DNA of 64,000 bases from assembly GCF_026625125.1 (NCBI RefSeq), contig NZ_CP113097.1:1984001-2048000 (forward strand), read 5' to 3'. How positions within the stretch are numbered: the stretch's first letter is position 1; each line of letters starts with the position of its first letter. Below, one piece after another: positions 1 through 64,000 of the stretch. The notes under the pieces are model-generated. The model worked only from the letters and a program-made list of their open reading frames with translations, was not told the origin of the DNA and did no database searches. Made by a program: the position numbers and the translations under genes. This DNA is from Pseudomonas putida (GTDB lineage: Bacteria; Pseudomonadota; Gammaproteobacteria; Pseudomonadales; Pseudomonadaceae).

Positions 1-449
1 AGTGGGAAGTTCCATGGTGTCAGAGCTGCTACAACGCCTGCACCTACGCGCTGAACCCGGCCATTACCGATAGTCTCTTCCCAGCTGATCTGATCAATGC
101 CTTCAATCGCCAGCTCAATGCCTTTGGTCGCCATGCCAAGCTGCATGCTTTGCCCCAGGAATTTCGGGCAACCTATCTCTAGGGCCAGAGCTTCTGCAAT
201 GTCTTCATTGCGAGCCGAGAGCGCAGTCGATAGCTCGGAGAGCGCTGTTTTTCGCTCGGAAAGAGAACTCTTGCTCCAGGTACGGTGACCCTGCTTCGCG
301 CTCGAAATAGCATCATCGACGTCTGCCAGCGAGGCGAAGGTAACTCGACCCACCACACGACCGAGGACGGGGGAGACCACGTCATAGCCAGTGTTGCCGG
401 AGCAGCGCGAAGCGCTGCCCTGGCTGAAGAACTTGTTGTATTCGATCAT
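1..449 (-). CDS. NAD(P)-dependent aldehyde dehydrogenase, N-terminal part (cut by window edge)
   Basis: Reading leftwards from the ATG at 449, about 149 codons are open to the window edge. The translation shows the aldehyde dehydrogenase N-terminal cofactor domain: hydrophobic segments, a run ending in GRVQRVGAGVV and the family hallmark TPWNFP just before the cut. The catalytic Glu and Cys lie outside the window. The start overlaps the stop of the upstream decarboxylase gene by four bases (ATGA), so the two are co-translated. The likely role is oxidation of the aldehyde released by that decarboxylase to the acid; that substrate link is inference. Family confidence is high, substrate unknown. 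Confidence 0.85.
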   Translation of the reverse strand, partial: MIEYNKFFSQGSASRCSGNTGYDVVSPVLGRVVGRVTFASLADVDDAISSAKQGHRTWSKSSLSERKTALSELSTALSARNEDIAEALALEIGCPKFLGQSMQLGMATKGIELAIEGIDQISWEETIGNGRVQRVGAGVVAALTPWNFP

Positions 450-2119
450 GAGAATACGGCCTTCAGGGGGTTGGCTGGAGTGTTAGGGGCAGCCACGCCA
501 CCGAGCGGCTGCAGGCGCAGCAGGTGCCATGGGCTTGGCATCACCCCAACTTTTACTTCGATCATCAGTGGGCCGTCTTTGGTGATCGACTCGCTGACTG
601 CTTTGCCCAGATCTTCCGGGTTGTCTACCGAAACGAAGTCGACGCCAAAGGACTGTGCCAGCAGTCCGAAATCAGGGTTGGCCAGCTCTACCGCCACTTC
701 AGCGCCAAACTGACGCTTCTGGATAGCGCGAACGTTGCCGTAATGCCCGTCGTTGAAGACGATCAAGGTGATAGGCAGGTTGTAGCGGTTGGCGGTAGCC
801 AGTTCCTGGAGGTTCCAGCCGAAGCCGCCGTCACCGGTAATCGATACAACGCGACGGCCATCGCCACCCACTGCAGCGCCCAGGGCAACCGGAAAACCGT
901 AGCCCAGAGTGCCTTGGTAGCCTGGGCCAATGTAGGTACGAGGCTCATACACCGGGAAGGCGATACGTGCCAGGTAACCAATCTGAGTCAGTTCGTTGAC
1001 GAAGATTGCATCATCAGGCATCGCGTTGCGCAGCTGAGCGACATAGCTGGCCTGCGGTTGAATTTCCTCAATCTGTTGCGAGGCCCAATCTTTCACAGAC
1101 AGGGCTTGCTCATTGGTTAGGGCCTTATGAGCCTTGACCAAGTTGGCGATCACAGGAACTACATCGCCCAGATCAGCTTCGATGGCGACGCTTGGCGTGC
1201 GAGGAGCGGTCATGTCATCAGCGTCGATGTTGACGAAGATGAACTTGGCCTTCTCCATTGGCCAGGAAGTGTCAGGGCTCAGCACGTCCATGAAGCGGCT
1301 GCCCAGCACGAGTACCAAGTCCGCATATTCGAATACAGCACGGCCAGCAAGCGAGTTCATCGCAAGAGGGTGACGATCACTGATGGCGCCACGACCATTG
1401 TCGCTCATGACCACTGGGGCGCCGATTTTTTCAGCCAGGGCCAAGATACCTGCACGCGAAGCGGTGGACAGCGATCCGCCACCTGCATAGATCACTGGCA
1501 GCTTGGCCTCGTTGATCAGTGCTACAGCATCGTTGATCAGCGTCTGATCGAGCTTAGCGACAGCCAGGGTTGGCACCTCCGGTGCTACATCAGGCAGGTC
1601 GTAGCTTTCTTGCAGGAAATCGTGCGGGACTTCGACGCCGACTGGGCGGGGGCGGCCTTGGTTGATCTGCGCGAACGCCTCGTCCACAGCACTTGGGATA
1701 TCTTCGCCCTTTTGAACCAGGGTGTTCCACTTGGTCAAGCCAGCAACGAAGCCGGTCTGATCTTTGATCTCGTGGAGCAGGCCGTAGCCTTTGCCGATGC
1801 CTTTGGAGCAGATCTGTCCGGTCAGGAACATAACCTTAGAGTTGGAGGCATAGGCGGTCGAGAGGCCTGCGCCTGCGTTGAGAGCGCCTGGGCCTGGTAC
1901 GACCATCGCGGTGCCGACTTTGCCGGACGCACGGAAGTAACCATCCGCCATGTAAGTCGTGGTTTGCTCGTGGCGGGGAACGAACAGCTTCACCTCGCCA
2001 TCCTTCTGGCGCAGAGCGTCTACAGCCCAGTCGAGCTGAATGCCAGGGATCATGAAGAGATCTTTGACGCCGTTACGAATCAGGCTTTCCGTAAAGATCA
2101 TTCCACCAGTTTTTTTCAT
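446..2119 (-). CDS. Thiamine-diphosphate-dependent decarboxylase (2-oxoacid/benzoylformate decarboxylase-like)
   Basis: 557 aa, normal length for the acetolactate synthase/benzoylformate decarboxylase superfamily. The N-terminal PYR domain carries RHEQTTTYMADGYFRASG, whose Glu activates ThDP. A central domain spans about residues 190-330, and the C-terminal PP domain has the GDGGFGWN...ND Mg/ThDP signature near residue 430. It is probably a non-oxidative decarboxylase delivering an aldehyde to the overlapping aldehyde dehydrogenase. Next to a homoprotocatechuate pathway, plausible substrates are phenylpyruvate, phenylmalonic semialdehyde or benzoylformate types; the sequence alone does not decide. 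The start at 2119 has a weak ribosome site; Met at 2101 behind GGTGGA is an alternative. Confidence 0.85.
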   Translation of the reverse strand: MKKTGGMIFTESLIRNGVKDLFMIPGIQLDWAVDALRQKDGEVKLFVPRHEQTTTYMADGYFRASGKVGTAMVVPGPGALNAGAGLSTAYASNSKVMFLTGQICSKGIGKGYGLLHEIKDQTGFVAGLTKWNTLVQKGEDIPSAVDEAFAQINQGRPRPVGVEVPHDFLQESYDLPDVAPEVPTLAVAKLDQTLINDAVALINEAKLPVIYAGGGSLSTASRAGILALAEKIGAPVVMSDNGRGAISDRHPLAMNSLAGRAVFEYADLVLVLGSRFMDVLSPDTSWPMEKAKFIFVNIDADDMTAPRTPSVAIEADLGDVVPVIANLVKAHKALTNEQALSVKDWASQQIEEIQPQASYVAQLRNAMPDDAIFVNELTQIGYLARIAFPVYEPRTYIGPGYQGTLGYGFPVALGAAVGGDGRRVVSITGDGGFGWNLQELATANRYNLPITLIVFNDGHYGNVRAIQKRQFGAEVAVELANPDFGLLAQSFGVDFVSVDNPEDLGKAVSESITKDGPLMIEVKVGVMPSPWHLLRLQPLGGVAAPNTPANPLKAVFS

Positions 2120-2232
2120 TGCAAGGCACTCTCTAAGTATCGATTGTTTTTAAGATTGCGAATTTTATGGAGGAGCAAGCGCAGTCTCCATTTGTAGCTC
2201 TTAGAGGCATGGTGGGTATGTTTAAATGCTTA

Positions 2233-2253
2233 GTCGCTCTGGGTAAGAGCGAC
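2233..2253. terminator. Stem-loop between marR-type gene and decarboxylase gene
   Basis: GTCGCTCT and AGAGCGAC form a perfect 8-bp stem with a 5-base loop, directly downstream of the MarR gene that ends at 2297. There is no clear U-run, so it may be a weak terminator or a processing site. It lies in the leader of the decarboxylase gene. Confidence 0.35.
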
Positions 2254-2296
2254 ATGGTCGCATGCATGGCTCACGGAAAGCACAGCGAAGCATAAA

Positions 2297-2755
2297 CTAC
2301 CCTGGTTGGCGTCTAATTTTTTCCAGGTCTTTCAAAAGCTCTAGCAGCAATTCGGCTTTCTTGCGGCCATATCGCTCGAACAAATCGTCATAAATCGCTT
2401 GAGTCGCATCCGCCGCGCGTTGGGCTACTTTGCGCCCCTCAGCCGTCAATGAAACGGTATAAGCGCGCATATCAACCTGAGATTTTTGCTTCTCCATCCA
2501 GCCCAGGTCGCTTAGAGCCGAAACAATACGCGCCATGCTGACTTTGTGAATGCAGCTCAATCGGCACAAGTCAGCGAATGGAATCTCCTCATACTCAAAC
2601 GAAATGCGCATTACTCGCCATTGTTGCTCGGTGACGTTCAGCTCCTGCAGAATTGGCGAGAAGTTTGAAACCACCGCGTCTCTGGCGCGCAGACACGCAA
2701 GAGCTAAAGAGTGCTCGGCGTATCGAAAGTCCAGATTCTGATCTGTGGGTGACAT
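2297..2755 (-). CDS. MarR-family regulator (HpaR-like paralogue 1)
   Basis: 152 aa. The central winged helix (TEQQWRVMRI, SMARIVSALSDLGWMEK, then the wing around VDMRAYTVSLTAEG) is typical MarR. The N-terminal dimerisation helix (LALACLRARDAV) and the placing of motifs match the two other MarR proteins here (8475 and 15261), so the three are paralogues, this one the most diverged. It sits between the decarboxylase pair and the dioxygenase operon, 101 bases after the reductase gene, and probably has its own promoter. It most likely represses one or both neighbouring operons in response to an aromatic ligand; ligand and targets are inference. Confidence 0.9.
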   Translation of the reverse strand: MSPTDQNLDFRYAEHSLALACLRARDAVVSNFSPILQELNVTEQQWRVMRISFEYEEIPFADLCRLSCIHKVSMARIVSALSDLGWMEKQKSQVDMRAYTVSLTAEGRKVAQRAADATQAIYDDLFERYGRKKAELLLELLKDLEKIRRQPG

Positions 2756-2856
2756 GCTTTTATCCTGGTTTTCAAGTCATTTACTGGACGTCTGAAGACG
2801 CCCCTGTGCTGAATCGTACCGCAGCAGAAAAGTCAAGAAAACCAAGATGTCAGCGA

Positions 2857-4068
2857 TTATGAAAAGATTGTTTTCAAATCTTGGCTGTTGTCAGGCAGAT
2901 GCCCTTTTTTCGCCACGGCAGTGCCCACGAATTTTTTGGCCAGCATGAACGCGCGTGGATCACTGATCGAATCGACGGCTTGTAGTACTTCGCCTTTGAA
3001 GTACCAGAAGCTTGCGCTTGAGCCATCCGGAGTGATCCGGGAGATCACGTGGTCGTGATCAAAGCTCAGGCCTGCGATTTGCATTTTGTAGCTATATTGG
3101 TCAGACCAGAACCAAGGTTTCGGAGCGTAGCTGCCAGCGAGGCCCAAGATGTCCCGGGCGGTTGTGTCGGCCTGCTCTAGAGCATTCTGCACCGATTCCA
3201 GTCGAATGGTTCTGCCGTTGAAATCAAAGCTAGTGCAGTCACCGATCGCATAGATGGAGTCGACGGAGGTGCGGCACTGCGCATCGACCTTGATGGCATC
3301 CAGCTTCAGCTCAACACCTGCTGCGCTAGCGAGTTCGGCGTTTGGAATGATGCCGATGCCAACTACCAAGACGTCTGCCGGCAGCTCTTCTCCAGATTGG
3401 AGTAGAACGCTGGATACGGCACCGTCCTGGACGTCATATCGCGCAACCTCAGCACCTTCGAAAATCCGCACACCACGCTTGCAGTGGAAGTGACGAACAA
3501 AATTGGAGGTTTCCTGGCAGGCCACGCGCTGAAGAATTCGTTCTGCTCGCTCAATTACCGCCACCTCGACATCGGATGCGCGTGCGACAGCAGCGATTTC
3601 CAGCCCGATGTAGCCACCGCCGATGATCACCATGCGCTTTCCTGGCTGCAGGTAGCTGTTCAGCGCATCCGCATCCTTCAAGTCACGGAATGTATAGACG
3701 TTCTTCAGGCCTTCGCTTGGCAGCCCCGGCAAGGGGCGTGCACGCGAACCCGTTGCGAAGACAAGCTTGTCGTAGGGGAACGCCTGGCCAGCCTGAGTGA
3801 TGACCTCTTTGCGCTGAGTATCGACACTCTCGACCTTGAGATTGAGATGGACGTCGATTTTTTCCTCATCGTAGCTGTGCGCCGGTCGGATGAAGAGGTC
3901 ATCGATCGGTGCGAGCCCATTAAGGTATTTCTTCGACAGAGGTGGCCTCTGATAGGGGTGAACCGCCTCCTCACCAATTATGGCAACCTCACCTTGAAAG
4001 CCATGCTCTCTAAGGCGGAATGCGCAAGTTGCTCCGGCTTGGCCTGCTCCGACAATCACAACTTTCAT
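2857..4068 (-). CDS. FAD-dependent ferredoxin reductase of the ring-hydroxylating dioxygenase
   Basis: 403 aa, the usual length of putidaredoxin/rubredoxin-reductase-type flavoproteins. The FAD Rossmann motif VGAGQAGA is at residues 6-13, the NAD(P)H motif GGGYIGLE near residue 150, and the second FAD motif YAIGDC near residue 275. The C-terminal domain is complete (WFWSDQY). It passes electrons from NADH to the [2Fe-2S] ferredoxin encoded at 7982 and so to the Rieske oxygenase. It is the last gene of the dioxygenase operon, starting 3 bp after the preceding stop. A short AT-rich inverted repeat (AAGATT/AATCTT) overlaps its 3' end. Confidence 0.93.
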   Translation of the reverse strand: MKVVIVGAGQAGATCAFRLREHGFQGEVAIIGEEAVHPYQRPPLSKKYLNGLAPIDDLFIRPAHSYDEEKIDVHLNLKVESVDTQRKEVITQAGQAFPYDKLVFATGSRARPLPGLPSEGLKNVYTFRDLKDADALNSYLQPGKRMVIIGGGYIGLEIAAVARASDVEVAVIERAERILQRVACQETSNFVRHFHCKRGVRIFEGAEVARYDVQDGAVSSVLLQSGEELPADVLVVGIGIIPNAELASAAGVELKLDAIKVDAQCRTSVDSIYAIGDCTSFDFNGRTIRLESVQNALEQADTTARDILGLAGSYAPKPWFWSDQYSYKMQIAGLSFDHDHVISRITPDGSSASFWYFKGEVLQAVDSISDPRAFMLAKKFVGTAVAKKGHLPDNSQDLKTIFS

Positions 4069-4071
4069 TTC

Positions 4072-4482
4072 TTATACTCCGGGCAGCAAGTAGCTATCGT
4101 CAAATTCACCAAACATCACTTTGGCGCGAATCTCTCCAACGTATCCAATTTCCAAGAAGCTTGAGCCCGACTTGTTGCCGGAGTCGAGAGATTCTGCGAT
4201 TTCTTCAGCAAACATCCCCGCAGCTTCTCGGTCGATTTCCCATTCCAGGCGAGATTCTGGGGTTCGATGGAGGATCAAGCCCCGTGTCCGGTGGTCATCC
4301 ACCAGTTTGATGGTGATATCGTGAGTTGCCGATGCGACAAAGGCGAGCTCCTTGATATCTACATCGCGTGGATTGATCGACAGTGCATAGAAGAATTCTT
4401 GAAGCTGTGAAACGTCGCTGCGCTCCCCTACAATTAGCAGCAATGGGTGAAAGTCGCTCGGCATATAGTGAAAGCGCAGCAT
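4072..4482 (-). CDS. Unknown 136-aa protein in the dioxygenase operon
   Basis: I do not recognise a family. The reading frame is open further upstream, but the Met at 4482 is chosen because it lies 4 bp after the stop of the preceding small gene and opens a compact soluble protein (MLRFHYMPSDFHPLLL). There are no membrane segments, signal peptide or cysteine motif; it is acidic, with alternating beta-like stretches and a C-terminal KVMFGEFDD patch. The tight spacing on both sides places it firmly in the operon, suggesting an accessory role in oxygenase assembly, substrate delivery or side-product handling; that is inference. Confidence 0.75.
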   Translation of the reverse strand: MLRFHYMPSDFHPLLLIVGERSDVSQLQEFFYALSINPRDVDIKELAFVASATHDITIKLVDDHRTRGLILHRTPESRLEWEIDREAAGMFAEEIAESLDSGNKSGSSFLEIGYVGEIRAKVMFGEFDDSYLLPGV

Positions 4483-4486
4483 GGCT

Positions 4487-4669
4487 TTAGATCTCTTCTT
4501 GGGTTGCGTGTTCGACGATGTCCTGGCTATGAATAAGCTCGCGGCCACTGGAGTCTTCAACTTCAACCCACTGCCCATCGCCCATGTTTTCAACGCAGAC
4601 GACGTGGCGTCCGCCTTTGATGACAAGTTTGTCGCCTGGTTTGATTTCGTAGAGATTGATCATAGTCAT
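4487..4669 (-). CDS. Unknown 60-aa protein in the dioxygenase operon
   Basis: Starts inside the stop of the beta-subunit gene (TAATG, 1-bp overlap) and ends 4 bp before the next gene. The sequence (KPGDKLVIKGGRHVVCVENM) alternates short hydrophobic strands with Gly/Asp turns, like a small SH3/KOW-type beta barrel; this is a visual judgement. It has a single Cys. The function is unknown. Conservation of the overlap argues that it is a real translated gene. A second in-frame Met at 4663 could be the true start. Confidence 0.7.
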   Translation of the reverse strand: MTMINLYEIKPGDKLVIKGGRHVVCVENMGDGQWVEVEDSSGRELIHSQDIVEHATQEEI

Positions 4670-5217
4670 TAGAAGAATGCAGTCAGGTTTTTAACGAGTA
4701 GGACGTTTTGATCGAGGATGATTTCTCGCTCAAGTACACGCCAGCCATGTGCGGTCTCAACCAGGGTGTCGTAGCGCTTGCCAACCATGGTGTTGACCTC
4801 GTACTCAACGCGGTTGAGGTAGACCATGAAGCGGCAGCTGGTTTTCACCGTGCGCAGGCCGTTCTCATCCTTGTTTTGCTCCAGGACGCGTACGTTGGTG
4901 ATCAGATGCGAGATCCGCGACAGCGGCTCCTCCGCATAGTGAACGCCCGTCAGGATTTGCTCGACGCGTTTGGTGAGTGTCCATTTGCCTTCGTCGAACC
5001 AGCTGATATCCGAGCCCAGCTTGGTGTTCTCTTTTTCTGCGTGCTGGCCGAACTTGACGTTGCGGCGCATGGGCATGAAGTACTTGATGTCTTCATGCAG
5101 CAGCTCAAGCCACTCGTTGTAGCGGCGCTCGTCCATGAGATCGGCTTCGTAGTAGAAGAAGCTCGCGATCTCTGGCGTGATGTCCAGATGCTCGGTCAGG
5201 AATTCTTTGGTGCTCAT
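4669..5217 (-). CDS. Ring-hydroxylating dioxygenase, beta (small) subunit
   Basis: 182 aa, the standard length for the cone-fold (NTF2-like) beta subunits of alpha3beta3 Rieske dioxygenases. Recognisable blocks are EADLMDERRYNEWLELL, the central YFMPMRR, and RISHLITNVRV, followed by SCRFMVYLNR and the C-terminal EREIILDQNVLLVKNL. It resembles the biphenyl/3-phenylpropionate dioxygenase class (BphE/HcaF). The beta subunit has no metal centre and stabilises the trimer. The gene overlaps the SDR gene by 4 bp (ATGA), so translation is coupled. The SDR gene lies between alpha and beta, an uncommon order. Confidence 0.93.
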   Translation of the reverse strand: MSTKEFLTEHLDITPEIASFFYYEADLMDERRYNEWLELLHEDIKYFMPMRRNVKFGQHAEKENTKLGSDISWFDEGKWTLTKRVEQILTGVHYAEEPLSRISHLITNVRVLEQNKDENGLRTVKTSCRFMVYLNRVEYEVNTMVGKRYDTLVETAHGWRVLEREIILDQNVLLVKNLTAFF

Positions 5218-6011
5218 GAGTGTTTACCCAATGGAATAGAGGAGCCTTGGTGAGCGAAACAGCCCACATCGATGATGGTGCCGCTGATTGCTTGGGCATC
5301 ATCCGAAATGAGGAAGCGGATGGCTGCCATCATGTCCTCGCCATTAATCGCGCGGCCTGCCACTGACCCCACGAAATTGGTCGGGAATGCAGCACCAGCC
5401 TCTTCGAGTCGGCCTCGGGTCATGCCGGCATCAATTCCGCCGCCACCAGGTATGACCATGTTCACGCGGATCTTTTGCGAGAAGTGATCAAGAGCCAGGG
5501 CGGCGTTCAGGGCAACGAGGCCACCCTTACTGGCGGCGTACGCCGCCATATTGGGTTTCCCCCAACCTGCACCGGATCCCACGTTGACGATGCTTCCGCC
5601 ACCTTGGCTTTCCATGTGGGGGATGGCTGCTCGAGCCATCAGGTACGGGCCGCGCAGGTTGACTGCGAGGATCTTGTCCCAAAGCTCTGGCGCCGTATTC
5701 AATACCGTACCCAGTGGGCCAATTGCGGCGTTGTTCACCACGGCATCGATACGCCCATAGGCTTCGAGAGTCGTGTTAATGACACGATCTACATCGGCCT
5801 CAAGCGTAACGTCGGCCTCCAGCGCGATGAGCGAAAGCTCTTCGGCCCTGGCGTCCTGATTCATTGCGTCGATGGTATTGGTCGCAATGCTGCCTGCCTG
5901 TTTTTGGCCAATGCCAAAGGCCACTACCTGGTAGCCCGACCTGGCAAGGCCCATGGCGACGCCATGGCCCAGGCCGAAAGTGCCACCAGAAACGATGACT
6001 ACTTTGCTCAT
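5214..6011 (-). CDS. Short-chain dehydrogenase, probable cis-dihydrodiol dehydrogenase
   Basis: 265 aa classical SDR. The cofactor loop SGGTFGLGHG is near residue 8, NNAA near residue 91, the catalytic Ser in VGSGAG, and YAASK holds the catalytic Tyr and Lys. Its place inside a Rieske dioxygenase operon, between alpha and beta and one base after alpha, strongly suggests that it oxidises the cis-dihydrodiol to a catechol with NAD+. If the product is 3,4-dihydroxyphenylacetate, it links directly to HpaD. The exact substrate is inference. Confidence 0.9.
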   Translation of the reverse strand: MSKVVIVSGGTFGLGHGVAMGLARSGYQVVAFGIGQKQAGSIATNTIDAMNQDARAEELSLIALEADVTLEADVDRVINTTLEAYGRIDAVVNNAAIGPLGTVLNTAPELWDKILAVNLRGPYLMARAAIPHMESQGGGSIVNVGSGAGWGKPNMAAYAASKGGLVALNAALALDHFSQKIRVNMVIPGGGGIDAGMTRGRLEEAGAAFPTNFVGSVAGRAINGEDMMAAIRFLISDDAQAISGTIIDVGCFAHQGSSIPLGKHS

Positions 6012-6012
6012 T

Positions 6013-7380
6013 TCACTCGCTCCGGTTCTGGAAACGTGGGTCGTGCTCGCCGCTGAGTACGCTCCAGTCCTTCTCGAAGATGTAATCCTGCCAACGGAGG
6101 TAGAAGCCGCGCGCCATGTGCTCGGTGACTGAGGTGCTCACGTCGCCTTTGATGCGCAGGCCGTTCACGATTGGGTCGGTCGTGTTTTTGTTCAGCGACT
6201 GCTGATAGTTGAATGGGTAGCGCTTGGAAATGGTGCCGCCGCAAGCTTTCGTGGCGTACAGCCAGTTCTCCATGTCGTCCTGTTCGGTCATGCCAGCAGG
6301 GCCCGAATAGCGCATGTAGTAGTGGCGCAGGAAGTCCTTAACCTTCTCGGGCGCATCAGCGTCTACCAGGAAGAAGCGCCATCCTTCAGTTTCATTTGGG
6401 CTGTGTGGGTGCCACACGCAGAGGCTGCGCGGCTGGGTGCCATGGAACGAGGTGTTCGGGAAGATCGTGCCTACGAATGGACGCAGACGGTAAGCGTCAC
6501 CTTTGGCAGCTTTGCGCTTATTGAAGTTGTCGCGGAAGTACTGCTCGATTTCCGGGTCATTTTTGAACTGCTCGACATACTCCTGGCCTTCAGGTTGAAC
6601 GGCTGAGTGCACGCCATGGCCGTGCGGGAAGCTGACCCACACGTGTTTGGAGAATTCCAGCTCGTTGTCACGGCGACCTTTCACGCCCTGCTCAGCCGAA
6701 GGGCCGATGCCGATCAGGTCAACCGACCGGTGGCTTGGGTTGTGGTAGGTATCGCCGAGGAAGTTCTCAGCAGCGTATTTCCAGTTGGCAGGGAAGATCC
6801 ATTTGTGGACGCCAACCACTTCCGATCCACCTGGACGACCGTCACGATGATCCAGGGCGAGATCCAAGTGAGTGACCGCATCGCCCAGGTAGTCCATGAA
6901 CTCAGGTGCTTCCGGATCCCACGTGGCCCACACGGTGCCCTTGTAGATTGCCAGTTTGGCGACCTCAATCAGCGACCAGTCGGCTTTATCGAAGCAGTCA
7001 CCGTAGATGTCCTTGGCCATTGGCACGCCACGGAGTTGGCCATCGGTCGAGAATGTCCAGCTGTGATAAGGGCAGGTAAACAGCGAGGTGTTCCCGGACT
7101 CGTAGCGGCACACCTTCATGCCGCGATGGCGGCAGGAGTTCAGGAACACGTGGACTTTCGAGGCCTTGTCACGAACCAGGAGAACCGACTCTTCACCCAT
7201 GCGGGAAGAGAAGAAGTCACCCGGGTTCGGGATTTGACTTTCGTGACCAACGAACAGCCAGGCGCGAGCAAAAACCGTTTCCAGCTCTTTTTTGTAGATA
7301 TCTGCATCAGAGAAAATCTTACGATCGATAACGCCGTTTTCGACGTCAACAAATTTTCCTGTTGAAGCGATGATGTTCAT
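6013..7380 (-). CDS. Ring-hydroxylating dioxygenase, alpha subunit (Rieske oxygenase)
   Basis: 455 aa, typical for alpha subunits. The N-terminal Rieske domain has CRHRG near residue 83 and CPYHSW near residue 103, giving the Cys-X-His...Cys-X2-His ligands. The catalytic domain has the mononuclear iron motif ENFLGDTYHNPSH near residue 205, with the third carboxylate probably in QDDMENW near residue 365. It is the first gene of the leftward operon and catalyses NADH-dependent addition of both O2 atoms to an aromatic ring. Because the following metabolic block is the homoprotocatechuate pathway, the likely substrate is an arylacetate attacked at ring positions 3 and 4 (inference). A weak ribosome site (AGG) precedes the start. 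Confidence 0.95.
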   Translation of the reverse strand: MNIIASTGKFVDVENGVIDRKIFSDADIYKKELETVFARAWLFVGHESQIPNPGDFFSSRMGEESVLLVRDKASKVHVFLNSCRHRGMKVCRYESGNTSLFTCPYHSWTFSTDGQLRGVPMAKDIYGDCFDKADWSLIEVAKLAIYKGTVWATWDPEAPEFMDYLGDAVTHLDLALDHRDGRPGGSEVVGVHKWIFPANWKYAAENFLGDTYHNPSHRSVDLIGIGPSAEQGVKGRRDNELEFSKHVWVSFPHGHGVHSAVQPEGQEYVEQFKNDPEIEQYFRDNFNKRKAAKGDAYRLRPFVGTIFPNTSFHGTQPRSLCVWHPHSPNETEGWRFFLVDADAPEKVKDFLRHYYMRYSGPAGMTEQDDMENWLYATKACGGTISKRYPFNYQQSLNKNTTDPIVNGLRIKGDVSTSVTEHMARGFYLRWQDYIFEKDWSVLSGEHDPRFQNRSE

Positions 7381-7737
7381 TTGTCATGCCTATCGTGGAT
7401 GAAATATTTAGGCTTTGCTCGACCGGTTGCTGATGTGTCAGGCAGCCACGCAACGACCTCACCCTCAGCGCAATGCTGGGTGTTCGGAACGTCGATCAAT
7501 CAAAAGCACGGGGCTCAGCTTGATAGCCTTTCAGCGCGGAGGGCTCCGGCTGAGGAAAGGCAGTGGCGCCGGCTGGTTTGGGCGCCAGCGGTTCGGGGAA
7601 TGTCAGACAAGCGCAACGGTTCATGGCAGTCCTTCCTGATTTTGAGGCCAGGTTCTTGTTTTTTTGGTTCTGCTCGCCGCCTCATTCGCTTGAGCAAGTA
7701 CGGCTTGATTTCGAGGCTATTCCTGCAAAGGCCAAAA

Positions 7738-7751
7738 GTCAACATGTTAAC
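7738..7751. promoter_or_regulatory. Operator palindrome, copy 1
   Basis: GTCAACATGTTAAC, one base off the perfect palindrome GTTAACATGTTAAC found at 7950. It overlaps the putative leftward -35 box (TTGACT) of the dioxygenase operon, the position expected for a MarR/HpaR repressor site. Confidence 0.6.
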
Positions 7752-7949
7752 TAAATTGCCGTTTCGTTTCTGATGCCTTTGGGTCTATTTTAGCCGCTTG
7801 CAAAGTGGCTGCGAGGTGCGTATCCATTGACTTTGCTGCGTTTTTTGCATCGCATAATCAAGTGATTTCGAGGCCAGAGAAGGATCGGAAAGAGGTGACA
7901 AATGGAGGGTAAAGGGGCTTGCCAGAACCTTGTGAATAGCGTTTACTTG

Positions 7950-7963
7950 GTTAACATGTTAAC
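7950..7963. promoter_or_regulatory. Operator palindrome, copy 2 (perfect)
   Basis: GTTAACATGTTAAC, a perfect 14-bp palindrome ending 18 bases before the ferredoxin start. Copies with 1-3 changes occur at 7738, 15047 and 15067. It probably overlaps the -10 region of the ferredoxin/marR transcript. Confidence 0.7.
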
Positions 7964-7981
7964 TGTGCAGAGGCGCTAAAA

Positions 7982-8302
7982 ATGACAAAAATTACGTTCA
8001 TCCAGCCTGATGGGATTGAAAAGCAAGTGGATGCCGCCGATGGCCACTCGCTGATGGATGCAGCAGTCCGAAACGGTGTGAAGGGCATGGAAGCCGAGTG
8101 CGGTGGTGCATGCTCGTGTGCAACCTGTCACTGCTATATCGAGGAGCCGTGGTTCGACACGGTCGGGCCTGCAGAGGGTGACGAAGAGGGCATGTTGGAG
8201 TTCGCCTTTGAGGCGAAGGAAAACTCCAGGCTCGGTTGCCAGGTGAAGGTAAGTCCGAGTTTGGACGGCTTGGTCGTGCGACTGCCGTCTAGCCAAGGCT
8301 GA
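7982..8302 (+). CDS. [2Fe-2S] ferredoxin (adrenodoxin/putidaredoxin type) for the dioxygenase
   Basis: 106 aa. The cluster ligands are CGGACSCATC (C-X5-C-X2-C) near residues 40-50 and the distal Cys in RLGCQV near residue 87, the adrenodoxin-type pattern rather than a Rieske ferredoxin. It shuttles electrons from the reductase at 2857 to the Rieske oxygenase. The gene is divergent from the oxygenase operon but shares its operator-bearing control region, which explains co-regulation. AGAGG lies 8 bases before the ATG. A MarR-type gene follows about 170 bp later. Confidence 0.93.
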   Translation: MTKITFIQPDGIEKQVDAADGHSLMDAAVRNGVKGMEAECGGACSCATCHCYIEEPWFDTVGPAEGDEEGMLEFAFEAKENSRLGCQVKVSPSLDGLVVRLPSSQG

Positions 8303-8474
8303 GTCCTCGTAAGCTTTGTTATCGACTCAATGCTACTCAACGGGCCTGATCAAATAGCATAGATCCCTTGCCGAGGATTCGGGCCCATTGATGTTTCGAG
8401 TTCCATCCCATGCGCTCTCTATTCCGATATCTGCTCCTCGCACAAGGCGCTGGCATGCTTCTCTGTGGATTCAA

Positions 8475-8915
8475 ATGTCTAACTCAACCTATCGAGTCTC
8501 CCTCACGCTCGCATTGCTCCAGGCTCGGGCTTCGGCAATGAGCTTCTTCCGGCCCGTACTCAACAAGTATGGCGTTACCAGTCAGCAGTGGCGGGTGATC
8601 CGTGTCCTTCATCAGAACGGCCAAACAGAGATGTACCGACTGGCAGAGCTGGTTTGTATTCTCCAGCCGAGTTTGACTGGGATTCTTAAGCGAATGGAGT
8701 CTCAAGGGTTGGTGAGCCGGCAGCGTTCAGAGGTCGATCAGCGATGCGTCTTGGTTAGCCTATCGAGCCATGGGCAAGCGCTTTACGGGCTGGTTGAGCA
8801 AGACATCAACCAGTGTTATGACCGGCTGGAGATGGGATTGGGTAGGGACAGTCTGCGAGATCTCTTGGACTTGTTGGACGAGCTCAAGAGGGTCAGCCCC
8901 GTCAACCAGGTTTGA
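8475..8915 (+). CDS. MarR-family regulator (HpaR-like paralogue 2)
   Basis: 146 aa from the Met at 8475; the frame is open upstream to 8388, but the alignment with the HpaR-like protein at 15261 begins at this Met. SLTLALLQARASAM, TSQQWRVIRVL, CILQPSLTGILKRMESQGLV and the wing DQRCVLVSLS follow the MarR fold. By eye about half the residues match the 15261 protein. It lies just after the ferredoxin gene and its operator palindrome and is the best candidate repressor of the dioxygenase/ferredoxin promoters. Confidence 0.9.
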   Translation: MSNSTYRVSLTLALLQARASAMSFFRPVLNKYGVTSQQWRVIRVLHQNGQTEMYRLAELVCILQPSLTGILKRMESQGLVSRQRSEVDQRCVLVSLSSHGQALYGLVEQDINQCYDRLEMGLGRDSLRDLLDLLDELKRVSPVNQV

Positions 8916-8952
8916 GGGGGCTGCGTAATTAGCACTTGGTGCAGAGAGTGGG

Positions 8953-9747
8953 TTAGTACACGCCCCCGCCATTCTGAAGTGGAAGCTGAGTATCTTTGAA
9001 GCGTGCTGCGAGAGTTTGTAGCCCGCGCATCAAGACAGTTGTGTCCACACCTACAGCCACGAACGTGGCGCCAAGCTCGAGATAGCGACGAGCAAGCTTC
9101 TCATCCGCGCTGAGAATGCCTGCGGCTTTCCCTGCCTTACAGATTCGAACGATCGCATCTTCGATTGCAGCCTGAACCTCTGGGTGGCCAGGGTTGCCTC
9201 GATACCCCATTGCTGCAGACAAGTCGGCAGGGCCGATGAAAACACCATCTACGCCCTCGACCGCAGCGATCGCATCCAGATTATCGAGACCCTCACGGTT
9301 CTCGATCTGCACCAGAAGGCAGATCTCTTGGTCCGCCTGGTTCAGGTAGTCAGGTAGGGTGTTCCAGCGAGAGGCGCGGGCAAGGGCGCTGCCAACCCCC
9401 CGGATTCCAGATGGCGGATAGGTGACGGAGCGCACCAGGTGCTGTGCTTGTTCGGCTGTCTCGACCATTGGAACCAGCAATGTTTGAGCCCCGATATCCA
9501 AGACCTGCTTGATCAGTGCTGTGTCGCCAACGACCGGACGAATTACGGGTTGTGAGGGGTAGGGGGCTACCGACTGCAGCTGGCTAAGCAGTGAGCGGAT
9601 GTCGTTTGGCGCGTGTTCTCCATCCAGCAGGAGCCAGTCGAAACCTGCATTGGCAGCCAGTTCCGCGCAATAGGCATCTGCAAGTCCGAGCCACAGACCA
9701 ATTTGTGGCTCGCCGGATTTCAGGCGTGCTTTGAATGAGTTTTTCAT
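8953..9747 (-). CDS. hpaI: 4-hydroxy-2-oxoheptanedioate aldolase
   Basis: 264 aa from the Met at 9747 ([12 protein letters not shown]), which aligns with the E. coli HpaI start and has CAGGAG upstream. Class II metal-dependent aldolase of the HpcH/HpaI family: [14 protein letters not shown], the metal-site Glu in VQIENREG and [14 protein letters not shown] are all present. It cleaves 4-hydroxy-2-oxoheptane-1,7-dioate to pyruvate and succinic semialdehyde, the last step of the homoprotocatechuate route. It is the final gene of the hpa operon, 18 bp after hpaH, and faces the MarR gene at 8475 across a 37-bp convergent gap with no obvious terminator. Confidence 0.96.
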
Positions 9748-9765
9748 TGCTAGGAGCTCCTGCAA

Positions 9766-10569
9766 TTAAACGAAGCGGCAGGCAATGCTGCCCAGCATGT
9801 CGTAGTCCACGTGGAAAGTGTCGCCTGGGCGTGCCGCGACAGGTCGAGTGAACGAGCCGCCTAGAATGATTTGACCTGGTTCAAGCGTAACGTCGTATGG
9901 GGCCAGCTTGTTGGCGAGCCAAGCCACACCCTTCGCGGGATGGTTCAAAACTGCTGCGCTAACACCGGATTCTTCAATTACCCCATTTCGGTAAAGGACT
10001 GCTGGAACCTTGCGCAGGTCGATGTCGGTCGGACGGACGGGGCGACCGCCCATAACCACGCCGGCGTTTGCTGCGTTGTCGGAGATAGTGTCAAAGACCT
10101 TGCGAGTAGCCTGCGTCTGCGGGTCTACCTGTTGGATCCGTGCGTCGATGATCTCCAGTGCTGGAATCACCCATTCGGTGGCCTCAAGAACATCGAACAC
10201 AGTGCAGTTCGGCCCTTTGAGAGGCTTGCCCAGAATGAAAGCGAGCTCGACTTCTACGCGAGGTACGATGAAGCGCTCGAAGGGAATGTCGGTGCCTTCG
10301 TCGAAGAGCATATCATCGAGCAGCGCGCCGTAATCAGGCTCGGTAATGTTAGAGGAAACTTGCATGGCTCGAGACGTCAGGCCGATCTTGTGTCCTACCA
10401 GCTTGCGGCCAGCTGCAATCTTCTTGGCAACCCAAGCTCGTTGGATGGCGTACGCGTCTTCGATGCTGATCGCAGGTTGGTCAAGAGAGAACTGGCGCAC
10501 CTGTTCACGAGTGCGTTCGGCCTGGTCGAGTCGCTCAGCGGCCTGCTGGATGAAGGTGTTATCAAGCAT
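9766..10569 (-). CDS. hpaH: 2-oxo-hept-4-ene-1,7-dioate hydratase
   Basis: 267 aa, identical in length to E. coli HpaH, and of the fumarylacetoacetase/hydratase fold (MhpD-like). Metal-binding acidic residues are visible in [12 protein letters not shown] (residues near 105-116). [10 protein letters not shown] and the C-terminal [17 protein letters not shown] are family hallmarks. It hydrates 2-oxohept-4-ene-1,7-dioate to the substrate of HpaI. It lies between hpaF and hpaI in the same transcript, about 39 bp after hpaF. Confidence 0.96.
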
Positions 10570-10608
10570 GATTTGTCTCTTTAGAAGGTGAGCAGCGCGC
10601 GGCAGGTG

Positions 10609-11019
10609 TCAGGCCGGGCGATTGAATAGGGGGTGTAAGGTGCTGTGCTTGGCGTCGAACACTTGCTGGGTGCTCTCGTCGATTTGCAAAGTGATGCCGA
10701 TCGGGCGCTCTTGCAGCAGCTCGTCTAGGCGGCTTTTCAGCACCTGCAGCAAGCTGTCCCCGACGCTGTTGTGCACCGACTTGCTGCGGCCACTTCCCAT
10801 GCGCAGGTTGGCATATAGGAAGCCGAAGTTACCGCTGCCGTCAGCCACCGCGCAGTGGGCTGCGGGGTAGGCCAGCACGCGGGTGCCACCGACGGGGAAC
10901 ACGGTCTTGCCAGTATCGTCACGCTGTTCGAGCATGCAGTCTGCCAGGGCGCGGCACAGGCCAGGAATGTCGGCATCGCGTTCCAGATCGGGGGTGTAGA
11001 GCAGTACCAGGTGGGGCAT
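10609..11019 (-). CDS. hpaF: 5-carboxymethyl-2-hydroxymuconate delta-isomerase
   Basis: 136 aa. Begins MPHLVLLY, so Met removal exposes the N-terminal Pro that acts as catalytic base in this tautomerase-superfamily enzyme. The conserved central block NLRMGSGRS and length fit the CHMI family. It isomerises 5-carboxymethyl-2-hydroxymuconate to the 2-oxo form decarboxylated by HpaG. GAGGATC precedes the start. Confidence 0.93.
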   Translation of the reverse strand: MPHLVLLYTPDLERDADIPGLCRALADCMLEQRDDTGKTVFPVGGTRVLAYPAAHCAVADGSGNFGFLYANLRMGSGRSKSVHNSVGDSLLQVLKSRLDELLQERPIGITLQIDESTQQVFDAKHSTLHPLFNRPA

Positions 11020-11081
11020 GACGTAGATCCTCGTCAGGGCGGCAACCTGCCGTCCTTATGGAGGGCAGGCGCGGGGGCGGT

Positions 11082-12005
11082 TCACAAGCGGCTGGTTGAT
11101 ACCACTGCGCCCGGATTGGCAGCCTGTGCTGATGGAATGGCCGAGCCATCCTGCGGAGTGACCGGGAAGATCGCATTGATCTGACCGGTGCCCGAAGAGC
11201 CGAAGTAGGGAGTCACTATCTCGGCGTGGCCGTCATATTTCGACCAGCCAAGGGCGCCAAGCAGCATTGCCGTGTCGTGCATGAAGCCTTCGCCGTGGCC
11301 CTTGGCCGCGTACTCTGGCAGCATCCCGCAGAACTCATCCCATTCAGCGTTCTCCCACATCTGCACCACGCGATGGTCGAGGGTTTCCAGGAATGGACTC
11401 CATACCTTCGTTGCAAAGTCCGGGGCCTGGCCGTTTTGAGCAAAACGGTGCGAAAGCGATCCGCTGGCTAGGAAGGCAACGGTACCATCGTAGTGATCTT
11501 CCACCGCCTTGCGCATGGCCCAGCCGAGGCGGGCGCTGTCGGCCAGATAGTGGAAGGTGCAGAGTGCTGAGACCGAGATCACCTTGAAGTGTTGGTCTTG
11601 GTTCATGTAGCGCATCGGCACCAAGGTGCCGTACTCGGGGCCCAGGGTGGTCGCATGGTGGGCCATGGTCTCGACACCGAAGCGATTGCATTCCTCGGCC
11701 AGGAGCTTGCCGAGCTCGGTGTTGCCGGGGAACTCGTATTCCATGTTGCTGATGAAATGCGGCAGCTCATTGCTGGTATAGAGGCCCTTGAAATGCGGCC
11801 CGCACAGCACATGGTAGTTAGCATTGACCAGCCAATGGGTGTCGAATACCACGATGGTGTCTACACCCAGCTCACGGCAGCGGCGACTGATCTCATAGTG
11901 CCCATCGATCGCGGCTTGGCGGAAGCCATGGCGCGGCCCAGGCAACTCGGACAGGTACATGGAGGGGACATGAGTGATCTTGGCTGCGAGTGCCAGCTTG
12001 CCCAT
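11082..12005 (-). CDS. hpaD: 3,4-dihydroxyphenylacetate 2,3-dioxygenase (class III extradiol)
   Basis: 307 aa LigB-fold extradiol dioxygenase. The N-terminal HVPSMYLSELPG and HGFRQAA, DTIVVFDTHW, the MAHHATTLGPEYGTLVP block with metal/catalytic His residues, and the C-terminal GHGEGFMHDTAMLLGALGW match homoprotocatechuate 2,3-dioxygenases of the Fe(II) type. It opens the ring of 3,4-dihydroxyphenylacetate, producing 5-carboxymethyl-2-hydroxymuconate semialdehyde for HpaE. Its presence fixes homoprotocatechuate as the point where the upper pathway must enter. AGAAGGAG precedes the ATG. Confidence 0.96.
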   Translation of the reverse strand: MGKLALAAKITHVPSMYLSELPGPRHGFRQAAIDGHYEISRRCRELGVDTIVVFDTHWLVNANYHVLCGPHFKGLYTSNELPHFISNMEYEFPGNTELGKLLAEECNRFGVETMAHHATTLGPEYGTLVPMRYMNQDQHFKVISVSALCTFHYLADSARLGWAMRKAVEDHYDGTVAFLASGSLSHRFAQNGQAPDFATKVWSPFLETLDHRVVQMWENAEWDEFCGMLPEYAAKGHGEGFMHDTAMLLGALGWSKYDGHAEIVTPYFGSSGTGQINAIFPVTPQDGSAIPSAQAANPGAVVSTSRL

Positions 12006-12093
12006 GATGAATCTCCTTCTTGTTGTAAGGCCACCGAGCCGGCACGTTGGCGATCCGTCAGAACTGCCTCAATTCCCGGCTCAGTGGAAAGAG

Positions 12094-13563
12094 TCACACC
12101 CCCCAGCGCGGGATGTGGTGGCTGCCCATCGAGATGCAAACGTTCTTGATCTCGGCGAACACTTCGAAGCTGTACTGTCCACCCTCGCGGCCAGTGCCGG
12201 ACCCCTTCACGCCACCGAATGGCTGACGCAGGTCGCGCACGTTATGGCTGTTGATGAACACCATGCCAGCCTCGATGCCGCGTGCCAGGCGGTGGGCCTT
12301 GCCGATGTCCTGCGTCCAGATGTACGAGGCCAGGCCGTATTCGGTGTCGTTGGCCAGTTGCAGCGCCTCGGCTTCGTCCTTGAACGGGATCAGGCAGACC
12401 ACCGGGCCAAAGATTTCTTCCTGGGCAATGCGCATCTTGTTGTTCACGTCGGCGAACACGGTGGGCTGGATGAACTGCCCCTTGGCCAGGTGCGCCGGTA
12501 GGCCCGCCGGGCGCTCCAGGCCACCGGCAACTAGACGTGCGCCCTCCTCGATGCCGATGCGGATGTAGCCGGTGACCTTGTCGTAGTGCTGCTGGGTGAT
12601 CATCGAGCCGACCTGGGTCTTCGGATCGGTCGGGTCGCCGACGATCAGGCGCTTGGCGCGCGCTGCGAACTCGGCGACGAACTGCGGGTACACGCTCTCC
12701 TGGATGAAGATCCGGCTGCCGGCGGTGCAGCGTTCGCCGTTGAGCGAGAAGATGGTGAACAAGGCTGCGTCCAGCGCGCGCTCCAGATCGGCATCTTCGA
12801 AGATCAGCACCGGCGACTTGCCGCCCAGCTCCATCGAGTATTTCTTCAAGCCAGCGGTCTGCATGATCTTGCGACCCGTGGCGGTGCCGCCGGTGAAGGA
12901 AATGGCGCGTACGTCCGGGTGGCGGACCAGGGCGTCACCGGCGGTGGCGCCGTAGCCCTGGATCACGTTCAGCACGCCGTTGGGAATGCCGGCCTCGACC
13001 GCCAGGCGGCCGAGTTCGTTGGCGGTCAGCGGCGACAGCTCGCTCATCTTCAGCACCGCGGTGTTGCCCAAGGCCAGGCATGGCGCGGTCTTCCAGGTGG
13101 CGGTCATGAACGGCACGTTCCACGGGCTCACCAGACCACACACACCCACGGGCTGGTACAGGGTGTAGTTGAGCATCTGGTCATCGACCGGGTAGGTGTG
13201 GCCGTCCATGCGCGTGCAGACTTCGGCGAAGAAATCGAAGTTGTGCGAGGCACGGGGGATCAGCACGTTTTTGGTCTGGTGGATCGGCAGGCCGGTGTCC
13301 AGGGTCTCGAGTTCGGCCAGCTTCGGCACGTTCTGGTCGATCAACTCACCCAGCTTGCGCATCAGTCGGGCACGTTCCTTGGCTGGGGTGTTGGCCCACT
13401 TGGGGAAGGCTTCCTTGGCCGCGGCGACAGCCTGGGCGACTTCCTCGGCACCGCCGCTGGCGACTTCGCAGATGGCGTCGCCGGTGGCCGGGTTGTAGTT
13501 GACGAAGGTGTCTTTGCTTTCGACCTCACGGCCGTTGATCCAGTGCTTGATCATGCTGCTCAT
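12094..13563 (-). CDS. hpaE: 5-carboxymethyl-2-hydroxymuconate semialdehyde dehydrogenase
   Basis: 489 aa aldehyde dehydrogenase. VSPWNVPFM forms the cofactor-domain hallmark, SFTGGTATG the NAD loop, MELGGKSP the general-base Glu and GERCTAGSR the catalytic Cys. The C-terminal RQPFGGVKGSGTGREGG is typical of HpaE. It oxidises the ring-cleavage semialdehyde to 5-carboxymethyl-2-hydroxymuconate. The start overlaps the hpaG2 stop by 4 bp (ATGA). Base composition appears more GC-rich than hpaI, hpaH and hpaG1. Confidence 0.95.
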   Translation of the reverse strand: MSSMIKHWINGREVESKDTFVNYNPATGDAICEVASGGAEEVAQAVAAAKEAFPKWANTPAKERARLMRKLGELIDQNVPKLAELETLDTGLPIHQTKNVLIPRASHNFDFFAEVCTRMDGHTYPVDDQMLNYTLYQPVGVCGLVSPWNVPFMTATWKTAPCLALGNTAVLKMSELSPLTANELGRLAVEAGIPNGVLNVIQGYGATAGDALVRHPDVRAISFTGGTATGRKIMQTAGLKKYSMELGGKSPVLIFEDADLERALDAALFTIFSLNGERCTAGSRIFIQESVYPQFVAEFAARAKRLIVGDPTDPKTQVGSMITQQHYDKVTGYIRIGIEEGARLVAGGLERPAGLPAHLAKGQFIQPTVFADVNNKMRIAQEEIFGPVVCLIPFKDEAEALQLANDTEYGLASYIWTQDIGKAHRLARGIEAGMVFINSHNVRDLRQPFGGVKGSGTGREGGQYSFEVFAEIKNVCISMGSHHIPRWGV

Positions 13564-14327
13564 GCCTTGTTGTTCTTGAAGAAATCAGCTTCGCTGACGA
13601 TTCGGTTGGCCAGCCGGCCCACGCCTTCCACTTCCACCACCACTTCATCGCCTGGTACCACGTCGGCCAGGCCTTCCGGGGTGCCGGTGGCGATCATGTC
13701 GCCGGGTTGCAGGGTCATGAAGCTGGAGAAGTATTCGATCAGGTACGGAATGTCGAAGATCATGTCCGCGGTGGTGCCTTCCTGCTTCAGCTCGCCGTTG
13801 ATCCAGGTGCGCAGCTTGAGGTTGCTGACGTCCGGCACGTCGGCGGCATCGACGATCCACGGCCCGACCGGGGTGGTGGCGTCGCGGTTCTTCACCCGCA
13901 GGTTGGGGCGGTAGTAATTCTCGAGGTAGTCGCGAATGGCGTAGTCGTTGCACACGGTGTAGCCGGCGACGTAGTCGAGGGCGTTTTCGCGCTTGACGTT
14001 TTTTGCCGGCTTGCCGATGACCGCGACCAGCTCGCACTCGTAGTGCATGTACTCGACGTTGTCCGGGCGCCAGGTGACCTGGTCGTGGCCGGTGTAGGTG
14101 CCTGGCGACTTGATGAAGGCCAGCGGCTCAGTGGGCGGGGTGAAGGCCAGTTCGCGGGCGTGGTCGGCGTAGTTCAGGCCCAGGGCGAACATGCTGCCGG
14201 TGGCGGGTGGCAGCCACTCGACCTGATGCTCGGCCAGCAGCCGGCCATCGGCCAGGCGCAAGGTGTTATCGGCCTCGACGGTGACACTGTGGACATTGCC
14301 TTCATAACGGATGCGTGCGTGCTTCAT
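13560..14327 (-). CDS. hpaG2: HpaG C-terminal-type subunit: CHM isomerase / OPET decarboxylase
   Basis: 255 aa of the fumarylacetoacetate hydrolase fold. MFALGLNYADHA, the metal ligands in MHYECELVAVIG and the closing FMTLQPGDMIATGTPEGLADV are clear. In E. coli HpaG the two homologous halves are one polypeptide; here they are separate genes overlapping by 4 bp (14324-14327). With hpaG1 it catalyses decarboxylation of 5-oxopent-3-ene-1,2,5-tricarboxylate and the accompanying isomerisation. Confidence 0.94.
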   Translation of the reverse strand: MKHARIRYEGNVHSVTVEADNTLRLADGRLLAEHQVEWLPPATGSMFALGLNYADHARELAFTPPTEPLAFIKSPGTYTGHDQVTWRPDNVEYMHYECELVAVIGKPAKNVKRENALDYVAGYTVCNDYAIRDYLENYYRPNLRVKNRDATTPVGPWIVDAADVPDVSNLKLRTWINGELKQEGTTADMIFDIPYLIEYFSSFMTLQPGDMIATGTPEGLADVVPGDEVVVEVEGVGRLANRIVSEADFFKNNKA

Positions 14328-14995
14328 GCCTGGTCCTCCGACTCGGCGACGATGGTGTTCGCCAGGCGGCCAAGGCCTGTGATTTCAACCTCCACGAAAT
14401 CTCCTGGCTGAACATCCACGCGACCTTCTGGGGTCCCGGTGATCAACACGTCGCCCTCGTCGAGGGTCATAAACTCGCTCAGCTCGGCAATCAGGCGCGC
14501 AACGGAGCGCACCTGATTAGCGGTGGTATTTTCCTGAACAACCTTGCCGTTTACGTAGAGCTTGATGGTGAGGTCTTGGGGCGTAGCAATTTCATTGGCA
14601 GGGATGATTTGTTCGCCGACAGCGCAGAAGCCGTCGCGGCACTTGGCCTTCACCGCTGGTCGGTAATAACTGTCTTCTGGGAGGCTGAATTCATTAACGA
14701 TGGCGTAGCCGGCAACGTGACTCAGAGCGTCGGCTTCTTTCACTCGGCTTGCGCGCTTACCAATGACAACCCCGAGAGCTGGACCAGGCTGAAGGCGTTC
14801 TCCGGTGGGGCGAACAACCACACCCTTATGCTCGTTGCGAGTGTTAGGTGTCTTGATGAACAAGACCGGCTTCAGGGGGGGCTGCTTGTACGGCGGCTTG
14901 TGGAAGTCAGCTAGGTGTTGATCAAGCAGACCTTTGTAGTTCAGCGCGATCCCGAAGAGGGTTCCGTTCGCTCTAGCGTGCGGAATAGGGGGCAT
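14324..14995 (-). CDS. hpaG1: HpaG N-terminal-type subunit: CHM isomerase / OPET decarboxylase
   Basis: 223 aa from the ATG at 14995 (MPPIPHARANG), preceded by CAGGAGACAG. The same fold as hpaG2: FGIALNYKG, PALGVVIGKRA and FMTLDEGDVLITGTPEG. The usual E-X-E metal motif of the active half appears here as PALGVVIG, so the acidic ligands look missing and this half is probably the non-catalytic or specificity partner, as in fused HpaG proteins (inference). First gene of the seven-gene hpa operon. It looks less GC-rich than hpaG2. Confidence 0.92.
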   Translation of the reverse strand: MPPIPHARANGTLFGIALNYKGLLDQHLADFHKPPYKQPPLKPVLFIKTPNTRNEHKGVVVRPTGERLQPGPALGVVIGKRASRVKEADALSHVAGYAIVNEFSLPEDSYYRPAVKAKCRDGFCAVGEQIIPANEIATPQDLTIKLYVNGKVVQENTTANQVRSVARLIAELSEFMTLDEGDVLITGTPEGRVDVQPGDFVEVEITGLGRLANTIVAESEDQA

Positions 14996-15046
14996 CAACT
15001 GTCTCCTGGTGGGTCTGATCGCATCATGAGGGTGGCGACCAGATTG

Positions 15047-15060
15047 GTAAACATGTTTCC
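15047..15060. promoter_or_regulatory. Operator palindrome, copy 3
   Basis: GTAAACATGTTTCC, 11 of 14 matches to the perfect operator at 7950. It lies around the expected transcription start of the hpaG1 promoter. Confidence 0.5.
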
Positions 15061-15089
15061 TTTATAGTTAAGATGTTAACAATGGTCAA
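15061..15089 (-). promoter_or_regulatory. Sigma-70 promoter of the hpa operon with internal operator (copy 4)
   Basis: On the minus strand TTGACC (15084-15089) and TATAAA (15061-15066) are separated by exactly 17 bp. The spacer is almost filled by GTTAACATCTTAAC (15067-15080 on the plus strand reads GTTAAGATGTTAAC), 13 of 14 matches to the palindrome at 7950. A repressor bound here would block RNA polymerase directly. A second, weaker copy lies just downstream at 15047. Confidence 0.7.
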
Positions 15090-15260
15090 GCGCAGTGATG
15101 ATGGCTAGATTTGATTCTGACGAAGGGCTCTGTGATCTTGAGGGTCAGCGAAGGCAGGGCCTTCACTGCTTGATGTCGCGGAGGGTACGGCGGCGAGAGA
15201 GCTTGCGCGGGGATAACGACTTGCCTAAGCTATCGAACATTTAGTTCACATGAATACTAT

Positions 15261-15683
15261 ATGTCTAGCCCAAGACCTTCGCTGACCTTATCTCTTCTTC
15301 AGGGGAGGGAAGCGGCTATGGCCTTTTTCCGTCCGTCACTGAATGCCCGAGACCTCACGGAGCAGCAGTGGCGGGTCATCCGCATTCTTCGGCAGCAAGG
15401 AGAACTGGAAAGTCATCAATTGGCGAAGGCAACCTGCATTCTCAAACCAAGTATGTCAGGAGTACTTACCCGCTTAGAGCGAGATGGCCTGGTTCGCCGC
15501 TGGCGTTCACCCGAAGACCAACGACGTGTATTGGTAGGATTGACGGAGCAGGGACAGCAACGTTTCGTCGAAATGTCTGGCGATATGGAGAGTAACTATC
15601 GTCGCCTGGTTGAACAGTTCGGGGAGGAAAAACTCGGCCAGCTTCTCAAACTACTGGATGAACTCAAAACCGTAGCTCCCTGA
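15261..15683 (+). CDS. hpaR: MarR-family repressor of the homoprotocatechuate operon
   Basis: 140 aa, matching HpaR in length and in SLTLSLLQGREAAM, TEQQWRVIRILRQQG, CILKPSMSGVLTRLERDGLV and the wing DQRRVLVGLTEQG. It is divergent from hpaG1 across 265 bp containing the operator palindromes, the classic hpaR-hpaG arrangement. HpaR of E. coli represses the pathway until a hydroxyphenylacetate-type inducer binds; the inducer here may differ because the upper pathway differs. Confidence 0.92.
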   Translation: MSSPRPSLTLSLLQGREAAMAFFRPSLNARDLTEQQWRVIRILRQQGELESHQLAKATCILKPSMSGVLTRLERDGLVRRWRSPEDQRRVLVGLTEQGQQRFVEMSGDMESNYRRLVEQFGEEKLGQLLKLLDELKTVAP

Positions 15684-15781
15684 CGAACCTCCGACCACGC
15701 TTGGTGGCACATCCCAAAACGGCGAGCGCACGATGGGAAAATTGCCATCGGAAGGAAATTTAATGCGGACCAGCAACCAGT

Positions 15782-16360
15782 TTACCACTGGTAGATGAAC
15801 AGGACCTTGTTGCAGATTGAGGCGTAGAACACCCTGACACAATAGGGCATACCGTCCGGCCACGCGCTCTGCAAGGTAGCGGCATGGGTGTAAAGCTCCC
15901 CACTAGGGTCGATCGGGTATGCGCTTGCGTCTCCGTGGTAAGGGCGATCGACAGCGATCGGGATATCTACCTCGTCAAGCCAACGTTGGGACTCCAGGAA
16001 TTGCTCTGTTCTACCTAGCGTCTGTGCCTTTAGGGAGGTAAGACGCAGCGAGCGCCCCCCTGCATTCGCTGCTTGCGTGAAATCGTAACCTGGCGAGGAG
16101 TCCAGTTGATATTGATCACCCTCAATGCGGAATCTCAGCCAGGCCATCGAGCCTTGCGAATCGGCCAGGTGCTTGAAGGCATATGTCGGCCCAAGCACCA
16201 GAATTAACTGTTCTCTCGTTGGTTTGTTAATCCCGATGGCGGGAAGCAATTGCAGAAAAGGATAAAGGTGCGGCTCAACAAGAACAGACCGGATGGCAAC
16301 ATCTGTATCTCGTTGGAGGCTCGACAGGTCTGTCTGTCGCCACTCACCAAACGTCGTCAT
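15782..16360 (-). CDS. Unknown 192-aa protein
   Basis: I do not recognise a family. It is soluble, with no signal peptide or membrane segment, moderately rich in aromatic residues towards the C terminus (ending VLFIYQW). The ATG at 16360 is preferred over a GTG one codon earlier. It starts 15 bp after the aldo/keto reductase stop, so the two probably share a transcript. It converges on hpaR with a 98-bp gap. Confidence 0.6.
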   Translation of the reverse strand: MTTFGEWRQTDLSSLQRDTDVAIRSVLVEPHLYPFLQLLPAIGINKPTREQLILVLGPTYAFKHLADSQGSMAWLRFRIEGDQYQLDSSPGYDFTQAANAGGRSLRLTSLKAQTLGRTEQFLESQRWLDEVDIPIAVDRPYHGDASAYPIDPSGELYTHAATLQSAWPDGMPYCVRVFYASICNKVLFIYQW

Positions 16361-16375
16361 CACGGCCTATTTCAC

Positions 16376-17341
16376 TCATTTGTAGAGTTTGGCGATGTCT
16401 GCATCGGTCCGGTTGCCGTGAATGCTCAGCTTTGAAAGCTCAGCCTCCAGCGCTTGGAATTCCGCTTTGGTGAGGGCTACATCTGCTGCACCCAAATTCT
16501 CCTCGATCCGGGCGGCTTTGCGCGATCCTGGTATCGGGGCAATGAATGACTCCTTGGCGAGCATCCAGGCAAGTGACACCTGGGCAGGCGTTGCACCTTT
16601 CTCCTTGGCAAACTGGTGCAAGAGGTCGAGCAACGGTTGGTTGGCAGCCATGTTATCGGGCGAGAAGCGAGTGATTACTCGGCGAACGTCGTCACCTTGG
16701 AACGTGGCATCTGCCTGCACTTTTCCAGAGAGGAATCCACTCGCCAATGGCGAGAAGGGTACGAAGCCAATACCTAGCTCCTTGCAGGCCGGGATTACAT
16801 CCTGTTCGAACATCCGCTCCATCATGGAGTATTCGCTTTGGACGGCGGACAAAGGCGTTACGGCGTGAGCTTGGCGGATCTGCTCTGCCGTGGGCTGAGA
16901 CTGGCCCCAACCCCCAATTTTTCCCTCGTCGATCAGCTTTTGCATGGTGAGGGCAATGTCTTCGACTGGAATATGTGGACTGATCCGATGCTGGTAGTAA
17001 AGCTCGACGTGATCAGTCCCCAGGCGCTTGAGAGAGGCTTCCAGATGCTGGCGAATTTGAGATTCCACCGGAGCCTCTGCTGAGGCCTTGTCGATATAGA
17101 ATTTAGTCGCCACGACGATATGCTCCCGGAAGGGTTTGAGGGCTTCGGCGAGAAGGACCTCATTATCACCGTGACCATAGCCTTCAGCAGTATCGAAGTG
17201 AGTGCAGCCAAGCTCATAAGCTTGGCGGATCAGCTTGATTGACTCGCTACGATCCGGCCCCTCTCCGTAGCCGTGGCTGAATCCCATGCATCCAAGACCA
17301 ATCGCTGAAACCTCAATCGTTCCGAGTTTGCGAAACTGCAT
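16376..17341 (-). CDS. Aldo/keto reductase
   Basis: 321 aa from the ATG at 17341, which has a strong ribosome site (AGGAGGAAAG). TIM-barrel AKR: IGLGCMGFS, the catalytic Asp-Tyr set in FDTAEGYG, Lys in VVATKF, His in YYQHR, and the NADPH loop IPGSRKAARIEENLGA. It resembles the AKR13/YajO-type group that reduces small aldehydes and ketones. Divergent from the LysR gene at 17473, its likely regulator. Confidence 0.92.
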   Translation of the reverse strand: MQFRKLGTIEVSAIGLGCMGFSHGYGEGPDRSESIKLIRQAYELGCTHFDTAEGYGHGDNEVLLAEALKPFREHIVVATKFYIDKASAEAPVESQIRQHLEASLKRLGTDHVELYYQHRISPHIPVEDIALTMQKLIDEGKIGGWGQSQPTAEQIRQAHAVTPLSAVQSEYSMMERMFEQDVIPACKELGIGFVPFSPLASGFLSGKVQADATFQGDDVRRVITRFSPDNMAANQPLLDLLHQFAKEKGATPAQVSLAWMLAKESFIAPIPGSRKAARIEENLGAADVALTKAEFQALEAELSKLSIHGNRTDADIAKLYK

Positions 17342-17472
17342 TGCTTTCCTCCTGTTGGATCGCAAGAAAGCCCTGAATCCAATCACAGTGAATGACAGGG
17401 GATCAGCTTAGTCGGGTGATCGTTAACAAAAAATTGATAGTATTGGATTTTATAATTCCTCCAGGTGTAACC

Positions 17473-18396
17473 ATGCTGAATCGTCTCGATGCCTTGAAGG
17501 TATTCTGTGTGGCCGCAGAGACCCTTCAATTCCGAGAAACTGGCATACGATTGGGCATGTCCCCTCAGGTGGTTACGCGTACCATCGCAGCCTTGGAGAA
17601 GGAATTGGGTGAGGTCCTGTTTCAGCGAAGTACCCGCCAGATTCGCCTCAGCACCTTTGGGGAGCAGTTGTTGCCCCAGGCTCGACAACTGATCGCGGAC
17701 AGTGATCAGCTTTTTGAATACCGCCGTATACCTTCCTCGGATGAAATGGTCGGTGTTGTCCGAGTGACCGTCCCCGAATTCCCCTTGATGCGAGAAGTGC
17801 TGAAAGACCTCATTGAAGGCATCGCGGAATTCCCTCAGCTGACACTCGATTGGCGGCCTACGCTCACCGCGCTGGACGTTGTCAGCGAGCAGATTGACGT
17901 AGGTGTTCGCTTGGGTCACCCGACAGACAACCGCTGGATTGTTCGCTACGTCGGCGGCACCCAGGACCGTATCGTAGCTTCGCCGGCACTCATCGAGCGT
18001 GTGGGCATTCCTCGCGACCTGGAAGACCTGCAGAAGAGCTTCCCATTAGGGGTCGTCCTAAATCCGAATTCTGGGAGGCCTTGGCCTTGGTATATCCGGC
18101 CAGACCTTCAGTTCCAGCCCGCCAAACCGCGATTCATTGCGGCTGATGTGTACAGTCAGCTCGACGCGGCACTTTGTGGACGCACATTCAGTGCGATTCA
18201 GGAGGTGAGCTGTGAACCGTTTCTGGCTCGCGGCGAATTAGTGGAGGTGCTGCCGGAGATTGAGCGAACCACTTGGCCGATCTACCTTTATCGCCCTCAA
18301 CGAACAGTCACTCCGCGTCGAGTTCTCACTGTGTTTCGGTTGCTACGGGACAGCCTTGAGAAACGCATCAATCGGAAATTGCCGACTCAGCTATAG
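17473..18396 (+). CDS. LysR-family transcriptional regulator
   Basis: 307 aa from the ATG at 17473, which opens directly into the winged helix (MLNRLDALKVFCVAAETLQF). The recognition helix lies around MSPQVVTRTIAALEKELG. The effector-binding domain occupies residues 90-300. It is transcribed divergently from the aldo/keto reductase at 16376 across 131 bp, the standard layout for a LysR regulator and its target. The neighbouring reductase at 18607 may also be controlled. Confidence 0.92.
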   Translation: MLNRLDALKVFCVAAETLQFRETGIRLGMSPQVVTRTIAALEKELGEVLFQRSTRQIRLSTFGEQLLPQARQLIADSDQLFEYRRIPSSDEMVGVVRVTVPEFPLMREVLKDLIEGIAEFPQLTLDWRPTLTALDVVSEQIDVGVRLGHPTDNRWIVRYVGGTQDRIVASPALIERVGIPRDLEDLQKSFPLGVVLNPNSGRPWPWYIRPDLQFQPAKPRFIAADVYSQLDAALCGRTFSAIQEVSCEPFLARGELVEVLPEIERTTWPIYLYRPQRTVTPRRVLTVFRLLRDSLEKRINRKLPTQL

Positions 18397-18606
18397 TTGA
18401 GTGCCGCCTATCCCACGAAGAACGCGGAACCTGAATTTGACCAGCCCGTCGCTGGGCTGATTTATGCACGTTGTTCACAACCACGTCCCGGATCTGCGCA
18501 TTAAATTCCAACCGATCTCCACGTACGGTTTCCCTGAACCGCACTTCGTCGACAGCCATTCGGCTTGGAGGCGAGCTACCAGTCATTTGGTATTCAGGGG
18601 GAAGAT

Positions 18607-19692
18607 ATGTCTTTAGATCACTACATTACCCTTGGCCGGTCGGGGCTTCGCGTCAGTCCCCTGTGCCTTGGCGCCATGACGTTTGGTGAGGAGCTGGGCT
18701 GGGGTATCCCGCCGACAGCGGCCCAGCAGATCATGGACCGTTACATTGAGTTGGGTGGCAACTTCATCGACACGGCCAACGGATACACCAAGGGGCACTC
18801 AGAAAAGATCATCGGAGACCACCTGGCGTATGACAAGCAGAAGCGCGACAGGCTGGTGATAGCCACAAAATTCAGCACAAACCTGTTCCCTGGCGATCCC
18901 AATGGGGGCGGTTCCAATCGCAAATCCATCATCGCTGCCTGCGAGGAGTCTCTACGTCGGCTTCGCACGGATTACATCGATCTGTACTGGCTCCATAACT
19001 GGGACAAGTACACGCCGATGGAAGAAACCGTACGAGCGATGAATGATCTGGTGGATGCTGGCAAGGTTCGATATCTGGGGATCTCCGATACCCCCGCGTG
19101 GAAAGCTGGTCAGGCTCAGCTGACGGCGGCTTTCAGAGGATGGAGCCCGTTCATCGCATTGCAGCTCGAATACTCGCTGGCTGAACGGACAAGCGAAGCC
19201 GAACAGATACCCATGGCCCAGGAGCTTGGATTTGGCGTAATGCCCTGGTCCCCACTGGCCGGTGGGCGGTTGACGGGTAAGTACACGCGAGAGAACAAAG
19301 ATGAAGTGTCAGGTGGCCGGGCCGCAGTGATGAGCAAGCAGGTCAATGACAAGCACTTCGAGATCGTCGACGTGCTCGCGTCGATTGCCCAAACCCACGG
19401 CGCGACACCTGCCCAGATTGCCTTAGCGTGGGTCATGGGCCGCCCCGGCGTGGCGGCGCCAATTACCGGCGTCCGGACGCTTGAGCAACTGAACCAGAAC
19501 GTAGCTGCCTTGGATATCAAACTGCTTGCCGAGGAGCTGACCCGGCTGGACGAGTTGACTCAACCGGCGCTACCCTTTCCTGTTGGGTTCCTAAAAATGG
19601 CACCTGCGCTGCACGCTGGTGGTACGACTATCAACGGTGAAAGTTCGGCGCTGCATGCGTTCTGTCCAACATCAGCAAGTGATCGGTACTGA
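18607..19692 (+). CDS. Aldo/keto reductase
   Basis: 361 aa. The ATG at 18607 follows GGGGGAAG and starts MSLDHYITLGRSGL. AKR fold: LCLGAMTFG, FIDTANGY with catalytic Asp and Tyr, VIATKFS with Lys, YWLHNW with His, and the cofactor end ITGVRTLEQLNQN. It differs clearly from the other reductase at 16376. Such enzymes reduce aldehydes or methylglyoxal-type carbonyls with NADPH; the substrate is unknown. The C-terminal 25 residues after the cofactor helix look variable. Confidence 0.92.
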   Translation: MSLDHYITLGRSGLRVSPLCLGAMTFGEELGWGIPPTAAQQIMDRYIELGGNFIDTANGYTKGHSEKIIGDHLAYDKQKRDRLVIATKFSTNLFPGDPNGGGSNRKSIIAACEESLRRLRTDYIDLYWLHNWDKYTPMEETVRAMNDLVDAGKVRYLGISDTPAWKAGQAQLTAAFRGWSPFIALQLEYSLAERTSEAEQIPMAQELGFGVMPWSPLAGGRLTGKYTRENKDEVSGGRAAVMSKQVNDKHFEIVDVLASIAQTHGATPAQIALAWVMGRPGVAAPITGVRTLEQLNQNVAALDIKLLAEELTRLDELTQPALPFPVGFLKMAPALHAGGTTINGESSALHAFCPTSASDRY

Positions 19693-19775
19693 GAAAAAAA
19701 CCTCAGCGCCTTTCGCGTAGACAGGGGAGCGCGGAAAAGCTGGAGCACCTGGATCGGCGGATAACGGTAGAATGG

Positions 19776-20705
19776 ATGAACGTTATTGAGCGAGATTCAG
19801 GAATGCCCCGCGCTTCAACTGATGAACTGAACTGCTTCCTGGCGGTGGCTCGCGAGATGAGCTTTACCCGTGCAGCTGCAAAGATAGGGATTTCTCCCTC
19901 AGCATTGAGCCATGCCATGCGCTCGCTTGAGGAGCGCCTGGGCGTGCGGTTACTCAACCGGACGACTCGAAGCGTATCCCTCACCGAGGCTGGCCAGCGT
20001 CTGCTTGACGAGATTGGGCCACACCTTGATGCCGTGGCTCTTTCGCTTGATGGACTGTCGGACCTGAAAGGTAAGCCGGCGGGAACAGTTCGAATCACTG
20101 CTGGCGAACACCCGGCGCAAAAAGTATTGGCGCCGGCATTGGCGGATATTCTCCCGCAATACCCGGGCATCAAGGTCGAGATCACTGTTGACTCGGTGCT
20201 AACCGACATCGTTTCGGAACGATTCGACGCAGGCATTCGCATGGGAGCGCAGATCGCTCGGGACATGATCGCTGTGCCGATCGGACCGGCAATTAAGATG
20301 GCTGTGGTCGGCTCACCGACGTACTTGGCGAAAGCGGGAACCCCAAATGTCCCATTGGACCTGACTTCTCACAGCTGTATCGGCATGCGATTCCCCACTC
20401 TAGGTGGTCTAGCTCCTTGGGAATTCGAGAACGTTGAGAACGAGGAGGTTAGCGTGCGGGTCGACGGCCAACTCATCGTCAACAATGCCCGACTCGCCAG
20501 ACAATTTGCCATCGACGGACTTGGCTTGGCCTATATGCCTTCCCACTACACTGATCAGGCTGTTGCCGACGGATTGCTGGTCCGGGTGCTGGAGCCATGG
20601 TGTCCGCCTCTTGCCGGTTATCACCTTTTCTATCCCAGCCGAAGGCAGCCCACTCAAGCATTCAGCATCCTGCTCAAAGCACTTCAGCAGCGAAGGATTT
20701 CCTAG
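19776..20705 (+). CDS. LysR-family transcriptional regulator
   Basis: 309 aa from the Met at 19776, or 300 aa from the Met at 19803 (MPRASTDELNCF), which matches the usual family start; neither has a good ribosome site. Helix-turn-helix: FTRAAAKIGISPSALSHAMRSLEERLG. The effector domain follows to residue 300, with GLGLAYMP near residue 250. It is the AaeR/DhcR-like group often found beside aldo/keto reductases. It is placed between the reductase at 18607 and the reductase-like gene at 20843. Confidence 0.92.
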   Translation: MNVIERDSGMPRASTDELNCFLAVAREMSFTRAAAKIGISPSALSHAMRSLEERLGVRLLNRTTRSVSLTEAGQRLLDEIGPHLDAVALSLDGLSDLKGKPAGTVRITAGEHPAQKVLAPALADILPQYPGIKVEITVDSVLTDIVSERFDAGIRMGAQIARDMIAVPIGPAIKMAVVGSPTYLAKAGTPNVPLDLTSHSCIGMRFPTLGGLAPWEFENVENEEVSVRVDGQLIVNNARLARQFAIDGLGLAYMPSHYTDQAVADGLLVRVLEPWCPPLAGYHLFYPSRRQPTQAFSILLKALQQRRIS

Positions 20706-20842
20706 CAAGCCATACTATGGGCATACCGTGATTAATGAATGTTGTGCAGCACTGCATTCGAATTACTGAGCTATGTCCGACCTGCTGACCGGGCTACAGT
20801 TAACTCACGTTTTTTCAAAGCATTCAATGCGAGGATTATCCA

Positions 20843-21640
20843 GTGAGCAAAACCGTAGGTGTTATCGGTGCGGGCATGATCGGCAGCGGCATTGCTCGTC
20901 TCGCTGTCGCGGCAGGTTATGAAGTGGTGATTGCCAACTCGCGTGGCCCGGAATCGTTGAAGGGGCTTCTCGACGAGTTGGGCAGCAAGGCTCGGGCAGG
21001 CACCGCGGAAGAGGCTTCCAAAGCGGCGGACATCATTGTGGCAGCCCTTCCATTGGGGGTGTTCAAGTCGCTGCCGGCCGATCATCTGGCTGGCAAGATT
21101 GTCGTCGACACCATGAATTACTACCCAAGCGCTCGCGACGGTCGCTTCGACGACATTGATCAACGAAAACTCACTACCAGTGAAATGATCCAGGCACACC
21201 TGAGTGGGTCCAAGGTCATCAAAGCGCTGCACAACCTTGATTTCCATCACTTGGTCGCGAATGCACGACCAGCCGGTAACCCTGAGCGCACTACGCTGCC
21301 TATAGCCGGGGATGACGCACAAGCCAAGGCCAAGGTATCGAGCCTCATGTCCGACTTCGGTTACGACTCTGTGGACGTGGGAACACTGGCCGACAGTTGG
21401 CGCATCGAGCCGGGAACGCCGATCTACGTCTGGCCGTACGTTCCGGAAATACCTGAAGGGCTGAACGAGCAGGAAGCCCGAGAGTGGTATCTGAACCACC
21501 CTGGCAAGCCATTAAACGCGGAGGCTGCGCTGAAGCTGGTCAATGCAGCCGACCGCAATGCTCCTGTCGGCGGACAGCCGAGCGATCTTCCGGCTATCCA
21601 CGTCACCTTGGTAGGTGAGGTCTACAAAGGGCGAGGTTAA
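20843..21640 (+). CDS. NADP-binding oxidoreductase (F420-dependent reductase-like)
   Basis: 265 aa with a GTG start; GAGG lies nine bases upstream. The N-terminal Rossmann fold is VGVIGAGMIGSGIARLA, then VVIANSRGPESL as in NADPH:F420 oxidoreductase/NADP-oxidoreductase family members, and IIVAALPL at the third strand. Pseudomonas does not make F420, so a different small substrate or flavin is likely. The function is unknown. Last intact gene before a 1.6-kb degraded stretch. Confidence 0.88.
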   Translation: MSKTVGVIGAGMIGSGIARLAVAAGYEVVIANSRGPESLKGLLDELGSKARAGTAEEASKAADIIVAALPLGVFKSLPADHLAGKIVVDTMNYYPSARDGRFDDIDQRKLTTSEMIQAHLSGSKVIKALHNLDFHHLVANARPAGNPERTTLPIAGDDAQAKAKVSSLMSDFGYDSVDVGTLADSWRIEPGTPIYVWPYVPEIPEGLNEQEAREWYLNHPGKPLNAEAALKLVNAADRNAPVGGQPSDLPAIHVTLVGEVYKGRG

Positions 21641-21739
21641 CCCTTACGAGTTACACGCCTGCACTTGGACAATCACTACATTCCGCGTTTCTTGAGCGTT
21701 CTGTTCTAGATGGCGGAGCACTTTCCCTGAGTGTGGTTC

Positions 21740-22230
21740 ATGAGCATCGAAACCGGCCCAGGCCTGGGCTTGGCAACTGCCGAGGGGTTCGCACAGCCTG
21801 GCTATCGAGGCGAGGCGAGGCGAGGCGAGGCGAGTCGAGTTGAGCGCGAGAACCCGCTCTAAGCTGGACGTCATGGCTGCATAGCATCTCGCCATGGGGG
21901 CCTCCATTAGTCCGCCGCGTTTCTGCGCCAAGCCACGGTGATGGACCAGCCGCTCGACTCGTTTTTACACGATCTATCCGTCAACATTGGGGGCGCGCTC
22001 GCGGCTGTTCACGCTTGCCTGCCAGGGATGCGGCAATGCCAATCGGGGGAGCATTTTGCTCACTGGCGGAGCAGCGCATAGAATTACTTTGCGATTTCTA
22101 TCGCTTCCTGCGAACTCGGCTTCAGATAGGCCGATACATTTCGGTCGCGATGTGAATGCCGTCATCCCGAAGCGCTTCAAAAAGACCGAGCGTCAAAGCT
22201 CTGATACCACGTTGCCAACGCTGAGTGGTA
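21740..22230 (+). pseudogene. Scrambled short-chain dehydrogenase pseudogene
   Basis: On the plus strand the frame opened at 21740 reads TGPGLGLATAEGFAQPGYR, an SDR cofactor motif. In the same frame after stop codons, 21920-22070 reads LRQATVMDQPLDSFLHDL and NIGGALAAVHACLPGM, a typical SDR middle. A frame change then gives GSILLTGG (about 22050-22073). The C-terminal piece is found on the opposite strand: complement of about 22135-22230 reads GIRALTLGLFEALRDDGI, followed in another frame by a degraded tail. The gene has therefore suffered stops, a deletion with CGAGG repeats, a frameshift and an inversion. This was identified by motif reading only. Confidence 0.6.
21806..21840. repeat. CGAGG pentamer tandem repeat
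   Basis: Five perfect CGAGG units (21806-21830) followed by two CGAGT units. It lies within the SDR pseudogene, just after its cofactor motif, at the point where coding similarity is lost. Confidence 0.9.
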
Positions 22231-22502
22231 GAAAATCCGGATTGGGGTCTAAGCCGAAGCACACGAAGTCGGCCCAAGGGCAGCTGAGGGCCAATTGGCT
22301 AATGCGGTCCATCCAGTGTGAAGCAAAAATTGAACTGCACCTGAACAGATTTATTAGCCGGACCAGTTTACAAAATAACTTTTTGAGCGAGGGGAGCAGC
22401 CGTCGACCGTGTAGCGACGTACGGCCACGCTGGCCCGAGGGGCATTAAGTGATAGTGGAGAACCATATGCTAGTGATAAGTTTACTCGCCCCTTGTCCTT
22501 CA

Positions 22503-22730
22503 GCAGAGCCCCGTTGCTGGAGTAGTCAGTTCCGTTGTTTTGTTGCCCGTAAGGATCAGGTGCGAAGTCAGGCGGCGTTCGTTCTGGGTAATGATCGTCT
22601 GGCGTCTGATTGGCTCATTCAACCCGCCCTTGGCCTCGGAGGACGAACCCCCTGTAGTCTCCTCGCGGATAATGAAGGCTACCGCCATGTCTGTGAATAC
22701 CTGTTGAGAATTGATTACGGTGTTTATTGA
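22503..22730 (+). pseudogene. Remnant of a ParS/MbcA/Xre-type antitoxin (DUF2384 domain)
   Basis: The frame ending at 22730 carries a recognisable antitoxin C-terminal domain: VLGNDRLASDWL, LGGRTPCSLLADNEGYRHV, then LLRIDYGVY at the stop, the standard ending of toxin-binding domains in RES-Xre systems. Upstream residues show no helix-turn-helix, and no RES toxin follows, so the gene is a 5'-truncated orphan. The frame is open back to a GTG at 22449, so a short product might still be made. Confidence 0.55.
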
Positions 22731-22853
22731 TGCGCGGAGAGCGTTGGTCTGAGCTTCAACGTATGGTAGAGGGAGCGGCTGCGGGTGCGGTTTGGTAGTG
22801 CCCTGTTATTGGAACGTAGGGGCGAAAAGCGCCAAAAATCTATCTCCGCGATC

Positions 22854-22868
22854 TCTGGTCTGACCAGA
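22854..22868. promoter_or_regulatory. GntR/FadR-type operator palindrome
   Basis: TCTGGTCTGACCAGA is a perfect 15-bp palindrome around one central base and contains TGGTCTGACCA, the core bound by FadR/PdhR/LldR-group GntR regulators. No GntR gene is nearby. Confidence 0.5.
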
Positions 22869-23144
22869 CTGGTACCTTATGAAGCACGTCGTTGACGTAT
22901 AATCCGATTGCCTCTCCTTATCAAAGATATCGAGCTGATTGCTTAGGGCATTAAGATGCTCTTACCAGCCAGGCTACTCGCAGATCAATTTCAGTTTCTC
23001 GACCTAATTCGCTCAAAAAGGCAGTTTCAGAACTGGTCAGGCCGGGGCATCGGTCGGGGGTGCAGTTCAATTATTGGTGCCAAAAAAGTCATTTCGGCTG
23101 CAAATTCAAGCGAAAAATCCGAATATGCAAGGGTTTTTGGCCTT

Positions 23145-23159
23145 ACCGGTCTGACCAGT
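23145..23159. promoter_or_regulatory. Second GntR/FadR-type operator
   Basis: ACCGGTCTGACCAGT repeats the GGTCTGACCAG core of the site at 22854 with one mismatched pair in the arms. A weaker half-match (ACTGGTCAGGCC) is at 23032. These lie in a gene-free stretch between 22731 and 23284, which shows no other recognisable content. Confidence 0.45.
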
Positions 23160-23284
23160 TGTGGGGCATTTCGACTTGCCAGGCTCTAGTTCGGTGCGTG
23201 CTGCCGATTGAGAGGATGCGCCGTGGCCGGCAATTGCCAATACCTGAGGCGGTGTTAGCAAGCAGCCTGCCAACTTCTGCCCGT

Positions 23285-23770
23285 TCAGGGCTGCGGGGCG
23301 CTGCTTTTGACCGACGCCAGTTCAGGGTGTGCCACGAGCTTATCGATGTGCAGGGCGCCGTCGTTCATCCAGCTTTCGCTCAGCACCCGGTAGTGCTCCA
23401 TGTCCCGACAGCGCACGCGCAGGCTGTAGTCGAAATGGCCGCTGATCAGCTGGCATTCATGAACGTCAGGGCAGGCCAGCATGGTGGCCTCGAACGCCTT
23501 TTGCGAGGAACGCCCGCTCAGGTTGGACAGGGCGACGAGCACCAGCAGCGACAGCCCTGGTGCGACTTTCTGCAGGTCGATGATTGCGCCGTAACCGCGG
23601 ATCACGCCACGCCGTTCCAGCTTGCGTACCCGTTCCAGGCAGGGGCGCGGCGTAAGGTGGACCAGGGTGGAGAGTTTTTCGAAGGTGATGCGACCGTCGA
23701 CGCGCAGTATGTCGATGATGGCTTGGTCGATGCGGTCCAGCGGGGCAGAGGTGGCGTCCTTGGTGTCCAT
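23285..23770 (-). CDS. Lrp/AsnC-family transcriptional regulator
   Basis: 161 aa. N-terminal helix-turn-helix DRIDQAIIDILRVDGRI and LTPRPCLERVRKLERRGVI, then the RAM ligand-binding domain (LLVLVALSN to the C terminus) with DVHECQLISGHFDYSLRV. It is co-directional with and 105 bp downstream of the ornithine cyclodeaminase gene, a pairing common in P. putida, where such regulators respond to an amino acid. Probably controls ocd. Confidence 0.92.
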   Translation of the reverse strand: MDTKDATSAPLDRIDQAIIDILRVDGRITFEKLSTLVHLTPRPCLERVRKLERRGVIRGYGAIIDLQKVAPGLSLLVLVALSNLSGRSSQKAFEATMLACPDVHECQLISGHFDYSLRVRCRDMEHYRVLSESWMNDGALHIDKLVAHPELASVKSSAPQP

Positions 23771-23875
23771 GCGCGGTGCTTCTTTGTTGAAAGCGGGGGC
23801 ATGAACAGGTTAGGCGGTTATCGGGGGATCGTCCTCACGCGCTGGCGAGTGGGCTGCCCAGCAGCCCAAGCTCCG

Positions 23876-24940
23876 TCAGGCGCAGGCGCTGTCGGCCCGG
23901 TGCACTGAGCGGGCCGCCACTACGCGAGGCTGCAGCAGTGCATACAAGTCCTTGGGGTTTTCCAGCATCGGCACCAGCCCGATCTCCTGGCCAATCCCCA
24001 ACGCGAGCGCGGTATCGAGCACATAGCGCAGCGCCGAAAAATCTTCCAGTGCGAAACCTACCGAATCGAACAGGGTCACCTGGCCGGCGCTTTCACGGCC
24101 CGGCACAAGGCCTGCGACCACCTGCCAGAATGCGAAGACCGGCGAATCGGCCGGCATCTGCTGGATTTCGCCTTCGACCCGGGTTTGCGGCTCGTACTCA
24201 ACGATCACCCGGGCCCGTTCGACGATGTGCCGGTGCAGCTCGGTCTTGCCCGGGCAGTCGCCGCCCACGGCATTCAGGTGCATGCCCGGTTCGATCATGT
24301 CCGGTGTGAGGATGGTCGCGTACGTCTTGTCGGCCGTGACCGTGGTGACGATATCGGCACCGCGCACGGCTTCAGCGACGCTATGGGCGACGATCACCTT
24401 GAGCCCGGGGCGGCCTGCCAGGTTGGCCACCAGCTTCGCGGTGGCTGCAGGGTCGATGTCGTACAGGCGGATCTCGTCGATGCCCAGCAGCATCTTGAAG
24501 GCGATGGCCTGGAATTCGCTTTGCGAGCCGTTGCCGATCAGCGCCATGCAGCGGCTGTCTTCACGCGCCAGGTAGCGGGCGGCCAGGGCCGAGGTGGCGG
24601 CAGTACGCATCGCTGTGGTCAGGGTCATCTCGCTGAGCAGCAGTGGCGCGCCGGAGCCGACGTCGCTCAGGGCGCCGAAGGCCATCACCGTGGGCAGGCC
24701 GAGGCGGGTGTTCTTCGGGTGACCGTTGACATACTTGAAGGCATACCGGCCAGCGTCGGAAACGGGCATCAGTTCGATCACGCCGTCCGTGGAATGGTTG
24801 GCCAGGCGCGGGCACTTCTCGAAATCGTGCCAGCGCAGGTAGTCCTGACGGATGTACTCGGCCATCTCCACCAGGCAGGTGGCCAGGCCTTTGCGGTTGA
24901 CCAGGCGGGCGAGGTCTTGCACATCGATGAAGCGGGTCAT
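23876..24940 (-). CDS. ocd: Ornithine cyclodeaminase
   Basis: 354 aa from the ATG at 24940 (AGGGAG upstream); an open frame continues upstream without similarity. Mu-crystallin/OCD family: YVNGHPKNT, the substrate Lys/Arg region around MTLTTAMRTAATSALAARYLA, the Rossmann IGNGSQSEFQA, and the C-terminal LFDSVGFALEDFSALRYV with the catalytic Asp region. It converts L-ornithine to L-proline with loss of ammonia, using bound NAD+. It sits upstream of the Lrp-type gene on the same strand. Confidence 0.93.
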   Translation of the reverse strand: MTRFIDVQDLARLVNRKGLATCLVEMAEYIRQDYLRWHDFEKCPRLANHSTDGVIELMPVSDAGRYAFKYVNGHPKNTRLGLPTVMAFGALSDVGSGAPLLLSEMTLTTAMRTAATSALAARYLAREDSRCMALIGNGSQSEFQAIAFKMLLGIDEIRLYDIDPAATAKLVANLAGRPGLKVIVAHSVAEAVRGADIVTTVTADKTYATILTPDMIEPGMHLNAVGGDCPGKTELHRHIVERARVIVEYEPQTRVEGEIQQMPADSPVFAFWQVVAGLVPGRESAGQVTLFDSVGFALEDFSALRYVLDTALALGIGQEIGLVPMLENPKDLYALLQPRVVAARSVHRADSACA

Positions 24941-25084
24941 GGCATCTCCCTGCAACGTGCGGGTTGGGCTGTAGGGATATTGTCGGGCGCGCAGGGGGGA
25001 AAATGCCGGCTGAATGAGGCGTTGCGCGCAGCGGGTGCGGCTGACTTCGGGGCGCGGGCAGCCGAATCGGCTGCCGGCCACCGG

Positions 25085-26842
25085 TCATTGCTCGCGCAGG
25101 CGCTTGTACAGTGTCGTCCGGCTGATCCCAAGGCCCCGCGCCACGGCCGAGAGATTGCCATTGGCACGTTTCAGCAGGCTGTGCAGGTCTGCTTCATGCT
25201 CACTGCCGCCGCTCGACACCGGGCGCTCATGTGCTTCAGCCAGAAAGCCGCCAGGCAGATGCTCGACACTGACCGGCCCATCCCCTGCCAACGCCAGCGC
25301 AACCTGCATCACACTCACCAGCTCGCGCACATTGCCTGGCCACGGGTGCCGGTCGAGCAGATCGAGGATGGGCAGCCCCAGGTACTGGGGTTGCTGAGGG
25401 TCGCGATAACGTGCGTGGATGTGTTCGATCAACGCTCGCCGGTCAGTGCGCTCGCGCAGCGCCGGCAACACGACTGCCATTGCCGCGATGCGGTAGTAGA
25501 GGTCTTGCCGAAAGCGCCCTGCACGCACCTCTTCGGCCAGGTCCCGATTGCTTGCAGAGACGACGCGGATATCCACCGCTACCGGTTCGCCACTGCCCAG
25601 GGGTTGAATGCTGCGCGACTGCAGCACGCGCAGCAGGCGGGCCTGGGTCGGCAGCGGCATGTCGCCGATTTCGTCGAGGAACAGGATGCCCTGGTTGGCC
25701 TTGCGGATCAGCCCGGGGTTGCCCTTGTGATGAGCGCCGGTGAAGGCGCCCTTGTCGTAACCGAACAGCTCCGATTCCACCAGGTCTGCCGGGATCGCCG
25801 CACAGTTGACCGCGATCAACGGCTGGCGAGCACGGCTGCTGGCGCGGTGCAGGGTCTGGACGAAGACTTCCTTGCCGACGCCGGTTTCACCCTGAACCAG
25901 CAACGGGATGTCTTTTTCCAACATCAGCCTGGCCTGGGCCAGGGCCTTTTCCATGCGTGGGTCGCCATTGCCAAGCGTTGAGCGTGGGGTGCTTTGTCGC
26001 GCTGCCTGCCACTGGCAGTGAAGGCGGTTGCGCCCGGCTGCCTGCAAGGCGAATGGCTGCTGCTGGGGGTGGGCAAGCAACTGGCACAAGGGGATCTGGA
26101 ACAGTTGCTCGACGTTCTGCTGCAGCGGGTTGCCGCCCAGCAGGCTATCGGCTCGATGATTGGCGGCGAGCACCTGGCCACGTTCATCGAACACCAGCAG
26201 CCCGGCCCAAGGGCTGTCGAGGTTGTCGCAAGCGCTGTTGAACAGCAATTGGGCGTGCTGTTCGGCATGCTGCGCAAGGATCAGGCGGTTCTCCAGGCTC
26301 TGGCCCATCATGCGCACCAGGCCGAGGGTCTGGGAGGCGGGCAGGTAGCCGTCGCTGGCCACGTCGAGCACCCCGACCAGTTGCCGCTGGGCATCGTACA
26401 GCGGGGTGGCGGCGCTGGACATGTAGCGGTTCTGGCGCAGGTAGTGTTCGTCCTGGCCGACATGGACGGGCTCGGCGCAGACCAGCGCGGTGCCCAGTGC
26501 ATTGGTGCCCACGCCCCGTTCGTGCCAGTGGGCGCCGGCACTGAAGCCGTGCTGGTGCTGGGGGCAGACGAAGCGGCGCGAGCCCCAGGTCTGGAGCAGG
26601 CAGCCGCTGGCGTCGGCGAGCATCACCAGGTAGCTGGCATTGCCCAGCAGGTGCGTGTACTGCGGCAGCACGGCATCGCGGGTGTGGTGCAACAGGGCCT
26701 GGCGCCGCTCCAGCAGGGCGCTGAGTTCGGCCCGGGTCAGGCAATCGAAGTCCGGTGCGCTCTGTGGCTGCAGGCCGTGATCACGGCAGCGCGCCCAGGA
26801 GGCCTGGATCAGTTGGGCATGGGGCGAAGGGGCGGTGGCCAT
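25085..26842 (-). CDS. Sigma-54-dependent activator (AcoR/DhaR type)
   Basis: 585 aa from the ATG at 26842. The N-terminal third is a GAF-like sensor (residues 60-200, with HERGVGTNALGTAL). A PAS-like segment follows, then the AAA+ domain with Walker A GETGVGKE, the sigma-54 contact loop KGAFTGA, LFLDEIGDMP as Walker B, and the R-finger region. The Fis-type helix-turn-helix ends the protein (LSAVARGLGISRTTLYKRL). It is divergent from the ABC importer operon, whose start is preceded by a -24/-12 promoter and TGTTCA repeats, so it very likely activates that operon. The inducer, perhaps a polyol, is unknown. Confidence 0.93.
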   Translation of the reverse strand: MATAPSPHAQLIQASWARCRDHGLQPQSAPDFDCLTRAELSALLERRQALLHHTRDAVLPQYTHLLGNASYLVMLADASGCLLQTWGSRRFVCPQHQHGFSAGAHWHERGVGTNALGTALVCAEPVHVGQDEHYLRQNRYMSSAATPLYDAQRQLVGVLDVASDGYLPASQTLGLVRMMGQSLENRLILAQHAEQHAQLLFNSACDNLDSPWAGLLVFDERGQVLAANHRADSLLGGNPLQQNVEQLFQIPLCQLLAHPQQQPFALQAAGRNRLHCQWQAARQSTPRSTLGNGDPRMEKALAQARLMLEKDIPLLVQGETGVGKEVFVQTLHRASSRARQPLIAVNCAAIPADLVESELFGYDKGAFTGAHHKGNPGLIRKANQGILFLDEIGDMPLPTQARLLRVLQSRSIQPLGSGEPVAVDIRVVSASNRDLAEEVRAGRFRQDLYYRIAAMAVVLPALRERTDRRALIEHIHARYRDPQQPQYLGLPILDLLDRHPWPGNVRELVSVMQVALALAGDGPVSVEHLPGGFLAEAHERPVSSGGSEHEADLHSLLKRANGNLSAVARGLGISRTTLYKRLREQ

Positions 26843-26900
26843 GGGCCTGTCCTGTGTGATTGTTGTTATCAGCCGACCGCTGTTGAGTGTCGTCCACCGT

Positions 26901-26949
26901 TGTTCATTGTCAAACCCGCCACTGTTCAGGTGTTCAGCGAAAGTGTTCA
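26901..26949. promoter_or_regulatory. Repeated TGTTCA boxes, candidate activator binding sites
   Basis: TGTTCA occurs at 26901, 26923, 26931 and 26944, the last three as TGTTCAG. They lie 65-115 bp upstream of the -24 element of the importer promoter, the usual distance for enhancer sites of sigma-54 activators. Confidence 0.45.
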
Positions 26950-27013
26950 GTTGTGAATCGCGGCTGGCCTGCCGCCACCGCCTGGGGCCCAGGCCAGAGC
27001 GGCGCGAGGGAAC

Positions 27014-27029
27014 TGGCACGGAACTGGCT
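27014..27029 (+). promoter_or_regulatory. Sigma-54 (-24/-12) promoter of the ABC importer operon
   Basis: TGGCACGGAACTGGCT has the GG and GC doublets exactly 10 bases apart and matches the consensus except TGGC for TTGC at -12. It lies 37 bases before the first importer gene and opposite a sigma-54 activator gene. Confidence 0.75.
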
Positions 27030-27065
27030 ATTTGTGCCGGACAACCACAATAACAAGGTCCTGCC

Positions 27066-28160
27066 ATGTCCCTGGTGCTGGAACAGGTCAGCCGCAGCGT
27101 CGATAACCAGCCCTGGATCATCGACGCGTCTGTGCATTTCGAGCCTGGCTCGTTTAACGTGCTGCTCGGCCGGACCTTGGCCGGCAAGACCAGCCTGATG
27201 CGCCTGATGGCCGGGCTGGACCGCCCCGACCGTGGCCGCGTGCTGATGGCCGGTGAGAATGTCACGGGTGTGCCGGTGCGCCGGCGCAACGTGTCGATGG
27301 TGTACCAACAGTTCATCAATTACCCGACCCTGAGTGTCTACGAAAACATCGCCTCGCCCCTGCGTCAGGCGCGCATGGCCGAGCCCCAGATCCATAGGCG
27401 GGTGCAGGAAACAGCCGAGATGCTGCGCATCGAGCCCTACCTGCAACGCTTGCCGCTGGAGCTTTCTGGCGGCCAGCAGCAACGCACGGCGATGGCCAGG
27501 GCGCTGGTCAAGGATGCCGGGCTGATTCTGTTCGATGAGCCGCTGGTCAACCTCGACTACAAGCTGCGCGAAGGGCTGCGCCAGGAGCTGCGCGAGCTGT
27601 TTGCCGCGCGCAACTGCATTGCCGTGTATGCCACCACCGAGCCCAACGAAGCGCTGGCGCTGGGGGGCACCACTACCTTGGTGCACGAGGGGCGGATCGT
27701 GCAGAGCGGGCCCACGGCCGAGGTCTACCAGCGGCCCGGCAGCGTGCTGGCCGCCGAGCTGTTCAGCGAACCGCCGATCAACCTGGTGCCGGGGCGTATC
27801 AGCGGCAATGAGGTGAGCCTGGCCCAGGCCGTGCACTTCGCCCGCAATGTCGACCTGCGCAGCCTGGGCGACGGCGACTACCGCTTTGGGGTGCGCCCCA
27901 GCCACATCACCCTGGTGCCGGCCCATGACGATGACCTGGAGCTGGCGGTGCGGGTGGAACTGGCCGAGATCAGCGGTTCCGAGACATTCCTGCACGTGCG
28001 TAACGAGCATTGGCGGATGGTCCTGCATCTGCCGGGGGTGCACGAGTATCAGGTGGATACGCCGATCCGGATCTTCATACCCACCCACAAGCTGTTCGTC
28101 TTCGACAGCGCCGGAGCACTGGTACAGGCACCGGGCCTGCGCCAGGCAAGGAGCGCCTGA
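27066..28160 (+). CDS. ABC importer ATP-binding protein 1 (GlpS-like; atypical H-loop)
   Basis: 364 aa, of the sugar/glycerol importer ATPase type with a C-terminal TOBE-like domain (residues 240-360). The Walker A is GRTLAGKTS, an unusual GX4GKT; the Q-loop is in MVYQQF, the signature is canonical (LSGGQQQR) and Walker B is LILFDEP. The switch-loop His is missing: where VTHDQ is expected, the sequence reads YATTEP. Together with ATPase 2 it should give one degenerate and one intact ATP site. The stop overlaps the next start (TGATG). Confidence 0.93.
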   Translation: MSLVLEQVSRSVDNQPWIIDASVHFEPGSFNVLLGRTLAGKTSLMRLMAGLDRPDRGRVLMAGENVTGVPVRRRNVSMVYQQFINYPTLSVYENIASPLRQARMAEPQIHRRVQETAEMLRIEPYLQRLPLELSGGQQQRTAMARALVKDAGLILFDEPLVNLDYKLREGLRQELRELFAARNCIAVYATTEPNEALALGGTTTLVHEGRIVQSGPTAEVYQRPGSVLAAELFSEPPINLVPGRISGNEVSLAQAVHFARNVDLRSLGDGDYRFGVRPSHITLVPAHDDDLELAVRVELAEISGSETFLHVRNEHWRMVLHLPGVHEYQVDTPIRIFIPTHKLFVFDSAGALVQAPGLRQARSA

Positions 28161-29253
28161 TGGCCGAAATCCGCCTGCACCAACTGGCGCACAGCTACAG
28201 CCGACAACCCGCCGGCGAGGGCGATTACGCATTGCATCAACTGGAGCACGTGTGGGAGCAGGGCGGTGCCTATGCGTTGCTCGGGCCTTCCGGGTGTGGC
28301 AAGTCGACGTTGCTGAACATCATCTCGGGGCTGCTCACGCCTTCCCATGGCCAGGTGCTGTTCGACGGCAAGCCGGTCAATGACCTTTCACCGCAGCAGC
28401 GCAACATTGCCCAGGTGTTTCAGTTCCCAGTGGTTTACGACACCATGACGGTGTTCGACAACCTGGCGTTCCCGCTGCGCAACCAGGGCTTGGACGAGGG
28501 CAGGGTGCGCACGCGAGTCGAAGAGATCGCCGAAGTGCTCGACCTGGGCGCGCTGCTGAAGAAAAAGGCGCGCAACCTCAGCGCCGACGAGAAGCAGAAA
28601 GTCTCCATGGGCCGTGGCCTGGTGCGCGATGACGTCTCGGCGATTCTTTTCGACGAGCCGTTGACGGTGATCGACCCGCACCTGAAATGGAAGTTGCGGC
28701 GCAAGCTCAAGCAGATCCATGAGCAGTTCAACATCACCATGATCTACGTGACCCACGATCAACTGGAGGCTTCGACCTTCGCCGACAAGATCGCGGTGAT
28801 GCATGGCGGGCGCATTGTCCAGTTCGGTACCCCGCGTGAGCTGTTCGAGCGGCCACGGCATACCTTTGTCGGCTACTTCATCGGCAGCCCGGGGATGAAC
28901 CTGATCGACGTGCGCGCCGACGCGGGCGGGGTCGCGTTCGGCGATGTGCACCTGGCCCTGCCCGACGGGCTGCGCGAACGCCTTGCTGCGACGAACGCCG
29001 GGCGCCTGCAAGTGGGTATACGCCCGGAGTTCGTGCAACTGTGGGACGCCCCATTCGATGGCGCCCTGCCTGCCAGCGTGCTGGATGTCGAGGACCTGGG
29101 CACCTATCGCATCGTCACTCTCGTGCTCGGCGGCGTGTCGCTCAAGGCGCGCCTGGCAGAAGATCGCCCGGTGCCGGCGGCGCACGCCTGGGTCGGCCTG
29201 CCGATGCAGTGGCTGCTGCTGTACGTCGACGATGTGCTGCTGGAGGCCGTGCC

Positions 29254-29257
<4 letters not shown>
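28160..29257 (+). CDS. ABC importer ATP-binding protein 2 (GlpT-like; degenerate signature)
   Basis: 365 aa from the ATG overlapping the previous stop. Walker A GPSGCGKST, Q-loop VFQFP, Walker B ILFDEP and the switch His (YVTHDQ) are all canonical, but the signature that should read LSGGQ is LSADEKQ. It supplies the intact Walker site, completed by the LSGGQ of ATPase 1. The C-terminal regulatory domain is present. It overlaps the first permease gene by 4 bp (ATGA). Confidence 0.93.
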
Positions 29258-30117
<860 letters not shown>

Positions 30118-30120
30118 GCC

Positions 30121-30921
30121 ATGAGCACACGCAAGACGCTGGCCCTGCTGCTGTACTTCTTCTTCCTGCTGGTGCCGATCTACTGGCTGCTGAACATGTC
30201 GTTCAAGAGCAACACCGAGATTCTCGGTGGCCTCACCCTATGGCCGCAGGCGTTCACCCTCGACAACTACCGGGTGATCTTCACCGATGCCAGCTGGTAC
30301 AGCGGCTACATCAATTCGCTGTACTACGTGTGCCTCAACACACTGATTTCGCTGCTGGTGGCGTTGCCGGCGGCTTATGCGTTCTCACGCTACCGTTTTC
30401 TCGGTGACCGCCACCTGTTCTTCTGGTTGCTGACCAACCGCATGGCGCCGCCGGCGGTGTTTCTGCTGCCGTTCTTTCAGCTTTATTCGTCCATCGGTCT
30501 GTTCGACACCCACATTGCCGTGGCCCTGGCCCACTGCCTGTTCAACGTGCCGCTGGCGGTGTGGATTCTCGAGGGTTTCATGTCGGGCGTGCCGAAGGAG
30601 ATCGATGAAACCGCCTACATCGATGGTTACAGCTTCCCGCGTTTCTTCTTGAAGATTTTCATCCCGCTGATCGGTTCCGGCATCGGCGTGACGGCGTTTT
30701 TCTGCTTCATGTTTTCCTGGGTTGAACTGTTGCTGGCGCGCACCCTGACGTCGGTGAACGCCAAGCCGATCGCCGCCGTGATGACCCGCACGGTGTCTGC
30801 TTCGGGCATCGACTGGGGCGTGCTGGCGGCGGCAGGGGTGCTGACCATCCTGCCGGGCATGCTGGTGATCTGGTTCGTACGCAACCATGTGGCCAAGGGC
30901 TTTGCCCTGGGCCGGGTGTGA
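30121..30921 (+). CDS. ABC importer permease 2 (GlpQ-like)
   Basis: 266 aa, six membrane segments beginning at residue 7; the EAA loop EIDETAYIDGYSFPRFF lies near residues 160-176. It belongs to the MalG/UgpE class and follows permease 1 by 3 bp. It couples to the ATPases through the EAA loop. Confidence 0.93.
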   Translation: MSTRKTLALLLYFFFLLVPIYWLLNMSFKSNTEILGGLTLWPQAFTLDNYRVIFTDASWYSGYINSLYYVCLNTLISLLVALPAAYAFSRYRFLGDRHLFFWLLTNRMAPPAVFLLPFFQLYSSIGLFDTHIAVALAHCLFNVPLAVWILEGFMSGVPKEIDETAYIDGYSFPRFFLKIFIPLIGSGIGVTAFFCFMFSWVELLLARTLTSVNAKPIAAVMTRTVSASGIDWGVLAAAGVLTILPGMLVIWFVRNHVAKGFALGRV

Positions 30922-30933
30922 GGAGGGCAACGC

Positions 30934-31206
30934 ATGGAGTGGATGGCCTGGACCTTGCCCACCGCGCTGTTTTTCGCCGCTGTGGGCGTTCTGCTGGTGT
31001 GCATGACCCTGTTCGAGCTGCGCCGCCCTTGTGTGGAACGGCGTGGCTTCCTGCCGATCGTCACCAGCCGTGGCGACCGGTTGTTCATCGGCCTGTTGGT
31101 CAGCGCCTACCTGCACTTGTTGGTAGTCGGGGTCAGCGACTGGCCTTTGTGGGTGGCCTCGCTGCTGTCGCTGGGCTGGCTCGTGGTGGTGCTGCGCTGG
31201 GGCTGA
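30934..31206 (+). CDS. Small membrane subunit, DUF2160 family (GlpU-like)
   Basis: 90 aa with three hydrophobic segments (about residues 8-25, 48-66 and 70-88). Proteins of this family lie in glycerol-type ABC importer operons (glpSTPQUV of rhizobia), in the same position between the second permease and the binding protein. Its exact job is not established. The presence of this gene is the main reason for assigning the operon to the glycerol/polyol class. Confidence 0.85.
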   Translation: MEWMAWTLPTALFFAAVGVLLVCMTLFELRRPCVERRGFLPIVTSRGDRLFIGLLVSAYLHLLVVGVSDWPLWVASLLSLGWLVVVLRWG

Positions 31207-31244
31207 GCGACGGCTCCGGGGAATAACTCAATCGGGAGATGACA

Positions 31245-32984
<1,740 letters not shown>

Positions 32985-33036
32985 CCGGCTAGAGGCCGAA
33001 GCCGATACACCGTCGGCAACGTGAGACATCCAAGGC

Positions 33037-33068
33037 AAAAAAACGGCACCTGCCAGAGGTGCCGTTTT
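33037..33068. terminator. Bidirectional terminator between importer operon and folD
   Basis: AAACGGCACCT and AGGTGCCGTTT form an 11-bp stem with a 5-base loop, with A/T runs on both sides. It serves the importer operon from the left and folD from the right. Confidence 0.88.
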
Positions 33069-33082
33069 CAGGTCAGGCCAAC

Positions 33083-33937
33083 TTACTTATGCAGTTCTTC
33101 TGCCGCATACAGCGTGTTTTCCAGCAGGCAGGCCCGGGTCATCGGGCCGACGCCGCCCGGCACCGGCGTGATCCAGCCGGCGCGGGGCAGGGCGGTCTCG
33201 TAGACCACATCGCCGACCAGCTTGCCGTCTTCCTGGCGGTTGATGCCCACGTCGATGACGATGGCGCCTTCCTTCACCCACTCACCCTTGACCAGCCCAG
33301 GCTTGCCTGCAGCCACGACCACCAGGTCGGCGCGGCCGACATGCCCGGCCAGGTCCTTGGTGAAGCGGTGGCAGACGGTCACGGTGCAGCCGGCCAGCAG
33401 CAACTCCATGGCCATCGGGCGGCCCACGATGTTGGACGCGCCGACGATTACGGCGTCCATGCCGTACAGGTCCTGACCTGTGCTTTCCAGCAGGGTCATG
33501 ATGCCTTTGGGGGTGCACGGGCGCAGCAGCGGAATACGCTGGGCCAGGCGGCCGATGTTGTACGGGTGGAAGCCATCGACGTCTTTGTCCGGGCGGATAC
33601 GCTCGAGCAACAGCGATGCATCCAGGTGCGCCGGCAGCGGCAATTGCAGCAGGATGCCGTCCACTGCCGGGTCGTCGTTGAGGCGGTCGATCAGCTCGGT
33701 CAGGGCTTGCTGCGTGGTTTCGCTGGGCAGGTCGAAGGCCTGCGAAATGAAGCCGACCTCTTCGCAGTCCTTGCGCTTGTGCGAGACATAGACTTGGGAG
33801 GCGGGGTCGGTACCGACCAGGATCACCGCCAGGCCCGGCGTGCGCAGGCCTTGCTGGCGACGCTCCACGACACGTTGAGCGATCTGCTTGCGCAGGTTGG
33901 CGGCGATCGCCTTGCCATCGATTAGGTGTGCAGTCAT
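33083..33937 (-). CDS. folD: Methylenetetrahydrofolate dehydrogenase / cyclohydrolase
   Basis: 284 aa from the ATG at 33937. The catalytic Tyr-Lys in [31 protein letters not shown], the NADP loop [13 protein letters not shown] and the closing VDVGI...[11 protein letters not shown] block are all present. It interconverts 5,10-methylene- and 10-formyl-THF in one-carbon metabolism. Monocistronic between the bidirectional terminator and the tRNA promoter. Confidence 0.97.
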
Positions 33938-34071
33938 AGACGCGTGATTAACCATCGAGAAAGGAACAATAAAGAGGGCGCATTCTCGCACGACACGGCC
34001 CGAGGGCAAAGGCGGGTGGTCGGGCAAATCCCCTAACCCCTTAAATAATTTAAATTTTTTATAGAAAGGTG

Positions 34072-34100
34072 TTGACGCTTATACGGGTCGCCTATAAGAT
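34072..34100 (+). promoter_or_regulatory. Stable-RNA promoter of the tRNA array
   Basis: TTGACG (34072-34077) with TATAAG at 15 bp or TAAGAT at 17 bp, a GC-rich discriminator (CGCCGCAC) and an AT-rich UP-like tract just upstream (34041-34065). This is the layout of strong tRNA/rRNA promoters. Confidence 0.7.
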
Positions 34101-34196
34101 TCGCCGCACTTGTCGGGCACAGCCTAGCACTGGTTGGCGAAGTCGGGCAGAATGGGTGGTTTTCATATTGCTCATTCGGTTAGGCTTTACGCTTAT

Positions 34197-34273
34197 GCGC
34201 CCGTAGCTCAGCTGGATAGAGCATCCGCCTTCTAAGCGGATGGTCGCAGGTTCGAGTCCTGCCGGGTGCGCCA
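34197..34273 (+). tRNA. tRNA-Arg (anticodon TCT)
   Basis: 77 nt. The acceptor GCGCCCG pairs with CGGGTGC, the D-loop is AGCTCAGCTGGATAGAGC, the anticodon loop CTTCTAA, and the T-loop GGTTCGAGTCC. CCA is encoded. First of four tRNAs. Confidence 0.97.
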
Positions 34274-34315
34274 TTAGGCAGCTTGGGCAAGCAAGTAAGG
34301 CAGTAAAGCGATATG

Positions 34316-34391
34316 GTGGGCGTAGCTCAGTTGGTAGAGCGCCGGATTGTGATTCCGGTTGTCGTGGGTTCGATTCCCATCGTCCACCCCA
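34316..34391 (+). tRNA. tRNA-His (anticodon GTG), copy 1
   Basis: 76 nt. The acceptor GTGGGCG pairs with CGTCCAC, with the extra G(-1) at 34315 opposite C73 as in all tRNA-His. The anticodon loop is TTGTGAT and CCA is encoded. Identical to the copy at 34581. Confidence 0.97.
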
Positions 34392-34401
34392 TATTCTTCA
34401 G

Positions 34402-34436
34402 AGGCGCCTTGATTGTAGATCTGGCGCCTTTGTTTT
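34402..34436 (+). terminator. Stem-loop after tRNA-His copy 1
   Basis: AGGCGCC and GGCGCCT with a 14-base loop, followed by TTGTTTT. A closely related hairpin follows the second tRNA-His. Confidence 0.6.
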
Positions 34437-34445
34437 AAGCGTTAT

Positions 34446-34530
34446 GCGGACGTGGTGAAATTGGTAGACACACTGGATTTAGGTTCCAGCGGCGCAAGCT
34501 GTAAGAGTTCGAGTCTCTTCGTCCGCACCA
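34446..34530 (+). tRNA. tRNA-Leu (anticodon TAG)
   Basis: 85 nt class II tRNA with a long variable arm (GCGGCGCAAGCTGT). The acceptor GCGGACG pairs with CGTCCGC, the anticodon loop is ATTTAGG, and CCA is encoded. Confidence 0.97.
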
Positions 34531-34580
34531 TGTTTTTGTAAGCATGTTTTTGTAAAGTTGTACCGTTGCACCGCACTATG

Positions 34581-34656
34581 GTGGGCGTAGCTCAGTTGGT
34601 AGAGCGCCGGATTGTGATTCCGGTTGTCGTGGGTTCGATTCCCATCGTCCACCCCA
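34581..34656 (+). tRNA. tRNA-His (anticodon GTG), copy 2
   Basis: Same 76-nt sequence as the copy at 34316, with G(-1) at 34580. It closes the array and is followed by a strong hairpin. Confidence 0.97.
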
Positions 34657-34664
34657 TATTTTCG

Positions 34665-34700
34665 AAGGCGCCTTGATCGTATGATCAGGCGCCTTTGTTG
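34665..34700 (+). terminator. Terminator of the tRNA array
   Basis: AAGGCGCCTTGATC and GATCAGGCGCCTT form a long stem ending in TTTGTTG. The hairpin is a better-paired version of the one at 34402, showing that tRNA-His and hairpin were duplicated together. Confidence 0.85.
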
Positions 34701-34736
34701 TTTCTGCGTTATGCGCAAGAGCGCGTACCCATGCAG

Positions 34737-34821
34737 CCATCGCCGGCAAACCGGCTCCTGCAGGTATCGCTAGCCCTCAAGAACTGCGCGGTCCCGGTGG
34801 GAGCAGGCTTGCCAGCGATGG
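34737..34821. repeat. REP pair (P. putida-type extragenic palindrome)
   Basis: GCCATCGCCGGCAAACCGG at 34737 and, inverted, CAGGCTTGCCAGCGATGG ending at 34821, both next to GGCTCC/GGGAGC cores. This is the inverted REP pair common between P. putida genes. The remaining intergenic stretch to 35005 shows no gene. Confidence 0.75.
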
Positions 34822-35005
34822 GGCGCAAAGCGGCCCCTCATTGCCTGGCTGGCTGGTGAATGCCCGAGGTGTGGTGCCTTTACGTGCTACAACTTCGTGA
34901 CTTGCTCTGCCAGCCCTTGCAATCCTCTGGTGACACCCCAATAAAAGCTGATAGATTTCAGTCGGTTGAAACTCCGGCTGGATTAGGCCGGCAAAGGATC
35001 TATCC

Positions 35006-35305
35006 ATGATTGCAAAAGAAGCCCGTCAGGCGCTGGCGCTTCAGCGTTTCGCCGAGGCCAATCCGCAACTGCTCGAGGAAATCCGAGGGCTGGATGCGCG
35101 CGAGCAGGCCCAGCAGATCGAATGGGCGTTCGACGATGCCGCCGACGAGCAGGGCATCCAGCCTTGGGAGCTGGCGCTGCAGTTGATCGCCGAAAGCCCT
35201 GAACAGTTGCAGGCCATGCGCCTGGAAACCCATCGCGAAGTGGCCGAAGCGCTGGGTATGGCCTGGGAAGAGTACTGCCAGTTCAATGAACTCGACCCTG
35301 AATGA
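35006..35305 (+). CDS. Small conserved-type hypothetical protein
   Basis: 99 aa, acidic, helical and soluble (AREQAQQIEWAFDDAADEQG, then WEEYCQFNELD at the end). AGGATCTATCC precedes the ATG. I think this is a small protein kept upstream of tig in Pseudomonas, possibly DUF6388, but the name is not certain and no function is known. Confidence 0.7.
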   Translation: MIAKEARQALALQRFAEANPQLLEEIRGLDAREQAQQIEWAFDDAADEQGIQPWELALQLIAESPEQLQAMRLETHREVAEALGMAWEEYCQFNELDPE

Positions 35306-35460
35306 ACGCGCTTTTTTGGGTTGTAGTTGTTTGACAAGGTATTACGGTTGCGTGCCGCCGCTGGCGTTGCGCAGCCTGCTTATATATAGAGGCCCGGCGA
35401 TACGCCGTGCGGGCCTTGCAAGCTAATCGACCGGCGTGGTTTCCCGTCGTCCCGAGTGGG

Positions 35461-35489
35461 GTGACTTCTGGTGCGTGACTCACTAGAAT
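35461..35489 (+). promoter_or_regulatory. Candidate sigma-70 promoter of tig
   Basis: GTGACT (35461) and TAGAAT (35484-35489), 17 bp apart and 62 bp before the tig start. A GC-rich hairpin (35390-35416, GGCCCG/CGGGCC) lies upstream; its role is unknown. Confidence 0.45.
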
Positions 35490-35551
35490 GCTTGCCCTTG
35501 ATTCTGGAGTCGGGCTAACGCCGGCTAACGTCTGTGCAACGAGGAATATCC

Positions 35552-36865
35552 ATGCAAGTTTCTGTTGAAAACACTTCCGCTCTCGAGCGCCGCATGACCA
35601 TCGCCGTTCCGGCCGAGCGCGTCGAGAACGAAGTCAACAAGCGTCTGCAGCAGACTGCCAAGCGCGCCAAGGTCGCGGGCTTCCGCCCAGGCAAAGTGCC
35701 GATGAGCGTGATCCGCCAGCGTTTCGAAGCCGATGCCCGTCAAGAGGCCTTCGGTGACCTGGTCCAGGCTTCCTTCTACGAAGCCATCGTCGAGCAGAAG
35801 CTGAACCCGGCTGGCGCGCCTGCCGTAGAGCCGAAGTCGTTCGAAAAGGGCAAGGACCTGGAGTTCGTCGCCATCTTCGAAGTGTTCCCAGAGTTCGCCG
35901 TTGCCGGCCTGGAGTCGATCAGCGTCGAGCGTCTGAACGCCGAAGTGGCTGACGCCGACCTGGACAACATGCTGGAAGTGCTGCGCAAGCAGAACGTACG
36001 CTTCGAGGCCGTCGAGCGCGCTGCCGAGAAGGACGACCAGGTCAACATCGACTTCGTCGGCAAGATCGACGGTGAAGCCTTCGCCGGTGGTTCGGCCAAG
36101 GGCACCCAGCTGGTACTGGGCTCCGGCCGCATGATCCCAGGCTTCGAAGACGGCCTGGTTGGCGCCAAGGCCGGCGAAGAGCGCGTTGTCAACGTGACCT
36201 TCCCTGAGGATTACCAGAACCTGGACCTGGCAGGCAAAGCTGCCGAGTTCACCATCACCGTCAACAGCGTTTCGGCACCTCAGCTGCCAGAACTGAACGA
36301 AGAGTTCTTCGCCCAGTTCGGTATCAAGGAATCGACCCTGGAAGGCTTCCGCGCCGAAGTTCGCAAGAACATGGAGCGTGAACTGCGCCAGGCGATCAAG
36401 ACCAAGGTGAAGAACCAGGTCATGGACGGTCTGCTGGCCGCCAACCCGATCGAAGTGCCGAAAGCGCTGCTGGAAAACGAAGTCAACCGCCTGCGCGTCC
36501 AGGCTGTTCAGCAGTTCGGTGGCAACATCAAGCCTGAACAACTGCCGGCCGAGCTGTTCGAAGAGCAAGCCAAACGCCGTGTGGTGCTGGGCCTGATCGT
36601 CGCTGAAGTGGTCAAGCAGTTCGAACTGAAGCCGGACGAAGGCAAGGTTCGCGAGATGATCGAAGAAATGGCTTCGGCTTACCAGGAGCCTGAGCAGGTC
36701 ATCGCTTGGTACTACAAAAACGACCAGCAGATGAACGAGGTGCGTTCGGTTGTGCTGGAAGAGCAAGTTGTAGATACTGTTCTGCAGAAAGCGACTGTGA
36801 CCGACAAATCGGTCTCGTACGAAGAAGCCGTAAAACCAGCTCAGGCGCCTGCCGAAGCTGAGTAA
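35552..36865 (+). CDS. tig: Trigger factor, ribosome-associated chaperone
   Basis: 437 aa from the ATG at 35552, seven bases after GAGGAA. The ribosome-binding domain contains the signature [12 protein letters not shown] near residue 45. The FKBP-type prolyl isomerase domain lies around residues 150-240 ([30 protein letters not shown]), and the helical substrate cradle follows. It shields nascent chains at the ribosome exit. First gene of the tig-clpP-clpX-lon block. Confidence 0.97.
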
Positions 36866-36890
36866 GGCGGCCCTCTCGTAGGAAGCCCCC

Positions 36891-36917
36891 ACAAGCCAGC
36901 CTTCGCGCTGGCTTGTG
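36891..36917 (+). terminator. Stem-loop between tig and clpP
   Basis: ACAAGCCAGC and GCTGGCTTGT form a 10-bp stem with a CTTCGC loop. No U-run follows, so it probably attenuates or protects mRNA ends rather than ending transcription completely. Confidence 0.55.
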
Positions 36918-36956
36918 CGTATTCAAGCCATGACTATTTGGGAGTGAGCGCAGGAC

Positions 36957-37598
36957 ATGTCCCGCAATTCTTATATTCAGCAGAGCTCTGACATCCAAGC
37001 CGCAGGCGGCCTGGTCCCGATGGTTATCGAGCAGTCCGCCCGTGGCGAACGTGCCTATGACATCTACTCGCGCCTGTTGAAGGAGCGAGTGATCTTCCTG
37101 GTCGGCCCGGTAGAAGACTACATGGCCAACCTGGTAGTGGCACAGATGCTGTTCCTCGAGGCGGAAAACCCGGACAAGGATATCCATCTTTACATCAACT
37201 CCCCAGGCGGCTCGGTAACGGCTGGCATGTCGATCTACGACACCATGCAGTTCATCAAGCCGGACGTCTCGACCATCTGCATCGGCCAGGCCTGCAGCAT
37301 GGGGGCCTTCCTGTTGGCCGCCGGTGCCAAGGGCAAGCGTCACTGCCTGCCTAACTCGCGTGTGATGATTCACCAGCCGCTCGGCGGCTTCCAGGGCCAG
37401 GCGACCGATATCGAGATCCACGCCCAGGAAATCCTCAACATCAAGGCGCGTCTGAACGAGCTGCTGGCCTACCACACCGGCCAGGACCTGGAGACCATCA
37501 AGCGCGACACCGAGCGTGACAATTTCATGAGCGCCTCGCGCGCGGCCGAGTACGGCCTGATCGACTCGGTATACGACAAGCGGCAACTGGCCTCCTGA
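36957..37598 (+). CDS. clpP: ATP-dependent Clp protease proteolytic subunit
   Basis: 213 aa. The catalytic Ser is in [11 protein letters not shown], the His in VMIHQPLGG, and the Asp in [11 protein letters not shown]. The N-terminal propeptide precedes [17 protein letters not shown]. Fourteen subunits form the barrel fed by ClpX or ClpA. Followed by clpX after a stem-loop. Confidence 0.98.
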
Positions 37599-37612
37599 AC
37601 CCAGGTGCCAGA

Positions 37613-37641
37613 GCAGGTAGGTGCCCCAAGCGCCTACCTGC
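37613..37641 (+). terminator. Stem-loop between clpP and clpX
   Basis: GCAGGTAGG and CCTACCTGC form a 9-bp stem with an 11-base loop. A short A-run rather than a U-run follows, so it is probably a partial terminator or processing site. Confidence 0.5.
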
Positions 37642-37706
37642 GGACTTGAAAAAGCCCGCAATTGCCTTCATCTTGTGTTGCAAGCCTACCGGATTGGATC
37701 GATCGA

Positions 37707-38990
37707 ATGACTGACACCCGTAACGGCGAGGACAGCGGCAAATTGCTTTATTGCTCCTTCTGCGGCAAAAGCCAGCACGAAGTGCGCAAACTGATTGCCG
37801 GGCCCTCGGTATTTATCTGCGACGAGTGCGTCGACCTGTGCAACGACATCATCCGAGAGGAGGTGCAGGAAGCCCAGGCCGAAAGCAGCGCGCACAAATT
37901 GCCTTCGCCGAAAGAAATCAGCGGCATCCTGGACCAGTATGTGATTGGTCAGGAACGTGCCAAGAAGGTGCTTTCGGTAGCGGTGTACAACCACTACAAG
38001 CGCCTGAACCAGCGTGACAAGAAAGGTGACGAGGTTGAACTCGGCAAGAGCAACATCCTGCTGATCGGGCCTACCGGCTCGGGCAAGACCCTGCTCGCCG
38101 AAACCCTGGCTCGCCTGTTGAACGTACCGTTCACCATTGCCGACGCCACCACCCTGACCGAAGCCGGTTATGTGGGTGAGGACGTCGAGAACATCATCCA
38201 GAAGCTGCTGCAAAAGTGCGACTACGACGTGGAAAAGGCCCAGATGGGCATTGTCTACATCGACGAGATCGACAAGATTTCGCGCAAGTCGGACAACCCG
38301 TCGATCACCCGTGACGTTTCGGGTGAAGGCGTGCAGCAGGCACTGCTCAAGCTGATCGAGGGCACCGTTGCCTCCGTTCCGCCGCAAGGGGGGCGCAAGC
38401 ACCCGCAACAGGAATTCCTGCAGGTAGACACCCGCAACATCCTGTTCATCTGCGGTGGCGCCTTCTCGGGCCTGGAAAAGGTCATCCAGAACCGCTCCAC
38501 CAAAGGTGGCATCGGTTTTGGCGCTGAAGTACGCAGCAAGGAAGAGGGCAAGAAGGTTGGCGAGTCGCTGCGGGAAGTCGAGCCGGATGATCTGGTCAAG
38601 TTTGGCCTGATCCCCGAGTTCGTCGGCCGTCTGCCGGTTCTGGCAACCCTCGACGAGCTGGACGAGGCTGCACTGATGCAGATCCTCACTGAGCCGAAGA
38701 ACGCCCTGACCAAGCAGTACGCCAGGCTGTTCGAGATGGAGAGCGTTGACCTCGAGTTCCGCAGTGATGCACTCAAGGCCGTCGCACGCAAAGCCCTGGA
38801 GCGCAAGACTGGCGCCCGCGGCCTGCGTTCGATCCTCGAAGGCGTGCTGCTCGACACCATGTATGAAATTCCTTCGCAGAAGGAAGTCAGCAAGGTGGTG
38901 ATCGACGAGAGCGTCATCGAAGGCACGTCGCAGCCGCTGCTGATCTACGAGAACAGCGAGCCGCCAGCCAAGGTCGCGCCCGACGCCTGA
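37707..38990 (+). CDS. clpX: ATP-dependent Clp protease ATP-binding subunit
   Basis: 427 aa from the ATG at 37707. The N-terminal zinc-binding domain has CSFCGK and CDECVDLC; Walker A is GPTGSGKT, Walker B VYIDEIDK, the pore loop GYVGED, the ClpP-docking loop GIGFGAE, and sensor 2 is near GARGLRS. Hexameric unfoldase that delivers substrates to ClpP. A terminator follows at 39013. Confidence 0.98.
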
Positions 38991-39012
38991 GTCGGTGCCG
39001 TGGCAGCAAGCA

Positions 39013-39046
39013 AGAAAGGGGCCCATGCGGGCCCCTTTCTGCTTTT
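39013..39046 (+). terminator. Rho-independent terminator after clpX
   Basis: AGAAAGGGGCCC and GGGCCCCTTTCT form a 12-bp stem with a 4-base loop, followed by GCTTTT. Confidence 0.88.
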
Positions 39047-39058
39047 CCTGTGCAAGCG

Positions 39059-39087
39059 CTTGTAATTTCCCAGGCGTGCCCCCACAT
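39059..39087 (+). promoter_or_regulatory. Heat-shock (sigma-32) promoter of lon
   Basis: CTTGTAA (39059-39065), a 14-bp spacer and CCCCACAT (39080-39087) fit the sigma-32 consensus CTTGAAA-N13-15-CCCCATNT with one change in the -35 and one in the -10. It lies 60 bp before lon. Confidence 0.7.
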
Positions 39088-39146
39088 TAGGTCCAAGCAT
39101 CATTTCCACCGGTTTCCGGCCATAAGGCCGCTGTAGAGGCGAAATC

Positions 39147-41543
39147 ATGAAGACCACCCTCGACTTGCCTCTTTTGCCATTGCGCGATGTCGTTGTTTAC
39201 CCGCACATGGTCATCCCACTGTTCGTGGGGCGTGAGAAGTCCATCGAGGCCCTTGAGGCTGCGATGACTGGCGAGAAGCAGATCCTTCTGCTGGCCCAGA
39301 AGAACCCCGCTGACGACGATCCGGGCGAAGACGCCCTGTATCGCGTCGGTACTGTCGCTACCGTGCTGCAACTGCTGAAGCTGCCTGATGGCACCGTCAA
39401 GGTGCTGGTCGAGGGCGAGCAGCGTGGTGCAGTCGAGCGCTTTACCGAAGTCGAAGGGCACATCCGTGCCGAAGTTTCCCTGATCGACGAAACCGACGCC
39501 GCCGAGCGCGAGTCGGAAGTCTTCGTGCGCACGCTGCTGTCGCAGTTCGAGCAGTACGTACAGTTGGGCAAGAAAGTCCCGGCCGAAGTGCTGTCGTCGC
39601 TCAACAGCATCGAGGAGCCTGGGCGCCTGGTCGATACCATGGCAGCGCACATGGCGCTGAAGATCGAGCAGAAGCAGGAAATTCTCGAAATCGTCGACCT
39701 GTCCACCCGTGTCGAGCATGTACTGGCGATGCTGGATGCCGAAATCGACCTGCTGCAGGTCGAAAAGCGTATCCGTGGCCGGGTCAAGAAGCAGATGGAG
39801 CGCAGCCAGCGCGAGTACTACCTGAATGAGCAGATGAAGGCCATTCAGAAGGAGCTCGGCGATGGCGACGAAGGCCACAACGAAGTCGAAGAGCTGAAAA
39901 AACGCATTGAAGCTGCCGGCCTGCCCAAAGACGCCCTGGCCAAGGCCCAGGCCGAGCTGAACAAGCTCAAGCAGATGTCGCCAATGTCTGCCGAAGCCAC
40001 CGTGGTGCGCACCTACCTCGACTGGCTCGTGCAGGTGCCGTGGAAGGCCCAGAGCAAGGTGCGCCTGGATCTGTCCAAGGCCGAGGAAATTCTCGACGCG
40101 GACCACTATGGCCTTGAAGAGGTCAAGGAACGCATCCTCGAATACCTCGCCGTGCAGAAGCGCGTGAAGAAAATTCGCGGCCCGGTACTGTGCCTGGTCG
40201 GCCCACCAGGCGTGGGCAAGACCTCGCTGGCCGAGTCGATCGCCGCCGCCACCAACCGCAAGTTCGTGCGCATGGCCCTGGGCGGCGTGCGTGACGAGGC
40301 CGAGATCCGCGGTCACCGTCGGACATACATCGGTTCGATGCCCGGCCGCCTGATCCAGAAAATGACCAAGGTGGGGGTGCGCAACCCGCTGTTCCTGCTC
40401 GACGAGATCGACAAGATGGGCAGCGACATGCGTGGCGACCCGGCCTCGGCGCTGCTGGAAGTGCTCGACCCCGAGCAGAACCACAACTTCAACGACCACT
40501 ACCTGGAGGTGGATTACGACCTCTCGGATGTGATGTTCCTCTGCACCTCGAACTCGATGAACATCCCGCCGGCGCTGCTGGACCGCATGGAAGTCATTCG
40601 CCTGCCGGGTTACACCGAGGACGAGAAGATCAACATCGCGGTCAAATACCTGACGCCCAAGCAGGTCAAGGCCAACGGTTTGAAGAAGGAAGAGCTCGAG
40701 ATCGACACCTCGGCGATCCGTGACATCATCCGTTACTACACCCGTGAAGCCGGTGTACGTGGCCTGGAGCGGCAGATTGCGAAGGTCTGCCGCAAGGTCG
40801 TCAAGGAGCACACCGGCCAGAAGCAGGTCAAGGTCAAGGTCACCAATGAGCAGCTCGAGCACCTGCTGGGCGTGCGCAAGTTCCGCTACGGCCTGGCCGA
40901 GCAGCAGGACCAGATAGGCCAGGTTACCGGCCTTGCCTGGACCCAGGTGGGTGGCGAATTGCTGACCATCGAGTCGGTGGTCATCCCTGGAAAAGGGCAA
41001 TTGATCAAGACCGGTTCGCTGGGCGACGTCATGGTCGAGTCGATCACCGCCGCGCAAACCGTTGTCCGTAGCCGCGCCCGCAGCCTGGGAATTGCCGCCG
41101 ACTTCCATGAGAAGCACGACGTGCACATCCACATGCCTGAGGGGGCTACGCCCAAGGATGGCCCGAGCGCCGGTATCGGCATGTGCACCGCGCTGGTGTC
41201 GGCGTTGACGCAGATTCCGGTGCGTGCAGATGTTGCCATGACCGGCGAAATCACCTTGCGTGGGCAGGTATTGGCCATTGGCGGGCTGAAGGAAAAACTC
41301 CTGGCGGCGCACCGTGGTGGGATCAAGACGGTGATCATTCCAGAGGAGAATGTTCGCGATCTGAAGGAGATCCCGGAAAATATCAAACAGGATCTGCAGA
41401 TCAAACCGGTCAAATGGATTGACGAAGTCCTGCAAATTGCGCTGCAATACGCCCCGGAGCCCTTGCCAGATGTGGCTCCTGAGATTGTCGCGAAAGATGA
41501 AAAGCGCGACGGCGATGCTAAGGAACGTATCAGCACGCATTAG
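39147..41543 (+). CDS. lon: ATP-dependent protease La
   Basis: 798 aa. The N-terminal substrate domain begins [15 protein letters not shown]. Walker A is GPPGVGKTS near residue 355, Walker [10 protein letters not shown], and the catalytic dyad is Ser in DGPSAGIGM and Lys in [10 protein letters not shown]. Cytoplasmic quality-control and regulatory protease; the sigma-32 promoter upstream fits its heat-shock role. The 3' end is followed at once by the hupB promoter. Confidence 0.98.
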
Positions 41544-41568
41544 TAGTTTTTGGCTGGGGGGCTTTCCT

Positions 41569-41598
41569 TGACAGTATTTTCGGGGCCTTGCTATAAAG
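41569..41598 (+). promoter_or_regulatory. Sigma-70 promoter of hupB
   Basis: A perfect TTGACA (41569-41574), an 18-bp spacer and TATAAA (41593-41598), about 98 bp before the hupB GTG. Strength fits an abundant nucleoid protein. Confidence 0.8.
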
Positions 41599-41695
41599 CG
41601 GCACGCTATTGTCACCAGGCCACCCAGCATTCGTTTCAGAAGCTTTTCATTACATACTTAGAAACAAACTCAATAGAGAAATAAGGGGACTTAGA

Positions 41696-41968
41696 GTGAA
41701 CAAGTCGGAACTGATTGACGCTATCGCCGCATCTGCTGACATCCCGAAAGCTGTAGCCGGCCGCGCGCTGGATGCAGTAATTGACTCCGTGACTGGTGCC
41801 CTGAAAGCAGGCGACGACGTCGTTCTGGTTGGCTTCGGTACCTTCTCGGTCAAAGAGCGCGCTGAGCGCGATGGCCGTAACCCGCAAACTGGCAAGACCA
41901 TCAAGATCGCTGCTGCCAAGGTTCCAGGCTTCAAGGCTGGCAAAGGCCTGAAAGACGCCGTCAACTAA
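41696..41968 (+). CDS. hupB: DNA-binding protein HU, beta subunit
   Basis: 90 aa, the exact HU length, starting at a GTG preceded by [15 protein letters not shown] opens the protein, [14 protein letters not shown] and [10 protein letters not shown] form the DNA-binding arm with the intercalating Pro. Nucleoid packaging protein. Its place directly after lon is conserved. Confidence 0.97.
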
Positions 41969-42055
41969 GTCGTCTCTTTCAGCCGGACCGGGCCTTGCCA
42001 GGTTCGAGCACGCTGAAGGCGGGTCGCAAACGTTCCCGCCTGACACGTTTGCTAA

Positions 42056-42086
42056 GAAAAGGCGCATCCTCGGATGCGCCTTTCTT
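42056..42086 (+). terminator. Rho-independent terminator after hupB
   Basis: AAAAGGCGCATCC and GGATGCGCCTTTCTTTT with a 2-4 base loop. Confidence 0.88.
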
Positions 42087-42151
42087 TTATCAGGATTCTA
42101 CCCACGCTCCGCGGTTGTCGACGCAGTGGTACAGCCGTTTCTGGGGGACGC

Positions 42152-44023
42152 ATGCTGCAAAATATCAGGGACAATTCACAAGGTTGGATTGCCAAGACCA
42201 TCATTGGCCTCATCGTTGTGTTGATGGCGTTGACGGGCTTCGAAGCCATTTTCCAGGCCGCCAGCCATAGCCAGGACGCCGCCAAGGTGAACGGCCAGAC
42301 CATCAGCCAGAACGAGCTGAGCCAAGCGGCCGACATGCAGCGCCGCCAGCTGATGCAACAGCTGGGCAAGGATTTCGACCCGGCTCTGCTGGATGAGAAA
42401 TTGCTGCGCGATGCTGCGCTCAAAGGGCTGATCGAACGCAAGCTGCTGTTGCAGGGTGCCGAAGATGCCAAGTTCGCCTTCAGTGAGGCCGCGCTGGATC
42501 AAGTGATCCTGCAGACGCCGGAATTCCAGGTTGATGGCAAGTTCAACGCCGACCGTTTCGACCAGGTCATCCGCCAGATGGGCTATGGCCGTTTGCAGTT
42601 CCGCGAGATGCTTGCCGAAGAAATGCTGATCGGCCAGATCCGCACGGGTATTGCCGGCAGCAGCTTCGTTACCGACCAGCAGGTCGACGCCTTCGCTCGC
42701 CTGGAAAGCCAGACCCGCGACTTCGCTTCGTTGACCTTCAAGGCCAACCCGGCTGCGGTCAAGGTCAGCGATGACGAGGTCAGGGCTCATTATGAACAGC
42801 ATGCCAAGGAGTTCATGACGCCGGATCAAGTGGTCATCGACTATGTCGAGCTGAAGAAGTCGGCATTCTTCGATCAGGTGAAGGTTACCGACGACGAGCT
42901 CAAGGCCCAGTACGAGAAGGAAATCGCCAACCTGGCCGAGCAGCGCCACGCTGCGCACATCCTGATCGAGGTCAATGACAAGGTCACCGATGCCCAGGCC
43001 AAGGCTCGCATCGAAGAGATCGAGCAACGCTTGGCCAAAGGTGAAGACTTCGCCAAGCTGGCCAAGGAGTTCTCCCAGGACCCGGGTTCGGCCAACAGCG
43101 GTGGCGACCTAGGTTTCGCCGGCCCGGGTGTGTATGACCCGGCCTTCGAGGACGCTCTGTACAAGCTCGACGATGGCCAGGTGTCAGCACCAGTACGTAC
43201 CCAGTTCGGTTATCACTTGATCAAGCTGCTGGGTAAGCAGGCGCCGGAAGTCCCGAGTTTCGCCAGCCTGAAGGACAAGCTCACGCGAGACCTGAAGACT
43301 CCGCTGGTCGAGCAGCGCTATGTCGATGCCAGCAAGCAGCTGCAGGATGCTGCCTACGAGGCTGCCGACCTGGCCCAGCCCGCCCAGGACCTGAACCTCA
43401 AGGTGCATACTTCGGCGCCATTCGGCCGTGAAGGCGGTGAGGGCATCACGGCCAACCGTGCCGTGGTCCAGGCCGCGTTCTCCGAGGAAGTGCTGGAGGA
43501 GGCTGCAAACAGCACCGCCATCGAGCTGGACCCTGAGACCACCGTGGTATTGCGCGTCAAGGAGCACCGCAAGCCGGAGCAGATGCCGCTCGAAGCCGTG
43601 GCCAAGAACATCAGCGAACACCTGGCCAAGGAGAAGGCGACCGCCGAGCTCAAGGTCAAGGCGGACAAACTGATCGCCGGCCTGCGTGACGGCTCGGTCG
43701 CTGCAGATGCTGCCCAGGAAGGCCAGAGCTGGAAGGCCTACGAAGCAGTCACCCGCAGCCAGGACGGTATCGACCCGGCCGAGTTGCAGGCGCTGTTCCG
43801 CCTGCCCAAGCCGCAAGCCAAGGGCGAGCCGGTATATGGCAGCGTGGTACTGGCCGATGGCAGCCTGGTCGTGTTGCAGCTCAAAGGCGTCAACGACGGT
43901 GCCGCCGCCAGCGATGAAGAGAAGCAGCAGATCCGCCGCTATCTCGCTTCGCGTGCGGGCCAGCAGGACTTTGCGGCATACCGCAAGCAGCTGGAAGGCA
44001 GTGCGGACATCACTCGCTACTGA
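42152..44023 (+). CDS. ppiD: Periplasmic chaperone / peptidyl-prolyl isomerase D
   Basis: 623 aa from the ATG at 42152 (GGGGGACG upstream). A single N-terminal membrane anchor (residues 15-33) follows RDNSQGWIAK. SurA-like N domain, then a parvulin domain at about residues 265-355 (AAHILIEV, SGGDLGFAGPGVYDPAFEDAL, VRTQFGYHLIKL). It assists outer-membrane and secreted proteins leaving the Sec translocon. Confidence 0.96.
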   Translation: MLQNIRDNSQGWIAKTIIGLIVVLMALTGFEAIFQAASHSQDAAKVNGQTISQNELSQAADMQRRQLMQQLGKDFDPALLDEKLLRDAALKGLIERKLLLQGAEDAKFAFSEAALDQVILQTPEFQVDGKFNADRFDQVIRQMGYGRLQFREMLAEEMLIGQIRTGIAGSSFVTDQQVDAFARLESQTRDFASLTFKANPAAVKVSDDEVRAHYEQHAKEFMTPDQVVIDYVELKKSAFFDQVKVTDDELKAQYEKEIANLAEQRHAAHILIEVNDKVTDAQAKARIEEIEQRLAKGEDFAKLAKEFSQDPGSANSGGDLGFAGPGVYDPAFEDALYKLDDGQVSAPVRTQFGYHLIKLLGKQAPEVPSFASLKDKLTRDLKTPLVEQRYVDASKQLQDAAYEAADLAQPAQDLNLKVHTSAPFGREGGEGITANRAVVQAAFSEEVLEEAANSTAIELDPETTVVLRVKEHRKPEQMPLEAVAKNISEHLAKEKATAELKVKADKLIAGLRDGSVAADAAQEGQSWKAYEAVTRSQDGIDPAELQALFRLPKPQAKGEPVYGSVVLADGSLVVLQLKGVNDGAAASDEEKQQIRRYLASRAGQQDFAAYRKQLEGSADITRY

Positions 44024-44037
44024 GTGACACTCTGGTA

Positions 44038-44073
44038 ACGAAACAGGCCGCATGATGCGGCCTGTTTCGTTTC
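44038..44073. terminator. Bidirectional terminator between ppiD and the patatin gene
   Basis: AACGAAACAGGCCGCAT and ATGCGGCCTGTTTCGTT form a 16-17-bp perfect stem with almost no loop. T-runs are short. Confidence 0.85.
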
Positions 44074-44102
44074 TGGGGCACGGGGTAAGCGCCGGGGGCG
44101 CT

Positions 44103-45143
44103 TCAGCGCTTTTCGCCCTCGTAGTTATCCAGCGTATCCCGCGCTATCTCCCGGCCCAAGGCAATCAGTTCCGGCGCCTTGTAGAACTCGAAGAACCGGC
44201 ATACCCGCTTGGGTACGTTGATCAGTACGTCCGGTGGATACCCCGCGATCTTGTATTGCGCCAACGACGTCTGCATGACCTCGAAGCTCTGGTTGATCAG
44301 GTCCAGCAGCGACGCTGGTCCCACGTTGTCGACGATGATCGACCCCGTGGCGGATTTTGGCGCACCCTCGCTTTGCGGTGCCGCCGCCGGTTGCTGGGCT
44401 TCTGGGTCGGCCGTATCGCTCAGCCAGGGGTTGGGTGGCACCAGACCCTCGCCAGTGATCTCCTGCTCGATGCGCATCAGTTCCTCGGCGGGCTTGCGTC
44501 GGAACGGCATGCGCGCCCCCAGCGAACTGATCAGTGCGTCAAAGCGCATCCTGAACGCTGCCGGCCGCTCGATGACAGGCAACTGGTACTGCTTCTGGTT
44601 GGTGGAGTTGAGGTTTACCGCGATGATCATGTCGCAGTGGCTGGACACGACCGGCACGATCGGCAGCGGATTGAGGATGCCGCCGTCGACCAGCATGCGG
44701 TTGCCCTGCATTACCGGCGTGAACAGGCTTGGAATTGCCGCCGAGGCGCGCATTGCCTGGTGCAGGCAGCCCTCCTGGAACCAGATCTCCTGCTGGTGGG
44801 TGAGGTCGGTGGCCACTGCCGTGTAGGGGATGCGCAATTGTTCGATATTGATTTCGCCGACGATCTTGCGGATCTGCCCAAACACCTTGTCGCCGCGAAT
44901 GGCACCAAGGCGGAAGCTGACATCGACCAGTCGCAGTACGTCCAGGTAATCCAGGCTTTCGATCCAGTTGCGGTATTCATCGAGCTTGCCCGCCGCGTAA
45001 ATCCCCCCGACCACCGCGCCCATCGAGCAACCGGCAATGCAGGCGATTTCGTAGCCGCGCCGTTCGATTTCTTCGATCACGCCGATATGGGCATAACCCC
45101 GCGCGCCCCCCGACCCCAACACCAGTGCTACACGTTTGCTCAT
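44103..45143 (-). CDS. Patatin-like phospholipase
   Basis: 346 aa from the ATG at 45143 (GGGGAAG upstream; an earlier Met in the same frame lacks similarity). The oxyanion loop GSGGARGYAHIG, nucleophile elbow GCSMGA and Asp in DGG make the catalytic dyad of the patatin/RssA family. No signal peptide, so probably cytoplasmic or membrane-associated. A Pro/Ala-rich linker near residue 255 precedes a C-terminal domain of unknown role. Substrate not established. Confidence 0.92.
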   Translation of the reverse strand: MSKRVALVLGSGGARGYAHIGVIEEIERRGYEIACIAGCSMGAVVGGIYAAGKLDEYRNWIESLDYLDVLRLVDVSFRLGAIRGDKVFGQIRKIVGEINIEQLRIPYTAVATDLTHQQEIWFQEGCLHQAMRASAAIPSLFTPVMQGNRMLVDGGILNPLPIVPVVSSHCDMIIAVNLNSTNQKQYQLPVIERPAAFRMRFDALISSLGARMPFRRKPAEELMRIEQEITGEGLVPPNPWLSDTADPEAQQPAAAPQSEGAPKSATGSIIVDNVGPASLLDLINQSFEVMQTSLAQYKIAGYPPDVLINVPKRVCRFFEFYKAPELIALGREIARDTLDNYEGEKR

Positions 45144-45295
45144 GATCTTCCCCGGCTTTTGCATCCATGGCCCTACAATGCACCGAGCGTTGCCTGTGCT
45201 TCAATGTAGACTCTAGGCAAAACCTGCCGAGCGCGGCACTTTTCAGGTGCCCAAGCGTCGAACAGCCACCGTATTCAACCTCCGAGGTATTACCG

Positions 45296-45574
45296 ATGAA
45301 AGCCTGGATCTGCCTTCCTCTGATTGCCCTGGCCCTTGCCGGCTGCGCGGGCAAGACGGCTTACCGTGACAGCTGCGCGTCGCAGCTCGATGCCGCTTGG
45401 AAGGAGCTCGACCTGGCCAAGGCTGAAGGCTTTGCCGGTACCGTCAGCTATTCCAAGGCGTTGTCGTTGTTGACCGGGGCCAAGACCCAGCAGCAGTTCG
45501 AAGGGTTTGAGGGTTGCACCAAGAAAGCCGAAAAGGCGCGTTTCTACATTCGTGAGTCGCGCGCCGGGCGCTGA
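45296..45574 (+). CDS. Small lipoprotein
   Basis: 92 aa. The signal sequence MKAWICLPLIALALAGC ends in a lipobox (LAGC), so residue 17 is lipidated; Gly after the Cys favours outer-membrane sorting. The remainder is a soluble helical domain with two further Cys. Starts an apparent run with the CHAD gene 15 bp later. Function unknown. Confidence 0.85.
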   Translation: MKAWICLPLIALALAGCAGKTAYRDSCASQLDAAWKELDLAKAEGFAGTVSYSKALSLLTGAKTQQQFEGFEGCTKKAEKARFYIRESRAGR

Positions 45575-45589
45575 CCGAGGAGTGCTGTA

Positions 45590-46369
45590 ATGTCCAGCAT
45601 GCTCGACCATGTGGTTGCCCAGGTAGTGGCCTTGCAGGTGCGCCTGCTGGCTTGTCGCGAGCGCCTTGCTGCCGATACCGACAGCGAAGCCTTGCACGAT
45701 CTGCGCATAGGCCTGAGGCGCTTGCGCAGCCTGTTGCGGCCGCTGAGGGGCTTGCCGGGGGTCGAGCAGCTGGAGGACGCTGCGAGAGCCCTTGGCACCT
45801 TGACCACGCCGCTACGTGACCGCGAGGTACTGGCGGGCGAGTTGATCCAGCGCGGCGTTGTCCAAGCGGGGCAGCGGCGTCTGCAAGGGCGCGCTGCCAC
45901 CTTTGCCGGCGTGGCCGCCAGCCCGCAACTGAGCCGGGTGCTGGCCATCCTCGATGCCTTTCCGCTGTTTCTGCGCGCCGCGGGCCGTGAAGGGTTGGCC
46001 AAGTGCCTGCGTAAACGCGTCGACAAACGCCTGGTCAAGCAATGGCGCAAGCTGCACGAAGCCTTGCAGGACCCGGCCCACGACCGTCATCGCCTGCGCT
46101 TGTTGATCAAGCGGGTGCGCTATGGGGACCAGGCCTACCCACAACTCGATCATGCCGGGAAGCAGTTGCAGCGCCTGCTCAAACAAGCCCAGGGCGATTT
46201 GGGTAATTGGCATGACCGCCTGCAATGGCTGTTGCAGGCTCAATCGCATGAGGACCTTGCGCCCTGCAAAGTCGATTGGGAGCGGGAGCTCGATGACGCC
46301 GAGCGCCAGTCCGATGTGACACTGGCTGCCTTGCAGGCAGCACTGGAACGGCGCAAGCCCGGCAAATGA
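45590..46369 (+). CDS. CHAD-domain protein (polyphosphate-binding)
   Basis: 259 aa, a single CHAD domain: ALHDLRIGLRRLRSLLR holds the conserved His and Arg series, with a second basic repeat HRLRLLIKRVRYG near residue 165. CHAD domains bind inorganic polyphosphate and localise to polyP granules. No CYTH domain is attached here. Translated right after the small lipoprotein. Confidence 0.88.
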   Translation: MSSMLDHVVAQVVALQVRLLACRERLAADTDSEALHDLRIGLRRLRSLLRPLRGLPGVEQLEDAARALGTLTTPLRDREVLAGELIQRGVVQAGQRRLQGRAATFAGVAASPQLSRVLAILDAFPLFLRAAGREGLAKCLRKRVDKRLVKQWRKLHEALQDPAHDRHRLRLLIKRVRYGDQAYPQLDHAGKQLQRLLKQAQGDLGNWHDRLQWLLQAQSHEDLAPCKVDWERELDDAERQSDVTLAALQAALERRKPGK

Positions 46370-46445
46370 CCGATATGCGGGCTGTTCGACGCAAGGTTGC
46401 TCGCTAGTATTGGCTGACACCTTTCGCTGCTGCAGGAGCCGGCCC

Positions 46446-47243
46446 ATGAATTTCAACCAACTGCTCGACGCCGTGCGAGCGCATCCCGATAGCGTCAGTG
46501 TCCCGCCCGACTGGGCCCAAGGGCGTGCCGTATTCGGTGGCCTGATGGCTGCCATGGTGTATGAGGCCATGCGCCTGAAGCTCGCCGATAGCCGCCCGGT
46601 GCGGTCGCTGGCCGTCAGTTTCGTCGCCCCCGCCGCGCCCGACGTTGCGATCCGTTTCGAAGTCGAAGTGCTGCGCGAGGGCAAAGCGGTCAGCACCGTG
46701 CTGGGTCGAGCCATTCAGGATGACCAGGTGGTGACCTTGGTCCAGGGCAACTTCGGTGCCGCGCGGCCATCGGTGGTGCAGGTGCCTGCCGAGCCGGCCA
46801 TGGAGATGAAGGCACTTGAGCAAGCCGCCCCGGAGCTTCCTTACATCAAAGGTGTCACACCAGAGTTCATGCGCCATGTAGCCCTGCGCTGGGCAATTGG
46901 CGGGCTGCCGTTCAGCGGTAATCAGTCACGCCACATGGGCGGTTGGGTGCGCTTGCGGGATGTTGCCCAGGAGCAGATCAACGAGGCCCACCTGTTGGCG
47001 CTTGTCGATGCCTGGCCACCCAGCCTCATGCCGTACCTGAAGCAGCCCGCAGCAGGCAGCACGCTGACCTGGACCATCGAATTCATCCAGCCGGTTGCCA
47101 GCCTGTCGACGTTGGACTGGTGCCGCTACTGCGTCGAGACCGAACACGCCCGCGATGGGTACGGGCATGCCGCAGCTGCCCTGTGGACGGCTGAAGGCGA
47201 ATTGCTGGCCTTGAGCCGCCAGACGGTCACGGTGTTCGCCTGA
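46446..47243 (+). CDS. Acyl-CoA thioesterase (double hot-dog, TesB-like)
   Basis: 265 aa from the ATG at 46446. Two hot-dog halves: the first with VFGGLMAAMVYEAM and SLAVSFVAPA, the second with DAWPPSLMPYL and LTWTIEFIQPV. It hydrolyses acyl-CoA thioesters; chain preference is unknown. Converges on the membrane protein gene at 47247 with only 3 bp between. Confidence 0.88.
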   Translation: MNFNQLLDAVRAHPDSVSVPPDWAQGRAVFGGLMAAMVYEAMRLKLADSRPVRSLAVSFVAPAAPDVAIRFEVEVLREGKAVSTVLGRAIQDDQVVTLVQGNFGAARPSVVQVPAEPAMEMKALEQAAPELPYIKGVTPEFMRHVALRWAIGGLPFSGNQSRHMGGWVRLRDVAQEQINEAHLLALVDAWPPSLMPYLKQPAAGSTLTWTIEFIQPVASLSTLDWCRYCVETEHARDGYGHAAAALWTAEGELLALSRQTVTVFA

Positions 47244-47246
47244 GCG

Positions 47247-47615
47247 TCAACGCCGATGTCTGTGCCGTTCGCGCCAGGCCCGCCACCAGGCACCGCTGAG
47301 CACAAAGCGCGGGAAGGTGATGAATTGCTCGGTCAGCAGGCGCTGCAGGGCGTCCTTGCGGTTGGCGAAGGGTTCTGGCTGCTCGGCCTCCAGGCGGTGG
47401 CCGTGGCGCTGCAGGCCTAGGCCGGCGATCAGGGCGATGATGCCGACAGCGATCTGGCCAAGGTCCAGAGCGAACAAGCCTGACAGCACGAGCAGAGCAC
47501 CGAGGATGAACAGCGGCACGGCAATCAGGTGCAGCACCAGGTTGGTCGGGTGGCGGTGGTTGTGGTGATAGCCGCGCCATTGCCAGGCGGGCAAGTTGGG
47601 CAGTCGTTTGCTCAT
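47247..47615 (-). CDS. Mpo1-like (DUF962) membrane protein
   Basis: 122 aa. YHHNHRHPTNLVLHLIAVPLF is the His-rich first membrane segment of the yeast Mpo1/DUF962 family, which in yeast are Fe(II) dioxygenases of 2-hydroxy fatty acids. A second hydrophobic stretch spans about residues 37-70. The C terminus is basic and cytoplasmic. Bacterial function is inferred only. Confidence 0.82.
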   Translation of the reverse strand: MSKRLPNLPAWQWRGYHHNHRHPTNLVLHLIAVPLFILGALLVLSGLFALDLGQIAVGIIALIAGLGLQRHGHRLEAEQPEPFANRKDALQRLLTEQFITFPRFVLSGAWWRAWRERHRHRR

Positions 47616-47690
47616 GGGCAGGTCCTCACGGTCATGCCCAAAGCTTAGTGCGGCCCAGTGGTCACAGCCAATCGAGGCTGGCTATGGTGA

Positions 47691-49169
47691 TTATAGTTTG
47701 AGTTGGCCGATGGCCTTGTTCAGCTCGCCGGCCAGGGTTGCCAGTTCGCTGCTGGTGGTGGCCGAATCGACAGTCTGCTGTACGGTTTCCTCGGTAACGT
47801 CGCGGATGCTGACTACCGCCCGGTTCATTTCTTCGGCCACCTGGCTTTGCTGTTCGGCGGCGACGGCGATCTGGGTGTTGCTCTCGCGCATCTGCGCCAC
47901 CGCGCCGGTGATTTCGGCCAGCGCTGCGCCGGCTTCCTGGGCCTGGCGCACGCAGTCGTCAGCTTTGTAAGAGCTTTCCTGCATGAACTCCACCGCATCC
48001 CGGGTACCGGCTTGCAGGTCGGCAACCATGCCGGTGATTTCGTCGGTGGAGGTTTGCACGCGTTTGGCCAGGCTGCGCACTTCATCGGCGACCACCGCAA
48101 AGCCACGGCCCAGGTCGCCGGCACGCGCTGCTTCGATGGCGGCGTTCAGTGCCAGCAGGTTGGTCTGTTCGGCGATGCTGTGGATGACGTTGACCACGCC
48201 ATTGATCTTTTGGCTGTCCTCGGCCAGTTGGCGGATCATCTCGGCGGTCTGCTGCACGCCGCTGGACAGCCCTGCAATCGAGTCCTGCACGCGGTCGACG
48301 ACATGCTTGCCGCTGCCGGCAAGGACGTCGGCGGTCTGCGACAGGTCGCGCGTGGCGCCGGCATGTTGGGCGATATGATGCACGGTGGCTGACATCTCGT
48401 TGATCGCGGTAGCTGCTTGGTCGGTCTCGCTCTGCTGGCCGAGCATGCCGTGGCGCACCTCGTTCATGCTCGAGGCCAGGCGTGCGGCGCCCGAATCGAG
48501 TTGCGCGGCGGTGCGTGCCACGGTGCTGACCACACGGTGGTAGGTCGACTGCATGGCGTTGAAGGCGCCGGCCATCTGGCCCACTTCGTCGCCACAAGAC
48601 AGAGGCACGCGGGCCGACAGGTCACCCGTTTTTTCCACGTGGAGCATGACGTCCTTGAGGGTGTTGAGTTGGCTCAGCAGGAAACGAATCAACAGTTGCG
48701 AGGCGCAGAGCATTGCCAGCATCAGGATCAGCACACAAACCGCGTAGTTGGCAAAACGGTCAAGGAACACCTGGCGCACGCTCGGTGCCTGGGCCAGTAC
48801 CGCTACCTGCTGGTCGCCATGGCGCAGTACCTGGGCGCCGCGTAGTGGGTTATCGCCCAGGATCCAGTCGCCCGGGAGGGCTACCCAGCCTTGTGCATGG
48901 CGCAGGGGCTCCAGGCTTTGGCCGGCAAAGGTCGGGGTCTGGCCGGGTTGCCAGGTGATCACGTTGGCCTGGCGGGGCAGGGCACGCTCTGCCGGCCATG
49001 CGGCGAGCAGCTCTGCCTGGGACTGCGTCTGGGCCTGCACCGCTTCAGCGCGGGCTCGCTGCTCCAGATACACGGCAAACAGCACCAGCATCAAGGTGGT
49101 GACAAAGGCCACTGCGTTGACGGCCCAGAATTTGTACTTCAGGGAAATATTGCTAAGCCAGGCACCCAT
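47691..49169 (-). CDS. Methyl-accepting chemotaxis protein
   Basis: 492 aa. Membrane segments lie at about residues 15-37 and 141-163 and enclose a small periplasmic sensor of some 100 residues without a recognised ligand motif. HAMP follows at 164-218, then the cytoplasmic coiled coil with the conserved tip [15 protein letters not shown]. Reports to CheA/CheW. Ligand unknown. Confidence 0.94.
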
Positions 49170-49278
49170 GGGTAGGTCTTCTCTGAGTTGAGCGGAAACA
49201 TTATTGGCAAGGTGCCATCATTGTGCCCGCTCACGCCTGGGAGGTTTTGACGTGTATCAACAAACCGTTTATGCCCGA

Positions 49279-50076
49279 TCAAGCCAGCTGGAAAAATGCC
49301 CGAGCCGTTGCCGTGGTATGCGTTGCGGTCTCTTCGACAGATTCGCCCCGGTGTAACGCCACCTCCCGCAGCACTTCTGGCAAAAACGCCGGCTCGTTGC
49401 GCCCGCTCTTGGGTTTCGGTCGCAGGCTGCGCGGCAGCAGATACGGGGCATCACTTTCCAGCATCAGGCGCCCCCGGGGAATGTTGCCCACCAGTGGGTG
49501 CAAGTGCGTACCGCGGCGTTCGTCACAGATCCAGCCGGTGATGCCGATGTGCAGGTCCATGTCCAGGTAGGCGAACAGCGCGTCGCGCTCGCCGGTGAAA
49601 CAATGCACTACGGCGGCGGGCAGATGGTCGCGGTAGTTCTTCACAATCGCCAGCAAACGCTCACTCGCATCACGCTCATGCAGGAACACCGGCAGGCGCA
49701 ACTCGGCGGCCAGCGCTAATTGAGCTTCCAGGGCTTTTTCCTGAAGTGGGCGAGGGGAGAAGTCGCGGTTGAAATCCAGCCCGCACTCGCCAACGGCGCG
49801 CACACGCGCCTCACTCAACAACTGGCGCAGTCGCGGCTCGCTGTTGGCATCCCACGCTTTGGCGTCGTGCGGGTGTACGCCGGCGGTGGCGAACAGGTGC
49901 TCGCTGGCGGGGTCCAGTTGCTGGCACAGTTCAAGCGCCTGCTCGCTGACCGCAAGGCTGGTGCCGGTAAGGATCATCTGCCCAACGCCGGCTTCGATGG
50001 CGCGCTCGACGATGGCGGCCTGCTGGTCGTGGAAACTGCTATTGGTCAGGTTGACGCCGATATCGATCAGTTGCAT
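49279..50076 (-). CDS. TatD-family metal-dependent DNase
   Basis: 265 aa from the ATG at 50076. [10 protein letters not shown] gives the first metal motif in a Tyr/His-to-Asn variant of the usual [40 protein letters not shown] and [11 protein letters not shown] complete the site. TatD enzymes act as 3'-5' exonucleases in repair and DNA turnover. The open frame extends upstream over the antisense of the next gene but has no meaning there. Confidence 0.92.
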
Positions 50077-50232
50077 GGTGCTACCTCGTGCCGCGGGACG
50101 GCCAGCATAGCAAAATGCGTGATTTTCGGAAAAACCAAGAACTTCAGGCGTTTGCCAGGGTCTTTTACCGTCATTTATCACGAGCGGCTCGTACACATGG
50201 ATGCTGCCCACCGACCTCGGACACGTTTTCGC

Positions 50233-51639
50233 ATGCTGCGATCCCTGCTCACCCTGCTGCTGACGCTTGGCCTGATGCTCGTCGGTCCGGCTTACGCACG
50301 CCTGCCGGGGCCGCAGCACACCGTGCCGGTGAACAAGGCCCGTGACCTTGAACAGATCCGCGCCAGCAAGGTGCTGCGGGTACTGGTCAACCAAAGCCGC
50401 AACAGCTCCGGTGAGGTCAAGGGCGAGCCCGTCGGTATCGAGTACTACCGCTTGCGTGCGCTTGAGCATTACCTCAACGCCCGGACCGGCGACGGACAGC
50501 AGGTACGGCTCAAACTCATCCCCAGAGCCAAAGAGCAACTGCTCGGGGCTCTGCAGCGCGGTGAAGGCGACCTGGCCGCCCCGGGCGAGTTGCTCGACCC
50601 GAGCCTGGTCGGCGGCGTGGCCAGCAGCGCTCCGGTCCTGGACCAAGTGCCGTTGTGGTTGGTAGGGCGCAAGGGCGAGCGCAGTTTCACCCGTGTCGAG
50701 CAGTTGTCCGGGCGCACTGTGGCGTTGACCAGTGCCAGCGCCGCCGGTGCGCTGATCCAGCAGATCAACCAGCGCCTGGCGCTGCGCAAGCGCCCACCGG
50801 TCAAGATCGAATGGGTCGACTCGACACTGGCGGTGGAGGACGTGCTGGAGATGGTCCAGGCCGGCATCTATCACCTGACCGTGGTCGAGCGGCCGATCGC
50901 GCTGCGCTGGGCCCGGGTAATGCCGCGCCTGCGCCTGCATAGCCGGCTGCAACTGGGCCCGCCACAAGCCATGCGCTGGTATGTGCGGCGCGATGCGACG
51001 CTGCTGCAGGCTACGGTCGATCGCTTCCTGCAGGGCTACCGGGCGCCCGAGAACCAGGATGCGGCCTTTGAACGCATCTATCGGCGCCAGTACCGCGTGC
51101 ACAACCCGCTCGCACGCAAGGACCGTCAACGCCTTGCGTCAGTCCGGGCGGTGCTGCAGAAGCATGGCCAGGCGCAACAGATCGACTGGCTGAACCTGGC
51201 TGCGTTGGCCTTCAAGGAATCGACCCTCAACCCGGCGGCGCGCGGCAGTGGCGGGGCGCATGGCCTGATGCAGATCACCCCTGCCGCGGCGCAACGGGTC
51301 GGGGTCAGCAATACCGCAACGGTTGATGGCAATGTCCAGGCCAGTGCCCGTTACCTGGCGTTGATTCGCCGCAAGTTCTTCGCCAGCCCGAAGATCAACG
51401 AGCGTGAGCGCATGGCCTTCGTGCTGGCCGCTTACAACCTTGGGCCCGAGCGGGTCCAGGCCATGCGTGTCGAGGCCCGCAAGCGTGGGCTCAATGGCAA
51501 TCAATGGTTCTTCCAGACCGAACGGGTTGCGATGGAGCAGGTGGGCATGGGGCCAGTCAACTTCGTCAATAGCGTGAACAAGTACTTCCTGGCGTTCAAC
51601 CGTGAACGTGCAACGTTGGAGCGAAGCGGTAAACGCTGA
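50233..51639 (+). CDS. Membrane-bound lytic transglycosylase, MltF-like
   Basis: 468 aa from the ATG at 50233, which opens a good signal peptide ([18 protein letters not shown], cut after AYA); an ATG at 50197 would add 12 residues. Residues 45-270 form a type-3 solute-binding domain. The C-terminal SLT domain has the catalytic Glu in FKESTLNP, then [11 protein letters not shown] and [10 protein letters not shown]. It cleaves murein to anhydro-muropeptides. Divergent from tatD. Confidence 0.9.
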
Positions 51640-51753
51640 TTTATCGATCTATTCGATTTATATGTTGGGTTTTTTGCGATTTTAATATCTGTTTGGTCGA
51701 TTATTATGGCGCCCATCCCAACACAACATCGCAGCTTTCAAGGAAGTCACCCA

Positions 51754-52188
51754 ATGAACAACGCAATCATCAAACTGCTTTCCACTCGCGCTGGCCTGGG
51801 CTTGAGCGTGGTCCGCATCCTGGTCGGCATCATCTTCATGGCGCACGGCGCACAGAAACTCTTCGGCCTGTTCGGTGGCTACGGGTTGGAGGGCACTGGC
51901 CAGTGGATGGAGAGCATCGGCCTGGCCCCCGGCTACCTGATGGCCCTGCTGTCCGGCAGCGCCGAGTTCTTCGGCGGCCTGGCCCTGGTGATCGGCCTGC
52001 TGGCTCGCCCGGCGGCGCTGGCACTGACAGTGACGCTGGTGGTGGCAATCTTTTCGGTACACATCGGCAACGGCCTGTTCATGTCCAACAATGGCTATGA
52101 GTTCGCCCTGGCTTTGCTGGCGGGTACCGTCGCGGTACTGATCGAAGGCGCTGGTCGTTTCTCTCTGGACCGCTTGATCGCCCGCTGA
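51754..52188 (+). CDS. DoxX-family membrane protein
   Basis: 144 aa from the ATG at 51754 (AAGGAAG upstream). Four membrane helices, with the conserved LVGIIFMAHGAQKLFG and GSAEFFGGLALVIGL of the DoxX/DoxD family. Role in Pseudomonas unknown; relatives are linked to redox stress and quinone metabolism. An AT-rich 114-bp stretch precedes it. Confidence 0.9.
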   Translation: MNNAIIKLLSTRAGLGLSVVRILVGIIFMAHGAQKLFGLFGGYGLEGTGQWMESIGLAPGYLMALLSGSAEFFGGLALVIGLLARPAALALTVTLVVAIFSVHIGNGLFMSNNGYEFALALLAGTVAVLIEGAGRFSLDRLIAR

Positions 52189-52225
52189 AGCCTCATGCTG
52201 CAGGCCTTGAGTTGATGACTTTCAG

Positions 52226-52253
52226 CTTGGGGCTTGCAGCTTGCCGCTTGTAG
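52226..52253. repeat. Heptamer tandem repeat CTTGNNG
   Basis: Four consecutive heptads, CTTGGGG, CTTGCAG, CTTGCCG and CTTGTAG, in the gap after the DoxX gene. Confidence 0.75.
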
Positions 52254-52402
52254 CTCTAGCATACCGCCTGCGCCGATTTAAACAGCTACTTGCGGGGCGC
52301 AGGAAAGCCCAGCCCCGGGTCATCCGAAATACCGCTAAAGCGCTGGTTCGGTGACGCCTCCCACCGCTGCCCAGCGGGATTTGCGAGGCGGAGAAATACT
52401 CC

Positions 52403-52711
52403 ATGAGTTGCCCACGTACCAGTGTCTGCTTGAGCCCACTGCCTGCCAGCCAGGCTACCCGCACACCGCGCATCCTGCTCGGTGGCCAGCATCAGCCTAC
52501 GCTTTTGCGTCATCTTGAAGGCTTGTCCCGTCGCAAAGGCCAGGCCCGCGCCTTCCTCATCCAGTTTGCCGAAACCGCGTGCCGGCTGGAGCAGTTCGGC
52601 AACGACCGCTTCGATCTGGCGGTGATCCAGGCACCTGCCGCACAGCACGCTGCCGAAGTGATTGGCCATCTCACCCGCATCGCACGCCAGGGCCTGATTA
52701 CCCGACGCTGA
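52403..52711 (+). CDS. Hypothetical 102-aa protein
   Basis: Preceded by GGAG at a suitable distance. Residues 20-100 are soluble (TPRILLGGQHQPTLLRHLEGL at the start of the compact part) and faintly recall a receiver-like alpha/beta fold, without phosphorylation residues that I can place. The first 18 residues look unstructured, so a downstream start is possible. Function unknown. Confidence 0.55.
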   Translation: MSCPRTSVCLSPLPASQATRTPRILLGGQHQPTLLRHLEGLSRRKGQARAFLIQFAETACRLEQFGNDRFDLAVIQAPAAQHAAEVIGHLTRIARQGLITRR

Positions 52712-52827
52712 GGTACGTGCTGCATCTAGCCTTTGAGCATCTGTGCTTAGTCAGCGAGTCCTTCTGTGGCACAGCCAACACTGCATCCTGGCTCTTCACG
52801 CAGGGTTGGCTGATCTTGGCGGCGTCG

Positions 52828-53331
52828 TCAGGGCTTGATAAACCGGGGACTAGCCTCCGCCTCTTTGTACTCAATATGGGTAACCTCCCAGTAAGCAACG
52901 CCCGTGGGAGTGTGTACCAAAATCTCATCCCCTACACTTTTGCCAATGCATGCTCGAGCCATCGGTGAATCGATGGAGATGAAACCCTTTCTGTCATAAA
53001 TCTCATCGCCGCCGACAATACGAAATATTTTAGTCTCGTCATTTTCGTTGATAATGGTTATCCAAGCCCCAAAAAATATCTTGCCTTCTTGGGTAGGTGA
53101 GTAAGGAACAACGCGAAGACCTTCGATCCGTTTTCGGAGGTATCTTACCCGGCGATCTATTTCCCTCAGTCGTTTCTTATTGTACTGGTAGTCCGCATTT
53201 TCACTTCGGTCGCCCAAAGATGCCGCCCAGGTTACCTTTCTAGTAATCTCAGGTCGCTCTTCGCGCCAAAGCCAATCCAATTCATCCTTCAAGGATTGAT
53301 AGCCAGCTTCGGTGATAAGATTAGTTGCCAT
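52828..53331 (-). CDS. greB: Transcription elongation factor GreB
   Basis: 167 aa. The N-terminal coiled coil (ITEAGYQSLKDELDWLW, then ENADYQYNKKRLREIDRR) has the acidic tip residues in GDRSENADY. The C-terminal FKBP-like domain has VGGDEIYDRKGFISIDSPMARA and GKSVGDE. Stimulates transcript cleavage by backtracked RNA polymerase. The gene is clearly more AT-rich than its neighbours, suggesting recent acquisition or an extra copy; a duplicate elsewhere cannot be checked here. Confidence 0.93.
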   Translation of the reverse strand: MATNLITEAGYQSLKDELDWLWREERPEITRKVTWAASLGDRSENADYQYNKKRLREIDRRVRYLRKRIEGLRVVPYSPTQEGKIFFGAWITIINENDETKIFRIVGGDEIYDRKGFISIDSPMARACIGKSVGDEILVHTPTGVAYWEVTHIEYKEAEASPRFIKP

Positions 53332-53446
53332 ATTTCGCCTGTTATCTAGTCAGTGCCAGGTACCTGGTCCAAGGTGGGTAATTTATCCGAAGCCATCGCT
53401 TTTCTGTATCAGCCTTGAATTGCCTGCTCGCAGTAATCACGAGAAA

Positions 53447-54175
53447 TCATGCGCCTGGGGATGCGCGCCATGAAGCAATCCACTTAAACAACCTGCTCAT
53501 CCACCAATGGCTTCGGGCTTTACGAATTCCTTCGATGTGCATGAATGTGTACGGTTTGGGCATGGTTTTCTCTTGGTTGCGAAGGCTGCGTACTCCCCTG
53601 ATTATGTGGCGTGCATAAAATAATAGAGTCATGGAGCAAGCCAGCAGTCCGAATGAGGCGACCAGTTCGGAGGTAAGAATCCCGATTTCTTTGGTAAAAG
53701 CACTTGCCGCCAAGGTGGTCACCCCAGCCATGAACAGAGGACTGTATACTGTCGACGGTTTCTGCTTTCTTTGTGGGCGAGGCTGGACTTTGATCCCGTC
53801 ATGCTCGAAAGGGTGAAATGACGGTTTTCCGTTAACCAAGACTAGGTATGTCAATGCTGTGATTGCCATTGGGGCCAGTGCGATCTGGAAGGCAGCGCCA
53901 TCGGCCCCGCTCCAGAACCTTGTAGCAGCATGATAGGCCAAGTTGCAGGATAACAATGAGAATATCCCGGTCGTAGTGAGTACGAGTGACAGAATATAGG
54001 TCGTGAATTTCTCGCACGTGTAAATCAGGTGTAGCGTCCACCCGAGTGCGGCGAGGGAAATCATGAAAAAAGCAGGCCAGAAAAACTTTAGCTTTGAAGG
54101 TCCCAAGGCGAGAAAAAATACAAATACACCCAGTAGACCCCAGCTGACCTTTTTTATATTGGTCGCGTCAATCAT
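53447..54175 (-). CDS. Hypothetical multi-pass membrane protein
   Basis: 242 aa. About six hydrophobic segments (near residues 11-26, 31-50, 57-78, 95-113, 147-163 and 168-190), a polar loop with QPRPQRKQKP near residue 130, and a basic C-terminal tail with Trp-rich stretches. No recognised family. AT-rich like the adjacent greB. Confidence 0.7.
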   Translation of the reverse strand: MIDATNIKKVSWGLLGVFVFFLALGPSKLKFFWPAFFMISLAALGWTLHLIYTCEKFTTYILSLVLTTTGIFSLLSCNLAYHAATRFWSGADGAAFQIALAPMAITALTYLVLVNGKPSFHPFEHDGIKVQPRPQRKQKPSTVYSPLFMAGVTTLAASAFTKEIGILTSELVASFGLLACSMTLLFYARHIIRGVRSLRNQEKTMPKPYTFMHIEGIRKARSHWWMSRLFKWIASWRASPGA

Positions 54176-54280
54176 CGTTGTTCTCTATCCTAAATGCCTG
54201 GCCGATATTTCTGTCTCCACTCTCAATAAATGACGCCCGCATCTCGATATGGCCGCTGCTTGCAGCAAGCTCTTCAGATA

Positions 54281-56788
54281 CTACCCCTCCCGAAGCACCG
54301 CCAACGGGCTGGCATTAAGCGCTCGCCGTGTCCCCAGCACGCCAGCCCCGCCTACCAATAGCGCGCCCGCCAGTGGCAGTACCAGCAGCCACGGATGGGG
54401 AGCCCACTGCAGGTCGAACGCATAGCGGTATAGCACCAAGGTAATCAACTCACAGCCTAGCGCTGCCAACGCACCGCTGGCCGCACCCAGCAGCCCGAAC
54501 TCGATACGCCGCGCTTTCACCAGCAACGGCCGTGCGGCGCCCAGTGCGCGCAGCAGCGCGCCTTGGCGAATGCGTTCATCCAGCGTTGCCTGCAAGCCTG
54601 CGAACAGCACGGCCAACCCCGCCGCCAGGACGAACAGCAATACATATTCCACCGCCAGGGTAACCTGGGCGAGGATGCTGCGTAGCTGCTCCAGCAAGGC
54701 ATCGACTTGCAGGATGGTCACCGCCGGGAAGGCCCGCGACAGGGCCACTACATCCAGGTCAAGACCCGGCGCGAGGTAAAAGCTGGTCAGGTAGGTGGTC
54801 GGCAGCCCCTGGAGGGTACCCGGCTGGAAGATCATGTAGAAGTTCGGCTGGAAGCTGTCCCAGTGCACGCTGCGCAGGCTGCTGACCCGTGCCTGGCGTT
54901 GTTCGCCGCCAATGTCGAAGGTCAACAGGTCGCCCAGTTGCACCTTCAGGCTGGCGGCAAGTTCCGCCTCGACCGAAACGCCAGGGATTTCATCGCCAGC
55001 CGGTAGCGCCCGCCACCAATTCCCGGCGGTCAAGGCATTGCCTGCCGGCAGGTCGGCGGCCCAGGTCAGGCTGAGGTCGCGCTGAACTGCACGCTCGCCG
55101 GCCGAATCCTTGCTGACGATCTGTTGCACGGGCTGCTCGTTGATTTGGATCAGCCGGCCAGGCGTCACCGGATAGAGCGGCGCGGAGGCTGCGTTCACCT
55201 CGTGCAGGCGCTGAGCAAAGGGCTCACGGTCGTCGGGCAGGATGTTCAGGGCGAAATAGTTGGGGGCGTCCTTGGGCAGTTGAGCCTGCCAGGTGTCGAG
55301 CAACTCGGCGCGCAGCAAGGCGACCAGGGCCATGGCCAGCAGGATCAGGCCAAACGCCAGTGCCTGGCCTGCGGCAGCCATGGGGTGGCGGAGCAACTGG
55401 CCCAAGCCCAGGCGCCAGGGTAGCGGGGCGCCTGCCAGCAGTTGCCGCAGGCTGCGCAGCCCAACCAGCAGCAGGCCGCCCAGTACCAGTGCGGCAAGCA
55501 ACCCGCCTGCAAGCAGGGCGAAGGTCAGCAGCAGGTCGAGGCTCAGGCGCCACATGATCAGGCCCAGTGCGAACAGGGCGGCGCCATAGACCAGCCAGCT
55601 GCTGGGCGGTACGGGCAGCAGATCACGGCGCAGTACACGCAGCGGTGGCACCTTGCCCAGTGCCGCGAGCGGGGGCAGGGCGAAACCGGCCAGGGCGACC
55701 AGCCCGGTGGCGATGCCGGCCAGGGCCGGGACGATGCCGCCAGGCGGCACCACGCTCGGCAGCAGGCCGTGCAACAGGCGGAACAGGCCCAGTTGCGCCA
55801 GCCAGCCGAGCAGGGCGCCCACCAGCGCCGCCAGCAGGCCCAGCATGGCCAGTTGCAGGCAGTACAGGCCCAATGCCTGATGGCGGGACAGCCCCAGGCA
55901 GCGCAGCAGTGCACTGGCGTCCAGGCGCCGGGCCGCATAGCGGCTGGCCGAGAGTGCCACGGCGACCCCTGCCAGCAGCACCGCCACCAGGCTAGCCATG
56001 TTCAGGTAGCGCTCGGCCTTGCCCAGGGCGCCGCCGATCTGCCGGTTACCATCGCGGGTGTCGAGCAGGCGCTGGTTGGCCGCAAGCGTCTTCTCCAGCC
56101 CCTGGCGGTACTGTGCCAGGGGCTGCGCATCCCCGCGCCACAGCTCACGGTAGCTGACCCGGCTGCCGGGCTGAATGACCCCGGTGGCCTCAAGGTCGGC
56201 GAGGTTCATCATCACCCGCGGGGTGAGGCTGTAGAAATTGTTGGCGCGGTCCGGCTCGTAGGTCAGTACGCGGCTCATGCGCAGGGTCTTCATGCCGACA
56301 TCGATGCTGTCGCCAATGCTCAGGCCAAGGGCAGCGAGCAAGCGCGGCTCGATCCAGACCTCGCCCGGCGGCGGGCCGCCACCGGGTGTCTCCTTGGCAT
56401 AAGGCGCCGGTGCACTGCGTACCTGGCCACGCAGGGGGTAGGCGCCATCGGCGGCTTTGATGCTCGACAGCTGAATGCCGGCGTCACCACCGACCACGCT
56501 GGTGAACTCCACGACCCGGGCGTGGCGCAGCCCCAGGGCGGTACCGGCGTCGATCTGCTCCTGACGCGCTGGCGCACTGCCTTGCAATACCAGGTCGGCG
56601 CCCAGGAACTCGCTGGCGCGCAACTGCATGGCGCCATTGAGGCGAGCGCCGAAATAGCCGATGGCGGTGCTGGCGGCTACAGCCACGAGCAGGGCGAAGA
56701 ACAGCACGCGCACTTCGCTGGCGCGGATGTCGCGCAACAACTGGCGCAGCGCCAGGCCGCACAAGCGGGAAAGCGGCATGTGCTTCAT
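54281..56788 (-). CDS. ybbP: FtsX-type ABC transporter permease (YbbP)
   Basis: 835 aa. An N-terminal membrane helix (residues 28-46), a large periplasmic MacB-like domain, then two FtsX blocks of three helices each in the middle and at the C terminus, plus extra hydrophobic segments: the YbbP layout. The start overlaps the ATPase stop by one base (TGATG); Met at 56779 is an alternative. Substrate unknown; the ybbA-ybbP/tesA arrangement as in E. coli suggests a role in lipid or envelope handling. Confidence 0.92.
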   Translation of the reverse strand: MKHMPLSRLCGLALRQLLRDIRASEVRVLFFALLVAVAASTAIGYFGARLNGAMQLRASEFLGADLVLQGSAPARQEQIDAGTALGLRHARVVEFTSVVGGDAGIQLSSIKAADGAYPLRGQVRSAPAPYAKETPGGGPPPGEVWIEPRLLAALGLSIGDSIDVGMKTLRMSRVLTYEPDRANNFYSLTPRVMMNLADLEATGVIQPGSRVSYRELWRGDAQPLAQYRQGLEKTLAANQRLLDTRDGNRQIGGALGKAERYLNMASLVAVLLAGVAVALSASRYAARRLDASALLRCLGLSRHQALGLYCLQLAMLGLLAALVGALLGWLAQLGLFRLLHGLLPSVVPPGGIVPALAGIATGLVALAGFALPPLAALGKVPPLRVLRRDLLPVPPSSWLVYGAALFALGLIMWRLSLDLLLTFALLAGGLLAALVLGGLLLVGLRSLRQLLAGAPLPWRLGLGQLLRHPMAAAGQALAFGLILLAMALVALLRAELLDTWQAQLPKDAPNYFALNILPDDREPFAQRLHEVNAASAPLYPVTPGRLIQINEQPVQQIVSKDSAGERAVQRDLSLTWAADLPAGNALTAGNWWRALPAGDEIPGVSVEAELAASLKVQLGDLLTFDIGGEQRQARVSSLRSVHWDSFQPNFYMIFQPGTLQGLPTTYLTSFYLAPGLDLDVVALSRAFPAVTILQVDALLEQLRSILAQVTLAVEYVLLFVLAAGLAVLFAGLQATLDERIRQGALLRALGAARPLLVKARRIEFGLLGAASGALAALGCELITLVLYRYAFDLQWAPHPWLLVLPLAGALLVGGAGVLGTRRALNASPLAVLREG

Positions 56789-57471
56789 CAGGCCTCCACC
56801 GGCGCCACCAGGCGGCCTGCTTCCAGTCGTATTAGGCGCCGGCAGCGGCTGGCCAGGCGTTCGTCATGGGTAACCAGAACCAGAGTGGTGCCGCGTTCCT
56901 TGTTCAGGTCGAACAGCAGGTCGCTGATACGCTCGCCAGTGTGGCCGTCGAGGTTGCCGGTGGGTTCGTCGGCGAACAGCACCGCAGGCTGGGCGGCGAA
57001 GGCCCGGGCAATGGCCACCCGCTGCTGTTCGCCACCGGACAACTGGCGTGGCGTGTGGGTCAGGCGCTTGCCCAGGCCGACACGTTCGAGCAGGGTGCGG
57101 GCCTGTTCGCGAGCATCTCGGCGGCCGTCCAGTTCCAGTGGCAGCATGACGTTCTCCAGGGCATTGAGGCTGTCGAGCAGCTGGAACGACTGGAAGACGA
57201 AACCGACGTGCTCGGCGCGTACCCGGGCGCGCTGGTCTTCGTCCAGCGGCCCGAGGTCGTGCCCGGCGAGGATGACCTTGCCGGCGCTGGGGCGATCGAG
57301 GCCGGCGAGCAGCCCGAGCAGGGTCGACTTGCCCGAACCGGAGGCGCCGACGATGGCCAGGCTGTCACCTTGGGCGAGGTCGAGGGAGAGTGCGTGCAGG
57401 ATGGTCAGGTCACCTTCCGCACTGGGGACCACTTTGCTAAGGTTCTGCGCAACGAGAATGCTAGGGCCCAT
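56788..57471 (-). CDS. ybbA: ABC transporter ATP-binding protein (YbbA)
   Basis: 227 aa. Walker A GASGSGKST, Q-loop FVFQSFQL, signature LSGGEQQR, Walker B VLFADEPTGNLD and His in VTHDE, all canonical for the LolD/MacB class. Partner of YbbP. Its ATG at 57471 lies only 10 bp from the divergent tesA start, so each promoter must lie inside the other gene. Confidence 0.95.
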   Translation of the reverse strand: MGPSILVAQNLSKVVPSAEGDLTILHALSLDLAQGDSLAIVGASGSGKSTLLGLLAGLDRPSAGKVILAGHDLGPLDEDQRARVRAEHVGFVFQSFQLLDSLNALENVMLPLELDGRRDAREQARTLLERVGLGKRLTHTPRQLSGGEQQRVAIARAFAAQPAVLFADEPTGNLDGHTGERISDLLFDLNKERGTTLVLVTHDERLASRCRRLIRLEAGRLVAPVEA

Positions 57472-57481
57472 GGAGAATCCA

Positions 57482-58087
57482 ATGCGAGTATGGTGGTTGA
57501 GTGCCGGTCTGGCCCTGTATTGCCTGGCCCAGAGCGCCGCGGCGGGAACATTGCTGGTTGTCGGCGATAGTATCAGTGCCGGTTTTGGCCTGGATACCCG
57601 CCAAGGGTGGGTCTCTTTGTTGCAGACCCGGCTCAAGGACGAAGGTTTCGATGATCGCGTGGTCAATGCCTCGATCAGCGGCGACACCAGTGCAGGGGGC
57701 CAGGCGCGGCTGCCGGCGCTGCTTGCAGCGCACAAGCCTAGCTTGGTGGTGCTGGAATTGGGCGGCAACGATGGCCTGCGCGGGCAGCCGCCAGAGCAAT
57801 TGCAACAAAATCTTGCCTCGATGATCGAGCGGTCACGCGAGGCCGGGGCCAAGGTCGTGCTCCTGGGCATGCGTCTGCCGCCCAATTACGGAGTGCGCTA
57901 CACCACGGCGTTCGCCAAGGTGTATGAACAGCTGGCAGCGGAGAAACAGGTGGCGCTGGTGCCGTTTTTCCTGGAGGGCGTAGGGGGTGTGCCAGAGATG
58001 ATGCAGGCCGATGGCATCCATCCGGCGCAGGGGGCCCAGCAGCGCTTGCTGGAAAATGCCTGGCCAGCGATAAAACCCTTGCTCTGA
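57482..58087 (+). CDS. tesA: Periplasmic acyl-CoA thioesterase I / lysophospholipase L1 / arylesterase
   Basis: 201 aa from the ATG at 57482 (GGAGAAT upstream). Signal peptide about 21 residues. SGNH hydrolase blocks: VVGDSISAGFG with nucleophile Ser, Gly in SISGDTSAGG, Asn in LGGNDGLRG, and Asp-His in DGIHP. Broad esterase and thioesterase of the periplasm. Divergent from ybbA as in E. coli. Confidence 0.95.
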   Translation: MRVWWLSAGLALYCLAQSAAAGTLLVVGDSISAGFGLDTRQGWVSLLQTRLKDEGFDDRVVNASISGDTSAGGQARLPALLAAHKPSLVVLELGGNDGLRGQPPEQLQQNLASMIERSREAGAKVVLLGMRLPPNYGVRYTTAFAKVYEQLAAEKQVALVPFFLEGVGGVPEMMQADGIHPAQGAQQRLLENAWPAIKPLL

Positions 58088-58145
58088 CGCTTTAAACGGG
58101 GCCGGCTTTCGGCTAATGTTGCGCCCCCCGTTTCGAGAGCCCCCA

Positions 58146-58427
58146 ATGCCGCGCCCTGCCTGGTCCTTGTACGCCTACCAACTGATCGAGCCCGATGAGC
58201 AGCTCGATCTGTTCGCCTGCCAGGAAATCCGCGTTCACCTTGTCGCCCGGCAGCTCGAACTGGGTGTGCCGGTCGATCGCACCCTGTGTGGTGGCTTGCT
58301 ACCGGCACAGCCCCGCTGGTCCGGCGTGCCGCGCTCTATCTACCGTGACGGCCGTCTGTGCGACCTGTGCCGGGCGATTCTCGACGCGCAGCGCCGCGGC
58401 ATGCGCCCGGTATGGCCGCAACTTTGA
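58146..58427 (+). CDS. Hypothetical protein with paired cysteines
   Basis: 93 aa. The C-terminal half has RDGRLCDLCRAIL (CXXC) with a further Cys in DRTLCGG, suggesting metal or redox function. No signal peptide. ATG is preceded by AGAGCC. It starts 58 bp after tesA on the same strand. No family is recognised. Confidence 0.7.
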   Translation: MPRPAWSLYAYQLIEPDEQLDLFACQEIRVHLVARQLELGVPVDRTLCGGLLPAQPRWSGVPRSIYRDGRLCDLCRAILDAQRRGMRPVWPQL

Positions 58428-58558
58428 TGCGGCCCTTGGCCTGAAACTGCGAGCGCCTTTCATCATCTGAAACGCATGGAAACCCCCTGTGGCTCCCGCT
58501 TGGTCCGGTGGGGGTGTACAATCGATTCTCTTGACCCACCTTTCGAAGGATTTACCGG

Positions 58559-59536
58559 ATGTTGCCGCGCTTTCCCGCCGTCACCCGCTGCCTGACCCTG
58601 GCCGGCCTGCTGGTAGCAGGCCCCGCCGTTGCCCTGGAGTTGCCGTTGCCGCCTCCCGGTGAAGACGTCGTTGGCCAGGTGCAGGTGATCAAGGCCAAGT
58701 ACGAGGACACCTTTGCCGACATCGGCACTGCCAACGACCTCGGCTACCTGGAGATGATCGCCGCCAACCCGGGGGTGGACCCATGGCTACCGGGCGCCGG
58801 TACCGAGATCATCCTGCCGACCCGTTATGTGCTCCCGCCGGGGCCTCGCGAGGGCGTGGTCATCAACCTTGCCGAATACCGGCTGTACTACTTCCCGAAA
58901 GGGCAGAGCGTGGTGTACACCTTCCCGCTGGGCATCGGTCGTGAAGGCTGGGGTTCCCCCATTGCCAACACCAAGATCATTGCCAAGACCCCGAACCCGA
59001 CCTGGACGCCACCGGCTTCGATCCGCGCCGAACACGCCGCCGATGGTGACATCCTGCCGACCGTGGTGCCGGCCGGGCCAGACAACCCGCTGGGGCCTTA
59101 CAAGTTCACCCTGGGCGTGCCGGGTTATCTGATTCACGGCTCCAACAAGAAGTTCGGCATTGGCATGCGCACCAGCCACGGCTGCTTCCGCATGTTCAAC
59201 AACAATGTGCTGGAACTGTCGAAGATGGTCCCCGTCGGTACCCCGGTGCGCATCATCAACGAGCCGTACAAGTTCGGCATCAGTGGTGGCAAGGTATACC
59301 TCGAAGCGCATACGCCGCTGGACGACCACGGCGATCCTTCGGTGGTCGACAAGCACACTGCGGTCATCAATGCGCTGCTCAAGCGTGAAGACCTCGCCAA
59401 CAACGTGCGCATGAACTGGGACATGGTTCGCGACGTGGTCGCCGCAGAAGATGGTATGCCGGTAGAAATTGCCGTGCCTGTCGACAACCAGGGTGCGGCT
59501 CCGATGGTGTCGAGCATTCCTCCAGAACTGCAGTAA
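58559..59536 (+). CDS. L,D-transpeptidase (YkuD/ErfK type)
   Basis: 325 aa. The signal peptide ends near AVA (residues 20-24). Residues 35-80 resemble a LysM-like murein-binding module. The YkuD domain has LAEYRLYYFP, YLIHGSNK and SHGCFRM with the catalytic Cys (most family members have Ile or Val where this has Phe). It forms non-canonical cross-links or anchors lipoproteins to murein. oprI is the next gene, convergent, a fitting possible substrate. Confidence 0.94.
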   Translation: MLPRFPAVTRCLTLAGLLVAGPAVALELPLPPPGEDVVGQVQVIKAKYEDTFADIGTANDLGYLEMIAANPGVDPWLPGAGTEIILPTRYVLPPGPREGVVINLAEYRLYYFPKGQSVVYTFPLGIGREGWGSPIANTKIIAKTPNPTWTPPASIRAEHAADGDILPTVVPAGPDNPLGPYKFTLGVPGYLIHGSNKKFGIGMRTSHGCFRMFNNNVLELSKMVPVGTPVRIINEPYKFGISGGKVYLEAHTPLDDHGDPSVVDKHTAVINALLKREDLANNVRMNWDMVRDVVAAEDGMPVEIAVPVDNQGAAPMVSSIPPELQ

Positions 59537-59554
59537 GCCTTAGGGCGACAGGAC

Positions 59555-59590
59555 TCAAGCCTGCTCAGGTCAAACGCCTGGTGCAGGCTT
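59555..59590 (+). terminator. Terminator after the L,D-transpeptidase gene
   Basis: AAGCCTGC and GCAGGCTT flank a loop with inner AGG/CCT pairing, then TTTTTC. Confidence 0.75.
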
Positions 59591-59627
59591 TTTCATTTGT
59601 GCTGTTTGCTTTTGTAGCGGCAATAAA

Positions 59628-59657
59628 AAAGCCGACCCCACTAGTGGGTCGGCTTCT
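59628..59657 (-). terminator. Terminator of oprI
   Basis: On the minus strand AAGCCGACCC and GGGTCGGCTT form the stem, followed by TTTTTTATTG, a strong Rho-independent signal suited to a highly expressed mRNA. Confidence 0.9.
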
Positions 59658-59676
59658 TAACAATCCGTGAGGACTA

Positions 59677-59928
59677 TTACTTGCGGCTGGCTTTGTCCAG
59701 CATACGCAGGGCGCGCTCGTTGGCTTCGTCAGCGGTCTGCTGAGCCTTCTGAGCGGCTGCCATTGCATCGTCAGCCTTACGGTAGGCTTCGTCAGCGCGG
59801 GCTTGAGCGCGAGCTGCTGCGTCTTCAGTCGCAGTCAGACGAGCTTCGGTTTCTTTGGATACGCTGCTGCAACCGGTAGCCAGAACTGCGGCCAGAGCCA
59901 GAGCAGAGAATTTCAGAACGTTGTTCAT
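59677..59928 (-). CDS. oprI: Major outer-membrane lipoprotein I
   Basis: 83 aa, exactly the OprI size, from the ATG at 59928 (AAGGGGAA upstream). Signal peptide with lipobox ATGC; mature chain is a trimeric coiled coil built of Ala-rich heptads and ends in KASRK, whose terminal Lys may be linked to murein. Pseudomonas counterpart of Braun's lipoprotein. Confidence 0.97.
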
Positions 59929-59995
59929 CGTGTTCCCCTTCAAGGACTTTCTATTAAATAGCCATCTCTCAGGAAAGAGAAACTGGCCGGCGTAC

Positions 59996-60023
59996 ATAGT
60001 ACCCATTACTTGTAGTAAGTAAA
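59996..60023 (-). promoter_or_regulatory. Candidate sigma-70 promoter of oprI
   Basis: Minus strand TTTACT (60018-60023), a 16-bp spacer and TACTAT (59996-60001), giving a leader of about 60 bases. Confidence 0.5.
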
Positions 60024-60447
60024 CTGACTGAACGCAAGAATGGTAAAAAAAATGTTGCTGAAGGGGGTGGTTGACAAGGTTTCCAGGCTTTTTCCGAACA
60101 GCCACTGCAGGCGGCGCAAGCGATTGTTGTAAGGGAACTTTTTTGTTGAACTAACGGTGACTTTAAAGGTCACTGTGCGTCTAACGCCCAAGAGTGTCCG
60201 GCCGATGTTGCTGGTCAGTTCGTGCAGGGTTTGCTGCCCATGGCGGTGACTTTTAACCGATGCCACCTTGAGCAATCCGGGGTGCCGTGCCTACTATTTG
60301 ATGGCCGGGCCCGGAAGAACCATTGCAACCGGGCTGCGGTCGAAGGGGCAAGAGGTGGCGCAGGCTCTGCACGAATGGGTTCCTCCGCCGGATACACCAC
60401 CATCGGTTAAGGTAAAGGTCTGCCCAAAAGACCTGCGAGGAGTAGTG

Positions 60448-60729
60448 ATGAGTGAAGCGCTGACCATCCACCATGACCAGGCCGGTCATCAGTTCGAGAC
60501 CAACGTGGACGGTCATCGTGCCTACCTGACGTACATGGATCTGGGCAAGCAGACGCTGGATATCTATCGCACATTCGTTCCAAACGCCCTGCGCGGCCGA
60601 GGGATCGCTGCAGCGCTGACCGAAAAGGCCCTGGAGTACGCCGACCAGATGGGCTACACGGTGATTCCTTCCTGCTCGTACGTTGAGCGCTACATGGAGC
60701 GCAAGCAGCGTCATCCGAGCAAGGCCTGA
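60448..60729 (+). CDS. GNAT-type N-acetyltransferase, short (YjdJ-like)
   Basis: 93 aa from the ATG at 60448 (GCGAGGAG upstream). The compact GNAT core shows LRGRGIAAALTEKALEYA, the acetyl-CoA loop, then VIPSCSYVERYM. These minimal GNAT proteins lack the N-terminal substrate region; substrate unknown. Converges on the DAHP synthase gene with a shared terminator. Confidence 0.88.
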   Translation: MSEALTIHHDQAGHQFETNVDGHRAYLTYMDLGKQTLDIYRTFVPNALRGRGIAAALTEKALEYADQMGYTVIPSCSYVERYMERKQRHPSKA

Positions 60730-60748
60730 CCGGGCTGGTCTCTACATG

Positions 60749-60777
60749 CAAAAACGCCGGGCAATGCCCGGCGTTTC
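60749..60777. terminator. Bidirectional terminator between GNAT and DAHP synthase genes
   Basis: AAAACGCCGGGCA and TGCCCGGCGTTT form a perfect 11-12-bp stem with U-runs on both sides. Confidence 0.88.
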
Positions 60778-60792
60778 GTTTTCTGGCAACGC

Positions 60793-61869
60793 TCAGCCGC
60801 GCTTGCGCTGGGGCAATACATCCTTGAGCTTGGCGTGCATGCTGCGCAGGGTTTTCTCGGTGGCAGGCCAGTCGATGCAGGCGTCGGTGACCGATACGCC
60901 GTACTGCAGATCTTCCAGATTCTTCGGGATCGACTGGGCGCCCCAGTTCAGGTGGCTTTCGACCATCAGGCCAATGATCGACTGGTTGCCTTCGAGGATC
61001 TGGTTGGCGACGTTCTCCATGACCAGCGGCTGCAAGGCCGGGTCCTTGTTGGAGTTGGCGTGGCTGCAGTCGACCATGATGTTGGCCTTGATCTTCGCCT
61101 TGGCCAGGTCCTGCTCGCACAGCGCAACGCTCACCGAATCGTAGTTCGGCTTGCCATTGCCGCCACGCAGTACTACGTGGCCGTACGGGTTGCCCTTGGT
61201 GGTAACGATGGATACGCCACCTTCCTGGTTGATGCCCAGGAAGCGATGTGGCTTGGATACCGACTGAAGGGCATTGATGGCCACGGTCAGGCCGCCATCG
61301 GTGCCGTTCTTGAAGCCAACCGCCGAGGAGAGGCCCGAGGCCATCTCACGGTGGGTCTGGGATTCGGTGGTGCGCGCGCCAATGGCCGACCAGCTGATCA
61401 GGTCCTGCAGGTACTGCGGTGAGATCGGGTCGAGCGCTTCAGTGGCGGTCGGCAAGCCCATCTCGGCCAGGTCCAGCAGCAGTTGGCGGCCAATGTGCAG
61501 GCCGTCCTGGATCTTGAACGAGTCATCCAGATAAGGATCGTTGATCAGGCCTTTCCAGCCCACCGTGGTGCGCGGCTTCTCGAAGTAAACACGCATTACC
61601 AGGTACAGCGTGTCGGAAACTTCCTCTGCCAGCACCTTGAGACGCTCGGCGTATTCGTGAGCGGCCTTGATGTCGTGGATGGAGCAGGGGCCGACCACTA
61701 CGAACAGGCGATGGTCTTTGCCGTCGAGGATATTGCGCACCACTTCGCGGCCGGCAGTAACGGTCTGCAAGGCTTTGGCGCTGAGGGGGATTTCCTTCTT
61801 GAGCTGATCGGGGGTGATCAAGGTCTCGTTGGAGGCAACGTTAAGGTCGTCGATCGGTAAATCAGCCAT
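60793..61869 (-). CDS. aroF: 3-deoxy-7-phosphoheptulonate (DAHP) synthase, class I
   Basis: 358 aa from the ATG at 61869. VVGPCSIHD holds the metal Cys, VYFEKPRTTVGWKG, GARTTESQ and DCSHANSNK are the substrate blocks. It joins PEP and erythrose-4-phosphate as the first step of the shikimate pathway. Which aromatic amino acid inhibits it cannot be read with certainty, so the F/G/H name is provisional. Confidence 0.95.
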   Translation of the reverse strand: MADLPIDDLNVASNETLITPDQLKKEIPLSAKALQTVTAGREVVRNILDGKDHRLFVVVGPCSIHDIKAAHEYAERLKVLAEEVSDTLYLVMRVYFEKPRTTVGWKGLINDPYLDDSFKIQDGLHIGRQLLLDLAEMGLPTATEALDPISPQYLQDLISWSAIGARTTESQTHREMASGLSSAVGFKNGTDGGLTVAINALQSVSKPHRFLGINQEGGVSIVTTKGNPYGHVVLRGGNGKPNYDSVSVALCEQDLAKAKIKANIMVDCSHANSNKDPALQPLVMENVANQILEGNQSIIGLMVESHLNWGAQSIPKNLEDLQYGVSVTDACIDWPATEKTLRSMHAKLKDVLPQRKRG

Positions 61870-62102
61870 CGTGTTACTCGTCAGGTCACGGTGCCGGCCG
61901 CCAGCAATCCCCGTGCGGCCCAGCAGCAAGAATGTTCGCAGCGGGGAGCCGAACCTTAGCGCGTTACAGGGGGCGCGACAATGGGCTGCAGTGCGCCTGT
62001 GCAGGGTTTTTCCCTGGTGCAATAAGCTTGTACTGCTATTTAGGTGCGCAAAACACCTCAATCGGTGTAGAAAAGCACACCGACATTGATCAGGAGATCA
62101 GC

Positions 62103-63050
62103 ATGGACCCTCGCAAACCACGCATCGGCATTATTGGCAGTGGTGCCATCGGCGGCTTTTATGGCCTGATGCTGGCGCGGGCCGGGTTCGACGTGCATTT
62201 TCTGCTGCGCAGCGAATTTGCGGAGGTTCGGGCGCATGGCCTGAGGCTGGAAAGCGCTGTGCACGGCGACTGGCGGATGCCGGTTCAGGCGTATTCCAAC
62301 GTTGCCGACATGCCGCCGTGCGACTGGTTGCTGGTAGGCACAAAGGCCACCAGCAATGGCGAATTGGCGCCACTGATTGCGCAGGCTTCGGCACCCGATG
62401 CCAAGGTGGTGCTGCTGCAGAACGGTTTGGGTGTCGAGGAACAGCTGCGGTCAGCGTTGCCCGGCAATCTGCACTTGCTCGGTGGCTTATGCTTCATCTG
62501 TGTCAACCGTGTGAGCCCTGGTGTGATACGCCATCAGGCACTGGGTGCAGTCAACCTGGGTTATCACAGCGGCCCCGCCAGCGATGGGGGGGTAAGCATC
62601 GTAGAGGAGGGCGCCAGGCTGTTCCGCGCTGCGGGTGTCGACTCCCAGGCCATGGACGACCTCGGCCAGGCGCGCTGGCAGAAGCTGGTGTGGAACGTCC
62701 CCTACAACGGCCTTTCGGTGTTGCTCGGTGCCAGTACTTCGCCGCTGATGGCCGATGCTGACAGCCGTGAGCTTGTTCGGGCGCTGATGGCCGAGGTGGT
62801 TCAGGGCGCTGCTGCCTGCGGTCATGAGCTGCCAGCCGGTTATGCCGAGCACTTGTTCCGGATCACCGAGCAGATGCCCGACTACTGGCCGAGCATGTAC
62901 CACGATCACGTCCAGCAGCGGCCGCTGGAACTCCAGGCTATCTATGCCGAGCCTCTGGCCCGGGCACAAGCGGCAGGCTGCAGCCTGCCGCGCATGCAGA
63001 TGCTCTACCAGGCACTGGCTTTCGTCGACCGCGCCAATCGTGCTGGCTGA
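62103..63050 (+). CDS. Ketopantoate-reductase-like protein (PanE/ApbA family)
   Basis: 315 aa from the ATG at 62103 (CAGGAGATC upstream). Rossmann loop IGIIGSGAIGGFYG, VGTKAT, LLQNGLGVEEQL, the catalytic Lys in RWQKLVWNVPYN, and the C-terminal helical domain with NALS-like contacts replaced by NGLS. PanE paralogues are common in Pseudomonas, so the substrate may not be ketopantoate. Divergent from DAHP synthase across 233 bp with no other gene. Confidence 0.9.
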   Translation: MDPRKPRIGIIGSGAIGGFYGLMLARAGFDVHFLLRSEFAEVRAHGLRLESAVHGDWRMPVQAYSNVADMPPCDWLLVGTKATSNGELAPLIAQASAPDAKVVLLQNGLGVEEQLRSALPGNLHLLGGLCFICVNRVSPGVIRHQALGAVNLGYHSGPASDGGVSIVEEGARLFRAAGVDSQAMDDLGQARWQKLVWNVPYNGLSVLLGASTSPLMADADSRELVRALMAEVVQGAAACGHELPAGYAEHLFRITEQMPDYWPSMYHDHVQQRPLELQAIYAEPLARAQAAGCSLPRMQMLYQALAFVDRANRAG

Positions 63051-63153
63051 ACCTCTACAGCCCGCATTGGCAGTGCGCCGGGCGGCCGAGCGAGCGCCCG
63101 GCGCGCTGCTAAGCTGAAGCTTGCTCTGCCGCCACGGCAGTCGAGGAGGTCGA

Positions 63154-63651
63154 ATGATCCGCTCCATGCTGTACGCCACCGACCTCGGTGTCTACGCCCC
63201 TTTTGTCATGCAGCACGCATTGGCCCTGGCCCGCACGTTCGGCGCGGAACTGTATGTGATTCATGCCGTAGAGCCCATGGGCCAGTTCGCCGAATCCCTT
63301 TTGCAAAGCTACCTCGATGAGCAGACGCTCGACGCGTTGCACAGTGAGGGCGTCAATACGGTGATGGCTAACATCGAGCAGCGTGTGCTGGAGAACTTCC
63401 GTGAGGAATTAGGCGAGGACGCGGACCTGGCGGTGATCAAGGCGGTTCGGGTGCGCCAGGGTGATCCGGCTCAGGTCATCCTGGAGCAGGCGCAGCGTTT
63501 GAGTGTCGACCTGCTGATTTTTGGCAGCCACAGCGCCGGGGCCGGGGTGGATGTGCCGATTGGTCGAACCGCTGTGCGCTTGCTGCAGTTAGCCACGGTG
63601 CCGGTGTACATGGTGCCACTTTCGCAGCATCTCGGCCGTAGGAAAACGTGA
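63154..63651 (+). CDS. Universal stress protein (UspA family)
   Basis: 165 aa from the ATG at 63154 (GAGGAGG upstream). MLYATDLG opens the fold, YVIHAVEPMG is strand two, and the C-terminal LLIFGSHSAG followed by IGRTAVRLLQLATVPVYMVP is a Usp ATP-loop variant. Cytoplasmic stress protein, partner unknown. Confidence 0.9.
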   Translation: MIRSMLYATDLGVYAPFVMQHALALARTFGAELYVIHAVEPMGQFAESLLQSYLDEQTLDALHSEGVNTVMANIEQRVLENFREELGEDADLAVIKAVRVRQGDPAQVILEQAQRLSVDLLIFGSHSAGAGVDVPIGRTAVRLLQLATVPVYMVPLSQHLGRRKT

Positions 63652-63720
63652 AGCTGGTGGTGGGCAATTTCGGAGCGGCATGTAACAAAATAGTTCTATT
63701 TTTATTTCGGTAGCCACTAA

Positions 63721-64000
<280 letters not shown>

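Follow-up and report, generated by a model that had tools for sequence, protein, structure and literature searches.

A Rieske oxygenase and dehydrogenase cassette beside homoprotocatechuate genes suggests an unrecorded way of using phenylacetate-like compounds

What supplies homoprotocatechuate (3,4-dihydroxyphenylacetate) to a set of hpa genes that lies beside a Rieske oxygenase system, in a genome with no match to HpaB? Homoprotocatechuate is taken as a mark of 4-hydroxyphenylacetate or tyramine use, and the textbook route for aerobic use of phenylacetate runs through phenylacetyl-CoA and an epoxide. An hpa meta-cleavage pathway fed by HpaBC is described for E. coli W, P. putida U and Yersinia in PMC7180172.

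The gene content proposed by an initial annotation of this DNA, a complete Rieske system and a short-chain dehydrogenase (SDR) beside a complete hpaG1G2EDFHI set, was borne out by open frames and by Pfam and NCBIfam profile matches (Table 1). All of the named Rieske and hpa genes are open frames in the window (the whole 64-kb stretch analysed), and the Rieske alpha and beta subunits, FAD reductase, Fer2 ferredoxin and SDR each score over their Pfam cut-offs. With its Rieske and catalytic domains, beta subunit and electron carriers, the oxygenase is an alpha/beta Rieske dioxygenase of the biphenyl lineage. The divergently encoded ferredoxin is of the Fer2 family rather than Rieske-type, and its best NCBIfam model is the ISC-type fdx, below cut-off. 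HpaD, HpaE, HpaG1, HpaG2, HpaH and HpaI all exceed curated cut-offs (for HpaG-N, 284 bits against 229; for HpaG-C, 411 against 276), whereas HpaF is recognised by PF02962 and falls below the cut-off of its NCBIfam model (50.9 bits against 215). Two small conserved genes absent from the initial annotation sit between those for the beta subunit and reductase. X136 matches nothing in Pfam or NCBIfam at E 0.001, and its confident structure model (mean pLDDT 88) has no PDB match at that threshold, the best being weak (E 7.5e-3, TM 0.42); tblastn matches to it occur in 38 of 80 related loci. KOW60 is also confidently modelled, and an ORF of its family was called in 40 of the 80 and in a further locus, L087.

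Table 1. Features of the locus by position in the window (scores in bits)
Feature	Position	Strand	Match or assignment
Aldehyde dehydrogenase (ALDH), 5' part; runs on left of window (L086 18532-19881)	1..380	-	putative arylacetaldehyde dehydrogenase
ThDP-dependent enzyme, NCBIfam PRK08266 subfamily	446..2119	-	677.6, cut-off 571; putative arylpyruvate (2-oxoacid) decarboxylase
MarR regulator, HpaR-like	2297..2755	-	110.9, below cut-off 121.2
FAD ferredoxin reductase	2857..4068	-	36% identical to E. coli HcaD; Pfam over cut-off
X136 (name coined here), 136 aa	4072..4482	-	conserved, function not assigned
KOW60 (name coined here), 58 aa	4487..4663	-	conserved, function not assigned; modelled as five strands
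Rieske oxygenase beta subunit	4669..5217	-	PF00866 108.6; PRK10069 subfamily 189, cut-off 145
SDR dehydrogenase, YAASK motif	5214..6011	-	PF13561/PF00106; putative cis-dihydrodiol dehydrogenase
Rieske oxygenase alpha subunit	6013..7380	-	putative arylacetate 3,4-dioxygenase
Operator-like site GTCAACATGTTAAC	7738..7751		1 mismatch to perfect palindrome
HpaR-type operator GTTAACATGTTAAC	7950..7963		exact TTAA-N4-TTAA; divergent alpha/ferredoxin promoter region
Fer2-family [2Fe-2S] ferredoxin	7982..8302	+	putative electron carrier to alpha
MarR regulator, HpaR family	8388..8915	+	156.8, cut-off 121.2
hpaI aldolase	8953..9765	-	TIGR02311, 433, cut-off 369
hpaH hydratase	9766..10569	-	TIGR02312, 466, cut-off 352
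hpaF 5-carboxymethyl-2-hydroxymuconate isomerase	10609..11019	-	PF02962 (CHMI) 110, cut-off 26.5
hpaD homoprotocatechuate 2,3-dioxygenase, LigB type	11082..12005	-	TIGR02298 (HpaD_Fe), 456, cut-off 316
hpaE semialdehyde dehydrogenase	12094..13563	-	TIGR02299, 735, cut-off 638
hpaG1 decarboxylase/isomerase subunit	13560..14327	-	TIGR02303-type
hpaG2 decarboxylase/isomerase subunit	14324..14998	-	TIGR02305-type
Weak operator-like match GTAAACATGTTTCC	15047..15060		3 mismatches
HpaR-type operator GTTAAGATGTTAAC	15067..15080		exact TTAA-N4-TTAA; divergent hpaG2/hpaR promoter region
hpaR regulator	15261..15683	+	TIGR02337 176.8, cut-off 121.2

The usual entry enzyme was sought by PF03241, which had no match in the whole 5.86-Mb genome in a search that was positive in 4 of 14 control genomes. 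The initial annotation had noted no HpaBC in the window, and this outcome extends the statement to the genome for HpaB alone, not HpaC. PaaA and PaaC (PF05138) also had no match genome-wide, as a CoA-independent route predicts and in keeping with the earlier suggestion of a phenylacetate route apart from that through phenylacetyl-CoA. A family of FAD hydroxylases present in 23 of the 80 related loci, of which the one member tested was assigned to PRK06126, could make homoprotocatechuate itself where it occurs; a search of this genome with no positive control gave no member of the family. The locus thus resembles the HpaBC-fed pathway in its hpaG1G2EDFHI genes, HpaR-type regulators and TTAA-N4-TTAA sites, but differs in having a Rieske system and SDR beside hpa, in a genome where HpaB has no match. 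Aerobic phenylacetate use would be shared with the paa pathway if phenylacetate is the substrate here, but the epoxidase genes of that pathway have no counterpart by the PaaA/PaaC search.

The initial annotation stood to fall if alpha grouped closely with an oxygenase whose substrate is known and unrelated; set against ten references it did not, and it lies in its own clade of 83 proteins (SH-aLRT 99 in the tree built here). We know of no characterised member of this clade, nor of any with a known substrate. A database search with an E limit of 1e-60 gave 2850 proteins, some of which belong outside alpha's clade, and the named proteins among the 120 matches listed bear general names. Alpha is 36-39% identical to HcaE and BphA, and its best NCBIfam model, HcaE, scores 347.6 bits against an equivalog cut-off of 830, so that it is not an HcaE by this measure. 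Its PDB matches include biphenyl, phenylpropionate and benzene dioxygenases (313-293 bits, BphA being the best at 312.9) and salicylate 5-hydroxylase (126.5 bits), and two annotated bph-cluster alphas, at 37-39% identity, fall outside the clade. The closest alphas outside it, at 47-48% identity, are encoded on plasmids of Arthrobacter FB24 and M. rufum. The label 'phthalate 3,4-dioxygenase', inferred for these from operon context, was dropped because for the FB24 protein, the one that the PDB test covered, both HcaE and BphA outrank the PDB enzyme of that name. All 83 clade members keep the His, His and Asp of the 2-His-1-Asp iron site, and all have an Arg and a His where the alignment places positions 311 and 307 of naphthalene dioxygenase; we take these positions to line the pocket, and the pair could bind an acid group.

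The cassette is like E. coli HcaEFCD and HcaB in combining an alpha/beta oxygenase, ferredoxin, FAD reductase and SDR, but unlike them in its alpha (36% identical), its Fer2-family ferredoxin, the adjoining hpa genes and the two extra small proteins. The 4-chlorophenylacetate 3,4-dioxygenase of Pseudomonas sp. CBS3 is a Rieske enzyme that dehalogenates, yields homoprotocatechuate and needs no dehydrogenase; the product would be common to both systems, which are set apart here by description rather than by sequence. The description of the SDR as diol-dehydrogenase-like stood as to family and YxxxK motif, but close kinship did not: identity to BphB, HcaB, NahB and XylL is 22-30%, and at 30% to XylL and 26% to HcaB it is therefore no close relative of those diol dehydrogenases.

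Linkage of related alpha-SDR-beta cassettes to hpa genes recurs in 14 of the 80 loci, from Gamma-, Beta- and Alphaproteobacteria and Actinomycetota. Eleven of these carry genes like those of the window (10 betaproteobacterial loci and one MAG named only Proteobacteria), with a LigB-type HpaD visible in five. An Acinetobacter locus (L006) has a complete hpaG2G1EDFHI set ~15 kb from alpha, and loci from Aquabacter (L022) and Nocardia (L016) have an HpaD of the VOC type, which is unrelated (425 and 433 bits against a cut-off of 321). All 14 have an SDR of 54-59% identity, which sits between alpha and beta in 12 and adjoins the hpa genes instead in L042 and L061; PF03241 has no match in 8 of the 14 genomes and is present in 6. 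Across the 80 loci, an SDR of at least 45% identity occurs in 61, between alpha and beta in 58, and was not seen at that identity in 19, many of them Acetobacteraceae. No hpa set lies within the fetched flank in 67 loci, some flanks ending at contig ends, and only L006 was followed further, whereupon hpa was found. Given these 67 loci and the 19 without the SDR, the clade may hold several functions. Of 48 genomes that carry alpha, 40 have an HpaD of one type or the other over its cut-off (20 and 24 for the two types, 4 shared). Within one family, alpha and LigB-type HpaD co-occur in 3 of 4 alpha genomes, compared with 106 of 399; this was set aside as weak evidence, the binomial estimate of about 0.06 not being significant alone.

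A regulatory link between the two halves is also predicted. The HpaR operator motif is given as TTAA-N4-TTAA in PMC7180172, and the 64 kb hold two exact copies, one in each divergent promoter region; shuffled sequences held a mean of 0.11 and 0 of 100 reached two. HpaR-family regulators and their operator thus occur together, and binding is predicted from the motif. No exact operator lies beside alpha in the 18 other loci examined.

To the left, outward from the window's edge, lie the ALDH, an FMN hydroxyacid dehydrogenase, a class II aldolase (PRK07044, over cut-off) and an HpaX-like carrier (395.6 bits, below the cut-off of 615). The ALDH matches family models, none over its cut-off, and is 61% identical to one adjoining a ThDP gene in L036. 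Relatives of the ThDP enzyme at 47% identity or more occur in 10 of the 80 loci and adjoin an ALDH in L008, L009, L029, L036 and L076; its closest relatives of solved structure, acetolactate synthases, do not point to a substrate. The hydroxyacid dehydrogenase, ThDP enzyme, ALDH and carrier suggest a funnel from aryl-lactate and arylpyruvate to arylacetate. A mandelate reading of the three enzymes was set aside, since its product, benzoate, would not feed the hpa pathway, and a PhtC-like role for the aldolase was unsupported (24% identity to the FB24 aldolase).

The earlier proposal that the Rieske system and dehydrogenase replace HpaBC gained from the recurrent linkage, the two kinds of HpaD, the HpaR-type operators and the lack of HpaB; supply of homoprotocatechuate by the cassette is well supported, and we infer that phenylacetate is the substrate. 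In the scheme we propose, the carrier, FMN hydroxyacid dehydrogenase, ThDP enzyme and ALDH would convert aryl-lactate and arylpyruvate to arylacetate. Electrons would pass from the FAD reductase through the Fer2 ferredoxin to the oxygenase, which would add O2 to an arylacetate at its 3 and 4 positions, phenylacetate being the likeliest substrate, and the SDR would re-aromatise the cis-3,4-dihydrodiol to homoprotocatechuate. HpaD would then open the ring, HpaE, G1/G2, F, H and I would complete the known meta-cleavage route, and an HpaR-type repressor on the TTAA-N4-TTAA sites would allow both operons to be turned on together. We give this full scheme, co-repression and side-chain funnel included, a probability of roughly 0.55. 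The wider statement, a CoA-independent aerobic phenylacetate route with a new Rieske clade and SDR, assembled more than once and fed from phenyllactate or phenylpyruvate by one co-regulated cluster, is tentative and falls a little short of an even chance. No description of this route was found in the portion of the open-licence literature that was searched, which included parts of PMC12442788, PMC6460240, PMC4250580 and PMC7180172. The pairing recurs in other bacterial groups and therefore suggests an unrecorded catabolism of phenylacetate-like compounds. If this is true, hpa genes without hpaB would indicate that aryl acids lacking a hydroxyl group are used, an oxygenase clade that is widespread, with 83 sequences in the tree, would gain a first function to test, and the enzyme would open access to cis-3,4-dihydrodiols of arylacetates.

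The main rival is that the Rieske enzyme replaces HpaBC as a monooxygenase, converting 4-hydroxyphenylacetate (or 3-hydroxyphenylacetate) to homoprotocatechuate, with the SDR acting on a side chain or another substrate. This explains the product, hpa linkage and missing HpaB equally well, and the HpaX-like carrier upstream and the match to salicylate 5-hydroxylase, a Rieske hydroxylase of a phenolic acid, are in its favour. However, the three dioxygenases score far above that hydroxylase, and an SDR that is kept in 14 of 14 hpa-linked loci, and whose gene separates alpha from beta in 58 of 80, fits dihydrodiol chemistry better; we consider the monooxygenase unlikely. An arylacetate with a further group, such as a homophthalate-like carboxylated phenylacetate that the SDR or class II aldolase decarboxylates, would draw on the island aldolase, on a related family found in L087 as well as in 12 of 80 loci (the L087 annotation lists it alongside a tripartite tricarboxylate transporter binding protein), and on the invariant Arg and His, which could hold an acid group if they line the pocket. 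Yet most loci show no aldolase, the island's is distant from that beside the FB24 alpha, and homophthalate is hardly ever paired with a dioxygenase in the searched part of the literature, which makes such a substrate quite improbable.

The least probable of the readings weighed here is that the gene sets are mere island neighbours, the Rieske system serving another pathway, for example arylpropionate through mhp-like genes, and homoprotocatechuate coming from an unrecognised hydroxylase. There is indeed another Rieske oxygenase close by, together with mhpB- and mhpC/D/F/E-like genes (the mhp-like genes ~13-17 kb left of alpha), HcaE is alpha's best NCBIfam model though far under cut-off, and the 67 relatives without hpa in the flank and the host-like G+C of part of the hpa set fit as well. 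The genome also has 14 PF08028 matches, which might include another type of hydroxylase; eight of these were examined and matched no model of such a name at E 1e-60, in a model library that may lack one. Against mere proximity stand the linkage, which recurs across four bacterial groups and involves HpaD of two unrelated types, and the exact HpaR-type operator that each of the two promoter regions contains. The hpaE-hpaG stretch has a G+C of 0.61-0.64, host-like and unlike most of the island, so the Rieske and hpa halves may differ in history. The DNA island that carries the pairing in this Pseudomonas-like bacterium is itself rare.

The genome is a single contig of 5,861,051 bases, of which the window occupies positions 1,984,001 to 2,048,000. 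The initial annotation described a complete Rieske system and an SDR beside a complete hpaG1G2EDFHI set, and this is correct as judged by gene order and by NCBIfam and Pfam matches: every hpa gene but hpaF exceeded its curated NCBIfam cut-off, hpaF being called from Pfam CHMI alone. The absence of HpaB is borne out too and extends from the window to the whole genome, in which a PF03241 search gave no matches (4/14 control genomes had matches). A whole-genome search for PaaA/PaaC (PF05138) was equally empty, again with matches in 4/14 control genomes. One type of 4-hydroxyphenylacetate hydroxylase resembles acyl-CoA dehydrogenases. There are 14 PF08028 matches in this genome, and among the eight of these proteins scanned at E 1e-60 two were SfnB, one had no match at all and none matched a model named for that hydroxylase; with eight of 14 scanned, such an enzyme could be encoded here.

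Features of the window, of the DNA to its left (L086) and of related loci
Feature	Source	Position	Strand	Remark
hpaG2, hpaG1, hpaE, hpaD, hpaF, hpaH, hpaI	window		minus	high to low coordinate
hpaR proper	window			divergent from hpaG2
HpaR-family MarR, Fer2 ferredoxin	window		plus	in gap after hpaI
Rieske alpha, SDR, beta (cassette)	window	4669-7380	minus	past gap, high to low
58-aa protein gene	window	4487-4663	minus	readily overlooked by annotation
136-aa protein gene (X136)	window	4072-4482	minus
FAD reductase	window		minus
HpaR-like MarR, ThDP enzyme, start of aldehyde dehydrogenase	window		minus	after FAD reductase
Aldehyde dehydrogenase, FMN L-hydroxyacid dehydrogenase, class II aldolase, HpaX-like carrier	L086			left of ThDP gene
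Class II aldolase, PRK07044	L086	16328-17089
Class II aldolase, PRK07044	L047	20361-21086
Second catabolic unit	L086	3742-12810		about 7-16 kb left of window start
Tyrosine-recombinase-like ORF	L086	852-1757		translation only
Complete hpaG2G1EDFHI	L006 contig	134.9-140.7 kb		same strand as cassette
Cassette	L006 contig	149.2-153.7 kb
RebC-like FAD hydroxylase	L006	6528-8201
Tandem alpha-family genes	L083	9667, 11174		one Acetobacteraceae MAG
Both unrelated HpaD types, side by side	L103 (G422 contig C115, genome of L012)	95512-97294

We consider the link between the Rieske and hpa genes to be real with a probability of about three in four. One genome per species was scanned, which turned up 305 stretches encoding relatives; the 80 best (62-87% identity) were retained, and their alpha flanks of up to 10 kb were searched with the window proteins as queries. 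Hpa genes were found in the flanks of eleven loci, ten betaproteobacterial and one (L053) assigned to Proteobacteria only: L059 and L079 end with only hpaG in view, hpaG and hpaE are seen in L041, L048 and L053, L036 is also linked, and a LigB-type HpaD is visible in L038, L042, L047, L061 and L076. The nearest relative among the best 80, L006 (Acinetobacter ANC 3813, 87% identity), carries both units on one contig. In L022 (Aquabacter) and L016 (Nocardia) HpaD is of the vicinal-oxygen-chelate (VOC) type (TIGR02295, 425 and 433 bits, cut-off 321) and HpaE is above cut-off, as are HpaH, HpaI and HpaR in Aquabacter, whose HpaD has homoprotocatechuate 2,3-dioxygenases as its nearest PDB chains. 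In total 14 of the best 80 of 305 loci are hpa-linked. Each of the 14 carries an SDR of 54-59% identity, which lies between alpha and beta in 12 and has moved to the side of the hpa genes in L042 and L061. By our estimate, a randomly placed hpa set in a 5-Mb genome would fall within a 40-kb span less than 1% of the time. PF03241 is absent from eight of the 14 hpa-linked genomes and present in six, several being MAGs that may be incomplete. HpaD of either type was above cut-off in 40 of the 48 alpha-bearing genomes searched, which come from the first 50 of the 80 loci (20 LigB, 24 VOC, 4 shared), and the VOC type in 3/14 control genomes. Within one family the background for LigB-type HpaD is 106/399, against 3/4 for genomes whose alpha is 67-68% identical; the argument is therefore adjacency, co-occurrence by itself being weak.

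Placing alpha in a tree, as the initial annotation had proposed, separated it from every reference used. This quick maximum-likelihood tree had 93 rows, ten of them references and the other 83 family rows: one for the window, one for Variovorax VAI-C (L087) and 81 for the 80 loci, one of which contributes two. The family rows formed a single branch (SH-aLRT 99) with all ten references outside, the deeper branching order being unsure because the reference branches are long. Window alpha is 36% identical to HcaE, 37-39% to BphA, 32% to NdoB and 25% to XylX, and its best PDB match is a biphenyl dioxygenase. At naphthalene-dioxygenase position 210, between the two iron-binding histidines, the alignment shows a gap in all 83 members; window alpha reads HNPSH there, one residue fewer than naphthalene dioxygenase. 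All 83 also have His at 307 and Arg at 311 in that numbering, positions that line the pocket. We know of no characterised oxygenase in this clade. The tandem alphas of L083 have no SDR nearby and that branch may therefore have another function.

Forming homoprotocatechuate from phenylacetate takes attack at carbons 3 and 4 with loss of two hydrogens, hence the need for a dehydrogenase; Rieske dioxygenation of an arylacetate followed by SDR dehydrogenation would accomplish this. Were 4-hydroxyphenylacetate the substrate, monooxygenation would be sufficient, but the gene order alpha-SDR-beta, found at 58 of the best 80 of 305 loci, points to dihydrodiol chemistry and favours, without proving, the reading from phenylacetate. 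The SDR itself shares 30% identity with XylL and 22-27% with BphB, NahB and HcaB. We lean slightly towards a dihydrodiol route from an arylacetate; phenylacetate is our best single guess at the substrate, held tentatively. Known kinds of enzyme are combined here in a new way, with the alpha clade as the foundation. A further supplier could exist in relatives, where a RebC-like FAD hydroxylase family (the Acinetobacter protein matches PRK06126 at 661 bits) recurs near alpha-SDR-beta in 23 of the best 80 of 305 loci and may be a second source of homoprotocatechuate; a search of this genome, run without a positive control, did not find it.

The side chain may also be prepared by neighbouring enzymes. 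ThDP relatives of at least 47% identity occur in 10 of the best 80 of 305 loci, ThDP and aldehyde dehydrogenase genes are paired in five of these ten (L008, L009, L029, L036 and L076), and GlcD-like FAD dehydrogenases are found in seven loci, the one tested scoring 268.6 bits vs the GlcD cut-off of 567.9. Together with the FMN hydroxyacid dehydrogenase, whose nearest models and structures are L-lactate dehydrogenase, hydroxyacid oxidases and mandelate dehydrogenase, these families suggest stepwise conversion of a 2-hydroxyacid to a 2-oxoacid, then to an aldehyde and finally to an acid. With homoprotocatechuate as product, the simplest chain would run from phenyllactate through phenylpyruvate and phenylacetaldehyde to phenylacetate; the chain as a whole is inferred, the family assignments leaving the aryl group unfixed. 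The class II aldolase, above the PRK07044 cut-off in L086, is also near the cassette in 12/80 loci and L087. In many loci two small proteins are conserved beside beta: the 58-aa protein, with a five-stranded model of mean pLDDT 89, and X136, whose model has a mean pLDDT of 88.

Intergenic comparison first gave the palindrome GTTAACATGTTAAC, which at up to three mismatches has four window matches, all in the stretch between alpha and the ferredoxin gene or in that between hpaG2 and hpaR (shuffles: mean 0.54, four reached in 0/100), the pattern itself having been chosen from those regions. Footprinted Yersinia HpaR sites follow the pattern TTAA-XXXX-TTAA and resemble those of E. coli W (PMC7180172). 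Exact TTAA-N4-TTAA occurs twice in the window, once per region (shuffles: mean 0.11, two reached in 0/100); allowing one mismatch gives 11 matches vs 3.7 expected, several outside the two regions. To the left of the window, matches ahead of the HpaX-like gene do not stand out clearly from chance. In Acinetobacter, hpaG2 is preceded by two exact sites, but the DNA there is AT-rich and has further exact sites, and none lies near alpha; among 18 other loci examined, exact sites were present only in L042 (two) and L076 (one), none adjoining alpha. Set against this lack beside alpha elsewhere, the window sites suggest that the Rieske and hpa operons are co-regulated in this cluster, not across the whole family.

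Binned at 2 kb, G+C ranges over 0.48-0.57 in a stretch that starts some 18 kb left of the window and reaches about 10 kb into it; it is 0.61-0.64 across hpaE-hpaG, 0.54-0.60 from there to roughly 24 kb, and for the most part 0.58-0.66 past that. A search for the alpha gene at E 1e-100 gave 1/398 genomes of the genus, this genome alone, and the single further genome of this species that the search covered was without it; close relatives of the SDR are found elsewhere among named Pseudomonas, at 95% in strain WHRI 8519 and 81% in P. fulva. Given the low G+C and the rarity of alpha in the genus, the Rieske unit is best read as horizontally acquired, and the hpa genes, of host-like G+C, may have a different history. 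The HpaX-like carrier scored 395.6 bits, under its cut-off of 615. Farther left, the second catabolic unit has a BenA-like Rieske alpha and beta, with a reductase and Zn-alcohol dehydrogenase identified from translations, and adjoins mhpB-like and mhpC/D/F/E-like genes (the latter named from translations only); it may serve an arylpropionate route alongside the one for arylacetate. The tyrosine-recombinase-like ORF lies near a drop in G+C from 0.62 to about 0.49, a possible left edge of an island.
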